Under the pieces are notes generated by a model. The model was not told where the DNA came from, ran no database searches, and saw only the letters and a program-made list of their open reading frames with translations. A stretch of 64,000 nucleotides of DNA. Origin: Undaria pinnatifida. Its lineage: Eukaryota > Sar > Phaeophyceae > Laminariales > Alariaceae. The position numbers were made by a program, and so were the translations under genes. Location of the stretch: assembly GCA_012845835.1 (NCBI GenBank), contig JABAKD010000004.1, positions 12,463,022 through 12,527,021 of the forward strand. Reading direction: 5' to 3'. Shown one piece after another: positions 1 to 64,000 of this stretch; the stretch's first letter is position 1; the number at the start of each line of letters is the position of its first letter.

Positions 1-99
1 GCTCCGAGCCACAAGGAAGGGTACAACATCCCGAGGAACCTCAAGACGTCTTCCCAGACGCTTCCTCGGCTCGTTGCCCGTTGCTTTTATCCGAGAGAA

Positions 100-121
100 G
101 TGCGAGGGCGCGCCCTCGCAC
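100..121. other. 22-bp perfect palindrome
   Basis: The 22 bases from 100 to 121 are a perfect inverted repeat centred on GGCGCGCC. It lies just upstream of the gypsy gag remnant, in what would be the leader or LTR end of that element. A hairpin or a binding-site role is possible, but nothing in the sequence decides between them. Confidence 0.6.
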
Positions 122-358
122 ACCTCTCACTCTTCCTTCTGTCCCCATCTTAACCTGAGATTCTGTCTCTTTGTCGAGCACTTATTTTCGTCCGCTGATC
201 GTCAACACCGCCCATATTCTGCGACCGTTGCCTGAGAGGGACGCTTGTATACACAACGTTGGAGATTCACACCTCCCCGCGGTGTTCTCGAGAACCAACC
301 CTTATTGGCGTTCAGACGGCAGTCTTTTGATTGAGCCTTTCTCGAGTTCATCTCAGTC

Positions 359-1977
359 ATGTCCGACAACTACGGAGGAAATGTGGACAACCGGGACCGA
401 CAGCCTGCTCCCCCTGCCGACGGAACTGTGGTCACCACCAATGGTGCCGCTGGTGACAACACCGCCGACTCCGCTGAGCCTGATGGCGACGGCACGGCGC
501 TGCCGCAACCAGCGACGGCGCTGCCGCCGAGGCGACCGCGGACGGATCTTCCCCCGCAAGCGCCATGGACGTGGTTGGCCACAACCATGTAGGTGCTTCC
601 GGCTTCCACCAGACGAACATCACTCCGCTTCTTTCCGGTCATTCTAACATAGACTCCACCGTCAACATACTTCAATCCATTGTCAACAAGGACATCGCCA
701 AGCTGGACTCTGGCGAGATTGCGGAGCTGTCACCGCAAACAATGGAACTGATGAGCCGTCTGGTAAGCTTAGCTAGCTCCCAGTCTACGTCGTCGTCTCC
801 TACCGCTTCTGTACAGCAGCAGGAGACCTCCGCCCCGTCACTTGCGCAGGCATTCGCTCAAGTTTCGTCGCCTAAGTCTAAGTGTGCAGTCATCACGCCA
901 CAGGACGTCAAGGAGGTTCCGCGTCTTACCGGCTCCGCTGAAGTCGATGTTATTTCGGTAATTCAGCAGTACCGTCTCGTCCGCAGTTTTCGGGTCAAAG
1001 CAGGAATATCTACCGGTGTGTCTGATGTTGAGTTAGTTAAACTCTCCGACGAGGTTGCATTCTAGCACATATCAATCATCTGAGATGGACCAGTTCTCAC
1101 GCTGTACCAGCACATAACGGACGGCAGTCTCAACTGGCACAATCCTGCTGTATCCACAGAAGTCACTGACGTGCACCGGCTTCGCACACTACGCCAAAGA
1201 ACTGGTCGGAGCTGAAAACTGCCCTGCTCGATTGTCTCATACCCTCTAACTCCGTAGAGGACTCTGCCTTCTTCTCGTCGACTTCAAAATGGACCCTGGT
1301 GAATCCGTCGCATCGCATGCCCTCCGCTTTCAATCGGAGTGTACTCATTGTGAAGCGTGCGTCCAGCGTGTAACCCCGGGGCGTTCCCCGTACGCTGCTT
1401 TGTCCGTCGTACTATTCCGCAACGATGTAGTACCGGGGATCAGGCTTCTTGCTAGTCAAGAACAAAACCCCGAGACATTGTCTGAAGCTGTTTCTCAGCT
1501 CCGTTGCCTTGAGGCCGCGAACCTCACTGGCTCTAACACTGGTCGCACCAATGTTCACGTCAGTGCCATGTCGTTCATTACCGTCCCGAACCGGACCGCT
1601 ATCACCCAGCAGTACGATGCAATCTCGCTGCGGGCTGCTTCCAGCAGTGCAGGCTCCAGCTCCGGGGGTTCCGGCTCAAGAGGATCTGGCTCGGGCGGGC
1701 CCAAGGGCAAGTACTAAAAGGGCAAGTTCCCCAAGGGCGACCAGTCCCCGAAGGGAGTCCGGACTGACAAGGGGCGTCCCAAGTGCACGCACACCCGACG
1801 TGCAAGAGAAAGGTGGACGGCTGGCTCGAGGAGTGCTGGACGCTGCGGCGCGAGGAGCGTGACGCACGCAGGACGCGCGCGACCAGCAAGCGCAACAAGA
1901 GCGGCGGCGGTGGCAACGGCGGAGGTAAGCGCTCCAAGAAGCCCCCCGCCCCCGACGACGAAGACGACGACAACTAG
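359..1977 (+). pseudogene. Gypsy gag (frameshifted)
   Basis: The capsid-like reading frame is spread over at least three segments: 359-592 (Ala/Pro/Thr-rich N-terminus), 565-1065 and 1289-1717. The stretch around 1200-1330 has the feel of a retrotransposon gag domain (a W-S-E-L-K motif followed by the aromatic FFSSTS and then DPGESVASHALRFQ). The C-terminus becomes Gly/Ser-rich, and a Lys/Arg-rich then acidic tail reads at 1783-1977 (ends DDEDDDN). No CCHC zinc knuckle is visible. Frame changes near 580 and between 1065 and 1200 mean no single protein is made. Gag would form the virus-like particle of the element. Confidence 0.6.
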
Positions 1978-2010
1978 GGGTGCCCTGCTGATGTAGCGCT
2001 TGAAACAGTG

Positions 2011-2162
2011 GGATCGACTTCTGGTGTAGCCAGGAAAGGCGTGAAGAGGAAACTCTCCACGTCGTCGGTATCTATTTTTGCCCCTGGGATCGACTTCTGG
2101 TGTAGCCAGGAAAGGCGTGAAGAGGAAACTCTCCACGTCGTCGGTAGCTATTTTTGCCCCTG
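2011..2162. repeat. 76-bp tandem duplication in gypsy
   Basis: Two adjacent copies (2011-2086 and 2087-2162) of a 76-bp sequence starting GGATCGACTTCTGGTGTAGC differ at essentially one base. 76 is not a multiple of three, so the duplication shifts any reading frame crossing it. It lies between the gag and protease segments. Confidence 0.9.
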
Positions 2163-2644
2163 AGTTTGTCGTCCCCCGTGTCCTCGTCCGTAATCGCAGC
2201 TATGTCGTGCCTAGGCGCCGTGCCCGTCCTCACAGTACAGCAAATAAGCTTTTTCGTGTTGCAAGTGTGTCTGAATTACGTGTCGCCCCCCCCCACGGGC
2301 TGAATTAGAGGAGGTTGAAAGTCAGCGTTCATCCCGCGAGCGAAGCTTGAGTTGTGATAATGGTGTCCCTGATTCCCAAGTTACTGTATCCGCATCCCCG
2401 AGTGCGAGTCAAGGTGTGCGTTCAAGTAGATGTACAGCGCCTGCGCGCTTGGGTGTACGTTCTCGGAATGCGAAAGGGAAAAGTTCCCCCGAAAGAAAAC
2501 ATAATTCAGACCAGGTGTGGTACAACTCAAGGCTGGCGCACAAAACCATCGACGTTTCTTTGTCTTTTTCGTCTCGACGAGTCTGAATCGCCGGCTCTGT
2601 CGACGACGTCCTCGTGAATACCATCGCGGTGGACACGGCTACCG

Positions 2645-3459
2645 TTGTGCCGGTTGTCTCTGGTACGGTCTCATCCCACCCTGCGAGGTATTCCTCTTAA
2701 TCCCGCCCCCCTGGCCGATGTTGCGCTCCGCGCTGCAAATGGCGAGCCAATCAATGTCGTAGGGTTTATTGATTTTCTTTTAACCCTCAGCGAGCTCACC
2801 CGTACGGTGACTGCGATGGTCGTCCCCTCTTCGGGCTCCGATCTTATGCTCCTCGACAATAGTGTCATGTCCGACTTTGGAGCGCGCCTAGATTGGGAAA
2901 ATCAAACTTTGTCATTTTTGTCTACTGGTTCAACGATACCAGCTGTCCATCGCATTCGCGACTTCGTCCCGTCGTTCAGTAGCAACAATCTTTCGCCGGC
3001 GAACCACACTCAAAACATGTCGGTGGCCGCTGTACATCACGATGCTGATGCCATTCCTGTCTCTCTGTGCGAGAGAGTCAACCTCAAACCGGAATCGGAA
3101 AAATACTTGCTGTTGCCTACACTGATTGTCTACCGCCAGAAGACTGCACTGTTGTTGTCGAACCTCGCATTTTAACCGAGCAGGATTTTTCCGACGACGC
3201 AACACTCGAACATTCCAAGAACATTCTCGTCGCTCGAACTTTGGCTACGTGGAGTGCTTTTGATGGCTCTGGTGTCGTACAAAAATGCAACCCATTTGGT
3301 GGTGGTGTCTGCCTTTTACCAGGCTTGCATCTTGGCAATTCGTACACGACGTCTGTTGTCACCCCTGATCAAATAAATATCAACGCCGTCGAGAACACCC
3401 CCGTCTTCGACGAGGATATCCGCCGCGCCAGGTCTGACTTTAGAAGGTCCTCTGTCTGA
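2645..3459 (+). pseudogene. Gypsy protease and pol linker (degenerate)
   Basis: The segment 2645-3175 carries a retropepsin-like C-terminal half: ALRAANGEPINVVG, then a hydrophobic strand and SDLMLLDNSVMSDFGARLDW, which matches the flap and Ile/Leu-Gly-Asp-like region of gypsy proteases. The catalytic DTG/DSG triad upstream (about 2600-2640) is not intact. From 3067 to 3459 the frame changes and continues with a linker that leads toward the reverse transcriptase (ends ENTPVFDEDIRRARSDFRR). Frame changes occur near 3100 and a stop closes the frame at 3459. The normal role would be processing the gag-pol polyprotein. Confidence 0.55.
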
Positions 3460-3549
3460 AGAATTCGAGGCAGTTCCACGTTTACCGAGGAGCAGAAGGA
3501 TGCTGTCCTCAAATTATGCGCTAAGTATCGTACCTTTTTCTCTCTGTCA

Positions 3550-4450
3550 ATGCGTGAATTCGGACGTTGTACAATCGCCGAAGCGACGCTCCCCGTGCCG
3601 GAAGGCACCCGTCCTGTCGATCGCCCTCCATACCGTCCCAACCCCCCCATCTCTGCCGTAATTGACAAATGTGCCAACGAGATGTTGGAATGGGGAATAA
3701 TTGAGGAACGGCCAAATCCGTGGGGTAGCCCTTGTACTATCGTCGCCAAGAGCAACGGCAGCCCCCACTTCTGTGTTGCTTATCGCCATACTCTCAACCG
3801 CCTCATCATCCGCAAGAGCTGGCCCATGCCCAACCTGGAGTCCTGCCTGGATGCCGTCGGAGACACCGTCTTCTGTTCAGTCGCCAACATCCTCAGCGCA
3901 TTCTGGCAGCTACCTGTGGCCGAGGGGCACGTCAACCGCACCGCCTTCGTGACACCGAGAGGCAAGTACTGCTTTAAGCGCATGCCTTTTTGGAGCAGCG
4001 AATGCACCGTGGCTGTTTCAACACGTCATGTCTTTAGCTCTAGGCCACATTGGCTGTCCTCTCTTACATGGGCGATCTAAGTTGTATTATTCACACGTTC
4101 GAAAGCCACCTCGTCTCTCTCGAGAAAATGTCCGCAGCGTTGCATGTTGCAGGCTTGACATTCAAAACCGTCCAAAGTTCAATTTGGGCAAAACGAAGTC
4201 GACTATCTTGGTCATGTCATTTCCGCGAAAGGTATTTCCGTCAGTACCGACCTCATCAAAGCCATTCACGACCTGCCCACGATAAAATCCATTACAGACT
4301 TCCGTTGTGTTCTGGGTATGGCGAATTTCGTCCGTCGGTTTGTCAAAGATTGTTTTGAACTCACGGGACCGCTTGTTACGCTGTATAGTAAAGTATGCTT
4401 CAGCCATGCGAAGGAGGATGTATGCTATCTCGCTTTACCGTCGCGGTCTG
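3550..4450 (+). pseudogene. Gypsy reverse transcriptase, YMGD in place of YxDD
   Basis: The frame 3550-4080 shows standard Ty3/gypsy RT landmarks in order: VDRPPYRPNP, EMLEWGIIEERPNPWGSP, NGSPHFCVAYR (normally VDYR), SWPMPNLESCLD, a palm-start strand VANILSAFWQLP (normally VAD), and TAFVTPRGKYCFKRMPF. The frame then breaks near 4000 and continues in the frame of 4050-4358. Here the active-site motif reads Y-M-G-D-L (4065-4079), so the first catalytic Asp of YxDD has become Gly. The thumb/connection region follows in further shifted frames to about 4450. With the first palm Asp also replaced by Asn, this copy cannot be catalytic. Confidence 0.85.
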
Positions 4451-5115
4451 TGTATCTGTGGCGGGAGTAGAGGACAAAAGGAGACTTTTGTCCGGTGGAG
4501 CGGGTTTCCTCGCGATCTGGCATTGTTATTTTTCGCCTTAGATTTTACCTGGTATTATTTTGGCGCGGCCCAATTGCGATAGACTAGTTGTAAGTGGGGG
4601 TATTGAGGAGATTTTCATTCATGACGATGAGTTTCCTCTTGCAATTTTTGTTGTTTTAGGTGATGGAGTTGAGTCCGTTGTTGATTCTTCACTGTCTTGT
4701 GAGCAACCCGGGACAACGGTGTTTATTTGGAATTGTCAGCATGAAAGTTACGTTTCTGTGTTGTACCGGTCCGAGCAATTGGCCTATTATGGGATACCTT
4801 CTTACATACCTGGCTGGCATATTGATGTCATACTGTGAGCTCTCACGCACGAGCTCATTTATCGACTTGCATCTACGTTGTTGGAACGTTTGGGAGGCTG
4901 ATACAATGAATTGAAACCTACCCCGCTTAGAGCTAACGAACGTAGAGCACCAGAAATACCGGAGGAAGCCACGCAAACACGACATTGACAGGTCCTGTCG
5001 ACGATGCCATGGGTCAAGTGGTTCCCGAGGGAGATGCAGGATTGTCGATGATGGAAAGAGATCTCCTTGCGAATTCTAGTGCGTCTATTCATCTCTCCTT
5101 TGGCGCGTTGGCTAG
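4451..5115 (+). other. Junction between gypsy and copia remnants
   Basis: The longest open stretch is 4560-4838 (92 residues, beginning with an alternative start, ending GWHIDVIL). It reads like protein sequence but I do not recognise it; it could be a C-terminal tail of the gypsy pol. A second frame at 4985-5437 overlaps the copia gag tail and is probably a shadow of it. Nothing else was seen. Confidence 0.3.
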
Positions 5116-5661
5116 GCACAAAACCGACATTACTCTGAAGAAACGCTATATTATGCCGGATACCCGCCTAACCTTCCCCGTCCATTTGGTATCCAGCCAC
5201 CAGTATATGAGGCTGACCCTTGCAAACGATGCGAAACCTGCAACGAGTTGGGACCCACGATTCAATTGTGCGCGTGGCGAGTGGATCCAGGATACCCATT
5301 CCACCCGCGATGCCCCCCGGACCTGCGCCACCGCTTCCGAGGCGTACCTCCCTCGCCATGCTATCAGCAGCCGTGGTCGCACCCGTACGGTCAAGCATAT
5401 GTCGCCGCCGCAGCTACCGTCTACGGCAATACTCTGATTGCCTATAGGACCAACGCCAATGCCGCCGCCACCACCGACAGCAACTACGACGACAACGGCG
5501 ACTACCTCCACGAGGAGGAGCAATGGCCACAGTCACCGGAGCAGTATAGCCAGCAGGTGGGGCCCTACTACGAGCAACAACCACAACTGCCGGCGCACTA
5601 CCAGCAGCAATTGGGGCCCTACTATAAGCAACCATTACCTCCGCCGCCGCAGTACCAGTAG
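5116..5661 (+). pseudogene. Copia gag C-terminus with Cys cluster
   Basis: A continuous frame runs from the stop at 5113-5115 to 5661. It holds a cysteine-rich cluster (CKRCETCNE, then a Cys before AWRVDPGYPFHPRC; 5221-5320) that could bind zinc in the manner of a gag nucleocapsid domain. A long Gln/Pro/Tyr-rich tail follows, with repeats of QQ-GPYY around 5560-5640. There is no upstream ATG in this frame, so the N-terminal capsid part is missing or lies in another frame. The tail continues in other frames to about 5850. Confidence 0.6.
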
Positions 5662-5809
5662 CAGATGGCGCCGTACGCTTGCAGGCACCAACTGCCACCG
5701 TCACTTTTCCAGCATCATCAGCACTCTTCAAGCCATGCCCCGTCCTCTTCCTCTTCGCCTCCTCCCGAAGCATCTTCGTTTCCTCAGGTCGCGCTGCATA
5801 TACGGATGG

Positions 5810-6310
5810 CACGGTCGATGCCACAAGGCGAGTCCAACCTTTCGTGTGATAGAGAGTAAGCATGAATGGGATAGGGCTTGCCATTCAGCCACACAGTGAC
5901 ACAGCTGCAGCGGGGCGTGGGGTAGGACCAAGATGCAGTGAGCTTTGGGTTTCCAACAACCGAGCCCGGACAATGTAACAAACGATCCTCGCAATGTTTA
6001 TGATTGGGTCGAGATTCCCCCGAGTAAGGAGGAAGTGTTGATTGGGGATGGAAAGGCAATGAGAATGCTTGGTGCAGGTAGCTTGAATGTCAAGATGCAC
6101 TCACATACTGTCTTTCATGTCAAATTGCGCGAACTATATGTCACGGAAGGTATCGGTTTCAACCTGTCTTCACTATATGATGCTCAAGCGTGTCAGATCA
6201 TTACTCTCGACAAGGATGGCGCACACCTTGTTGATGGGCGTCTAACTTTCCCGCGTGGCCTGACTGGAAAATCGTTGTTCGCGACACGCATTGATCTAAC
6301 TCTAACTTAA
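5810..6310 (+). pseudogene. Copia protease region
   Basis: The frame 5945-6310 encodes the typical copia segment upstream of integrase: DPRNVYDWVEIPPSKEEVLIGDGKAMRMLGAGS, then a ligand-strand VKLRELYVTEGIGFNLSSLYDAQ and DGRLTFPRG near the end. The preceding piece (about 5795-5850) reads AAYTDGTVDATRRVQPFV in another frame, separated by stops. The aspartic-protease catalytic triplet was not found intact. The domain would normally cleave the gag-pol polyprotein. Confidence 0.65.
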
Positions 6311-7147
6311 AGAGTTAGTGCTGTACCTGCCTTGTCTGGTGTGCCCCCCCGTTCTCTGAGTTCGGTGTGCTTGGTCTCCAACACCCCCCCCTCGCCTCGC
6401 AACCCCGCCCCCCCGTTGATGTAGATAGGACAGGGCCCTCGATGTTTGGATCTTACACCCTAACCCTAACCATAGTGCAGAGTGGTAGTGCTTACGGACA
6501 ATGGTTTCCCGCCCGTCGGTAACGACTTAGTCTCAGATAGGGCAAGGCTCTCGGGTTTCGGCTCCCACCCCCTTTCTTCATAGTGTAGGACGTGAAGTGC
6601 CTGTGGATAATAGTTTGGCGCCCATCGTTAACGACGTAGTACCTACCTGTTCAAGTTTCCCGCCTGCTGTTAGTGGTGTAGTGCCTGAGGTTTTTTGTTC
6701 CCTCCCTCCGGCTTCGGGTGAAGCACGTGTAAGGCCATTGGTGCAGTACGCCCATAAGGTGTCTACTGTGAGTCTCCCTAGAGTAGATCCAGGAAGGGTA
6801 AGGATTAGACCTCTTGTCGCTGCCGCCGGTGTGCAGGAGACAGAAATGAGCGTGTTCACGGATGGTACACTAATGGATGGTCAAGATGACACCGTGTACA
6901 CGAACTTTTTCCCGGCCCTCTTGAATGCTGCGGCATCGCAAGCTCTTTCAGAGACGGATTGGCATGAACTTCACGTTGGAAATGTAGGCATGACTGCTGC
7001 TGCCGTACTCACTCCGGGTAGGCGTCCATTTACCATTGGAAAATCCACGAAGAGTACATTAACCATCCTCCGGCCACTTGAATAAACGCTTGTTGAGGGA
7101 AACGACTCAACAACATGGTGTGATCTTGATGGGAGTGCTGCAGCCGT
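6311..7147 (+). pseudogene. Copia linker and GAG-pre-integrase region
   Basis: The first part (about 6417-6700) contains two to three imperfect copies of a ~108-bp unit (landmarks at 6471 and 6579: CATAGTG, then GTAGTGC or GAAGTGC, then a GCCCRTCG core). A frame at 6597-7085 reads through Pro/Val/Ser-rich repeats (NDVVPTCSSFPPAVSGVV). It ends in sequence leading into NKRLLRETTQQHGVILMGVL (around 7078-7140, another frame), which resembles the GAG-pre-integrase zinc region of copia elements. At 6457-6471 there is a short telomere-like CCCTAACCCTAACC. Confidence 0.5.
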
Positions 7148-8080
7148 GTGGTGGATATTTGGAGGCAAATGAGTGCAGGCTGGGGTGCCGTGAAGGACGA
7201 TATCACGCGCGGGAAATCAATGGAGACGGTGCACATCGACCTAGTGGGGCCCTACGAGGGGTCCGTGGGCGAGTCCGTCCACCTGATCATGTTCGTCGCT
7301 GGCGTCTCGAGGTGGATACGGCCATACGGAATAAGAAAGAAACCAATGACCGTTGCGTACGTGCGGAAGTTCGTCGCCGACATGAACAACATGGGGCGGC
7401 TGCACTGCTTCCGTACGGACAATGGTGGAGAATTCACCAGCCGCGATTACGTGGAGTTTTGCGACTGCGCGGTGATCCGCCGCGAGTACACGACCCCGGG
7501 TCAGCCGCAACAAAACGCGGTTTTCAGAAGCGTGATCTGGCGAGCGAAGAAGGGTGGCCATGCGGTCCGTCGCGAGATTCGGCGAGTTTTTCGGGGCATC
7601 GATCAGGCACGGATCCCCAACGTCGGCGCCAACGGTAACCGTTTGTGGCTGGAGGCTGTTACTTGGGCCGGCGGACTGCTTTAATCGACCGGCGACCAAG
7701 GCCAATACCGGGTGGTATTCGCCGGACGAGGTTCTGTTCTCGGGACTACTGGCCCTGCATGTGGTGCCTTTCTTTCGGGAGGGCATAATGCGGGTGGACC
7801 GCAGCACCAAATCCGACGTCTGATCGTTTATTTTCTGAACAACGGTCCAAACCATCCCTCATCTGCCGCAAAGGTCATCAAGACCTCGACGGGTGGTATT
7901 GGCTACACCAGCGACGTGGTGTGGACGGTCCCTCATGCGTCGGTTTCTGCCATCGCCGGCGCCGGCGCTGGCGATCGCGGGGGGATTAGTGTACGCCGCC
8001 GCGCCGGCAACGCCGGTGTTCAACATCAGCTACGTGCCGCCACTACCACTGATTCGGTCATCAAGCCCTTGTGGTTGGGC
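7148..8080 (+). pseudogene. Copia integrase, DX35E Glu replaced by Arg
   Basis: The 7148-7684 frame is a retroviral-type integrase core: VHIDLVGPYEG with the first Asp at residue 31, FRTDNGGEF with the second Asp at residue 91, then EYTTPGQPQQNAV. Exactly 35 residues after D91, where the catalytic Glu belongs, residue 127 is Arg (NAVFRSVIW). The downstream part continues in other frames: FNRPATKANTGWYSPDEV and LHVVPFFREGIMRVDRSTKSDV (7680-7823), then FLNNGPNHPSS and GYTSDVVWTVP (7835-7935). The residue change and the frameshifts make strand transfer activity impossible. Confidence 0.85.
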
Positions 8081-8110
8081 GAGGTTTGGAGGGTAGGCTA
8101 CGCCGTACCA

Positions 8111-8342
8111 CTACGCCGAAGCGATCGTGAGCGATGGAGAGCGGGGATCGCCAGACCATCATCAGCCTCGGGCAGACAGGGTCTGGAATATTTATATTTG
8201 GTTTCGGTTTTGGTTTCAGTGGCGTCTCTTGAAGAGATCACTTACGTACATCATACGCATCTGTGGTGGCAGCTTTTACTTGTAGTAGTGGCCGATAATT
8301 TGGTTGTTGCTGACTATTAGTATATGGAGAACGACATGTATA
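8111..8342. other. No gene recognised
   Basis: The copia coding signal fades into sequence with short frames only. I see no LTR, terminator or gene here. Confidence 0.4.
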
Positions 8343-8576
8343 TTCCACAGCTATCAGATTTGTCCCCCCCCAAAACGGGTTTTACAGTTTCCGCGTACAT
8401 ATTGATTAACATCACCCTGTTGACCCTGGTACAGATACGCTGTAGTTCCAAGGGGAGTCGCCGACCTGTATCCTCAATGAGGACACACACCCGGTAATAC
8501 GCGCGATCGGAGTATCTTACACAGCTTGCAAAAATAAGTTTCGACCAAATCTTCGATCTCACAGCTGGAGTGTATA
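8343..8576 (-). repeat. MITE-like dispersed repeat, copy A
   Basis: This ~230-bp sequence has related ends facing inward: CCACAGCTATCAGAT at the left and ATCTCACAGCTGG at the right. Between them are conserved blocks such as GGGGAGTCGCCGACC and CGCGATCGGAGTAT. At least three further long copies and several fragments occur in this window (about 10.1, 36.0-36.5 and 49.9 kb). It carries no coding capacity, which fits a short non-autonomous DNA element or a solo repeat. Confidence 0.65.
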
Positions 8577-9397
8577 CATTTTTTTCAATATATACGCAGC
8601 AGTAGTGAATTAGGCTATCATGTATTGTCAGCTTAGACCCTCCCCGCCATTCACTTAGACCTCCCCGGCATTCGTGTGTGAGTGAGTAAGTGTCCGTGGT
8701 GTGATATGTCAATGATGGCCTACTGTCTGTTCACGCTAGCTATTAATAACACACTGACTGATGCTGTCGACGCCGCGGTAGTCTATCATCTGTACCGCTG
8801 GAGTTTGCTGTGCATGATACGTGTACACTTGACTGCTCGGTCGCCGATATAAGATGTTCATGTTGTGGCAGCTTACGTGCATTTCAGTTCTATAGGTTAT
8901 TTACATGCCTTGTACGTGTTGACTAATATTTGTTTTACGAATCAACAAACACATGAGGTTGATTTGAATTTTGGTTGTTTTATATAAATATTTCAAGGGC
9001 GTCAGCCGTTAATTCGACGAATTTTGGGTCAATACTCATCTATGCAAGCTGCGCTGTTGGTGCTTGTAATATACTATGTGGGTGAGATTTTTCTGTGGAC
9101 TATTATTTTGGCTTTTTTATTAATGTCACGACTGACTGTCGTATTTGACCATAATTAAGTGGTCGTTGGGTCGTGGTGAAATTATGACAAAATAAAGTGA
9201 TAATTGATTGATTAATCATGGTTATATAATTATATATAGGAGACGTTTTTAGGCAGAGGTACGATAGTCTATTGTTCGAACGTTTGGTTTCGTTTGTCAC
9301 GATCAAGACATGTATAATGTGCTGCTCTTGCCATTGAGCGTCAAACGTCAAGCATTGAGCAGCAGATGGATGGAAATAACGAAGGAAAATGTAAAAA
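8577..9397. other. AT-rich intergenic sequence
   Basis: No recognisable coding sequence, structured RNA or tandem array was found. The stretch around 8940-9240 is notably AT-rich. Confidence 0.4.
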
Positions 9398-9555
9398 AGT
9401 ACTTCAGCCGCGAGATCAACAACAAAACGACTTTGATCAAAACTCAGCTTAACTTTGCAAGCTGCGTGTGATACTTCGATCCCGCGTGTTACGGGGCATG
9501 TACATCCTGGTGAAGGATACAGGTCGATGACTCCCCTGCTAATGCCAGGGTCAGC
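9398..9555 (+). repeat. MITE-like repeat fragment, copy F
   Basis: It matches one end and the centre of the repeat seen at 8343-8576, in the opposite orientation: CAGCCGCGAGATCAA, then TTTGCAAGCTGCGTGTGATAC and GTCGATGACTCCCCT. The distal part is missing or diverged. A neighbouring ~25-bp motif GGATGGAAATAACGAAG at 9368 recurs in variant form near 10570. Confidence 0.5.
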
Positions 9556-10112
9556 AGGACCAAGACGTTCGGCCTTGTTTAGCGCACGGAACCTGTATAA
9601 TCCGCATTGAGGGGGACAGAACCAGACGTCTGTGGAATTCAGTAAGTATGAAAAAAGAAAATGGTGTGAGTTAGCTTTAGGAGTTGGCTGTACTTGTGTC
9701 TACCGGGTTCGCACGCAAGTTCCTGTGCACTCCCTTCATATGTGGCAGGCCAGCGGAGGTCCAGCCTACACCTGTGTACTCGGGCTGTTAGTACCGTCGA
9801 GTCATGATGCAACATGCGGTGGACCTCGATCGCTACTGCTCCGAAATGATCTCTCTATGCTCTTGTTGATGTTATGAAAAAGCACACTCACACACCGGTA
9901 TTGATCGAATGAAGACCGGCGAGTAAGACCTAGTGTTTTGCATCAGGGCATAGGGTGATGGACACTTGATCCTACAGCTCTTCAAGCGCCCATCTCACAC
10001 ACTACCAGGGAATACATGAACGAACTAACTAACTAAACAGTGGATCCAAAACGCCAAACGCCACACCCCTGTGCTCCCTACAGACGAAACCTCTTGTGCT
10101 AACACATAACGA
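9556..10112. other. No gene recognised
   Basis: The only open stretch is 9632-9877 (81 residues), without similarity I can name. No repeat structure is evident. Confidence 0.3.
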
Positions 10113-10318
10113 ACGGGTTTTACAGTTTCCGCGCACAGACTGACTAACATCACCCTGTTGACCCTGATAGCTACACTGTAGTTGCAAGGGGAGTCGCCGA
10201 TCTATGTCCTTAACGAGGACACACAACCCGTAATACGCGCGATCGGAGTATCACACACAGCTTGCAAAGATGAGTTTTGACAAAATCTTCGATCTCACAG
10301 CTGGAATGTATTTTTATT
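10113..10318 (-). repeat. MITE-like repeat, copy B
   Basis: It aligns with copy A from the CGGGTTTTACAGTTTCCGC block to the right end CTCACAGCTGGAATGTAT. The first ~30 bases (the CCACAGCT end) are missing, so it is 5' truncated with respect to copy A. Confidence 0.65.
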
Positions 10319-11129
10319 TTTATAATAATGATCGAAGGTGCGTGGCGCCTCGCTCGTAGCCGATTGCGTTTGCTACTTCAGAGCGTCTTCATGGTGATGT
10401 CCGACAGGAGCACCTGTAACAAACAAAAAAATAGCCCACCTGAAAATGCGTTGGGGAAAGTCGGAATTTCATGTCGTAATAGTAATGTCGTGACAAGCAC
10501 CGCACGGCGTCCTCCACAAGTTGAGATTATGTTGTCTCCCTTGTCGTAGTTCTCTTTGAGCAGCACACGGACGGAAATAACGAAGTAATATACAATGCGA
10601 ACGCTTTATCATGGGTTGTTTCTTGTCATAGGTCATTCAGCTACCTTGACCTCCCCAATGGTTTCTGCTCTTGCGAGCAAGAAGATACTCACCGTTTCTG
10701 CGCAGGCCATGGTACGTATTCTTATTTGAACTGTGTGACCCAGGCTGCTTGATCATCAAGGCACACGGTTGTTCGGCGCATGGCCATGGCCATGCTCATG
10801 AAGCGGGACGGGTGGAAAGCATATCGATGAACCGCATTGCCGGGTGCGGGCTAACTCACGGCGACAAAAGTCACGATACCCGGAGCGCCATCGGGTGGGG
10901 AGGAGAGACAAATAAAGGTAGAGAAGTAAAATGAAGTACCGGATTGACAGAGGGGGGATTCCCCTTTACCATATTGTGGTGTACGGGACCCCAAAGTCAC
11001 GTTCACACACCAATATATATTTATTTCTTCGTATATGTTATTTTTTTATCTTCCGGCGGATTGGGAAAAATAAAGCTTAAGCTCACCACACTTCCACGTA
11101 TTTTAGTACGCGTCGTGTGTCGATTAAAC
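10319..11129. other. No gene recognised
   Basis: Frames at 10277-10549 and 10671-10934 have no recognisable domains. On the minus strand GTGAGTATCTTC at 10678-10690 would be a good 5' splice site, but no supporting exon was found. Confidence 0.3.
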
Positions 11130-11908
11130 TCAGTTGCTTTCGCACCCCAACGCCCAAGCTATCCCTCCCCCTGGAACCACCCCCCCCCTCCTATGCTACT
11201 CGGATCTCCGATATTTCCTCTTCGTTCCGCCAGACTCCAGACTGTTCCGACATTCTTACATATTCATTGTACCGCACTTCGGGAAACAAAGAGTGTCGCC
11301 GCATGTCCGAAGGTGCTACCTTCACACACACCACTAATGAAATACCAATCACACTTGGATACAAGTACACACCAACATTTCCATTTCTTGTAACACAGTC
11401 ATGATAACGTTCATCCAAACCGAATACCAAAACATCCAAATATGATTGCTGTGCCAAACCTAAATATCCCAAAAACAACCAGTCAATGTGTCACCGCAAA
11501 TAAATTGCTCCCAATAATTTAATCAAGCAAAATTCAACACTGAAATCCAGATAAATATTTATCTTCATCATCCAATACTCTCAAAAACAACCGATATGTT
11601 CCTCCCAAATTGTTACACCCAAGTATTTCATCAAGCGAAATATGATACTACTGAGATCAAGATAGAAAATATTAAATTTCACCATCCAATAGTAGTCAAA
11701 ATCAACCTATATTATTCCCCCAAATTAACAAACTCCTCGAATCATCCATCTAGCGAAATATAATACCAGAGTGGAGGTAAAAATATCAAAATTCATCATT
11801 CAATACCCAAAAACAAATATTATTTTTCTCCCTAATCAATACACCCACCTCTTCTTCCATCGAGCGAAAATTAATACTGAAATCGAGGTTGAAATATCAA
11901 CTTTATTT
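11130..11908. repeat. C-rich block plus ~115-bp AT-rich degenerate tandem repeat
   Basis: Positions 11155-11270 match the end of the 652-bp unit described below (CTGGAACCAC, a C-run, TCCGATATTTCCTCTTCGTT, CAGACTGTTCCGACATTC). From about 11300 to 11905 an AT-rich motif recurs with landmarks CATCCAATACTC at 11571, 11683 and 11800 (the later ones variant), and AAGCGAAATnTAATAC once per unit. The same C-rich then AT-rich order recurs at 20767-21350. Confidence 0.7.
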
Positions 11909-14062
11909 TCCTCTTCACGAAAATATGCGTGTTCATTAATATCATGGTGTTCCCCCGCCCCGCGGGGGAGGGTGGGGGGGGTGGAAACTGACGGCTCACC
12001 CTCGTCCGGTTTTCCTTGCCCCCCTCTCCCTCCCCCGCTCCCTCTCCCGGCTATTGTACGCGGCTGACCTGCCCCCCTTCCCGACAGATAACCTCAACAA
12101 CCAGAAGCCCCCCCCCCGCGAAGGCACGCACACACCGGAAGATGAAGGAATCAATCCCTGCCCTTCCTTCCTTCCCTCCTCTCGCCCCCCCTCCCCCTCC
12201 CTCCGCTTTAGCCCTCCTGCTCGTGAAGCAATCGGGTGGGAGGGTGGGAGATTGCGATTGGTGTCTCCCCGTGCCACGTCTCTACCCCTATGCTCCTGCC
12301 GACGTGTTCTCCCTACTGCTACTGCTGCTTCCGTCGCTGCTGCGTGGGCGCTACTCCCTTCTTCCTCTACCGGTTGTTGTGTCCGATACTCGCTGCTGGT
12401 GTGCTGCTGGTGTGCTACGTTGTTGCTGCTGAGATCCTCCTATTTTCCGCTATTCCTTCCCCTGGAACCACCCCCCCCCCCCCTATGCTACCCGGTTCTC
12501 CGATATTTCCTCTTCGTTCCGCCAAACTCCAGACTGTTCCGACATTCTTACATTTTGGTCTCCTCTTCACGAAAATATGCGTGTTCATTAATATCATGGT
12601 GTTCCCCCGCCCCGCGGGGGAGGGTGGGGGGGGTGGAAACTGACGGCTCACCCTCGTCCGGTTTTCCTTGCCCCCCTCTCCCTCCCCCGCTCCCTCTCCC
12701 GGCTATTGTACGCGGCTGACCTGCCCCCCTTCCCGACAGATAACCTCAACAACCAGAAGCCCCCCCCCCGCGAAGGCACGCACACACCGGAAGATGAAGG
12801 AATCAATCCCTGCCCTTCCTTCCTTCCCTCCTCTCGCCCCCCCTCCCCCTCCCTCCGCTTTAGCCCTCCTGCTCGTGAAGCAATCGGGTGGGAGGGTGGG
12901 AGATTGCGATTGGTGTCTCCCCGTGCCACGTCTCTACCCCTATGCTCCTGCCGACGTGTTCTCCCTACTGCTACTGCTGCTTCCGTCGCTGCTGCGTGGG
13001 CGCTACTCCCTTCTTCCTCTACCGGTTGTTGTGTCCGATACTCGCTGCTGGTGTGCTGCTGGTGTGCTACGTTGTTGCTGCTGAGATCCTCCTATTTTCC
13101 GCTATTCCTTCCCCTGGAACCACCCCCCCCCCCCCTATGCTACCCGGTTCTCCGATATTTCCTCTTCGTTCCGCCAAACTCCAGACTGTTCCGACATTCT
13201 TACATTTTGGTCTCCTCTTCACGAAAATATGCGTGTTCATTAATATCATGGTGTTCCCCCGCCCCGCGGGGGAGGGTGGGGGGGGTGGAAACTGACGGCT
13301 CACCCTCGTCCGGTTTTCCTTGCCCCCCTCTCCCTCCCCCGCTCCCTCTCCCGGCTATTGTACGCGGCTGACCTGCCCCCCTTCCCGACAGATAACCTCA
13401 ACAACCAGAAGCCCCCCCCCCGCGAAGGCACGCACACACCGGAAGATGAAGGAATCAATCCCTGCCCTTCCTTCCTTCCCTCCTCTCGCCCCCCCTCCCC
13501 CTCCCTCCGCTTTAGCCCTCCTGCTCGTGAAGCAATCGGGTGGGAGGGTGGGAGATTGCGATTGGTGTCTCCCCGTGCCACGTCTCTACCCCTATGCTCC
13601 TGCCGACGTGTTCTCCCTACTGCTACTGCTGCTTCCGTCGCTGCTGCGTGGGCGCTACTCCCTTCTTCCTCTACCGGTTGTTGTGTCCGATACTCGCTGC
13701 TGGTGTGCTGCTGGTGTGCTACGTTGTTGCTGCTGAGATCCTCCTATTTTCCGCTATTCCTTCCCCTGGAACCACCCCCCCCCCCCCTATGCTACCCGGT
13801 TCTCCGATATTTCCTCTTCGTTCCGCCAAACTCCAGACTGTTCCGACATTCTTACATTTTGGTCTCCTCTTCACGAAAATATGCGTGTTCATTAATATCA
13901 TGGTGTTCCCCCGCCCCGCGGGGGAGGGTGGGGGGGGTGGAAACTGACGGCTCACCCTCGTCCGGTTTTCCTTGCCCCCCTCTCCCTCCCCCGCTCCCTC
14001 TCCCGGCTATTGTACGCGGCTGACCTGCCCCCCTTCCCGACAGATAACCTCAACAACCAGAG
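11909..14062. repeat. 652-bp tandem repeat, 3.3 near-identical copies
   Basis: The landmark CTCTTCACGAAAATATGCG occurs at 11911, 12563, 13215 and 13867, exactly 652 bp apart, and the copies look identical through runs of C. The fourth copy stops at about 14062, where ACAACCAGA changes from AGCCCC to GGCCCA. Each unit yields the same long frames (for example 221 residues at 12054, 12706 and 13358), but these are Pro/Ser/Leu-rich low-complexity and have no family similarity, so I do not call them genes. The near-identity argues for recent amplification or active homogenisation. Confidence 0.95.
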
Positions 14063-14094
14063 GCCCATTCGGAAGCCGCGTTCTACGCCCGCGC

Positions 14095-15360
14095 CTACGC
14101 TATTCTACCCTCGCCCCCGCCCCCCCCCCCCCCCATCTCGTCCCTTGCCCCGGTTATCTGCCGGGCGCTCCTGACCTCCCTACCGATATCCTTGACACCC
14201 AAAGGGGGTATTCCATATTCGATCTCACGTACCCCATGAATGCCTGCGCCGCCAACCTTCTTTCTATCTTGATCACCCACGGCTATGTTCCCATCTCCGC
14301 CAGCCTTGTCGCTCCCCCTATCCTTCGGGAGTGCAGCGCGAATTCCTCTGGAACCAGCTCTCCCACTGCCCCCTTCCCTTGCTTCTTCCATCTCCTCCCC
14401 ACTCTCTCCAGCCCGCTCCTTAAGCAAATTATCGCTTGCCCTTTCGTCCATACCTTCCATCATCGCCCGCTACTGTATGTCATCGGCGGGGCGTTCCCCC
14501 CCCCCCGGAACCGTCCTCGCGTAGTAGCCTACTAGCTCCGCCATCAGATCCACTACGTTCCCTTCCCCCCCCCCCCCGACCCCCCCCAGATCCTTTAGTT
14601 CTCACGGCTACCGCGCCTTGTCTCCCCTGGTCTCCCTTCCCCCCCCTTGAAACGGACCTCCACCGTATCCGCGGCTTCCTTCCCTCCCGGTCCCAGCTGC
14701 ACCCCTTTCTCGGAGAAAGCCACATCCCCCCGACTCAAGCAGTTAACCTCATGCACCTTTCCTCTTCCTCCGCGAATACTTCCGAGGCCTTCAGCAGCAG
14801 CTGATACGTCAGTGCCAGCTCGATCCCCACGATCCTCCCCCCTACCCCCCACGCGCCGATACTCTCCTCCAACACTCTGATCATCTCCCACGTCAGCGGC
14901 CTCCTTACCCGTGCCTGGTTCCTCGCCTCCGCATGCGCCCTCCTGATTCCTTTCTTCACTCCCTGAATCCTGAAGTGCTGCAGCGGCAGAGACAGCCGCC
15001 CCACTGCTCGTGATAAAGTTAACCGCCACTCATTTGCATTCTCCTCCTACACCCCTCCCCCCCGCCCCGCTTGCCCCCGCCGGTTACCCTCTTCGCCCCC
15101 CCCCCCCCCCCCCCTTTCTCCCTCCCCCAGCCCTCCCTCGCACCCCCCCATCCATGTATAGGGGCGCCATGTCCAGCCCCGCCCGCGTTGCTTTGAACTC
15201 CGGTACTGGTAGAGGCCCGGCCTCTTCCGCCGTCGGCCACGTGTTCGCCCTCCGCTTCATCCTCAGCGCTTGCGTCCCCACCTCTTCCCCCAACTCCGCT
15301 AGGTCCATCTTGAACCGCGTCACGAACCGTCCCTCCTCTCCCCCCTTTCTCTCGCCCATT
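14095..15360 (-). pseudogene. Tyrosine recombinase (phage-integrase-like), decayed
   Basis: Read on the minus strand, a core of a tyrosine recombinase is present in broken frames. At 15359-15084 the frame includes FVTRFKMDLAELGEEVGTQALRMKRRANTWP. At 15004-14735 it includes KGIRRAHAEARNQARVRRPLTWEMI, then ALTYQLLLKASEVFAEEEE. At 14343-14316 there is HSRRIGG, fitting the H-x-x-R box, and at about 14231 a Tyr in GYVRSN at the place of the nucleophile. In the box I region the expected Arg (LLLRASEL-type) is Lys at 14789-14791. Stops and frameshifts separate the parts. Such enzymes cut and rejoin DNA in Cryptons, DIRS-like elements or viral integrations; which one this belonged to cannot be told. 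Confidence 0.7.
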
Positions 15361-15396
15361 CAAATGCAGCTTGCTCAGCTGCAGAAGCCACGGCAC

Positions 15397-16595
15397 CCTT
15401 CCCAACGCCCACCCCACCTTCCCCAAGCCCACTCCTATATTTATCCACATCTCTCCCCCCACACCAGCCACGACCCCCAACCGTCGATCTCCTTTCATCT
15501 GCGTCTTCCCCCTGTCTTCCCCAGGCGCTCCATAGCACCCCTCCACAAAAGGGGCACCTCCCGTTCTGCCTTATGCAGCTCGTGCGCGGTTCCGTTGCTG
15601 CGCTCTTTCCCTCCTCTCTCCCAAATGGCTCCCTTTCCACGCCTCACCCCTTCGGCCCCGTTGCCGCAGGCTCACCTTCCATGAGCGTGTGCGGTCCCGT
15701 TGCCGCTTACTCCCCTCCTTTCTCCGCCCTTTCCCCGTCCGGGCCGTTCTCTCTCGTCGCCCCTCAGCCCCCTTTTCTTTGCCTCGTCGTTCCCCGTTCT
15801 GTGTGACCCCTCTGCCGCGTTCTCCCTCGTCTGGTCGTGTACGTCCCAGTTTCCGCACCCCCCCCTCGTCCCCTTCTTGCGCGGTTCGTTGTCACATTCC
15901 CCCCTTGCCGTGTCGTGTACGGCCCCGTTGCCGCGTCCCCACCACCCCCTGGTCGTGTACGGCCACACTGCCGCACACCTCTTCCCCCTTCCTTCCCAAC
16001 GCCCACCCCACCTTCCCCAAGCCCACTCCTATATTTATCCACATCTCTCCCCCCACACCAGCCACGACCCCCAACCGTCGATCTCCTTTCATCTGCGTCT
16101 TGCCCCTGTCTTCCCCAGGCGCTCCATAGCGCCCCTCCACAATAGGGGCACCTCCCGTTCTGCCTTATGCGTGCGCGGTTCCGTTGCTGCGCTCTTTCCC
16201 TCCTCTCTCCCAAATGGCTCCCTTTCCACGCCTCACCCCTTCGGCCCCGTTGCCGCAGGCTCACCTTCCATGAGCGTGTGCGGTCCCGTTGCCGCTCACT
16301 CCCCTCCTTTCTCTTTGCGCGACCCCTTTCTCCGCCCTTTCCCCGTCCGGGCCGTTCTCTCTCGTCGCCCCTCAGCCCCCTTTTCTTTGCCTCGTCGTTC
16401 CCCGTTCTGTGTGGCCCCTCTGCCGCGTTCTCCCCTCGTCTGGTCGTGTACGTCCCAGTTTCCGCACCCCCCCCCTCGTCCCCTTCTTGCGGGGTTCGTT
16501 GTCACATTCCCCCCCTGCCGTGTCGTGTACGGCCCTGTTGCCCCGTCCCCGCCCCCCCCTGGTCGTGTACGGCCACACTGCCGCACACCTCTTCC
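15397..16595. repeat. 594-bp tandem duplication, C-rich
   Basis: CCTTCCCAACGCCCACCCCA begins at about 15397 and again at 15991, and similarity continues for the whole interval through GTCGATCTCCTTTCATCTGCG, GGCGCTCCATAG and GTCGTGTACGGCCACACTGC. Small indels (for example an extra 16-bp CTTTGCGCGACC segment in copy 2 near 16315) separate the copies. Copy 1 begins inside or just upstream of the tyrosine-recombinase remnant and runs into the minisatellite. Confidence 0.85.
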
Positions 16596-19530
16596 CCCTC
16601 CTTGCGCGGCCCCTTGCCGCGTCCCCCCCCCTCGACCCGGTCGTGTACGGCCCGGCTGCCGCCCCCCCCTTCCTAGTTTACGCGGCCCCGTTTCCGCGTT
16701 CCTTCCCCCGCTTGGTCGTGTACAGGCCGTTGCCGCACCCCCCCACACACCCCCTTTGTTTGCGCGGCCCCTTTGCCGTGCCCCCCCCCCCCCGCCTGGT
16801 CGTGCATGACCCCGTTGTCGCACGCCTCTTCCCCCTTCTTGCGCGGCCCCATTGCCGCATCCCACCCCCGACAAGCTCGTGTACGGCCCCGTTGCCGCGC
16901 ACCTCCCCCACTTCTTGCGCATCTCCGTTGCCACGCCCGTTGACCAGGTCGTGAACGGCCCCGTTGCCGCATGTATCCCCCCCTTTCTTGCGCGGCCCCG
17001 TTGTCACGTCCTACCCCCGACAAGGTCGTGTATGGCCCCGCTGCCTCACACCTCTCCCTCCTTTTTGCGCGGCCCCGTTGCTGCGTCCCCTCCGTGACCA
17101 GGTCGTGCTCCCCCCCCCCGGCAAAGTCGTGCACGACCCCGTTGCCCCCCCCTCTCCCCCCCCCCCCCTCCTGTTTGCGCGGTCCCCTTTCCGCGCCCCC
17201 CCCCAAGCCTGGTTGTGTACAGCCCCGTTACCGCACCCCCACCCCCCCTTCATTTGTGCGGCCTCCTTGCCGCATTATCTCCCGTGCCTGGTCGTCTACG
17301 ACCCCGTTGTTGCACCCCCCTTCCCCCCCACGATGCCACGTTCACGCCCCCGGGCGGCTTATTCGTGTACGACCCTGTTGCAGCCCCTACCCCCCCCCCC
17401 CCGCCCCCCCCCCCTTCTTTGCGCGGCCCCGTTGCCCCCCCCCCCCCCCCCCCCATCCTGGTGAAGTACGGCCACGCTGCCGCACACCTTTCACCCCTTC
17501 TTGGGCGGCCCCGCCGCCGCGTCCCAACCCCGACCAGGTCGTGTACAGTCCCGTTGCCGCCCCTTCCCCCCCCCCCTAGTTTACGCGGCCCCGTTTCCGC
17601 GTTCCTTGCCCCGTTTTGTCGTGTACGGCCCGTTGCCCACCCCCCCCCCCCGCCTTTTGCTCGGCCCCGTTGCCGTGTCCCCACCCTACCTGCTCGTGCG
17701 TGACCCCGTTGTCGCACGCCTTCCCCTTTCTTGCACGGCACCGTTGCCGCATCCCACCCCCGACAAGGTCGTGTACGGCCCCGTTGCCGCATCCCACCCC
17801 GGACAAGGTCGTGTACAGCCCTGTTGCCGCACACCCCCCCTTTCTTGTGCGGCCCCGTAGCCGCGCCCCCCGACCAGGTCGTGAACGGCCCCGTTGCCGC
17901 ATCCCACCCCGGACAAGGTCGTGTACGGCCCCGTTGCCGCACACCCCCCCTTTCTTGCACGGCCCCGTTGCCGCATCCCACCCCCGACAACGTCGTGAAC
18001 GGCTCCGTTGCCGCACACTCCCCCTTTCTTGCGCGGCCCCGTAGCCACGCCCCCCGGCCAGGTCGTGAACGGCCCCGTTGCCGCATCCCACCCCGGACGA
18101 GGTCGTGTACGGCCCCGTTGCCGCACACCCCCCCTTTCTTGCACGGCCCCGTTGCTGCATCCCACCCCCGACAAGGTCGTGAACGGCCCTGTTGCCGCGC
18201 ACCCCCCCTTTCTTGCGCGGCCCCGTGGCCGCGCCCCCCCGACCAAGTCGTGAACGGCCCCGTTGCCGCATCCCACCCCCGACAAGGTCGTGTACGGCCC
18301 CGTTGCCGCACACCCCCCCTTTCTTGCGCGGCCCCGTAGCCGCGCCCCCCGACCAGGTCGTGAACGGCCCTGTTGCCGCATTTCACCCCGGACAAGGTCG
18401 TGTACGGCCTCGTTGCCGCACACCCCCCCTTTCTTGCGCGGCCCCGTAGCCGCGCCCCCCGACCAGGTCGTGAACGGCCCCGTTGCCGCCCACGCCCCCC
18501 CCCCCTTTTTTTCCCGCGCGGCCCCGTTGCCGCGTTCCCCCTCCCCATGGTCGTGTACGGCCCCATCGCCGCCCACTCCCACCCCCTTTCATTTCGCGGC
18601 CCCGTTGCCGCGTTTCCCCCGGCCTGAACGTGCGCGACCCCTTTGTCGCGCACCCCCCGTTTGTTTGAGCCCGGGGCCTCACCGCCGTCGCTCTGCGCGG
18701 CCCCGTTGCCGCGTCCCCCCCCGGACTGATCGTCGTGTGCAGCCCCGTTGCTGCACACGCACCCCCCCTTTATTTGCGCGGCCCCGTTGCCGCGCTTCCC
18801 CCAGGCCGGGTCGTGTACGGTCCCGTTACCGCACACCACCCCCCAAACGTTTTGCGTGGCCCCTTTGCCTCGCACCCCCATTTGCTAAAACCCGCGGCCT
18901 GGCCGCCGTCGCCCTGCGCGGCCCCGTCGCCACGTTCGTTCCCTACCTGATTGTGTGCGGCCCCGTTGCCGCACACACCCCCGTTTTCTTTGCGCGGCCC
19001 CGTTTCCGTGCTTACCCCCGGCCGGGTCGTGTACGGTCTCGTTGCCGTACACGCCCCCCCCCCCCCTTTTCACGGCCCTTTCTCCGCGCACCCCCCCGTT
19101 TATTTGAGCTCGCGGCCTGGCCGCCGTCGCTCCCCCCTTTTCCCAGTTCGGTACTTCTTATTCGCGGCCTTCCCGCCCCGATACCCCTAGCTTCTCCTTC
19201 CTCTTCCTGTCCGGTTCTTTCCCCGTACCCTCCTTCCCCCCTTCCTCTTGCGCGCCCTATCCCCCGTGTTCTTTTATCCCCTTGGTCACCTACTGTCTTT
19301 CCCTTTCCTTTCCGTATTTTTCTTCCTGTTTCTGTTCCCCTTTGGTTTTCCCCTCTGTTGTTCCCCTAAAATTCTTCGCGCGCTTTACGTCAATATGTGG
19401 TTGCTCTGCGCGGCTCCGTCGCCACGTTCCTTCCCGACCTGGTTGTGTGCGGCCCCGTTGCCGCACACCCCCCCCTCTTTCCTTTTCGCGGCCCCGCTGC
19501 CCCGTCCCCCCCCGGCCGGATCGTGAACTC
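16596..19530. repeat. C-rich minisatellite, GGCCCCGTTGCCGC units
   Basis: About 2.9 kb is built from units of roughly 37-40 bp containing GTCGTG(T/A)ACGGCCCCGTTGCCGC followed by a C-run. Two unit types alternate: one with CTTTCTTGCGCGGCCCCG and one with GACAAGGTCGTG. Higher-order repeats near 17.8-18.5 kb repeat with CGACCAGGTCGTGAACGGCC. The same motif is already present inside the 594-bp duplication. Long frames on both strands (up to 543 residues, minus, 17250-18881) arise only because the unit lacks stop codons. The minus strand is rich in G-runs and could form G-quadruplexes. Confidence 0.9.
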
Positions 19531-19789
19531 TATCCTGCTCGCCCCGTCCTTCCTAGATTCATTGCCTCAACTCGCCACCCCTCCCCCCCCCGCGCCGTTG
19601 ATCTCCTGTTTTGAAAATGTCTACTTGTACGCATGTATATATTCGTGCCCCCCCCCCAGCGACCCCCCTCCTCCCCGCCCGTTGCCACCCGCCTCATCCG
19701 TTCCGTAGCAGTCACACTTTACACCGCTATTAATAGTCTGACCAGTATATGAAGTGGTATCGTAATCTCCGAGAAATAGCAATTAGGGT
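19531..19789. other. No gene recognised
   Basis: This is C-rich transition sequence without repeats or coding features that I can identify. Confidence 0.3.
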
Positions 19790-19915
19790 TAGTAGTAGAG
19801 TGCAGTATAGCAGCATCAGCAGCAGTAGTAGTGTAGTAGTACTACTAGTACTGGTAGTAGTAGTCGTAATAGTACTAGCGGTTGTAGTGATAGTAGCATC
19901 CTAGTAGTATTAACA
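19790..19915. repeat. Degenerate GTA/TAG trinucleotide tract
   Basis: A run of GTAGTAGTAGT-like triplets with interruptions (ACTACTAGTACTGGTAGTAG) occupies this stretch. It is purely low complexity. Confidence 0.8.
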
Positions 19916-20766
19916 CTGCAAGGCCAGAATATTAACAGTACTATGCTCAGGCTGTAGACTAGTGCCGTTAGTGGTTAGTACGCGTAGCGGCTGTGGTGAT
20001 ATCGTGGAGCTCGTTCCAGTGAAGGTAAATGTCACCGCGTCACTGCTGCGGTAAATATTAAATACAATCGCCTGGCTTTCCATGTTATATGATTACGTTC
20101 CTATATTTGTTTTCCGTGGTGTTTTCCGTCCTATACCGCACCCCACTGGCATGATATACCAGAGTAGTGCACGGTCTATAATAATATCAAGACCTCGACT
20201 AGCTATTAATAGCAGCCAATCCAACACACAGTCCTGCGGATAAATATCAAATTGCCGAGGGTCCTTCCCCGGCCTCTGTCTTATACGAACTCCCCCTAAT
20301 CGGAAATGTATTTGGCTCCCTTTCACGTTTTGGGTTTTCTCTAGTGGCTTTTGATGTAATGCATGGCTTCAGGGAACAGATCGCTGCGCTACCCATACAC
20401 TCGGGACTCGCCTAACTGTTTGTTCTCGGTATGCGTCATGGTGTCGCAAACATGTCCTTACTCTTGAATCTCTGCGTTAACCTGCTCGTTCGGCATCCCT
20501 ATACGACCACGCTTGTACAACATTCCTTCTTGTTTCTTCTCTTCTCATCCACAGCAGTCCATACAACACGCGCTCACCACGATGTGTGCTGTTCTTGGGT
20601 AGCTTGTGATCGATGACACTACTATTAATACTGTTTTACCTGCTGTATCCCTGTTCTCCTATGCTCCTGTCGTACGACCTTCCTTCTAATCTGCTGACCC
20701 TCCTGTGTTGCTGCTGCTGTTTCCATTGAAGCTGCATCATCTGTCGCACTCTCCTGCCCAGAAATG
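19916..20766. other. No gene recognised
   Basis: The minus-strand frame 20326-20093 (77 residues, includes RQFDIYPQDCVLDWLLLIASR) looks protein-like but I do not recognise it. The rest shows no domain, repeat or RNA feature. Confidence 0.3.
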
Positions 20767-21350
20767 TAGATTGCGATTGGTGTCTCCCCGTGCCACCTCT
20801 CTACCCCTATGCTCCTGCCGACGTGTTCTCCCTACTGCTACTGCTGCTGCTGTCGCTGCTGCGTGGGCGCTACTCCCTTCTTCCTCTACCGGTTGTTGTG
20901 TCCGATACTCGCTGCTGGTGTGCTGCTGGTGTGCTACGTTGTTGCTGCTGAGATCCTCCTATTTTCCGCTATTCCTTCCCCTGGAACCACCCCCCCCCCC
21001 CCCCCCTATGCTACCCGGTTCTCCGATATTTCCTCTTCGTTCCGCCAAACTCCAGACTGTTCCGACATTCTTACATTTTCATCATCCAATACTCAAAACA
21101 ACAAATATTTTTCTCCCAACTTAATTCACCCAAGTCTTCCATCAAGCGACATTTAATACCAAAATTTAGATAAAAAAATATCAAATTTCATCATTCAATA
21201 CTCAACAACCAACATTATTCCCTCCAATTAATGTTACCAAGTCTTTCAAGCCAATTTTTTATACCGAAATCAAGATAAAAAATAATACATTCCATCATCC
21301 AATACTCAAAAACAACCAATATTATTGCCTCCAATTTATATTACAAGCAG
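20767..21350. repeat. Second copy of the C-rich/AT-rich repeat pair
   Basis: From 20767 to 21077 the sequence matches the internal part of the 652-bp unit (GATTGCGATTGGTGTCTCCC through CAGACTGTTCCGACATTCTT) with a longer C-run. From 21078 to 21350 the AT-rich repeat follows with CATCCAATACTC landmarks at 21077, 21196 and 21297. It abuts the end of the minus-strand copia coding region, so it may be the 3' untranslated region or LTR of that element. Confidence 0.75.
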
Positions 21351-21460
21351 TTAATCGCAAGACTCCTCAAAAGACTCCGGCGGTAGTGCCTTCGTTAAGA
21401 AATCCGCGTGCTGAAAAGAAGACGTCACGTTGATGATCGAACTCTTTTTCCGCCCTACTA
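21351..21460 (-). pseudogene. Copia RNase H C-terminal end
   Basis: On the minus strand 21458 to 21356 reads VVGRKKSSIINVTSSFQHAD then FLTKALPPESFEESCD and a stop, the well-known C-terminus of copia pol (Q-H-A-D-x-L-T-K-A-L). It is the direct continuation of the segment that breaks at 29470: reading across the excised insertion gives FLREL followed by VVGRK in one frame. Confidence 0.85.
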
Positions 21461-21480
21461 CGAGCTGGGCCAGCCTAAAA
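21459..21480 (+). repeat. Left terminal inverted repeat of DNA transposon with TA
   Basis: TA at 21459-21460 is followed by CGAGCTGGGCCAGCCTAAAA (21461-21480). The same 20 bases occur inverted at 29448-29467 and are followed there by TA. The match stops abruptly after base 20. Confidence 0.9.
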
Positions 21481-21639
21481 ACGGATAATCAATCCGAAGG
21501 TCGTATCTCGTGACCCACTGCAAAGTAGACAGAACTAAAGACACCGCTGTAATCGGCCAATCATCGTGCCTAGGCAGCGACACGTGGCCACGTGCTTGGG
21601 CGTCATTCAACAAAATGATCAGGGGGTCTGAAAGGATAC

Positions 21640-22140
21640 TTGTATTTAAAGTGTTATAAATGGGCTCTTGAAATCGTTTTATGCGGCGGAATAACGCGTA
21701 CCTGGTACGTTTTTTTTTTGCTCCAAGCTGTCAGCTGCAGCCTGCAGAACTCTGCTGCTAGTGGACACCCTGCGAGTCGCACCACTCGTGACGACATGGC
21801 GTCAAGCGCCAGTGGTGCTCCGGACTGGGAGAAGATCTCGTAGCCTAGGGTCGACTTCGATCGGAAGGTGGAGAAATGGAGTCTGATGATGAATTACACG
21901 GCAAGCTAAAAAAAACCCACCATCATCGTAAAATCATCGCATGTCAGCACTCGCGAGGAGGTGGAAGCAATGACAACTTGGTGGCAGCTGGGTTGGGAAC
22001 AGGAAAACAAGGGCAAGAAGGTCAGCCCAGTCACACAGGTCAACCCCCCCACACCTCCGGACCAATAGCAAAAGCTCAGACTCCTCGCCTACTGCAGAAC
22101 CCATAGCTACTCGTACGACTCTTCCGCAAGGCGAGTTCTA
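21640..22140 (+). pseudogene. Left-end transposon reading frame, unknown
   Basis: A frame from an ATG at 21796 reads MASSASGAPDWEKIS, a stop, PRVDFDRKVEKWSLMMNYTA, a stop, then STREEVEAMTTWWQLGWEQE and on to about 22110 with another stop. A TATAAA-like motif lies at 21654. Composition looks coding, but the three in-frame stops (TAG, TAA, TAG) make it a decayed gene. I do not recognise the family; it could be a second transposon protein or a captured fragment. Just upstream a 14-bp palindrome CACGTGGCCACGTG lies at 21581-21594. Confidence 0.4.
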
Positions 22141-22449
22141 TTCCCCGCCGTGTGTTTTTTGTTCCATTTTGTGATCAACTTTAATTGCGCCGCATGCTGT
22201 TTGCGGCTGCTCGACGTCATCCCTGTTGTCTCGCGAAGCTTGCACTGTCTGGCAAAATGTCTTTGTGTAGCTTTGCGTCGGTACGGTAGTGGGGATCCTC
22301 GCCTACGTTTTTTGTTGCTGCTGCACTGCTGTTTTTGAATCTGTGCGAGAATGGTATCGATCGTACCGCTGTTTGTGTGATAAATCTGCGACAGCGCAAA
22401 AACGGGACTTGAGCAGACACTCTGCCGTTCGATCTCCGGCACTACTTGC

Positions 22450-24240
22450 ATTTTGCGTAGAAGCTCATGAAAGCTTCTGTGGAAGCTTTCACCGCTTTCA
22501 TGGGAAGCTTCCATGGAAGATATGGAAGATATGAAAGCTTCGACGGAAGTAACTTTCACGGTGGAAGCATCCACGAAAGCTTCCACGAAAGCTTTCATGG
22601 AAGTAACTTTAACGAAAGCTTCCATGAACGTTTTCATGGAAGTAATGGAAGCTTTGGCGGACGTTATTGAAGCTTTCATGGAAGTGACTTCCACGGAAGC
22701 TTTCATGGAAGATATGGAATACATAAAAGCTTTCACGGACGTAACTCCCACGGGAGCTTCTACGAAAGCTTCCACGAAAGCTTCAATGGAAGTTACTTCC
22801 ACGAAAGCTTCAATGGAAGTTACTTCCACGAAAGCTTTCGCGGAAGCTTTCATGGAAGTAATGGAAGCTTTTGCGGAAGTTAAGGAAGCTTTCATGCAAG
22901 TCACTTTCACGGAAGCTTCATGGAAGCTTCCGTGAAAGCTTCCATGGAATATATGGAAGATATGAAAGCTTCCACGGAAGTAACTTCAACGGGAGCTTCC
23001 ACGAAAGCTTCCACGAAAGCTTTCTTCCACGGGAGCTTCCACGAAAGCTTTCATGGAATTAACTTTAACGAAAGCTTTCATGGAAGTAACTTCCACGAAA
23101 ACTTCCATGAACATTTTCATGGAAGTAATGGAAGCTTTCGCGGACGTTATGGAAGATTTTATGGAAATGACTTCCACGGAAGCTTCCATGGAAGATATGG
23201 AAGATATGAAAGCTTGCACCCAGGTAACTCCCACGGGAGCTTCCACGAAAGCTTCCACGAAAGCTTCCATGGAAGTAACTTCCACGAAAGCGTCTGCGGA
23301 AGCTTTCATGGAAGTAACGGAAGCTTTTGCCGAAGTTATGGAAGATTTCATGCAAGTAACTTCCACGGAAGCTTTCATGGAAGCTTCCGTGGAAGCTTCC
23401 ATGGAAGATATGGAAGATATGAAAGCTTCCACGGAAGTAACTTCAACGAGAGCTTCCACGAAAGCTTCCACGAAAGCTTCCACGAAAGCTTTCCATGGAA
23501 GTAACTTCCCCGAAATCTACCACGGAAGCTTTCATGGAAGTAATGGAAGCTTTCGCGGAAGTTGTGGAAGCTTTTATGGAAGTAACTTCCACGGAAGTCC
23601 TCATGGAAGCTTTCGTGGAAGCTTCCATGGAAGATATGGAAGATATGAAAGCTTCCACGGAAGTAGCTTCCACGGAAGCTTTCATAGGAGCTTCCGTAAG
23701 CTTCCGTGGAAGCTTCCATAGAAGATATGGAAGATATGAAAGCTTCCGTGGAAGTAAATTCTACGGGAGCTTCCACGAAAGCTTCCACGAAAGATTCCAT
23801 GGAAGTAGTGGAAGCTTTCGTGGAAGTAATGGAAGTTTCCATGGAAGTAGCATGGAAGCTTAGGGTTAGGGTTAGGGTTAGGGTTAGGGTTAGGGTTAGG
23901 CTGCTTCCGTGGAAGCTTCCGTGAAAGCTTTCATGGAAGCTTCCGTGAAAGTTGTTTCCGTGAAAGTTGCTTCCGTGGAAGTTGCTCCCGTGGCAGCTTT
24001 CATAGGAGCTTCCGTGGAAGTTGCTTCCGTGAAAGCTTTCATGGAAGCTTCCGTGGGAGTCGCTTCTGTGGAAGCTTCCGTGGAAGTTGCTTCCGTGGAA
24101 TATTCCGTGGAAGCTGCTTCCGTGGAAGCTTTCATGGAAGCTTCCGTGGAAGTTGCTTCCGTGGGAGCTTCCGTGGAATCTTTCATGGAAGCGATGGAAG
24201 CTTCCGTGGAAGTCGTGGAAGCTTCCATGTAAGCTTTCAC
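22450..24240. repeat. GAAGCTTCC minisatellite, stop-free in several frames
   Basis: About 1.8 kb consists of short interlocking palindromic words (GAAGCTTC, TTCCATGGAA, TTCCACGAAAGC, GAAGTAAC) in varying order. Long frames on both strands result, with translations such as ESFHGSFHGSNFH or ASTKASMEVTSTKAS. These are low-complexity products of the repeat and not proteins I would call. The form TTCCACG predominates up to about 23690 and its complement TTCCGTG predominates after about 23900, so the array changes orientation around the telomere-like tract at 23860. Confidence 0.9.
23860..23900 (+). repeat. Interstitial telomere repeat (TTAGGG)6.8
   Basis: Forty-one bases of perfect TTAGGG repeats lie inside the GAAGCTTCC minisatellite. 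TTAGGG is the telomere repeat of many animals, fungi and of Ectocarpus. The tract may come from telomerase-mediated break repair or fusion with telomeric DNA. Confidence 0.95.
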
Positions 24241-25511
24241 GACCTTCCACCAACAATGCAGATAGTGCAGGTGGACCGGATGGTGGTGATCGTACCTTCT
24301 GCTCCAACGAGCACGTGGTGACCACACACCGATATTCCGGCTGTATCTTCGCCCGGACAAGCGTTACGAGTTTTCATTGTGGCACTACTATGTGTGTACG
24401 TATCTTAGGCGCACATCGGTGCTGTCGTTAATGCTGGTCGTTGCACTGCTGTTCTCCGATTCGAGGTCGCCCCTGTTGTGTCACGTGGTATGCACTATCC
24501 GAAATCAAGTCTGCGTGAATATTTGGGTCGGTACGACAGCAATGTTGACCACAGATGTGTATCTTACTGATACACTGCAGTTCCACGTTCGGTACTTGCA
24601 TGATAATGATGCCGGTCCTATACAGCTGTTTGTGATACACCTGTGCCTGTGCAAGTATGGGACGCACTCTCTGCGGTTGGCGGTACTGGTACGTCCTGCT
24701 GCAACGAAAACGTGGTTACCACATGCATGTGCTGGCTGCATTTTTGTCCAGACAAGGGCTACGAGTACGAGTATTGATGGTGGCAATAATGATACATAGG
24801 CGCACGCGCTGATAGTACTGTTTGCTTCACTGCTGTTCTCCTGTTTGACGTTGCCCTGGCTATCTCACGTAGCTTGCACCGTCCGACAAGATGTCTACGT
24901 TCAGTTTTGTGCCGGTAAAGCAGTGCCGTCCGCAGATGTTTATCTTGTTTTTCCACTGCTGTTCTACGTATTTGTGTGAAAATGGTACCGATCCTACTGC
25001 TGTTTGTGTGGTACGTCTACGCCCGTGCAAGTGTGGGAGTCTCCACCTACTCTGCGATTGGCGGTGCTTGTTTACGTGGAAACCACGCCTACGCGCCAGC
25101 CGTTATTTTGTCCGGACCAGCGCCAGTGGCAACACGTGTCTTAGTTGCACACTGACCCTTCCGTTACTGCAGTATCTGCCTGCACGGCTGTGTGCACGAC
25201 TGCCAGTACGAACATACGCCTGTACTGTTGATTGACTGTTTCCCGCGTTCTCCCCATCGTTTTCCAACGCAACAGGTAAATCTCGCTATAGGTTGCACCG
25301 GCTGAGCGGCGCGCCGGAGAAGGAGTTCAAGAGACAATGCTGCGAAGGAGGTAGCGTGGCACGTAGGGAATGGATGGCATCGACTGTCCTGAGCGATCGA
25401 GACTAGCGGATCATCTCGCGTGCATGGTTTCGGCGTGATGAGAGGCCGGGAAAGAAGTTCGCAGCACGGAGGTTTTATCTCGGGCATCGTATCACCGAGC
25501 TGATAGCCAGA

Positions 25512-27936
25512 GTGCAGGCGGACGCGGTACTCATCTCCCGTCTTCGGAAATATCCATTGGGGGGCATCACCGAGTTGCTCCATGCCGACGACGAGTGCGC
25601 TGCTGGCGAGGGAGGTGGCATGGACGCGGAGGCGGGTGTGCACCTCGCGGGCGCCGATGCACTCCCGCCGGGGGCCAGTGCCACACAGCACAATAGGTTG
25701 TTATGTGAAACGATGTCGATCATGGAGGTGGTGCAACAACAACGCGACCGGGATCTTCTCCAACTGAGCGAGCTCGAAGATGCCAGCGAGTGGCCGACAC
25801 ACGGAAGCCACCGCGTCGCTCGCCACCCAGAAAGCAGTAGAAGCAAAGGTGTTCAAGCACATGGACGAAGCCTCGCGCGTTCGGTTACGGTTTTCGCTTC
25901 TGGAGATCGCCGAAGGTGTCGCGTCTATGATGGATCTAACGTAGAAGCCGAGGACGATTCTCGCGTGGGTCCGCAAGTTTCGGAAGCTTGACGGCTATCT
26001 TAAGCGTGACGGTCGAGGTCTGCACGAGAGGGGGTGGATCATGTCCGAGGAAGACTTGGTGCTTAAGCTGTTGAAGTGGCTGAAGAGCCTCAAGCGCGTC
26101 TCGGTCAGGAAGGCTCGCGAGTACATCAACAACGTGCTGCTCGCAAGGGAAGGAAGGAACCTGATGTTGGAGAAGTACGGCCTGACTCTGCCCATCTCCA
26201 CGTCCACGACCCACTCATGGCTGATAAACTCGGCTGCAAATACGACCGCGCGCACCACTACACGGATGCGCACGAGAGGAAGGATGTCGTGGAAAACAGT
26301 GGGTGATACGTGAGGGAGAAGCGCCGGTTGGCTCTGCGGCAATCATGCTGGAAGAAAGGGGACTGGGATTCGCTGACGCCAGTGGAGCAGGCCGAATTCG
26401 AGAGGCTGATGAAGGAGGGCGATGAAACGTTCTTCACGGAGGTGTACAAGTTCGAGAGCGGCGGGACGGAGTACGTCGAGTTCCACGTCGACTTCAAGGG
26501 CGACAAATCGAACGAGAAGTACGATTATCTCCGTAAAGATTTGGGCGAGGAGGGTGGCTGGCGCAGCGTCCGCTTTGACTCAGCTGCGGGCACGCCCTGC
26601 GCGTATTTCCACGAACCCGACGTGTGTAAATTCGACAAGCCGGTGTATCACACTGGGCAGGACGATATAATCTACGAGGCGTTCGCACGCGAGGGAAACG
26701 AGTGGGTAATGAGGGGAGTGAGGGGATTAAGGAAAAGGGCGGAAGGGCCGGGGGAGATGGTGTCCGCGTTCCAGGATGAGCGGCTTGGTTTCGGCATTCT
26801 GCTTTCGGCGGCCTACCTCGTGACCGTGAACGAGCTTCGCAGACTCGAGTAGCGCCCAAGCTTGAAGGAGAGTCCAGGGACTCGCCTTCTTGTGCACGAC
26901 AAGAACAAGGAAGGGTATTGGGAGCACGCCCAGTTCGAGGAGCAAGTAGTGGACGTGATGGACGTACTCGAAGCGCTCTACCCATGCTACCAGTTGATGA
27001 TTGAGGTCGACCACTCAGCAGGGCATGCCAAGTACCGCGAGAACGGTTTGCATGTGAGGAATATGAACGTGAGGTTCGGGGGCAGGCAGAGGGCGCTCGC
27101 TGCGGGATACCATTATGGTCGAGGGGTGCTTGGGTCTGTGGGGGGCGAAGATATATACCTCAACCGCGACGTGTGGAGCACACAGTTCATCGAAGGGGTG
27201 ACGACGAGGACGGTGGACATGAAGCCTGAGTCGGCCGAGACACCGACCATGTCATTTCCCCTGAATGCCCCGCCCCCGTTCTACGCTTGTGACGCCCCCA
27301 GATCGGACGTGATGAGGAGGAAGGTTCGAGACAAGCAGACCAAGCGTCCCCCGCAGGAGGCAGATGGGGGAGGAAGCGTTGGAACTGGGTTAGAGATGGG
27401 CGTAATCCAAGAAGGGTGAGCTGAAAAGGCCAAGGGGAGGAAGTAGGTGCTCTGGGAGCGCGGGTGGTTTATCGAAGGAATGTCGACGATGGCGACCGTT
27501 GCGCTCGAGATGAACATCGCCACGGTTCTCGGCAACCTGCCCGACTTCAAGAACGAATAGCAAGCGCGGCAGCACTTGGTGGAGAGCCGTGGGCACATCC
27601 TGCTGCTCTCCCCGAAATTTCACCTGGAGCTGGCAGGGGTGGGGATCGAGTACTCTTGGGGGATGTCTAAACAGAAACATCGGCGGGAGATCAACGACAA
27701 AGTCCCGAAGCACCTTCACTGAAACATGATTGCATCGATGTGCATGGACACAATCCTGACGGTCCAGCGCGTACGCCGCTTCGCCCGGCGCACGCGAGAC
27801 TACTGCCGGGCGTACCTTGCGATTGAAAAAAGGCGGTGACATCGAGTCCAAGGACATGATCGAGAAGATTAAAAAGAAATGCAAAGCGCACCGCAATATC
27901 CTTGACATGGAACCTGGCTACATCGACAAGCAGTAG
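25512..27936 (+). pseudogene. DDE transposase, IS630/Tc1-like algal/fungal family
   Basis: The reading frame passes through 25512-25800, 25786-26222, 26218-27830 and a last shifted piece to 27936. The N-terminal part has a helix-turn-helix-like segment (FSLLEIAEGVASMMDLT, TILAWVRKFRKLDG; 25880-25990). Then come VRKAREYINNVLL, YDRAHHYTDAHERKDVVEN, MVSAFQDE (26757), ESPGTRLLVHDKNKEGYWE, IEVDHSAGHAKY (27001-27036, carrying a presumed catalytic Asp), LVESRGHILLLSPKFHLELA, GIEYSWGMSK (27646, presumed catalytic Glu) and RVRRFARRTRDYCRAY. Stops lie at about 25940, 26304, 26850, 27417, 27444, 27558 and 27719. It would cut the transposon ends. The similarity is from memory of a widespread algal and fungal transposase family. 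Confidence 0.75.
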
Positions 27937-29447
27937 TACCCTTGACCCACCAGCTGGCCATTCGTAGACTGCCCGTTTTGTGTTAGCTCTTTGTCTCTCT
28001 GGGTTTATTGTTTTTTCTGGTATTTTTGTGTCGTCCTTCTGTTTGTGCACCAGCTGGGCATACGGCCGATCGTACCACCCAACGGCAACCTTGTTCTCTT
28101 GGGACTTGGTCTGCTCTCCTAATGGATTCTCGTTTTTCGGTCAATTTGAACTTCATTTGTTTCTTTTGCTTTTTTGTTTGTGTTCGTTGCTTATTATTTC
28201 GGGTGTAGGTGTGTACCATGGATATGCTCCTGTTTTTATTTGAATTGCAAGTGATACGGGATGGTGTGCTTATTCCACAGACTGTTTGTTATAGGACAGT
28301 CCCCTTGCGTACTGATACTACCTTGCGCGCCCTTATGATTTTGTACTTGTGTTCTTTCATCGAGACGCTTTTGAACCTATACCAGGTATTGTAAAGTACC
28401 ACGGGGTAGATTTCAGTCAAGTACGTGAGGTAATGTGATAGCATCATCATCATCATCAGTACCACTCGTAGGAGAAAGTCTCGTATTGATAGCAAAGTAC
28501 CGTTGATACGGAGGGGTAGAAATGGGAGGAATCAGTAGAAGTATCGCGCTGGGCGATTTTGTTCGTTACGATCCACGCCGATATATGGCGCCCTAGTACC
28601 ACTGAAATACTGCACGCGTTATATTATATCACCATGAATGGCAACACATCATTTTGGGTCGCCTTTTATCACGAGCAATTAAACCGCATTGCTCGGGAGC
28701 TCAATACTTGTCTACGAGGTACGGACGAGTACTCGCGGCGTCGCAGTACTACGTGCTGCAGAGGTCGTCCGTAATCGACAATCTTTATCCCCGGCGTAGG
28801 GTGGATCACGGGAAGATTGTTCTCGGTACCCGGCGAGGGACCATTAGGCGGAGGAGAAGATAAAAAGATAGAATATCTATTAAAGTACCGGAGTCCCGGA
28901 GGCCACTCTGAACATGCACACCCGAAGAAATAGTAGACTGAGTGACAGCAGTAGTACCAGTACACTGCGCCAAAGGGGGCTCAACTCGAACATATCGAAG
29001 ACTGGGACGCCAATCATATCAATAGTTCTACTCTACCATCTCCGTAGATTCTATGCAGTCATACACATCATACATCACACTTGCGCGCAGGCATAAACCA
29101 ATACATAAACCAACAGTACGCCTTCCCGTCAGAATACGCCCGAAAAGACGGACCCGATAAACCGCGATGCTCCGCCAATTTTGTGAAGTTCAATCTGAAA
29201 ATTTAACGTCGTATTTGAACCGCATGTGCACACAAACGGAAAGCCTGCCGTTCTTTTTTCGTTTTTTCCGAAAGTTATGCCCATTTTTGTATTTTTTCGG
29301 ACCTTTACATTGGTCATAACTCTCGCACAAAAAACAAAAAATGGCAGGCTTTCCAATTGTTGATTGATGCACTATCAATATTGTGTAAAATTCACGTCAA
29401 AATTCGTAATATTGAGCGGGGCATAGCCAATCCACGGCTCTTGCCCC
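27937..29447. other. Right interior of the DNA transposon, no gene
   Basis: This ~1.5 kb is AT-richer than the transposase. It holds short frames only, a CAT-repeat at 28443-28460 and no recognised domain. It ends in the right terminal inverted repeat. Confidence 0.4.
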
Positions 29448-29469
29448 TTTTAGGCTGGCCCAGCTCGTA
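29448..29469 (-). repeat. Right terminal inverted repeat of DNA transposon with TA
   Basis: TTTTAGGCTGGCCCAGCTCG (29448-29467) is the exact reverse complement of 21461-21480 and is followed by the TA target duplicate at 29468-29469. Inside the element the two ends diverge at once. Confidence 0.9.
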
Positions 29470-30720
29470 GCTCCCTGAGAAAATGGTGCCGTGCGTCTAT
29501 GTGCTTTGAGTTCGAGTTTACTACTGGGTTCTTCGCCAGCTCAACAGCGCCCTCATTGTCCTCGAACACCGGTATGCACGGCATGGCCGAACCTGCCGCA
29601 AAAATAACGCTTCTTTAATCACGTCTGCAAGCGCTACATACTCTGCGTCCGTAGTAGAAAGTGTGACGCATTTCTGTGTCCTGGAAAACCAAGATACGCA
29701 ACCACCTCCACACATCCCTAACCCCCCCCGGAACTGACCTCCTGTCAGCCGCCACACTTGCTGCGTAGTCTGCATCAGCAAACACCTGCAGGCTCAGCCC
29801 CGCTGGTGTACCTCTCTGAAAAGTGATACCGAATGAGCTAGTCCGTCTCACATACCCTAAAATAGCAAACGCTGCCCTCCAGTGAACTACCTCTGGCGCA
29901 GCGTACTGCGTTAGAAATGTCTGGCCGAGTCTGGGTTGACAACCACATTATTGATCCGACCAATTCACGAAACGGCCAGTTTCCTGGTGGATCGTCCTTG
30001 TCGAACTTCGCAAGTTTCGTGCCAACCGGGAGTGCAACATTCTTGCCAAACTCTATCCCGTATTCTTTCGCCAATTGTTCAGCGAATGTCCGCTGGGAAA
30101 TCTTCAACACTCCCTTCTCCTTGTCCTTCTCGTAAAAATACCCCAAATATGAATCCTCCCAGATTTTTTACCGGAACCATTTGATCCACATCCCTGCCAA
30201 ACTGGTCACATCTTTTCTTCTCCGCCACGGCAAATATGTAGTCGACATGTTCCACTATAGTCATCGCTACACGCCCTACCTCCATCAACCGAAAACACAT
30301 GCATCAGCAAGGCAGTGCACGAATCCCAAACTCAATAAGCACCTAGTATGAAATGCGTGCCATTGCCTCGATGCTTGCTTCAACCAATACGAGCTCTTCT
30401 TCAGTCTTACTGTCTTCCCCGACATCCTACCGCAACCCTGAGGCAAATACATGCAAACGTTTTCCTCAAGTCGGACTGCACTAAAGCCTCCTCAATATCA
30501 AAATGGCACAAGTCAAGATCCAGTTCGCACGTCATTGCTGTCAACAACCGAACACTCGACACAGCAACAGTGGGCGCAAGCAATTATCCAAAATCAATAT
30601 TCATTCTCTGCTCACCACCCCCGCTACAAGTTTCGATTTGGTTTTCGTGGGCCAACCGTACTCGTCAGCCTTCCAATCCAAGAATAACACCACATTTATG
30701 TAGGTTGATAAGCCGGCTCA
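29470..30720 (-). pseudogene. Copia reverse transcriptase/RNase H, HVDY in place of HVDD
   Basis: Read on the minus strand from about 30690: TKTKSKLVA, FAPTV-like LLAPTVAVSSVRLL, CELDLDLCHFDIEEALVQSD, then shifted frames to SSYWLKQASRQWH and VEHVDYIFAVAEKKRCDQFG. The second Asp of the catalytic VDD is Tyr (30239-30241). The frame 30146-29838 carries GVLKISQRTFAEQLAKEYGI and ELVGSIMWLSTQTRPDISNA. RNase H follows with FADADYA, SRTQKCVTLSTTDAEYVALA and SKHIDARHHFLREL, where the inserted transposon cuts in at 29469. Frameshifts occur near 30450, 30290, 29850 and 29700. Confidence 0.85.
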
Positions 30721-31651
30721 AACGTTCCCGTAGCCAGCTGCTCATGAATGATGAGCGTGCTCCGATCGCATAGCCCCCTGGTGTTTCCTTGGTACCTTGA
30801 GGTCAAAGACGTCTGTAGGGCGGCCGCTGGGCGCCCAATGTCACGTCCATGTCCTCCCGAGTGGCAGACCACCGGGGCAACCGGTAGTTTGTAAAGCATG
30901 AAATGCCAGATTTATTACAAAGGGGAAAAAAACGAGCTCCGGTGTCGATGCCCAGACCCAACCGGCTATCGCTCACGCACGATGGGTTCGAAGCCCGCGC
31001 GTAGATCTATTCGTGACGCTGGCCTTGGGAAAACACGAGGCCCAGGGGCCCCTTGACGCGATCTGAAAGGGGAATCGAGAAAGACGGAATTCACGAGAGA
31101 TGAGGCGGCAACAAGTTGAAAATTGAGAGGGGGACAATAGTTAGAGGCAGTGTGTGAACGAGGTGTGTGCATGGCTTCGGAAGTGAACGAACAGTGCGTA
31201 CATAAAGCGAATTGCTGAATCTCTACGGGCAATAGAATGAACTGCAGTAGTTCTAGATACCGCGCGAAAATCTTGTTGTGTCTACGGCCTTCCAGGCGTT
31301 CCAGAAAGGCATTGCGTTGTAGCTGCAATAAAATAATGTAAACGCATGCAGGTCGTTTCTGTCATCGGTACTGAATGCAGTAAAACGTACTTCATTCCCT
31401 ACTATTTACTCCACATTCAGTGAGAGCCGAGTAAACTCTCCTGATGAACGAAAATTATCACCCTTTCATTCTCCTTTCTCGCACGAGGCCTCGTAACGCA
31501 AGGAAAATTAATATACCTGGTATGGTCGTAAATATCGGACGCTCTTTACGTAACGAGAGGAACAACCCTGAGATCCGCCAACGTGGTGCTATCGTGCGGG
31601 CATAAACTGCCATTATGGTCGTTTAGTTGTTCGCTTATGCGCTTTACTCAC
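30721..31651. other. No gene recognised; possible 3' part of Root_cap-like gene
   Basis: The minus-strand frame 31328-30966 (120 residues) has no recognised domain. ATTTTATTGCAG ending at about 31323 on the minus strand would be a good 3' splice site and could open the exon after 31652, but the following reading frame is not recognisable. A GGGTTCGAAGCCC at about 30983 resembles a tRNA T-loop but no cloverleaf forms. Confidence 0.3.
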
Positions 31652-32506
31652 AGTCTTCCTGAATGCCGCGAATGGCACCCATGCCTTGCATGATGGGTGC
31701 GCCGTTATCGTTTACGGTGGGCACAAACGTTTCGCCGAGGATGCCTGTGGTATCGGGGCTCATGTCAATATGATCGATAGCCAAGTTCATTTGCCAGGTC
31801 AAGTGGTCCGGAAGGTCGAACTGGTCGGTGGGATCGCGCATCGGGAGTTGGTGCAGCCTGCCGTGGCTCAAGCGAAGTTTAGCTGTAGGGGTCACGATTT
31901 GGAAGGATGCGTGCTCAGACTCATGAGCGAGCAGGCCAACACTATCGTCTGCCGTAGCACGAGCCACGTATTCCTCGCATTCCGCTTTATTGGTTGCGGT
32001 GGGGTCGCCGAGAACCCAGTCCGACATGTCCACCAGGGTGTTCGACAAACTCTGTTTTCGACCGGACTGAGCAGCAGCTTCAAGCTTCTTCCGCTCCCAG
32101 TACTTCTCGAACCCAAAGGAGCGGCACGCCCCGGGAAGGTTGACGGCGGCGATTGCAATATCTGGGGCCACGGTAAGCTCGCCGGGAGAATGCATTATCT
32201 TTTTTCCGTCGGCGACCACGTTTAAGGCTCCGTCGGCGAGGCAGGGGGACAGTCCCGTGCGACAGGAACTTTGTAGACTGTGCGGGTTGGCAACGGTTAT
32301 GACGACGGTGTGGGCAAGGCCGTCCGCATCTGTCGTGACGATGGAAATTCCGGTGATGTAGGTGACCTCGGGCACAGAAGGGATAGGAGCGGTAACGCGC
32401 ATGTTGAGTTGCAGGTACGGAAGGTCCGACACGACGGCGTACCACGCACCATCTTCGCCCACAAAGTCGAATTTCTGCCCGCGGAAGCCGGTCATGTGCG
32501 GGTCAC
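31652..32506 (-). CDS. Internal exon of Root_cap-like protein
   Basis: An 855-nt open exon (285 codons, no stop) is bounded on the minus strand by a pyrimidine-rich acceptor (CTCCCACCCCCTGTCGCTCTC, shortened; ends CGAAG) and by the donor GTGAGTAA at 31651. Both splice junctions are phase 1, so the exon is symmetric. It begins with DPHMTGFRGQKFDFVGEDGA and contains LPYLQLNMRVTAPIPS, CRSFGFEKYWERKK, SEHASFQIVTPTAKLRLSHG, GRLHQLPMRDPTDQFDLPDH and GILGETFVP near the end. These resemble Root_cap-domain (PF06830-like) extracellular proteins found in plants and stramenopile algae. The in-frame ATG at 32495 is internal to the DPHM motif, so it is not the start. Neighbouring exons were not identified. 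Function is unknown; a secreted or cell-surface role is inferred. Confidence 0.65.
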
Positions 32507-33929
32507 CTTCGAGAGAGCGACAGGGGGTGGGAGAGTCAGGAATTAGATAAACTGCACGAATAAGTTATCTGCATAGCAGGCCTGCTCCTACGGCTTCAAC
32601 GGCCCAACGTATAGCCTGTCGTTCAACGGTCAAACGCGAGTACGCAAACCAATATAGTTGGATTCACGAAATTCATATTTATCGGACCCCCGACACTTTC
32701 CGAATTGCCGCGTCGGCACCTACGTGGCACCTGTCGTCCCACATTCCGACACCATTCATACTACCGTGTGGTCGTTCTCCGCGCGCATCATTTCATCAAC
32801 TGGTTGGAGGGCTTGGCATACGCGTCACCTTCTCCAACGGGTGAATATAATCGAGTGGATATGTTGAATAGCAGCCCTAATCGCGCCCGACGAGCTTTTC
32901 CGCTCATCATTTGTTTGTGAAAGGCGGGATAAACGGAGGAACTACGATGTGTTCCTTTCCGATATCGCCCGAAAACACATATTATGTACTATATATAGCA
33001 TTACGTCGTCGACTGAGAGTGAACCTGGTCCGAATTTTTTGAGTTTCTTCGCTCTCAGAGCTCTGCTCTATTAGGTGGGTGGTCCTCAAATCTTTCGGTT
33101 ATTGGTTCTTTGACCATTTTGATGCATGACGCGACGTTTCACCCCCGTGAGGCAGCATGATACCGTTATACCTGTGTGTAGGTTTCACATGAAACCGTTC
33201 TTTCTACCCAACGACATCAGTACACCCAGAGTCCGTGCTGATTTATCGTAGAGATATTTTCAAGTTCTGTGGTCACAGACGACTGTGAAACAGAGTTAAC
33301 AAAGCAGTCGCATTTCATCAAGGTAAAGCGAGTGAAGTGCTAGCATACCGGGAGCGAGAACAAAACAAAACAAGCCAGATCATAAAAATGAGAAAACAAG
33401 AAAAAAGGAAAAGTAAACAAAAATAAAACGAAAAAAAACACAAAACGAAACAAACGACAGATGCTCTGAAGGATGTGATGCAAGAAGACCGGAAAAAAAA
33501 AGGGCTGCAATTACCAGAGGAACACCTATCGTGCTGAAGAGGAATAGATACCTGTTGCACGGGCGAAACACGAAGAATATAGCTAACTGCTGTTGCACCG
33601 ACAAAACAAGACGAAGAACACAACAAACTGCTGTTTTATGGACAAAAATAACAAGAAGAAGAAGTAGATACCGACATGAGGCCGGTGGAGGGGGAAACAA
33701 TGGAGCAAACAAAATGAAAAAAGGACAGAAAAAGAGTGGACAACAGCAAGTCGTTACTATCACTTTCGCGCTTCCCTCATTGAACTCAACCAAAACAAAC
33801 AAAGAAGAAACTACCATTCGCTGTAGAAGGTTCAGGGCTATATCACACACTCAACTTAATTAGACAAACGGGCACCTTGCCACACGATCTGCCACTTCGT
33901 TTCTGCAGTCATCTATAGATGTATCAGTA
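32507..33929. other. No gene recognised; upstream of Root_cap-like exon
   Basis: On the minus strand TATATATAG lies near 33000-32990 and could be a TATA-like element. No first exon or signal peptide was found. From 33360 to 33700 the plus strand is very A-rich with diverged ~45-bp repeats (CTGCTGTT followed by ACAA-rich sequence at about 33550, 33587 and 33628). The hydrophobic minus-strand frame 33850-33380 is a product of that composition. Confidence 0.35.
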
Positions 33930-35700
33930 CGGCTGCCCCCCCCCCCCCCCCCTCCCCCCTCGGTTTTGCTGGGTTGCTGCTCTTGGCGTCCTCTGCTGTG
34001 AGACGTTGCCAGCTCTTCGCCGCCTCATCCCTGTGCCGTCACTTCCTCATGAAGCGGTTGTGCGGCGTCGACGATCCCCTGGTGCCAGTTCCCACTCTTC
34101 TTAGCTGCCCTCGGTCATAGCACAGTCTCTACTCCGAACGGCGTGCACCGTATATTGTACATAGTATTCCAGATCGCTGTAGTTTGTAGCCGCGAGTTGG
34201 TGCAATCATCAAACGACGTTTCCGCCGGGACACTTCACCTCGACCGCACTGCAGGGGAGCAATCCGCGGACCCCTCGTTTGCTCCGAATACCCTGATGTC
34301 GTCCTCCAGACACTGGGGCCAGTTGGTTTCTGGTCGGCCTTGTCCCTGGTTCACCTCACCAGCCATCGAACCGAACATCACGCGATGGGTCAGTCGCTTA
34401 TTGCCCGTCCCTTACACGGCTCCCGTAAAGAGGAGGCGTCGATTGCGGATAGTCGTATAACAGCTCTCACATTGTGCGTTCTTGAGAGCCTTGGCGTACC
34501 ACATGCGGTGGTCGGTGTGCTGTCGGCGCTGAAGGCCAATGATCCTTAGAAGGGGTTGTGGTGTGCCGTTCGGAGTTAAGCGAAGTGCTCCAGGCCGAGA
34601 GCCCAGGTCACGCACCCGTACAGCAGGGTCTGCATCGCCTCGGTCTTTAGCAGGCGCACCATAACAAGAACGGGGCATCCTCCATATCGTACAGCTCGTG
34701 CTTGAAACGGTCGTAGTATGCCCACGCGAGTCGGATCCATCGTTTGATCTCTGGCATGATGTTGGCGTTTGCATCGATAGGACCGCCTAGGTACAGAACC
34801 TGCATCTTCTGCATATATCTCTGGCCCGCTGCTTTGACGACAAGCGGTGAGGTCGGGACCACCTGGTTGAATATGCGCAGGAGAATTGTCACTGTTTTTT
34901 TCGGACACGATGAATCCTGCTGCTTCGAAAACGGTCACAATGACGGTAATCATTTTCACATATCCTTCCCCCGACTTAGAAACAATACCTGCATCGTCGG
35001 CGTACAGCATACACCAGCCTGACCTTCGCACACATGCTAGCGGTTCAACCTCCACCCCGTCCTTCCCGACGTCATTCCCGAGGTGAACCAAGTCCCTCAA
35101 AATGTCTGGGTCCTCACTGAAGCGTAGCATGACGGCATGTGTCGCAGCGGAGAAAAGTGCATTGAAAAGAACGGGCGACAATACACACCCTTTCCGCGGT
35201 CCCTGGGTGACGTCAAACCGTTCAAATTTCTCACCGTCGTCCGTGCTCACGCGAGCTCGCATGCCTTCGGGGAACTGACAGATAGTGGTCAGCATCTTCT
35301 CTGGTACGCCGAAGCGTGCGAGCACCACCCACAGCAGCTCTCAGTCGACGGAGTCATATGGTTTCTGGAGATCGATGAAACATATTTGCAGAGGCATTCC
35401 CCTAGCAGCTCGTCCGAGTTCTTGCAGTCGGCGCACGACGAATAGCATGTCCATTGTTGATCGGGCAGCGTGAAAGCCGCACTGTTCTTCGGGGGGTCTC
35501 ACAGTAGTTGCTCAGGCGGGACGCGACCCTTTCTAACAGTATCTTACCGAAGTGGGCAACGAGCGAAATCCCTCGGCAGTTGTTGCAATCAGATCGATCC
35601 TTCTTTTTATGAAGGACCTTAATGATTGCATATTTTCACCGCTGGGGGACGTCTCCCGCACGTTGAATTGGTCGCTAGAATTTTTCAGCGTTTTCATCCC
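33930..35700 (-). mobile_element. LINE (non-LTR retrotransposon) RT remnant, 5' truncated
   Basis: On the minus strand, reverse transcriptase domains appear in order: [20 protein letters not shown] (about 35610), [34 protein letters not shown] with a TGA stop just after it, [37 protein letters not shown] and the active site YADDAGIV (about 35010), which is intact. The part after EKNSDN (34880) shifts frame. It continues with [43 protein letters not shown] and FGVETVL to about 34100. It ends in a C-run (G-run on the coding strand) at 33936-33955. No endonuclease domain is present upstream of 35700. Confidence 0.85.
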
Positions 35701-36019
35701 TAGTCGACTCCCGTCATTATAATGTATTTATCCTCGCATAGTGCTACTCTCGCCCTCCCTCCCAGTGGCGACGCAGATCCGGGGTCACATAGCGGGTCCA
35801 TCGTCCCCCTCCCCGTTACGTGCGGTACGTACCTTCATTTCTATCGGTAGAAAATTCAGCACGTTCTTCCCTCGTCGTCCCGCGTCGAATTATCCCTACC
35901 CACGCTGCTAGGCTCTCTCAGCAGTTGATTCTTTTTTACCTACTACCTGATTTTTTCTATAGTAATAGCTGATGCGGCAACATAGTTGTATATACTACAT
36001 ATTTTTGTGAAAAACTGAT
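35701..36019. other. No gene recognised
   Basis: Sequence between the truncated 5' end of the LINE and the next MITE-like repeat. No coding or repeat structure was seen. Confidence 0.3.
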
Positions 36020-36327
36020 TTTCCACAGCCGTCAGGTTTTGTGCCCCCTCAAAAATGGGTTCTATAATTTCCGTCGCGCACAGATTGGAGGGGTGCACAA
36101 TATTTGTCTTTTTCGCCGCAATGTCCACAGGGACCTCCCCGGCATTCCATGCCCATGCCCATGCCAATGGCGTTTCACGGACAACCGCTGATACTCCACG
36201 GGGTACCGCAGACCTTCGACGGGGTACCGCAGACCTTCCGCGGGCTTCCACGGAATGACGCGGCAAGCTTGCAATGATGAGGTTTGACGAAATGTTCGAT
36301 CTCACAGCTAAAGTGTATTTTTTTTTT
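36020..36327 (-). repeat. MITE-like repeat copy C with replaced centre
   Basis: The left end (TTCCACAGCCGTCAGG through TTCTATAATTTCCG) and the right end (AAGCTTGCAATGATGAG through CTCACAGCTAAAGTGTAT) match copy A. The middle (about 36083-36258) is unrelated sequence with Pro/His-repeats and a duplicated GGGGTACCGCAGACCTTC. Confidence 0.6.
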
Positions 36328-36343
36328 ATGAATAACTATCTTT

Positions 36344-36545
36344 CCAAGCTGTGTGTGATACGCCGATCGCGCGTATTATGGGTTGTGTGTGTTCTCATCA
36401 AGGATATAGGTCGGCGACTCCCCTTGCAACTACAACGTAGGTTGTATTAGGGTCAACAGGGTGATGCAAGTCAGTCTTTTGGCGGAAACTATAGGAAAAC
36501 CCGTTTTCGAGGGGGACAAAATCTGACAGCTAGCTGTGGAAGGGA
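36344..36545 (+). repeat. MITE-like repeat copy D, inverted next to copy C
   Basis: It matches the family in the opposite orientation to copy C: CCAAGCTGTGTGTGATAC, then CGATCGCGCGTATTA, GGTCGGCGACTCCCCTTGC and ends CTGACAGCTAGCTGTGG. Copies C and D face each other across a T-run at 36318-36327. Confidence 0.65.
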
Positions 36546-36984
36546 ATGCATCCGTTTATCGAGTGTATCCTGTAAGTCGCATAACCAGTGAGGGGAGGGA
36601 GGAGCTTTGAGGGGCATTGGGTCCTGGGTTTGAACAAGAGGGAGCGGGGGGAAGGGATGGGGGCAACTCAATCTGTGAGCGGAAACTATAAATCCTTCAA
36701 GAGCCGTTCTTATCGGATACCTTTCTTTGTCCAATTTTTCCTAAATTTCCTAAATTTCCGTATTGGTGAAATGTGTCTTAAAGTACAGACACTTCAGTGC
36801 CACCTCTGCATCTCTTTGCATAGAAGACAGAGCCTCCACACAACCATTGTGTTCACAGGCTATTCACAGGTTATGAGCCTTCGGCCTTCGATATAAACAT
36901 CGATCGGCACCAAGTGACACCTCATTGAAGTTTGTCGCATCTTACCGGGAAAGTTTGAGAGAAAGCGCCATCAAGCCGGCTACA

Positions 36985-37070
36985 GCATCAACATCATCAT
37001 CAGCAACAGCTACAGCATCAGCTACAGCATCAGAATCCGCATCAGCATCAGCATCATCATCAGCATCACC
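36985..37070. repeat. CATCAG/ACAGCATC triplet tract
   Basis: Imperfect CAT, CAG and ATC triplets (TACAGCATCAGCTACAGCATC) precede the ATG at 37071 and would form the leader of the gag reading frame. Confidence 0.8.
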
Positions 37071-37943
37071 ATGGGAGAGTCCACGAAAGCAGGTAATGCG
37101 GTAGACAAGCTCGTTAGAGCTCTCAACGGCAACTTTAATGGGCTTAAGTTCGACGTATGGAAACGCACGGCTCAGTCCGTGATAAGTATGCGTCATGCCG
37201 GGATCTCTGATATCCTGGAAGGGCGACCTTCGAGCCCGAACTAATCAGTCCTCGTCCGTCTTGTAGACGAAGTAGGCTTTCACGAGCTGTATCTCGCAGC
37301 CAGGCTGCTGACGAAACGGAAATTCAGTCCGGGGAAACACCCCCGGCTGACACAGCAGAAAATATACAGCCGGACGCAGGGAGTACTCCCGTGGACACGG
37401 CACATCTGCTACCATCATCTCCAGGGTATTCTACACTCGTAGCCGCAAAATCAGTTTTATGGGCCACTGATGACAACATCTCGAGTTTGGAAGACATCAC
37501 GCACTGGCACCGCGACAACTGTTTTCTCTTCGACTTCTTGTTCCTGAGTACATCGGGAACTGCGGCCAGCTTTCTTCTACAATTCAAGCCCAAACAAGGT
37601 GAACTTGAGAATGGAAAGGCTGCAATTCAAGCCCAAACAAGGTGAACTTGAGAATGGAAAGGCTGCTTGGGATGGTATGGTTAGAAAATATCAAAATTTC
37701 ACCCGTCAACGTAGACGTATACTCAAACAACAACTAACGCATATGGTCATGACGGACGGGCAAGGCCCAGACGTGTTTATAAATGAAGTATACTATTTAC
37801 GGGATGAATTGGTGGACATGGGAGAGGTATTCAACGATGACAGCATATTGAACATAGTGCTGGAAGGACTCACGGATGAATACCTTCTAAGCTCCAACAT
37901 CTTGAAGTCGAACTACAGCTCCGGCTCGCAAGACCTCCTTTGA
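37071..37943 (+). pseudogene. Copia gag (UBN2-like), frameshifted by a duplication
   Basis: An ATG at 37071 opens MGESTKAGNAVDKLVRALNG then GLKFDVWKRTAQSVISM, which matches the N-terminus of copia gag, and stops at 37242-37244. From 37240 to 37646 the frame shifts and continues through VAAKSVLWATDDNISSLED. It then breaks again at a 43-bp tandem duplication. The last part (37599-37943) reads WDGMVRKYQNFTRQRRRILK and DSILNIVLEGLTDEYLLSSN, the C-terminal half of the gag domain. The zinc knuckle was not found. The protein would be a capsid component. Confidence 0.7.
37581..37666. repeat. 43-bp exact tandem duplication in gag
   Basis: Copies 37581-37623 and 37624-37666 are identical. The unit length is not a multiple of three, so it shifts the gag frame. 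Removing one copy makes the reading frame continuous across the junction. Confidence 0.95.
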
Positions 37944-38026
37944 CCATCGCGACTACCTGGTGAATTATCTCAGGCAACCTCCATGATCGCAAAAATCGAC
38001 TGCTTCATGGAGTTCCATACAAGGTT

Positions 38027-39600
38027 GTGGCGTTTCATAGGTGGGAAAAAATCAAGCCTGTTTCTGATTCTGATGTGTGCTGTCGGATATTTCAATCACC
38101 GACAAACCGCGATGTACCGAGGGCGGAGAAGCGCAATACGAACCACCAAATAGGCAATGCACCGACAAACGATTGGCCTATCGTAGTTCAGCTACAAGAC
38201 TGCAATGGACCGGGGAAGAACAAGGCCGACGTACACATCGCGTCACAACCTTTCTCCCCGTCTCTGTCCAAGCGCTTCTTCAGCCTTCCTTTACCTTATA
38301 TACAAATGAGCTCCATCGACAGATACCCGAACGTCCCACTTCTGTCAACAAATCGGGGACAGGCGCTGAAAATGTGGATACGGTTGAAATTGATACTTAA
38401 GTAGAGAATATTACTTAGTGCAGCAGTTCTTTGTCAACTATAAAGTTACAAATGCTCGCCAGTTACGTATTAGTAAAACTGGAACTATGGGTATTATGGA
38501 CTCAAGTCAACGATCGTACAGCAATAAGCTATGTTCTACCGGAAAATGCGTACGAGTATGTACTCCACCTTACGAAGCAAAGGCTCACAAAGACTGTCTA
38601 TCTTATGCTCTTCAGCGTACGAGTAGTATCAGGCAGTTTATCGTTATGTGCGTATCCTAGGATCATATAGAAGTGGCGCGGTTAATTTACAGTAGTGGCC
38701 TTTGTTTGTTTGGTTTATCTTTTTCGGGATAGAGCTCAATGATGGACTATTAATTCACCCATCATAGTCTATTACAGTACTATCAGTATTCGTAGTACTA
38801 TCTGCTTTCTTGTTTTTGCGGAAGTACGTAAGTAAATAAACAAACAATTGAATAGTGAGAACGTTTTATTTCGTCATGATGGACACTTGTCCACAATTCT
38901 ATTTTGTTTATATATTTTGTACAACTCAGGAAGCGTGTTCGAAACGCAGTAGACGTACCTTTGCGTTTTATCTTTTGCGGTATTTATCGCTGGTAATTAC
39001 ACCAATCGCAGTTTTTATAGGTATCTTTCCTTGTGAGGTTTCAATTATTGTATACGCGTGGATAACATGGGTACAGTAAATGCGTGAATAACATGGTATA
39101 TCCATATTGCCGCGGTTGAAACACCGGACTGGATATGAGACCCATTTGTTCTTTAATATTTTCGAAATTTGTTTTCCATGTATTCGGCTTCTCTAGCAAT
39201 CTGACTTTGCATTATGGGGGCGTGTTGAGAGTATGAACCTTGGATTCAATCTAAGTCAATGCGCAGTCTATTCGAGCAGTGTATTCGCACGAATAGGATG
39301 TTCAGTTGAATATTACGTTGAATATTACGTTGAATCTTCGGTGGAGCCTAGATGTAAACGTAGATCTGAGTATGTTAAGGTTGTTCCGTCGTCCCGGTAT
39401 TCTGAGTATGTTCAGGTTGTTCCGTCGTCCCGGTATTCTACCGGACTACGCGCATTGTTCGGTGACAATTAGGTGGTGATGCGACCCACCACGATCACTC
39501 TCCCAACTCTCCCTTCTCTCCCTGCTTCCCCTTCTTCTTCTTCTTTCCTCTTTGGCCTCAAGCGCCCTTTTCGAACTATGTTTTTTCTTTCTTATCACAA
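38027..39600. other. No gene recognised
   Basis: Frames at 38027-38404 and 38077-38400 overlap and show no domain I can name; they could be a shifted gag-pol linker. The remainder is AT-rich. A tandem TCTGAGTATGTTNAGGTTGTTCC (39365, 39402) and three short repeats of TTGAATATTACG (39307-39330) occur near the end. Confidence 0.3.
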
Positions 39601-39692
39601 GTGATCTTAACAGACACTTCGGTGCCACCTCTGCATCTCTTCGCATAGAAGACAGAGCCTCCACACAACCATTGTTTTCACAGGCTATTCAC

Positions 39693-40155
39693 ACAGTATT
39701 GTGCCTAATCCCACCGAATCGTGTTTTCAATGGTATCCTCCAGTTATTCAATCTTCAATAGGCGCGGTGTCACCACTTGAGCGTACCTCTCCGACTCTTA
39801 AGTTTCTACCGTCTCCGCCATACACACAACTACCACTGCTACATCCTCCGCCGATTTTACCGCCCCCTACCTCCTCCGCCGAACACACAACTACAAATGC
39901 TAAAATCTCCGTCGATTTTACCGCCCCCTCCATCACTGCCAACCCCACTACTTCCGCCTCAGAAAACACGGATGCGGTGTGCCGAAATTGGTGATGGTTT
40001 CTGTGGCTTTCACTTGCGTGGCGTATGTTTGGCCACCCAGACTTTCATCCGCAAGTTAGACAAGACGTCGTTTAGTTCCTAAGTGACAATCGTGCTCACC
40101 CAATATTTAAAATGGGACTGTGTAAGCTGACACACATTAGAACGCCTTCACACTG
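39693..40155. other. Pro/Thr-rich open segment, unknown
   Basis: Two overlapping frames (39701-39994 and 39777-40082) cover a diverged ~60-bp duplication (ACACAACTACCACTGCTAC and ACACAACTACAAATGCTAA, each followed by GATTTTACCGCCCCCT). I do not recognise a protein. Codon-like composition is due to the repeat. Confidence 0.3.
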
Positions 40156-40159
40156 CTGT

Positions 40160-40930
40160 GCGTAAGTTCTTTAATTGAACGGTCGTTCCCGCGTTTGGTG
40201 TGCTTCATCCGTGATTGCCATGTGGGTTCTGCTTCGGATGGAATGGGTTTGGGGTTACACGTTTCCTTTTTTAGTGGAGTTGTCGGGGTCTTTCCTTCCG
40301 TTGGGTGTCCAAACACCGAGTGTTAGCTCTTAAACCAACGGTTGTTCCCGCGTTAGGTTGACTGACCAGAGGTCTGGTTCGGTGAGAATGAGGTCGGTGT
40401 TAACGTGTCGAGTAGTTTCTTTGGACGATTGCTGGCGGTGCTTTCCTTTTTTGGGTGTCTAAACACCGAGTCTAATCGCTAAAATCGTACGATGGTTTCC
40501 GCGTTTGGTTCGCTGTAAGTCAGCGATTGACCAGAATTAGTTCTGCTTCGGTTGGAGTGAGGTCTGTGCTGCATGCATCTGTGTTGAGCATTTCTTAGGT
40601 TGAGTGTTGAGGGTGTTTTCTTTGTCGAGGTGTCCAGACACTGAGTCTAACGTCCAGTCTATAACGTCAGTTGACCGGAGCTCTGCTTCAGACGCAATGA
40701 CGGTAATGGTACAAGTTGTTGAGTTTTTTCCTACCATAGATTGATTGTCGGGAATGTTTTTCTTGCTTGGTTTGTCAAAACGCAGAATGTATTCCCTTCG
40801 TTCAATCGAGCAGCCGTTCCCGTTTTTGGTTTTCTCACCAGTGTTAGTTTTGCTTCGGGTGGCTTGACGTTAGGTTGTCATGTTTAGTATATTTCCTTTG
40901 ATTGATTTACGGGTAAGTGTTGCTCCTTCA
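40160..40930. repeat. Degenerate ~150-bp tandem repeat, about 4-5 copies
   Basis: GTGTCCAAACACCGAGTGTTA and variants recur at about 40306, 40455, 40630 and 40770, each preceded by a pyrimidine-rich CTTTCCTT stretch and followed by GTTCCCGCGTTTGG and TTCTGCTTCGG. Spacing varies between about 140 and 175 bp. The core GTGTCNAAACAC is nearly palindromic. Confidence 0.75.
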
Positions 40931-42904
40931 TTGGGGTGACACTCTGCGTAATTTATGCTGTAACGATGTCCAGTTCCGGCCAGACGTCGCACTTGTCCTT
41001 CGCCCCATTGGAGTTCCTGCCGACTATTAATACGAATAGCCATTCCGGCGGGTATTCGTCGAACGTTTGCCTTGGCATCGAAAACTGCCGTTTACTGTTA
41101 ATAGTTGCCTGCGGGCAGTAGCTTCGTCGGCGGCCCTCACTAGGCCGAAGGCGAAGCCCCTCTCCCACATTATATATTCTACAATATTGTTTGTGATGTA
41201 CGTCTGGCACGATTGTTCGTCGTGTAGCGCTTTCACGTTTTTGTCACACTGTCAGTATAGAGATCTTCAATGTCAGCATAGATATCTTCAACGTCAGCGT
41301 AGATATGGCCAATGCCAATATTTATACCTTCAAGCGAAGAGCCTCCGCGAAACTGAGTTCCCCCCGAACGTCGCACGTGTCCCAACCCTTACAAACCTGT
41401 CGGTACAGCGGCACGCTGAGCAACTAAACTGCGGTTTAAGAATCTGTGAACTACCCGTGGCCTTGCTCCTTCATCAACAGTACAGTGTTACTAGAACAGG
41501 TCACTCCATAGAGGGGTAGAGGTTCTTCCATAGTGCTGATTGAGTAGCGCCAGTTGCCCACTACAGGACCTGTGGATTGCTTGGCACGGACTAAGACACC
41601 TAGTAGTTCCAGGATACGGAGTAATGTCCTTTGCACCGCCACATTGCCGGGTTTAGCGGCTGGCAGGCAGCTGCACTACATTGAAACTATAATAGCACTG
41701 TGTCGTAGTGTATACACGGTATATATATATCTGTTGTTTTGTCACGTTTAGGGCTTGCGCCATTCTTGTGCTCTTTTATTTACTTGCAACATTGGCATTT
41801 ATTTCCTGCTTTTTGAATTCTCGATTTGCACCATCGTTGTGAAATGTCTGTTTACGCTGCGCAATACCGCGGCTTTTGTGCGAGCTACGGAACCACTCGC
41901 AAGAGTGGCCAATATGCTGTGATCAAAATGGGATACGCCTTATGTCTACGTACAATATGCATCTTGTCTTTGGCATGCTGTCCTCGGGCGGCAGAGGCTT
42001 TTTCTCACACTTTCGTCTACGGGGTAAGCAAGGGGTCCGTCGCTACATTACGACCCATGTCCGGATACTAGCCGAGCTCCGTGGCGGTGCTTTGAGCATT
42101 CAATGTCACTCAACTGTCTTTTTTTGTCAATGGGTTGTGTTCCGATTCGCTGCTCAAGACGAGCGGGTGCATGGAAAACATCACTTTTTTCGTTCTTTCA
42201 AATAATAGCGCGCTCCGTTCTCACAATGTCCCCGCTTACCCCCCCGCTGCATAACATCATCATCACTCCAGTGTTTTCACCTATCCTAGCAGCAGCGTTA
42301 CTTTGCGACAGCCACGGACGGTGCTTTTGTGTGTGTATGTTCATTCCCTTCTGTGTGTATGTGTCAGTGGAGTGTATGCTGTCATAAGTTATAGACACAC
42401 AAAACACTCAAGACGAGCGGTGTTTTACTCTGTCTGTTCGAAGCAGCCCCCGAGCCTCGCCACCACATCATCAGCACAACATTATGTAAACAGCAGTACA
42501 ACACCAGCACAGCAGCAGCGGCAAACCGTAGCCGTGTTCCAAGCTCTTGAATTTGCCGCAGTCACGGTGTACATGCGGGTGTGATTTGGTGTGGTGTGGC
42601 GTGGTGTGGTGTGGTGTACATGTGTGGTTAGATGCGTGCTACGATAGAAGCAGCATTTTTGGAAAAAAATGTTTCTGATTGAAATTGTTTATTAAACAAA
42701 AAACCGCTTGAACGTCATTCTATAGTCTAGTCTATTGAAATATTATTTTTTTGTATTCCTAGGCCACGGGTCTGTTAATCGAGTTGTATTTTCCGTTTAC
42801 TCGAAAATATTATCTTTTGGTGATGTGCAAGATATAGACTAGTGATATAGCGATATAGTGATCTATGCAGCTCTTCAACTCAGGCACCTCTACCGCGGCA
42901 CGGC
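40931..42904. other. No gene recognised, minor repeats
   Basis: A 21-bp unit GTCAGYATAGATATCTTCAAC is repeated three times at 41251-41313. A run of GTGGTGTGGTGTGG at 42590-42612 is low complexity. No frame (for example 41067-41519, 41876-42205) has a recognisable domain. Confidence 0.35.
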
Positions 42905-43065
42905 TCGTTGCTTCACAATAACAACACCAACTGCAACAGCAACAGCAACAACACCACCACCACCAACAACAACAACAACAGCAACAACAGCAACAGCAAC
43001 AGCAGCAACAACAACATCATCATCAACAACAACAGCAGCATCAGCCGCACACCATCTGCACCTTC
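42905..43065. repeat. CAA/CAG triplet tract
   Basis: Imperfect (CAA/CAG/CAC/CAT)n runs for ~150 bp. In-frame it would give poly-Gln, poly-Asn or poly-Thr, but there is no surrounding gene. Confidence 0.9.
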
Positions 43066-43536
43066 GAAGCACCAACAGTTAACCATGCTTCGTTGGACCT
43101 CATACCAGGTAAAATAAGCATAGACTACAGCAACAGCAATAGTCTTAAGCAGCAGACCATACGCATTAATGGGGTATCTGTGTTCCCCCTTGTGGACTAA
43201 TGACGCCCCCGGCATATGAAGGCAACCTTATCCTGTCCCGAAGGGGAATCTCGTACTCTACCAGGTAGTACTCTATTGCTATGTATAGACTAGTCTAATA
43301 CTGTTATATGTGCAACGCGATGTAAAATACTACACGCAAATTATGTAGAATACGTTAAACAAAATATTATATACGAGCATACCATAACACCGTACGAGGT
43401 AGGTCGGTGAATACTTCTTCGGCTTTCTCACCGCAAGCGCCGACGTCGATTTCGGCAGCAACTTCACAGATGTTCTTCGATAGGCAGCATACTTCGCCAC
43501 TGCCCGTGTCGCATTCACTGTCGTCCGTGCAAGCTA
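43066..43536. other. No gene recognised
   Basis: Short frames only. The palindrome TAGACTAGTCTA lies at 43286-43297. Confidence 0.3.
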
Positions 43537-43677
43537 GCGAGGAATATCGGGAGAGAACAATTCGTCGAGCGCACAGTCAGGTAGCGAAAAATATCGGGAG
43601 AGAGCAATTGGTCGAGCGCACGGTCAGGATGCGAGAAATATCGGGAGAGAACAACTGGTCGAGCGCACAGCCAGGTC
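43537..43677. repeat. 47-bp tandem repeat, 3 copies
   Basis: Units start at 43537, 43584 and 43631 and share GAATATCGGGAGAGAACAA and GGTCGAGCGCACAGTCAGG with scattered differences. Open in one frame (43407-43733) but the translation has no known match. Confidence 0.85.
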
Positions 43678-46600
43678 GACATCCGGAAGAACCGGGTGCA
43701 TCCGAGTTAGATCTTTGTGAGTCCTCGCGTTAGCTGGTTAATGGCGATTCTTGACTGGCGCCTGCTGCACTGCACTGCACCTCCACCATCCTGAAGAGTC
43801 TTCGACCACTGCTGCTGCAACTGCTGCAACGTGAAAATAAATGTAAACACACCTAGAAGCAATACACGTATGGAGGTATGTTGTATATAGCTACCCTATG
43901 GGTAAATATTCCATGGAGAGCGGTCGATATATCACCTCATCCTATCCTGGCGTGTTCGTTAGGCAAAATGCAGGATGTACGCACGTATGACATGCGTGAT
44001 TTTTGGCGCATGCTATATACGAACATGACGATTACGAGGAGCACGGGTAGGGGTGCACCAACGATTTTCTGGGGGACCCGATTCCGTCAAGTCCATACCT
44101 CGCCCAGCACTGATGTTTGATATAAAATGAAGGTGCACCCAGGTCCATCGAGATGGTCGAGATGCGTGCTATAGACTATACGATACAAGTGGCATTTTTT
44201 TAGGTCTAAACAGTTTCTGAATGACGAGGCTCCTCATTAACCTAGATAGATTCATACTATTATTGTATTTATAACGTTGATAGCTTAGTCTATAGCTTAT
44301 AGCATATTATAGCATTATAGTATTAGAATATACCTCGTCGGCATTTTTCTTGTATAGCCTAAATACTATCTACTACCAGGTATAGACTAGACTAATATGC
44401 CTAGGTCAAAAGGTCAAAACAGATTAGTTCATCGGCTTGCACTCGCAGTTTTGCCCAATCTTCAATTTTTTGGGTGAGTTATGACATAGGCCTCCGCCTC
44501 CACAGGTGAGAAGCTCCACAAGGTAAACGGTGGTACACCTCTGCCTCCGTAGCATGTCCTTCGTGTCATTGTGCCATCATCATCTGTCTGTCCGGGATCA
44601 AATTGACCAAAGCCTGCTACCGCCAACGTAGCAGTCGTCGTCTACTAATAGCGTATTAGTGTGAAAGAAAGTGAACTGCAATAACTCAAGTGTTTGAAGG
44701 TTGTTCACCAGCGACGCGGCAAACACATCTTCTACGATTTTCAAAGGGGTATCATACCACTTTTCCGCAAATGCTTTCAGAATGGCGGGCATTTTAACAG
44801 TCCACACTAAAAGCGCCATGTTTGGTGGACGTCCGTCGGAGCAGCGCCTATCAAGGCCGTAGTGCTGAACAAAGCCGGGCACGTGTTGAGCACAGAAGAA
44901 TAGAAAACACTCTCTTACGGCCTTGGGTTGATTCAGTATCTTTAACCGTGCCCAGACATACCGCTCAAGAGTAGTGTAGACTATATAACAGACCAGGTAC
45001 TTATTAAACTGATAGCGGTGTTTTAACCTTAGAGTGAGCTGTTCGAAACAGTATGGGTCTCCACCCTCCTTGGGCAGACACTAGGTTAGGCAGCGGTGGT
45101 GTCAACGATTCTAATGTTGCGGGCGCAGAGCGATCGCGATGGAGATAGCGTGGGCAGGTGTCACGGGGACGGGGTGCAGTAGGACGTGGTACTCCCTGTA
45201 GATACTTCGATTTGTGGTTAGCACTCACTACGGTATAGATAAAGAGGTTCAACAGGGATGCGCACGTTTCCTCGTTTATACTTTTGAGTCCTGCTCCAGT
45301 AAAGGAGCTGCAGCTATTGTGATAGATGGGGAGGATCCCGCCCCAACCGAGAAGACACTCGATCGTTTTTCAATTCGGTTCGTGCCTCGCTATTTTATTA
45401 GATTGTTTCTGTCGTGGTATGCGGATTGCGCGAAAATCAATTTCACACAAACTGGTCTCCCTCCTGGACGAGTTACATAGTTCCTCGGACAGAAACTGAC
45501 AAACTGATAAAACAGAAGGTATCCCCTCTACCGCAGTATGTACCCTTTAGGGTTTCTTTCTTCGAATGCGCGCTCGCATTTGTTCGTGTCTAAATATGAT
45601 ATTTGTCATGTACATTCATCGAGAAAACCATGGCCGGGGCGTGTCTAGTATCGCTAGGCCGAAAATGAGGTGAATCTACGTGTTTGAGAAACATGGGACT
45701 GTAACTTGTAGTTTCTCTGCGTTGCCTCCAGTCTTTGATACACGTTCGATGAAGGAGCCCCTCTTTACAGCATCGTCAGGTATGAATACGGACCGTTCTG
45801 AGGTTCTTAGATGAGGGAGAAGGAACCGCACAAGCGTAACAGTCTGGTGGGAGCATTCCTACTGTAAGCAACACCGAGATACCCAGTTCGTGATTAATGA
45901 CGGGAGTATAGACGCCGCATGAAAGGTTGCATCCAGGTTGGCGCCGAACCCGGCCTGTTGGGCGCTCGGCAGAAATACAGGTGCCTTCATAGTTTACTGT
46001 ATGCTGCGATGGGGGTGGCGCGAAATGTTTGTGAGACTCACGTGCTCCCTAACTCACTAAGAACCCTGTTTTGAGGAAATGCGAAATTTCAACCTTCAAG
46101 AACGGTCCCATGGCCTAGGTTTGTAACAAATCTTATCGAACATAAAACATGGTGTTCTTTTGGTGTTGATTTTCGGATCCCCGTCAGACAGAGATTATCG
46201 AGGAGGGGCCACCTCTACTCTGGGTGCCTTCATTTAGGGTTGGCGATGTCCCGCAAGATACGGTTTCTATAGGAAACGAGCCCACCAGCAGGCACTGACC
46301 GTCTGGCCTCACTGCGCGACGTACGACTGCTCGTACTGCAATTATTGTTTGATGCCGCTTTGTCCAGTAGTGCCAGGTGTTGCTGGTCCACACCAGTTCA
46401 GAGTTAACTCCATGACTTATCACCACATGATCACTTACAAGGAACGCAGTTGTAGCCTGTTGCCCCAGTAGTACACACTTCTTCTGTGTCGCACTCAACC
46501 GCTTCGGCTGGTGTGCATTCTGGTGGGCAGTTCACGATTTTGGCAGGAACAAGCTGGTATTAGGGGTTGCTATGGGTTCTGTATTGGCATGGATTATAAG

Positions 46601-49600
46601 CCGTTCAGAGGCATCGAGAGGGGCGACGTCGCCAATCGACCGGTACATCAGGCAACAACTACAGTACACCAAGCCATCGGCCACTTATAGCACTCAAGGC
46701 TTGGTGGTTTTCGTACGTTGTCGGCACGATTGCCAAATCCATCCTTCGAAGGGTACCGCGCCATTGTCCCTTTGGCAGTCTGAAGAGGTACCTCCCTCGT
46801 GCCATCGACCTCGCGTTGGAACACTGACAGAGAGTATATAGCCACCACAATGCTACACGTTAGGCACACAACCATGGATCTCTTAAAAAGCTTACCGCAC
46901 AAGTCGGCGGTGGTTGGCAGATCCAAACTGCTCGACGCGTACCTGTATATACGGGGACGCACGAACGGGACGGCAACGAACGATATTGGTTTCACACCGC
47001 ATCATTCCATGTTGACCGCGTGTCGTGTTCACACCCAGAGTATGTTTGCACACGGGTACATCATAACTCGTGCAGATGGTATCGCTTGGCTCACCCGCGG
47101 CCGCACTCGGAAATATTCGGCTATACCCGACCCAGATTCTATCGCATGTGAGCTCTCTTTGCTACCTTCAGGACTTACTAGAGTTGCCAAGACCCAAACG
47201 TTTCGCAATTCCTTTCACTTATGGTGCGTTTGGGTCGTTCGATGAGCCCCGCCGCCCCCATGGAATTGCTTGTTTCGCTGCACCAACATAACGTATTGCG
47301 CCTAAACATGACCGAGGTACATTAACCTATAGACTACAGTGGTACAAGTGGTCCATACCGACACTACTAGTTTAGAGAAAATGAAGGTATAGTACTACAC
47401 CCTATAGTCTAAGCACGTGTATTTGTTGATTTGGTCATGTCTCACCCACAACATGGGATCTACATGAAATCATTTGAGGGCGGATGATACCGGGCGCAAG
47501 CGGCGTTGACGCGAAATAACCAATGGGATCGAGCAAACGCTTATCGAATCAAGGGCGAGCGCGAACCTCCGTTGCACTGTGGCGTGTCCGAGACAGATCG
47601 ATCTGCATTTACCAAATACTTTCTATTTCGGCTAAACAAACGGACTTGGATGGTTCACGCCCGCCCGCTTACCAACACGCAAGGATATTGATGATGCAGA
47701 GGTTACACATGACTCACGTGACAGTGGGAACACACTGTAGATTATCGTTGTCTTCCAGATTCCTGAACGAACAGAACACGGTTGGCATGCACAACAAGGT
47801 TTGACAGATTAGCGGAAACGTGCGGGCGACAGACTCTCAGCAGACACGCCGTTCTGGTAGACATGGAGGTAGTAGGAAAGCAACGACCGGCTGATGTTAT
47901 TATGTTGGGTAGTCTGTTTCGTCTAAAAATTGCTACCAGGTATTTACTAGTTAGTCTACTTGAGCTGAATAATATGACGGCTAGCGGACTGGTTTAATTG
48001 CTTCAGTAATAAATTCTCATGCCGAAAAGCTCTATGCCTATCGCAGCAGGCCTTGGTAGTGCTATTACATTACTATATATAGCCGTATGCCAACGCCCGC
48101 TATGTCCTTTGCTACGGGCTTGTGATGCGAGCAAATCACAACTGATGTGGATAGCTGAAGCACGTACTCAGATGACCCAGGCCTCCACTTCATGGCAGGT
48201 CGACAGACAGCTGATGGTTGTTGTGGTAGTTGTGGTAGTTGTTTTGTTCGTTGTTGTGCAACACAAGTACTTGCTGCCGTAGGGGCATCATGTTTTGTTG
48301 ACATTGTGGACATTGTTGACATTTTTCATGCCTGATGGGCCTAGAAACTACATACCTGTGTTATGGCATTCCCCTGGAAGCCCAACAAGGCGTAATATAT
48401 GGGAAACGTCTATATACCAAAGGGTTTCACATGCTTTTGGAGGCATGGTCGTATAGAAAAAAGGAGATGATGATTTTGCCTTGCGGAACTTCACGCTATT
48501 TAGCGCGTCCGTGGCGTGTGTGGAAGTAATACAAGAGCTTATCTAGTACAACTGAGCTTATCTAGTACAACTGAGTGGCCAACGTGGAACATGCCTAATA
48601 GAGAAACCTGCAAAGAGAGGGTGGCCTGTGTCTGTAACCGGCGTTCTTAGTCTTGCCTGGCAATGTCGGCGGGGAAAATGTTGTGCATCAAAACATTGGT
48701 CACACATATTTACTAGCTACGGTAGTCACGTGTTTATTCATCGGTTTGCACGTTCGCTTTTTCTCAAACCTTAGTTTTGATGGGGTATGATGTATTATTA
48801 TGTATTATGATGTACTTTGTATGATGTACGATGTGTTATTAGTCCATGTATGGAGCCCCGCAGGTGAGGCGCACATTTAATAGCAAAAAACGTGCGCGTC
48901 GGATGGGTGCCACAGCAACGGAATTCGATCTGCTATCGTGTGTCGCAGTACAATAACGATCTGTGTGGGAGAGGGCCCAGAAGAAGGCGCGTGCTAGGTT
49001 TATATTGACGGTTACGGTTTTAAGGGCCCCTCACTTAAGAGGGTCTGTAGCTTAAACCAATAAAAACAGCTTAAACCATTGATAATAGCTTTAACCATTT
49101 ATAGTCTAAACTATCAATAGCTTTAACCATTAGACTAGTCTAATAGCTTAATCTATCAATAGCTTAAACAAAACATAGTAATCGAAAGACCAACCTGATG
49201 AACAACCTGCGGTCTAGGTAAGCTGTGGAACAAGTAGTATCGCTGTATTACTTTATTACTGTATCAATAGAAATAATTGTATTTATAGTCACTAGTCTAA
49301 TGCTACGGTAAAGGCGCGCCGATTTGCTCCGAGGTTGCCCGCTCCAGGAGTGCTCCCTTCCGACAAAAAGAAGAGCGAACCCCATGGCCTAGGCGTAAAC
49401 TAGATGTTGATGTTGGCTCATGTTGTCACTGCATACTGCAAAACAAGAAAGACATTTCGACGACAACGCGATATCGGGTAATACTTGTATGACTTCATAC
49501 TTTACAGGATAAGGAGCACCGTCAGCCGGACAACAATACGCAACACTTTAACTGCTGTCCGGATGAATGCTTGGCAATTATTTCATTTCGCCGAATTTGC

Positions 49601-49908
49601 TAAATGCTTGGACTAATCAGGAAGATCGTTAGTTTGTGGTAAGTAAGTGTTCGTGCAGTTTGTTGATAGGGAAGATGGATGATTAGTCTAATTGGAACTG
49701 TCCGGACAACAGTCGATTTCAGATCTGGTCTATAAATAAAAAAAAAGAAATGTCGAACGCAACTGACACAAGCCAGTACCAGGTATATGGCAACATGCTG
49801 TAACAAGCACAACCGAATCGTGATTTTGACCGCATCACTCTACAACAGGTTTGACAGTATTATCTACTACGATGAGTTGTTTTGCTGTGGAGTAAATTAT
49901 TATAAAAA
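43678..49908. other. Long stretch without a recognised gene
   Basis: The most protein-like pieces are minus-strand frames 44882-44598 (includes KIVEDVFAASLVNNLQTLEL, with an LRR-like flavour but no repeat) and 46498-46184. None carries a domain I can name. Dispersed motifs include CCCATGGCCTAGG (46107, 49381) shared with the LRR introns. There are also a 19-bp tandem repeat at 48535-48572, TAG-rich sequence with the 16-bp palindrome at 49129-49144, and several TATAGACTAGnCTA motifs. It may be intron or intergenic sequence. Confidence 0.4.
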
Positions 49909-50147
49909 TTAAAATACACTCCAGCTGTGAGATCGAAGATTTCGTCGAAACTCATCTTTGCAAGCTGTGTGTGATACTCCGATCGCGCGCATTACGAGTT
50001 GTGTGTCCTCATTAAGGATATAGGTCGGCGACTCCCCTTACAGCTACAGTGTAGCTATCAGGGTCAACAGGATGATTTTAGTCAGTCTGTGCGCGGAAAC
50101 TATAAAACCCGTTTCTGAGGGGGACAAAATCTGACAGCTGTGAAGGG
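49909..50147 (+). repeat. MITE-like repeat copy E
   Basis: Near full length: CTCCAGCTGTGAGATCGAAG at the left, TTTGCAAGCTGTGTGTGATA, CCGATCGCGCGCATTAC, GGTCGGCGACTCCCCTTAC, and GGGGGACAAAATCTGACAGC at the right. The two ends share AGCTGTSAGAT as an imperfect inverted repeat. It borders the G-run array, whose units begin with fragments of this repeat. Confidence 0.7.
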
Positions 50148-51430
50148 AAAAAAGGGGGGGCCCGGTTTTGATCAAAAGCGAGCGGGTTTGGAGGGGGGCG
50201 GGGGGGGCGGGGGGGGGGGGGAAGGGGCAATTTGTGCATGTAAGCTATAAATACTTTCGAGGGGACAAATCTGACGGTTTTGGCACCAGTATATTATTGG
50301 GGGCGGGGGGGGGGGGGAGGGGGGTTGGGGCGGGGAGGGGGGGGGGAGCTCGATATGTGTCTGGAAACTTTAAATTATTTTGAGGGGATAAATGTGACAT
50401 TTTCGGAAATAATACATCAGTTGATCATGTATATCCTGGGGTAAGTCGTACAATCAGTGAGTAAAGAGAGGGTGGAGTGTTCGAGGGGGTGGGGTTGGGA
50501 TGGGTTGGGGGGGGAGAAGGGGGCGTTCGAGGCGGGGGGGGGGGGGGGGGGGGGGGACAGCGGCATGGATGGCTCTCGAAAGATATCCTGTGCGTGAAGT
50601 GTTTATTTATGTGGCGAATTTCGATATTTGGTGGGGCGTTTGAGTAAGGGAGAGCAAGAGGGGGGGGGGGGGGGGGGGGGGATTATTTAGGGGGTTTAGG
50701 TGACAAATAATATTCAAATACACTTCGGCTGTGAGATCAAAGATTTGTATCAGCTTGTTATACGCGTGGTGCTAGGTCCAGGCGATCGTGCAGGTGGTCG
50801 GGAAAGAGGGGGCGTTGGAGGGGGGGGGGGGCGCGGGGGGGGGGGGGGGGGACACAGCGGCATGGATGGCTCTCGAAAGATAATGAGGTGATATCCTGTA
50901 CGTGAAGTGTTTATTAATGTGGCGGATTTTGATATTTGATGGGGCGTTTGAGCAAGGGAGAGCAAGAGGGGGGGGGGAAATTTTAGGAGGTTTAGGTCAC
51001 AAATAATATTCAATTACACTTCGGCTGTGAGATCAAAGATATGTAGCAGCTTGTTATACGCGTGGTGCTAGGTCTAGGCGATCGTGTAGGTGGTCGGAAA
51101 AGAGGGGGCGTTGGAGGGGGGGGGGGGGGAGGGGGGGGGGGGGATATAATTGAAAACTACGTCATGGATGGTCAGAAAGATAATGACGTGATATCAACTG
51201 CGTATAGGTGTTTATTACTCAGGCCGATTTTGATTGTGAGTGGGGCGTTTGGAAAGACTAGGCGGAAGGGGGGGGGGGGGGGGGGAATCGGGGACGGAGG
51301 GGCGGGGGGGGGGGGGGGTTGGGGTTTGTTGTGAAAAAGAGGTCAGTAAAGGGGGAGGGGAGGGGGGCGGGGGGGGGGGGGGCGGCGGACGGGACATTTT
51401 AATATGTGCGCGGAAACTATAAATTCTCAA
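50148..51430. repeat. G-run array with ~296-bp repeats
   Basis: Units share ACACTTCGGCTGTGAGATC, GCTTGTTATACGCGTGGTGC, GGCGATCGTG, a long G-run, CATGGATGG, then GGGGCGTTTGAG. The landmark CAAATAATATTCAA occurs at 50704 and 51000 (296 bp apart), with partial units on both sides. Homopolymer G-runs reach about 20. Unit ends (GCGGAAACTATAAA, GGGGACAAATCTGAC) are fragments of the MITE-like repeat. The plus strand has strong G-quadruplex potential. Confidence 0.85.
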
Positions 51431-51645
51431 AGGGGACAAACCTGACGATTGAAGCAATAAGACATCTCTTTATATCATCTGGTTTGTAATGTTTACTATT
51501 CTAGAAGGTTTGATGTTAGATGCAGCATGCAACCCAGTGTTTACGTGTAGTAAATAACGTGTTAAATCTTCATAATTTGTTGTTGTATGATACATCGATC
51601 GAAAGCTAGAATATTTTATAGAATATTTGTAGGTACCATTATTTT
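51431..51645. other. No feature seen
   Basis: AT-rich spacer between the G-run array and the following duplications. Confidence 0.3.
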
Positions 51646-52425
51646 CTGATATCGCTAATTATAAGAAAGAGATACGTATTGTCAGATGCAACAGGCGAGG
51701 TGATGTGGTCATGTACTGTTTGTCACCATCATCATACAGTCACCATTATTATCGACATCGCTAATTATGCGCAAGAGATACGTATTGCCAAATGCAGTAT
51801 GCGAGGAGATGTATGTGGCCATGTACTGTCTCCGTCATTGAGCATTAGAGGGAGGGATGCGAATCGTCAGTTTTAAAGGAACGCTTGGTATACATGTGTT
51901 CAATTACGTTACCTCATTAGTCATACTTGGTATACACGCGCTCAATCACGTTACCTCGTTAGTAATACTTCGCTTGGCATAGGTGGGGAGGCGATCATGC
52001 AGACGGTATGTACGAAATACCCTACGTAATGGGTTGGTAAGGTTGTTTACCGCAATTTTAACACATCTGCCTGTGCTTCCTTTTCCAAATTATTTTTGTC
52101 TCAAATAAATGTACGATTTCACGCCCATGATTTTTGTCGACGTGGGGCTCTGCGGTCGTCAATTCTAAGTCAGAGATACGTCCTACAAATACATCAGGCG
52201 AGGTGGGTATGTGATGTCATGCGATGTCATCACTAATGATCGCGAGGGTGATTCTACTTCGTGAGGTAAATGGTACTGTGTTTCGTAGAGGTCGTCTCAG
52301 GAGGGTATGCGATGGGTCGGCAGTGTATCACGTCTGCTTGTGCTTCCTTTTCAACTTATTATTGTCTCAAATGTGCGATTTCACGTCCATGATTTTTACC
52401 GTGCCGCTGTGGGGCTCTGAGGTGA
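51646..52425. repeat. Cluster of short diverged tandem duplications
   Basis: Three overlapping duplications are visible. First, CTAATTATnnGnAAGAGATACGTATTG at 51656 and 51762. Second, CTTGGTATACATGTGTTCAA at 51886 with a variant at 51928. Third, an ~85-bp block (TGCTTCCTTTTCnAA through GTGGGGCTCTG) at 52072-52153 and 52338-52420. There is no coding signal. Confidence 0.7.
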
Positions 52426-54110
52426 GTAAATTATAGTGATTGCACACGACGAGCTGGTTCCAGCAAAATGCACAAAACTCCATCTTCGGGCAATACAAAA
52501 CGGGATACGTTGAATATGTCAAACCTAAACATTTTAGTATATCAAAATTACCGCATGGACAAGGGGAACACATCGGCGAATAGAAGTTTTTGGCGTGCGA
52601 GTCGTAGTTTACGATATGGACATTGTTTGTATTGTTTGATGAGGCGTTATTTGGAATGATTTTAGGCTCCCTATGGTAAAATCCAAGTAAGTTGCATTCT
52701 GTCCATATATCGGTCAGTATGCCAAGTATTTGGACACCAGACATGTTGACATGATCGCGTCAACGAGGGGAAGTCGTTCTTGGCACTTGTTTCGTCCGGC
52801 GACCCGTGCAAGGCTGTCGAATAAAACGTCCGTCAACTACTGGAAGAACCACGTACTGGGCTCTTAGAGAACCATAGGGAAAAAAATACGCTGCAAGGGA
52901 GTCGGTTTTTCACCTTGGTTTTTGAGAGTTACTGTAGAAAGGGACGTTTGGCACGGTTGTGCTTCATGACCATAAAAACCGAGCCACACGGCTGGTTTTG
53001 TTTAAAAAAAAATACGTTCGTTCGTCAGGTCAGGGAGGGTCGAAGTCGCCATACAAATCAGAAAAACATGGCAAAAATACACCTGGAAAATAAATATTGT
53101 ATAGATAAATGAAAAACAAAGACTAACACTAAGTCGTTTTGCATTTTCAAAGCGCACAACCCTGCCAAATTTCATGCTCCAACTCTTAAAAAACAAGGTG
53201 AAAAAGTTCGAAGACAAAATAGTACGGCTTTCGCTGGAACCAGCTTGTACTTGATGACTGAAGTTGTGCGGATGATAGAGAGTGATGGCAGTCCATTAAA
53301 CGTGTTTTCCCCGACAACTGATGATGCTGTCGGTTGAAGCTCACCAACCTGACCTAGGCACCACGGTAGGCGTTCAATTATAATCTAAACATGTCGATAG
53401 TCTATCGGTCTATACGCAGTTCGTGCATATTGCTGTAGATGTGGAGTTTTAGTCGGCGTTTGCTTGTTGACAGAGTGCGTATTATCCAACGGCTCGGCAG
53501 CGGGAAGCATCTAGACGGAAAATAGGCTTATACCACAGGCAAGGTAAACGAACTCGGCGCAGCTTGTCACGCGAGCGCGTGGCAGAGGGTGGATGCACCA
53601 TTTAGAGGCCTTGGTAGATCGCCTCGGTTTCGAAATTGGTTGTGATTTCATGGATGGCGGTCACAAAACGCACCAAATGAACTGAAGACACACACGGGCG
53701 TCGTTTGTCAGTCGGCCGAAAAGAAATTCCGTTCGTAAAAGAGCTCATCGTATGATTCCGAAGTTAGTTGTTGTTTCTAATCCGTTCACGCGCCACGTAC
53801 GTCCATATCATGTACCTGATCCATATAAAACCTCAAGAAGGCCTTGCACCACTCGCCTTTTTGGTTCTCGATATCATTGTTTGTTGATTGCACTAGTAGC
53901 AAAAAACAATAACAACACTTCTAATGGCAGCGAAAACAAGAAATAAGATCAACACTCATAACAAAAGCAATCAAACCTTAACTGACCCATGATAACGTTA
54001 TCCGCTAGTTCCTCATTTGGAGCTCCGTGACATTGGAAACATCTATCATGAACAAATATTACATTTCCCAACAGCTCAGCCCTATTGTTGTATCACGGGT
54101 CGGCACTCAC
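52426..54110. other. No gene recognised
   Basis: The minus-strand frame 52744-52367 (125 residues, Asn/Cys-containing) and the plus frame 52915-53112 show no known domain. If the LRR gene continues in this direction, its next exon was not found here. Confidence 0.3.
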
Positions 54111-54191
54111 AATGTTACGACTTCAGTGGCAGAACCCAGTTCCAGGAATATTCCAGCGGGAAGCGTCGTGAGGTCGTTGTCGTTGAGAAGC
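54111..54191 (-). CDS. LRR exon 6 of 6, 81 nt
   Basis: Minus-strand exon between acceptor ...ATCTAATCAG and donor GTGAGTGCC. It reads (L)LLNDNDLTTLPAGIFLELG then SATEVVT(L), a leucine-rich repeat of the N-x-L-x-x-L-P-x-x-x-F type. At 81 nt it is 9 nt longer than the standard 72-nt exons, which adds three residues near the C-terminal end. Phase is kept (first base completes a Leu codon, last two bases begin one). It is the lowest-coordinate, so most 3', LRR exon found. LRRs bind proteins or glycans; here a receptor role is inferred from architecture. Confidence 0.7.
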
Positions 54192-54633
54192 CTGATTAGA
54201 TCAAGCGTGAAATGGGCGACATGCATATATATGCATATATAGCATACGAAGGGGGGTTGTGAAAATACTTCTCTGACATATTCACGATATTTCAAGACAT
54301 TGGTTAGTTTTGGTATGCGAGGAAGACTCCCACCCCTCGATGGACACATTCATACCTCTTATTATTGGCTACCTATCATACGGTTTAACGCCCCAAGTTA
54401 AACCAATTCGAGCCGATCAGTTCACCCCAATTCAACAATCCGTTATTCTTCCGCCGTCGAAGCATATGATATTAGTAGCGGAACTTGATATGGCTACTCT
54501 CTGAACGCTGCCAATGATTCACTCGAAGAAGAAAAGGTGCCCATTGGTCCGAGGTTTAATACCCCCTTGCTCTTTCTGAACGTTCCCCCGTGAGGAAGCC
54601 GGGGAAGCACCCCCTTAATCGTAGGCGTCCCCC

Positions 54634-54682
54634 TAGGGTTATTAGGGTTATTAGGGTTATTAGGGTTATTAGGTTTAGGGGT
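54634..54682. repeat. TTATTAGGG telomere-like 9-mer repeat
   Basis: About four perfect TTATTAGGG units, then a variant ending TTTAGGGG. It resembles a telomere repeat with an inserted TTA. On the minus strand it reads as Pro-Asn-Asn repeats in an open frame. Confidence 0.9.
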
Positions 54683-55583
54683 AGTGGCCGAAGCATGTAA
54701 ACATAACTGTTTCTCCCTTGCGGGAAACCACGTACTTAGGGTTCGGCAGGCCGGATCTGGATCACATCCTATACATACAGCAAATGTCCCTACTGAAATT
54801 GCCGAGCATGCCATCAATCCATCAATAATGCTTATAACTGAAAATGGGTACATACACGTGACTTGTTTATGAGGCTCTTCAGTTGAACAGATCTACATAT
54901 CACACGACCACCCAACAACACAACGGCTCATTTCCAGAAATTGGGTACGCTTTAACCATGCCACCACGCCACGGCTCAGACCAGGACTTTACGGAGAATT
55001 ATAGTCTAGCGCCCGAAAAACTATTACTAGTCTGGAGGGATTATATTAATGGCCGGCATTGGGTAGTGCATACGTCTAGTTGAGGAGTTTATGCTGCAGT
55101 CAGCATGCAATGTTTATGCAACTCAAAGTTTACCCCGATACTAACACTTGTCAAATAAAAATGTCACCACTCATCCTACGTATTATATGGTGGACGCGTT
55201 GTCTTCCGCGCGGGACCGCGGCGCCAAGGCCTCTGCTTCTCGATATATTGTATCGTGTGTTTCCGTCCTCTTAATTCTGTAGCACTGCATCCACGTGTGT
55301 TTGAGGACAAAAAAAATTAACTTAGTGTAACCTTGCTTTGTTCGGGGTAGTAAATGGTTTACTGACCATGTCTCAGGTGCGTCGTTCCCAATCGTTGAGC
55401 GGTTGGGCGAAGCAGGGGAATCAATAACAAAACTCACTATTGACACTGGCCCGGTGTGACGCGCTTCCAGCGAGCCTCCGTGATCTACCCCAATGTACCC
55501 CAAAGTACCCCAGGTCCCGCTTACATAAAGCCTACGGCTAAGGAGACCCGTCTATGGGGTCTCGGGTTTCAGCGACTCAAAGC

Positions 55584-55597
55584 CACTCGCGCGAGTG
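55584..55597. other. Palindrome CACTCGCGCGAGTG
   Basis: Perfect 14-bp palindrome. Related palindromes recur at 56591 and 60508, with decayed versions at about 56404 and 62797. Confidence 0.7.
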
Positions 55598-56029
55598 ACT
55601 GGGTATGATATGCATGGGCATTTGGTTTGGAAAAAACAACCGCCTTTACAGCCGTTATGGGACGTTTTTTTCCTCCACGTCATGGTAATATGTTTGAAGT
55701 CCGCGTTGTTTTGCGAGGCAACACTGAGCCAACGCGCGAGCGCGGCCTTTGCGAGCATCGGCATTTCCCCCGTATCGTGGCCTTGGTCCCTACGCGGGCA
55801 GTGCTACCGGTCATGCTCTCTTAAGTTTACGGCACTACGACGTGAATGTGCCATCAATCGGTCCCATTGTGCATGTTTGGTTTCTTTCCTTAAAGAGCAT
55901 CAGAAGGACCACGGTACGGTAGAGGTGGCATGTATCGTGTCTCAGGCTATTTAGCTGGGAAACTCTACTAACTGTTAATACCTTATTGCTTACTTCTTAC
56001 TACTTGCTGCAAAAAAAAAAATTGAAACT

Positions 56030-56235
56030 GAATCGAAACTGAATAAAATGCAACCGGGTGAACAATCCCATGGCCAGGGTTTGCGACGAATACCATTCAT
56101 TGCACAACATGGTTGACATCCCGGCAAAGGTGAGTTGAAAAGTCCCGTCATTCAGAAACCATTTAACCAAAACGGAGCTGCTCCTGTCACCCTACTATCG
56201 TGTCACGGTTTAGTAGCTCACAGCAAACCGTTATT
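56030..56235. repeat. Intron block shared with 58545-58740
   Basis: Shared landmarks with 58545-58740 include AATTCCnATGnCCnnGGT, ACAnnGTnG-ATTTCCCGGC, CATTCAGAAACCATTT and CCTATCnTnGGT-like sequence. Both copies lie just below an LRR exon in plus coordinates, that is in the intron downstream of the exon. A third, weaker relative is at 46096-46180. Confidence 0.5.
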
Positions 56236-56590
56236 GTCCCGTCGACAGTCATTACGGCGAGCAGCTAAGGCACGCTTCATACCAGCCGTTTAAACGCTTA
56301 TCTATCGGATCAGGCATGGTGAAAGAAAGAACATAACGTCTATGGACCAAGGCTACCAAAAGGGAGGAGGGGGTGCACTTTTATTCACCACCTATATTTG
56401 AGCCACGCGCCCGAGTGACTATGCACCTCACCGTGGCGAAAATACCTTGGCCGATTTGCTTGACGCAGCGTAGCTAACCATTCCGTGGCGGAGTCATGTC
56501 CCAAGTTGAAGGTGTTACTACAGTACCAGGTACAGCACGAGGTACAGCTCTATTAGGTTAAGAACGCTTAAGACCGCTAAGGAATAGGGG

Positions 56591-56610
56591 GGTCACTCGC
56601 GCGAGTTACC
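56591..56610. other. Palindrome GGTCACTCGCGCGAGTTACC
   Basis: Twenty-base inverted repeat with one mismatched pair (C against T). Second member of the family seen at 55584 and 60508. Confidence 0.7.
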
Positions 56611-56670
56611 CCGCGCGACTGCACAAAAAGTCCCAAACGTGACTCAATCACTGTAGCCGCATGTACTCAC

Positions 56671-56742
56671 AATATCGTCAGAGAATATAGTCCCGTGAAG
56701 GCGTCCACGGGTAGGCTTACCAGCGAGTTTTCATCCAGTTCC
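56671..56742 (-). CDS. LRR exon 5 of 6, 72 nt
   Basis: Minus-strand exon between acceptor ...CGACCAG and donor GTGAGTACA. Translation (L)ELDENSLVSLPVDAFTGLYSLTI(L) fits the 24-residue LRR consensus very well, with Asn in the N-x-L position and Phe where the consensus has it. It is the most divergent from the other five in DNA sequence (for example TTCACGGGACTATAT), so it is not a recent duplicate. It keeps phase 2 on both sides. Confidence 0.8.
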
Positions 56743-57347
56743 CTGGTCGTACACACAGGGTTTGTACGGCGTGGACGCTTTTGTTAAGACGGTTCATGGA
56801 CGCGTCGGGATGATACATGATGAAACATGTGAGATGGATTCTCTTCGCGGGGTTGTTCAATGTATATATTTAACTGTTTTTTCTGCGAAGGGCCCGTCCA
56901 AATAACGCCCCTTCAAGCACAACAAACACGAATGAAGCTCGGACTGCCGCGTAGAGTAAGCGTTTGACTACGAGGGATTACCCAGGTGTTGCGTAGGTGT
57001 GTGTGGGATTATCATTAGCAGGAGTGCCATCCCACGATAGGCGTTACAGGTGCTTACGATTTGATCGGTCAAGATCGGTTAAGCTCCTCAAGTGAGTAAA
57101 TACCAACAAAATTAAACACGGTTTAACCACTACACTTAGTTCCTATACAAATTGGCTTTAGGACTAACCTGGATGGAACGCGTTGCTTGGATTGCGTGAA
57201 CGAGTGCCTTCGAAATGACTTTTCGGGTGATTATGGACGACAGATGTTGTGTGATGATGTATGATGATGTATGGTGTTGATGATGTTGACCTCCTCATGC
57301 TAGGAGCGCAAAGAAATTCCGCTGCACCCCTTCCGCGGGATGAGTCG

Positions 57348-57391
57348 TTAACCCTAACTTAACCCAAACTTAACCCTAACTTAACCCAAAC
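57348..57391. repeat. Degenerate telomere-like 22-bp repeat
   Basis: TTAACCCTAACTTAACCCAAAC occurs about twice in tandem. It is built from CCCTAA-like words (the complement of TTAGGG) with inserted TAACTT. No orientation or function can be assigned. Confidence 0.85.
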
Positions 57392-57865
57392 TCAATTCAG
57401 AACTTCGTATGCTGGGCATATACGTGTGCATTTAGGTGGACGAGAGCGTGAACTGGTTCGCTTGCGTATAGCGTTTACTACACTTCTACGTCAAATGCAA
57501 GTCGTTGGCAGTGGATACGGCGGAAAACTCTGTACCCAACTCAGCCGCGAGCGACAATCACCGTCGGGTAACGCTGCACACCACACCTCCACACATCCAT
57601 CCCTTGATCGACCGATGATCGCTAATAAAGCTCGCTTGATTGCAGGTAAATTTCTGCACACAAGTGCCATCTCAGACGACACAACCTGAGGATCGCATGA
57701 AAGGTGTTGATCGCTCGGAGCAACAATCCAGCGACGCGTTTTCCAACACGCTCTGTTTCAGAGGGCAATTTTCTCTGGTTCAACCTCAGCCTTTCCGGAC
57801 GCGATCGATGGTTCGGCCGCGCTCGACACAATGTTACAATAGTTGTTCGACCTGGATGCAGCCTG

Positions 57866-58456
57866 AGGACTATGGACTAAGGACTAAAGACTGAAGACTA
57901 AGGACTAAGGACTGAAGACTAAGGACTAAGGACTGAAGACTAAGGACTAAGGACTGAGGACTAAGGACTAAGGACTGAAGACTAAGGACTAAAGACTGAA
58001 GACTAAGGACTAAGGACTGAAGACTAAGGACTAAAGACTGAAGACTAAGGACTAAGGACTGAAGACTAAAGACTGAAGACTGAAGACTAAGGACTAAGGA
58101 CTGAAGACTCAGGACTAAGGACTGAAGACTAAGGACTAAGGACTGAAGACTAAGGACTAAAGACTGAAGACTAAGGACTAAGGACTGAAGACTAAGGACT
58201 AAAGACTGAAGACTAAGGACTAAGGACTGAAGACTAAGGACTAAAGACTGAAGACTAAGGACTAAGGACTGAAGACTAAAGACTGAAGACTAAGGACTAA
58301 GGACTAAGGACTAAGGACTAAGGACTGAAGACTAAGGACTAAGGACTGAAGACTAAGGACTGAAGACTAAGGACTAAGGACTAAGGACTGAAGACTAAGG
58401 ACTAAGGACTAAGGACTAAAGACTGAAGACTAAGGACTAAGGACTAAGGACTAAGG
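57866..58456. repeat. GACTAAG heptamer array, ~590 bp
   Basis: About 84 tandem heptamers of the types GGACTAA, GGACTGA, AGACTAA and AGACTGA. Order is locally regular (GAAGACTAAGGACTAAGGACT repeats every 21 bp), indicating higher-order amplification. It lies in an LRR intron. Confidence 0.97.
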
Positions 58457-58544
58457 CACACGCGTGCTACGGTAGAGGTGCATCAACCATTGTTGTTTTT
58501 CTGAGGTTCCTCAATTTGGAAGCTCAAAACCTCTCCCAGAAACT

Positions 58545-58740
58545 GAGTTGGTAAAAAAATTAAATGATACCGGACGAAAATTCCTATGACCTAGGTATAC
58601 AACAAAATTATGAAGAAAACAATGTCGTATTTCCCGGCGATTTTGGGCCAATGAATGAGCGCCACCCTTCAGAAACCATTTCATGTCAGACCAAAAGTGC
58701 CGCCTCTATCCTATCATAGGTCTTCCGTCCTTAGGCTACA
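58545..58740. repeat. Intron block shared with 56030-56235
   Basis: Second copy of the block, ending about 45 bp from exon 58787-58858. See the entry at 56030 for the shared landmarks. Confidence 0.5.
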
Positions 58741-58786
58741 ACCGAAGAGATTGATTGCCACAGTAAACGCTAAAACATATACTCAC

Positions 58787-58858
58787 AGTTCGACTAGCGA
58801 GCCCATAGCAGCAAAGATGTTCGGTGGAATGGTCGTCAGCTGGTTTGTGTGGACCTCC
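58787..58858 (-). CDS. LRR exon 4 of 6, 72 nt
   Basis: Minus-strand exon between acceptor ...CATTGGATCAG and donor GTGAGTATA. It reads (L)EVHTNQLTTIPPNIFAAMGS then LVE(L). A reading frame stays open upstream through the acceptor (minus 58965-58783), so frame alone does not define the exon. The start is set by the AG, by the phase and by the exact 72-nt length shared with three other exons. Its GAACT|GTGAGTAT donor is nearly identical to that of exon 61810. Confidence 0.85.
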
Positions 58859-60951
58859 CTGATCCAATGCACCAAGGTCAAAAGCGATGGCGGGAACGTA
58901 GAGGACATCAAATGACCGGAGTCGGAAGGGAGGCTGGGGGTACCGCCACATGGTATCAGATACAATATGAAATATTGGGGTGGAGAAGGGCGGGGGGTTG
59001 TTTGAGGCTGACCGCCAGACCAAACTTCGCTCGCTTGGCACCTGCGCTACTATCTATGGGAGACATCGACCTACGTCTTTCGCGGGGCCACGATACCCGT
59101 AGCTCGTGTCACTTAAGTGTCACGCCCGGCCCGCATTTTTGAGCTTCGACGAGAAGTTCTCAATCTCATAGCTGAGGTGTACGGGCATCAGTGTGCATGA
59201 TTCATGTTTTTAAAGTGAAGTTTAAACGCAAGGGAATCGTTGCTTCTTGGCTTTGTTGACATAACATTAGCATCGTGCAGGGTTCGAACAGCAGATCTTA
59301 CTTCCCGGTGCATCGGGCAACGTAAAAATGCCATGCTGCACGACGGAGTGGTCGTGTAGGCCACAAAATATGGTGAGACCGACCGCTTCCACTCGGCGTG
59401 AACATGCTAGGGCGTACATGTATCTGGGGGAACGAGGACGTATACCGTACCACGCGTGTATTCCCCAGCTCCACGCTCGTTGCACACGAGGAACAGTGGG
59501 CACGACGAACACCGTGAATGTGTTAGTATTACTATTACTGTAGACGAAGGCTATGAGACTGGGGTGTATCTGCATTTGTTGAGGCTGATCGCTTGAGGGG
59601 CTCCACGTTTGATCCCGAACAAGACGTCTGGAAAGCATCGAAAAGCTTGCCGATGGAATCCCCCATGGCCCAGGAATACACAAAATAATGCTGGGTGCTC
59701 GAAATGTATCGGGCAGGCCTGGCAGTGTCGTAGGCATGCCACTCATAATCCGTTTGGCCCAAATATGCTACCTTTATCGTAGCACGTGTCACCCAACACG
59801 CAAAAAATCACAACGAGCAAAGATTAACACCTACCTGTGATACTGAATACAACAAATCCGCAAACTCTTTAAACTGAAAATCACTAGCATTGCCCTCTCT
59901 TGGTTCCAGTGAAGTTCCGGTATGTACACCAGTATACTGTATTACACCAGTATACTGTATTACAGTAGTAGTACCAGTACCATCTAAGATGGATTTTTTG
60001 TGGGGTGTCAGTATGGCCACGGTGTTCTCCACGCTCGTTTTTCGAAGTACATTACAACCCGGTTACCCTCAACCGCTCCAAGACGACGGCATGATTCGAC
60101 TGACCACCCTCGATATGCGTAGTCCTAGTATTAGTACGATAAAGGGGTACACTCTTCGGCCAACCCTTTACGGCGTTATCATCAGCGGGGCTCCCCAAAT
60201 ACGGTAAATACTACCAGGCACATACCCTAATACAGGTAAAATAGTTTATCGAAGTTATGTCCAGCGATACCATGGCTACTGTACCCGTTTTTCACTTCTG
60301 CGTTTGAGCAACTCCCCCAAGTAACTCTTTACTCAACGAAAACATGACTTGTGTCAATTTGTGTGGCGTAGGTGTAACTAACCATTCCATGACGGTTTAA
60401 TATTACGAACAAAAAAAATCCCCCCTCCAACAAGCTAATAGCTAGTAGCTAAAAAGCCAGTAGCTAGGGTTAGAGCTAACAGCACCGCTCAGGACACAGA
60501 AGGGGGGGGTCACTCGGGCGAGTGACCCCAAGACGCTGCAAGAAGAGGTCCGGCAGATGATTCCTCTGCCGTAGGCACGGTTTCAACGTTATTACTATTA
60601 CTATTACTACGACTATTACTGGTACTGCTATTGCTACTGCTACTGGGATGTACCTAAGACATGAGATTGCTATTTTGTCACGTTAATCTTTCTTTTTGCT
60701 CGAGGCCAGTATTTGTATTTGGACATCTGATGATGCGATTGGGCGATGAGGCAAGTTGAGGCCTTTATCTTCTCGCTTCAGGAACCTAGGACAATCGAGC
60801 GCACTTCTACAATTCTATCGCAGTACTATCAAATTAGCAGTATGTCTTGCTCGACATATTGTTTGATGGTTGCCGTCTCAAGATATTATACAGCCGACTG
60901 CAACCGACGAGCGTTTGAAATATGTACAGCGACACATTTGGGAACACTCAC
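58859..60951 (-). other. Intron between LRR exons
   Basis: It contains a small MITE-like fragment (59138-59186, CTCATAGCTGAGGTGTAC end), a triplet tract (60590-60640) and the 22-base palindrome at 60508-60529. On the minus strand it has a short open segment with FQFKEFADLLYSVSQ followed by GTAGGT (59880-59836). That last piece is distantly similar to FQLKQLEHILCFP at 63845-63810. No additional LRR was found. Confidence 0.5.
60508..60529. other. Inverted repeat GGGTCACTCG-GG-CGAGTGACCC
   Basis: Ten-base perfect arms with a two-base spacer. Strongest member of the palindrome family (see 55584, 56591). Confidence 0.85.
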
Positions 60952-61023
60952 AGTTCTTGCACCGACCCTAAATCAACAAATATGTTGTCTGGAAGAGTCT
61001 CGAGCAGGTTGCCGTTTATCTCC
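60952..61023 (-). CDS. LRR exon 3 of 6, 72 nt
   Basis: Minus-strand exon between acceptor ...ACGAACTAG and donor GTGAGTGTT. It reads (L)EINGNLLETLPDNIFVDLGS then VQE(L). DNA identity with exon 61810-61881 is high (GGAGATnAACGnCAACCTGCT shared), and differences concentrate in the second half, that is in the variable, solvent-exposed part of the repeat. This pair looks like a tandem duplicate about 0.86 kb apart. Confidence 0.85.
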
Positions 61024-61809
61024 CTAGTTCGTTTTGAGAACAACGGCAACGCGGTGACAAGAAGCGCAAGTCATGTGATCGGATGGGTTAGAGATACCAG
61101 GGCGAATTTACAGCATAGACAATCCCATCATCATGGTCAAGCTTCTTCTCTGTGGAACAACCGTTAGCTCCGTTCAGGTTCGATTCAACAGATCTACCCT
61201 CTCGCCGCGACGAGCACGAACGAGGCATACCCTTTCGCGTACGAGACTGGGGTATAGCGTCCGAGCAGGGCCCATTCGATGTTGCCGCTGATCGCTGCTA
61301 CGGCGCCTTCATAGACTCGAGCCCATCTACGTACGTAAGAGCGTACAACGTGTAAGGTTTTTATGCCAAATCTCCCGGTTTGCTGCGCGTAGTCTAGACT
61401 ATAGTTCGAGTATACGGTGGGCAGTGAATACAGCTTGAAGTGGATACCGTAGAGACGGCCACAACCGGTAGTACATGACAGACGTACGACTACTACAGTC
61501 TACACGTAGACGGATCCATTCGATAACACTGCTTATTGGTTCCTGACATGTTGTGAATACACCAGCTACAACTGAAGCACAGAACCGAAAGATGGACGTG
61601 AAGGGTGTCGGCCGCTCGGCGGATGAACACTACGGCAGCGACGGTTTTTCCCCTGCCAACATTCCACCTATAGCTATCATCGCAGATCAACGTCACCAAC
61701 CCCAGGGAGGACGAATTGATTCGGGCAACCTAACACCTTATTGACAACATGCTATGGGTCACGGCCGGCTGCAGCATCACAATACACAAGTAAACGTTTG
61801 GATACTCAC
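61024..61809 (-). other. Intron between LRR exons
   Basis: About 0.8 kb, no repeats of note. It contains the segment 61580-61640 that resembles 57690-57740. No coding evidence. Confidence 0.5.
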
Positions 61810-61881
61810 AGTTCTGTCAACGACGTCATATCAGCAAACACGTTCCCTGGAAGGGTCTCCAGCAGGTTGTCGTTAATCTCC
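61810..61881 (-). CDS. LRR exon 2 of 6, 72 nt
   Basis: Minus-strand exon between acceptor ...CTGAATCAG and donor GTGAGTATC. It reads (L)EINDNLLETLPGNVFADMTS then LTE(L). All LRR consensus positions (L, N, L, L-P, F, L) are present and there is no stop. First base completes and last two bases begin a Leu codon, so it can be joined in frame to any of the other LRR exons. Confidence 0.88.
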
Positions 61882-62938
61882 CTGATTCAGTATGTCAGTA
61901 AAAACGACAGCAGGCAACGGAAATGGCGTGACTCGTTCGAAAGATGAGGTTAAGCCCGCGTGATAATGATATATCATATGAAGCTAGCAGGGGGATTCTC
62001 CGTCGTGAGCTTGTCGGGAAATCTTTTTTCGTTGCCTTATCCCGTTTCTAGAGCTTTATATGCTGGTGCATAGTTGTATCTCGGGGTAGGGGGGGGCGCG
62101 CCATGCCGCGGTTGATTGCCTCACCCAAGCATTCCCTACCCGTCGCGAACAGTGGACACGCAAGCTATCCTCGAGCGACGATCACCACCTGCAATGTTGT
62201 ACACTGCGCATGCTCACATCTATCCGACCGGAGATCACACGGCCCCCTTGGTTCTAGTTCTCTACCGACATCTTCGTCACATCTACAATAATGTTAACTT
62301 AGGCTTGGCCATGGAAGGCGTTCGCTGCTCAAATTATCGATATGGCGACGACTGTAATTGGCGTTCGGGCTTGAAATACAAACGTGAACCGCCTGGCCCG
62401 AGGGACCCCACAGACGACAGAGAAGTCCAACCTCGCTCGACCTCTTGCTTCCTGGAACAAAAGTCTCGCTGTAGGCATGTCTGACGGCAAGAACCTATAG
62501 CTACAGTAGGGCGGCTACATGACTACGGTAGACGAGGAGTACCTTCCTCGAGGGTAGACCGCTTGCTCACACAAGTGGCGTGATAGACCACTTGCTGACA
62601 CAAGCGGCGTGGTAGACCACTTGCTGACACAAGTGGCGTGGTAGACCACTTGCCGACACAAGTGGCGTGTACATCGCTCGAATGAACATCAGATTCAAAA
62701 ATTTAATACACAACGATTGGCTCAACGTTACAAAATTTACATATAGTGGCGATGCATATCGCGAACCGGAAAACCGGCATGTAGAGGGGGCGTAGCCACT
62801 CGCGCGATAGGTTTATTTTTCGGCAGGTGAAAAAACAAACTCCCTGAAAAGCAAGCTCATTGCCGTGGCGCTGGTCCCCATCGAAATTCGATTTATATAC
62901 ATTCCGAGTGTAGTAGGCCATCCTCTTGGAACACTCAC
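61882..62938 (-). other. Intron between LRR exons
   Basis: Contains the 29-bp hairpin repeats (62555-62670), a decayed copy of the CACTCGCGCGAG palindrome near 62797 and a segment similar to 57560-57600 (GAGCGACGATCACC at 62173). No coding evidence. Confidence 0.5.
62555..62670. repeat. 29-bp hairpin-forming tandem repeat, 4 copies
   Basis: Units start at 62555, 62584, 62613 and 62642 (TAGACCACTTGCTGACACAA then GTGGCGTGG). Each contains arms CCACTTG and CAAGTGG around a CTGACA loop. Variation falls in single bases (CC-G-CTTG in unit 1, AAGCGG in unit 2, CCGACA in unit 4). It is not a CRISPR array: there are no spacers. Confidence 0.95.
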
Positions 62939-63013
62939 AAACTGTCGATAGTCCCTGCCATAGCTGAGAAGAGGGTTTCTGGAAGGGTCGCCAACAGGTT
63001 GTCGCTAAGGCGC
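62939..63013 (-). CDS. LRR exon 1 of 6, 75 nt
   Basis: Minus-strand exon between acceptor ...CACTAACCAG and donor GTGAGTGTT. It reads (L)RLSDNLLATLPETLFSAMAG then TIDS(L). At 75 nt it has one codon more than the standard. The C-terminal part (MAGTIDSL) is less canonical than in the others. It is the most 5' LRR exon in the window; upstream exons would lie beyond 64000 or remain unrecognised in 63014-64000. Confidence 0.8.
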
Positions 63014-64000
63014 CTGGTTAGTGACGACGGGATACGCGTTGGCACGACGATGCATCGTGTGCCAAGGGAACGTTTGTGTCCAATTTACGGGGGGCGGCCG
63101 ATGATTTATCAAGCAAGTGGGTCAGCTGCACGTCGGTGTCAAGGTCGTATTCATGCCGAAAACAGTTTCGGCCTTTTGCATAGTGGCGATCAGGAGTCCC
63201 GCCTAAACTCCTAAAGCTGGGGAGCTGCGTGTACATACGGACCAAGGCAAGAACAGTAATCAAATGCGGAGATAGCAACATGTTCACCTGCATTCCTACC
63301 CAGGACGTTGCTCTGACGTCTGTATTCCTACCAAGGGCATGGGTGCTTGCTGAGACCTCAGAGCAACGCCTGCAACGCAGAGCATGCCAGGGTCCATTTC
63401 CGCTAAATCCCATCATTGGAAACAGCAGCAGCATACGCAAGGCTATCCCAGCATTGACTAACTATTCACCGAGTTCCTTGGATTGCTGTACCTTTTCAAC
63501 GGTCGCCGAGGTGGCCTATAGCCATCCATGACGTAGCTTTCACTAATATTTTATGTAAACGGAGCTCTCAAAAGTCCAGGCGTACATTGTGGTAGGTTGT
63601 GTATCGCCCAGCTTGGATCTAGACCCTAACCTCTGCGTGTGTCCGGACGCCTACTGAACTAAAGCACTAGGTGTGAATCGTTTCGGTCTGGCGAGCTCTC
63701 CACTTGAGGACGCAACACTTATTTGACTCTCAGAAACATTAAAACAAAAGACTTGTTGTAAACGCTCCGGTAAAGGCCTATAATACGTATGCATATATCC
63801 ATCGAACATGATTGGAAAGCACAATATATGCTCCAACTGTTTAAGCTGAAAACCGCCAGCAGCCTGTGCGTGCGAGATACACAACGGCATGCACAAGCTC
63901 CGCATTTTGATGCTAGCTATTCGTGCAACTAGTAGTAGATAGTGTGCACCTTTAAGAACTTTTTGCGTTCGTTCATTTGATCCATATTACTCTCCTCCTC
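63014..64000 (-). other. Sequence upstream of the first visible LRR exon
   Basis: A minus-strand frame 63905-63651 includes GGFQLKQLEHILCFPIMFDG, distantly similar to the open segment at 59880-59836. No further LRR or splice-site pair was recognised. Confidence 0.3.

What the first reader, a model, noticed from the sequence alone, without database searches (positions are those of the whole stretch)
54111..63013. Array of six single-LRR exons with interchangeable phase: candidate exon-shuffling receptor locus
Seen: six minus-strand segments (62939-63013, 61810-61881, 60952-61023, 58787-58858, 56671-56742, 54111-54191). Each encodes exactly one LRR, each has an AG before and GTGAGT after, all are phase 2 on both sides, and four are exactly 72 nt. 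None has a stop. Established: in Ectocarpus, candidate pathogen receptors (LRR-ROCO GTPases and NB-ARC-TPR proteins) have repeat domains encoded by same-phase exons that are shuffled between loci. Inference: this is such a locus, or a cassette reservoir for one. Any exon can be added, lost or swapped without breaking the frame, and variation sits in the binding-face half.
Basis: partly seen in the sequence, partly recalled or inferred. Interest (0 to 1): 0.88.

Follow-up and report, generated by a model that had tools for sequence, protein, structure and literature searches.

The report
Kelp secreted LRR–VWD gene family
The six small exons are real, but they belong to one long gene for a probably secreted protein that joins leucine-rich repeats to a von Willebrand-type domain, not to a ROCO immune GTPase; in this kelp-like alga the gene has many relatives, some with unusually variable predicted ligand-contact residues.

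The parts
62939..63013 (-). LRR exon 9 of 14, 75 nt, phase 2/2 (RLSDNLLATLPETLFSAMAGTIDS)
   Evidence: LRR exons 1-8 and the N-cap exon lie beyond the window end, in the same numbering: N-cap 85268-85357; LRR 84477-84548, 75752-75823, 74584-74655, 73446-73517, 70430-70501, 69546-69617, 65745-65813, 65133-65204
61810..61881 (-). LRR exon 10, 72 nt, phase 2/2
   Evidence: 78% nt identical to exon 11
60952..61023 (-). LRR exon 11, 72 nt, phase 2/2
58787..58858 (-). LRR exon 12, 72 nt, phase 2/2
56671..56742 (-). LRR exon 13, 72 nt, phase 2/2; same type (SLPVDAFTGL) as the exon before the 81-nt cap in the C28 paralogue
   Evidence: 61% aa identity to the best exon of that type
54111..54191 (-). 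LRR exon 14, 81 nt, last LRR; the C28 and C22 paralogues also end their LRR series with an 81-nt exon
47718..47762 (-). LRR C-cap micro-exon, 45 nt, phase 2/2 (NLEDNDNLQCVPTV)
   Evidence: similar segments in the C28 and C22 paralogues
46896..46942 (-). linker exon, 47 nt, phase 2 in / 1 out (YASSSLDLPTTADLC); the least certain exon of the model
   Evidence: chosen by frame and resemblance from 15 candidates; fits the C-x-C position of the Ectocarpus and Scytosiphon proteins
46439..46519 (-). cysteine-rich exon A, 81 nt, phase 1/1
   Evidence: tblastn from the C28 paralogue E=0.001
43432..43533 (-). cysteine-rich exon B, 102 nt, phase 1/1 (CTDDSECDTGSGEVCC...)
   Evidence: noticed in the frame listing; not recognised in the C28 and C22 paralogues
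31652..32506 (-). GDPH-motif von Willebrand D-type domain exon, 855 nt, phase 1/1
31007..31062 (-). terminal exon, 56 nt, ends in TAG (RVKGPLGLVFSQGQRHE)
   Evidence: resembles the C-termini of P0158, P0167, P0182

Best explanation
The six exons are the last six LRR repeats of one minus-strand gene, C48:12494028-12548378, window numbering 31007-85357 plus an unfound first exon. It encodes an N-cap, 14 LRRs, a C-cap, two cysteine-rich modules, a von Willebrand D-type domain with a GDPH motif, and a short tail in which no membrane anchor is evident. The protein is most likely secreted into the cell wall or extracellular matrix, where the LRR arc binds a ligand and the VWD module anchors, multimerises or presents it. 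Each LRR is its own symmetric exon because the array grew by duplicating exon plus intron inside the gene, as the ~1-kb tandem units of a C22 paralogue still show. Shown here: reading frame, homology, predicted-fold match and the genomic family. Inferred: splicing, secretion, ligand binding, anchoring, and any role in recognition.
Against: No transcript was available. The leader-peptide exon of this gene was not found, so secretion rests on homologues. The intron before the VWD exon is 11 kb and holds a reverse-transcriptase fragment. This gene's VWD exon is much closer to VWD exons elsewhere in the genome, whose architecture I did not determine (up to 78%), than to those behind the C22 and C28 LRR arrays (about 35-39%). 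Only 7 of the 72 proteins found with the C-terminal part carry an LRR label. The best three hits to the LRR string (P0001-P0003, Ectocarpus) end in another cysteine-rich tail without GDPH, although that search could not return proteins over about 593 aa. The 47-nt linker exon is uncertain. The scan was tuned on the reported exons. Ten of 50 LRR clusters have no GDPH match in range.
Confidence: 0.85

Rival explanations
1. LRR-ROCO GTPase (or NB-ARC-TPR) locus: the LRR exons splice to ROC and COR exons and shuffle between such loci.
For: Brown algal ROCO LRR exons are also 72 nt and called phase 2 (PMC11378527).
Against: The reading frame ends in a VWD-type domain and stop. 52 ROC matches listed in the genome, the only one on C48 about 1.5 Mb away; 12 NB-ARC matches, the only one on C48 at 0.56 Mb. 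The paper places the repeat at exon nt 3-71 with the four selected sites at 14, 16, 18, 19; here the repeat is at nt 2-70 and the equivalent positions are 23, 1, 3, 4, so the cassettes would not be frame-compatible if the paper's numbering is literal.
Confidence: 0.03
2. Silent cassette reservoir of LRR exons without a gene of its own, as suggested in print for non-ROCO 72-bp LRR loci.
For: PMC11378527 (discussion) reports 15 such non-ROCO sequences in S. japonica, most with LRR motifs only, and suggests a reservoir.
Against: N-cap, C-cap and C-terminal domain in one frame; 40 of 50 such clusters lead into a GDPH match; VWD exon under purifying selection.
Confidence: 0.05
3. Two neighbouring genes: an LRR-only secreted protein ending at the C-cap or Cys exons, and a separate VWD protein downstream.
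For: 11-kb intron with transposon remains before the VWD exon; 65 of 72 VWD-type proteins found carry no LRR label; P0001-P0003 are LRR proteins with another Cys tail.
Against: Phases 1-1-1 join Cys A, Cys B and VWD without a gap and give the same order as P0158 and P0167; in the 134 nt upstream of the VWD exon that I read, its frame has no ATG between the last stop and GDPH.
Confidence: 0.1
4. Secreted LRR-VWD protein working in gamete or self recognition or in cell-wall adhesion rather than in defence.
For: The VWD-type module sits on metalloprotease, CAP, subtilase, LPMO and beta-helix proteins, which suits matrix biology; fast-evolving contact residues also occur in gamete recognition (recalled).
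Against: Nothing here separates it from defence; it shares the gene model of the best explanation.
Confidence: 0.35

Closest known systems
LRR-ROCO GTPases of brown algae (Teng et al. 2024, PMC11378527; Zambounis et al. 2012 only as cited there)
   Same: One 72-nt exon per LRR; in the paralogues of this locus the four codons on the concave face (x L x L x x) vary most, as in the paper's four selected sites
   Different: No ROC match near; caps and a VWD-type domain instead; the repeat sits in another register in the exon (nt 2-70 here, 3-71 in the paper's text)
Non-ROCO sequences with 72-bp LRR exons in S. japonica (PMC11378527, discussion)
   Same: Possibly the same class of locus (inference, not tested)
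   Different: There described as mostly LRR only and a possible reservoir; here most clusters are followed by a GDPH exon
Unnamed LRR-GDPH proteins of Scytosiphon promiscuus (P0158) and Ectocarpus (P0167, P0181 partial), and P0182 (source eukprot, species not shown)
   Same: Module order N-cap, LRRs, C-cap, two Cys modules, GDPH domain; tail in P0158, P0167, P0182; leader visible in P0158 and P0182
   Different: Different LRR number and loosely aligned LRRs; Cys-plus-GDPH part 56-58% identical for P0158 and P0167
VWD domains of mucins, VWF, RGMB, FCGBP (that the aligned parts are VWD domains is recalled)
   Different: 8-13% identity; inserted helices in the model; no Pfam match
Lamprey variable lymphocyte receptors (recalled)
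   Same: Capped extracellular LRR arcs with variable concave residues
   Different: No evidence here of somatic assembly

Membership tests
LRR-ROCO GTPase | ROC GTPase domain on the same gene | tested here: not met
   Model ends in VWD and stop; the only listed ROC match on C48 is about 1.5 Mb away, of 52
LRR-ROCO GTPase | COR domain | not tested
   No search with PF16095 was made
LRR-ROCO GTPase | 72-nt single-LRR exons, same phase | tested here: met
   11 of 14 LRR exons are 72 nt, 14 of 14 phase 2/2
LRR-ROCO GTPase | Same register of repeat in exon | tested here: inconclusive
   Differs from the paper's text, but no LRR exon was recognised in stretches upstream of two ROC hits of this genome to compare
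NB-ARC-TPR | NB-ARC domain | tested here: not met
   12 matches in the genome, the one on C48 about 11.9 Mb away
Brown algal LRR-GDPH protein | Module order N-cap, LRR, C-cap, Cys, Cys, GDPH, tail | tested here: met
   alignment with P0158, P0167, P0182 and the partial P0181
Brown algal LRR-GDPH protein | Signal peptide | tested here: inconclusive
   First exon not found by pattern scan of 85357-164000 or hydrophobicity scan of 85358-125000; leader seen by eye in P0158 and P0182
Von Willebrand D domain | Fold | tested here: met
Von Willebrand D domain | Pfam VWD profile | tested here: inconclusive
   No Pfam family at E 0.1 for the window exon; the profile may not reach it
Lamprey-type assembled LRR receptor | Somatic assembly of cassettes | not testable with these tools
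   Needs matched tissue genomes or transcripts

The most novel reading that the evidence does not exclude
Kelps hold a germline repertoire of secreted LRR-VWD recognition proteins: 40 LRR-exon clusters followed by a GDPH exon were detected in this genome, fifteen of them within 1.9 Mb of one contig. It grows by tandem duplication of ~1-kb exon-plus-intron units and diversifies the four ligand-contact codons of each repeat faster than intron DNA. Because sixteen consecutive exons of the window gene are symmetric, alternative splicing could further vary the binding arc. This would be an extracellular counterpart of the intracellular ROCO repertoire, with the window gene as an old, slowly changing member.
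Probability: 0.35. Interest if true: 0.85.

Novelty: new variant of a known kind. Interest (0 to 1): 0.66.

Why it matters
In the six passages of a 2021 macroalgal review that I saw (PMC8307928), brown algal candidates are LRR receptor kinases, ROCO and NB-ARC-TPR proteins; none of those passages mentions a capped, secreted LRR family. A large family with one exon per repeat, variable contact residues and a matrix-type VWD domain would be a concrete candidate for extracellular recognition in kelps, against pathogens or between gametes, that can be tested with RNA-seq. It also raises the possibility that 72-bp LRR-exon loci previously called possible reservoirs are genes.

Tried and rejected
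ROCO and NB-ARC partner: searched and not found near the locus. ROCO-type LRR exons for comparison of register: none recognised in 9.6 kb and 2.4 kb upstream of two ROC hits nor in the 3-kb loci around twelve ROC hits (which listed only a few chance-looking open segments), so that comparison rests on the paper's text. First (leader) exon: scans gave no convincing candidate. Pfam on 18 different window ORFs of 150 aa or more, of 50 listed: only a weak reverse transcriptase (1.3e-5, below Pfam's cut-off) and one sub-cut-off TPR-like hit (0.0076). Rfam (gathering threshold) and ARAGORN: nothing. Recent tandem duplication at the window locus: between exons only short similarities (80 nt at 80% for exons 10/11, 98 nt at 76%, 90 nt at 76%), no long intron homology carrying exons.

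Positive selection is not proven. Counting dN/dS at the four concave codons gives 0.97 (bootstrap 0.59-1.61) for the common exon type and 1.41 (0.55-3.92) for the other, against 0.53 and 0.32 for the rest of the exon; synonymous differences are raised at the same codons (0.51 against 0.20 in the common type), which gene conversion of the rest of the exon, or multi-step codon changes, could cause. The intron comparison is the stronger result, but it uses only pairs whose flanks align without gaps, which favours low intron divergence: ratio 2.20 at the loosest threshold (167 pairs), 3.18 at the strictest (26 pairs); with ten disjoint pairs the rates are 0.325 and 0.197. The second exon type gives 0.417 against 0.207 in 12 pairs of 7 of 10 exons, ratio 2.00 (1.08-3.01). 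These exons come from 17 loci cut out of 40 matches found with window exons as query (20 loci were cut, three of them the window's own) plus the overlapping stretch L037, so the sample is not random: 38 distinct exons of 72 nt, 28 of the common type, 22 of these in the 113 pairs. The four codons were noticed in the same data before testing, though LRR geometry and the ROCO paper point to the same positions.

The cluster test used limits that I chose (12 kb to join exons, 35 kb to a GDPH match); the window locus itself is one of the 40 and lies at 28 kb; many single-exon clusters rest on weak matches (E up to 10).

Literature: searches. Those for a GDPH or VWD-type domain with brown algae or Ectocarpus and for LRR tandem families in Saccharina and Undaria listed no paper describing such proteins; only the held open-access library was searched. 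PMC11378527: parts 1-5 of 6 of the text read, plus passages. PMC8307928: six passages. Zambounis 2012: not read, only as cited. Other papers: search listings only.
Full report
What is there. The six segments are exactly as described. The window lies at C48:12463022-12527021 of a 511-Mb assembly in 68 contigs. A protein whose label I read as Undaria (recalled meaning of 'Undpi1') finds a best match of 96% there, so the source is probably a kelp near Undaria, but not clearly that species. I fetched 100 kb beyond the window's upper end and 60 kb below it. An AG...GT phase-2 LRR-exon scan of the 224 kb found 14 exons on the minus strand with scores 64.5-133, the next candidate at 30.5. In a repeat with controls the count at 60 or more was 14 on the minus strand, 0 on the plus strand and 0 in each of ten order-1 Markov sequences. 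Eleven are 72 nt, the others 69, 75 and 81 nt. All 14 are phase 2 on both sides.

What gene it is. A protein search with the 14 repeats found three Ectocarpus proteins (P0001-P0003) with a leader, an N-terminal cap, many LRRs and a cysteine-rich tail without GDPH; their cap pointed to an N-cap exon at 85268-85357. A paralogue on C28 (L037) showed a large GDPH-motif frame after the LRRs; searching with it hit window 31653-32525 at E=8e-44, and its cysteine segment hit 46446-46520 at E=0.001. Filling in the C-cap, linker, second cysteine exon and tail gave 21 exons whose phases run 2,2...,2 then 1,1,1 and stop without a break: 763 codons from 85357 to 31007. The model follows the module order of Scytosiphon P0158, Ectocarpus P0167 and P0181 (partial) and P0182; the LRR parts align loosely, the two cysteine modules, CGDPHM and the rest of the domain closely. 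Only the leader exon is missing. No hydrophobic anchor is evident in the short tail (read from the sequence, no predictor run).

Not ROCO. The genome has 52 listed ROC matches, the only one on C48 at 10.99 Mb, and 12 NB-ARC matches, the only one on C48 at 0.56 Mb. The C-terminus is a VWD-type domain and a stop. The published ROCO exons are also 72 nt, but the paper places the repeat at nt 3-71 with selected residues 14, 16, 18 and 19, whereas here it is nt 2-70 with the equivalent positions at 23, 1, 3 and 4; I could not confirm the ROCO register in this genome. The same paper notes non-ROCO loci with 72-bp LRR exons, 15 in S. japonica, most with LRR motifs only, as a possible reservoir. My result suggests these may be LRR-VWD genes with unannotated 3' exons; that link is inference.

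The family. 150 LRR-exon matches (E up to 10, 150 of 154 first-look candidates scored; a lower bound) form 50 same-strand clusters, and 138 GDPH matches were found (E up to 0.01; 106 span 750 nt or more). 40 of 50 clusters have a GDPH match within 35 kb downstream on the same strand, 35 of 50 within 8 kb; 1 of 50 has one within 35 kb upstream. The ten without are on C1 (2), C2 (3), C28 (2) and C33 (3), all single-exon clusters. Fifteen clusters lie on C22 between 21.76 and 23.63 Mb, 3-8 detected exons each at median spacings of 858-1079 nt, with GDPH 3.3-4.7 kb after the last. One of them, read over 13 kb, has LRRs, an 81-nt cap, C-cap, a Cys segment and GDPH in the order of the window gene; the second Cys exon was not recognised there. 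Five of its six exon-plus-intron units are 76-82% identical to one another, one of them over half its length. So that array grew by tandem duplication of exon with intron. The VWD exons of the C22 and C28 genes are only about 35-39% identical to the window's, which is nearer (71-78%) to copies on C48, C37 and C33 whose architecture I did not determine.

Where variation sits. Among common-type exons from the paralogues, residues 1, 3, 4 and 23 - the x positions of x L x L x x, the concave face - are the most variable (2.2-2.8 bits in the 25 counted; 17 of the other 19 positions are below 1). In 113 pairs (22 of 28 exons) with alike flanks these codons differ at 0.458 per nt, the rest of the exon at 0.113, the flanking intron at 0.182; ratio to intron 2.53 (bootstrap 1.89-3.21), 2.31-2.71 with any one locus left out, 2.20-3.18 over flank thresholds, and only 1 of 8855 sets of four codons - this one - reaches the value. 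Plain dN/dS at these codons is about 1, not above it, so diversifying selection is suggested but not proven. The window gene is different: its 72-nt repeats are 22-65% identical in amino acids, and variation is spread over both halves (1.60 against 1.66 bits). It does have local exon duplications.

How it most likely works. Shown: a continuous frame with capped LRRs and a VWD-type predicted fold, with paralogues. Inferred: the protein is secreted, the VWD and cysteine modules hold it in the matrix or make it multimeric, and the concave face binds a ligand; in the C22-type genes new specificities arise by exon-unit duplication and change at contact codons. Whether the ligand is microbial, a gamete partner or a wall polymer is open. 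Symmetric exons would allow repeat number to change by splicing or deletion without a frameshift; no such event was observed.

Verdict. Observation confirmed; assignment to ROCO or NB-ARC wrong; the idea of a recognition family with exchangeable repeats is reasonable for the wider family and unproven for this locus.

Noticed in passing
G000:C22:21.76-23.63 Mb (L004-L011, L014, L015, L017-L019, L050): Fifteen arrays of single-LRR exons at median spacings of 858-1079 nt, each followed 3.3-4.7 kb later by a GDPH match; a candidate fast-evolving gene cluster more striking than the window locus itself.
   Followed up: partly
window 34576-35328 (-): Reverse-transcriptase fragment (RVT_1, E 1.3e-5, below Pfam's cut-off) inside the 11-kb intron before the VWD exon.
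   Followed up: no
window 57875-58452: 21-nt satellite, about 28 copies at 90% match, inside the intron between LRR exons 12 and 13.
   Followed up: no
window 22553-24236, with TTAGGG x 6.8 at 23860-23900: Long degenerate array of GGAAGCTTTCATGGAAG/CTTCCACGAAAG-like units enclosing a perfect telomere-type repeat.
   Followed up: no
window 12054-14023 and 20911-20935: Three 221-codon ORFs spaced 652 nt apart (12054, 12706, 13358), with a short tandem motif of the same repeat again at 20.9 kb.
   Followed up: no
window 16530-19096: C-rich tandem repeats with periods of 40-216 nt that create long ORFs on both strands (17250-18881 minus, 543 aa) without a Pfam match; probably not genes.
   Followed up: no
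proteins P0117-P0188, the named ones brown algal: A VWD-fold domain without a Pfam family is attached to metalloprotease, CAP, subtilase, LPMO, ankyrin, beta-helix and LRR regions; it deserves its own family model.
   Followed up: partly
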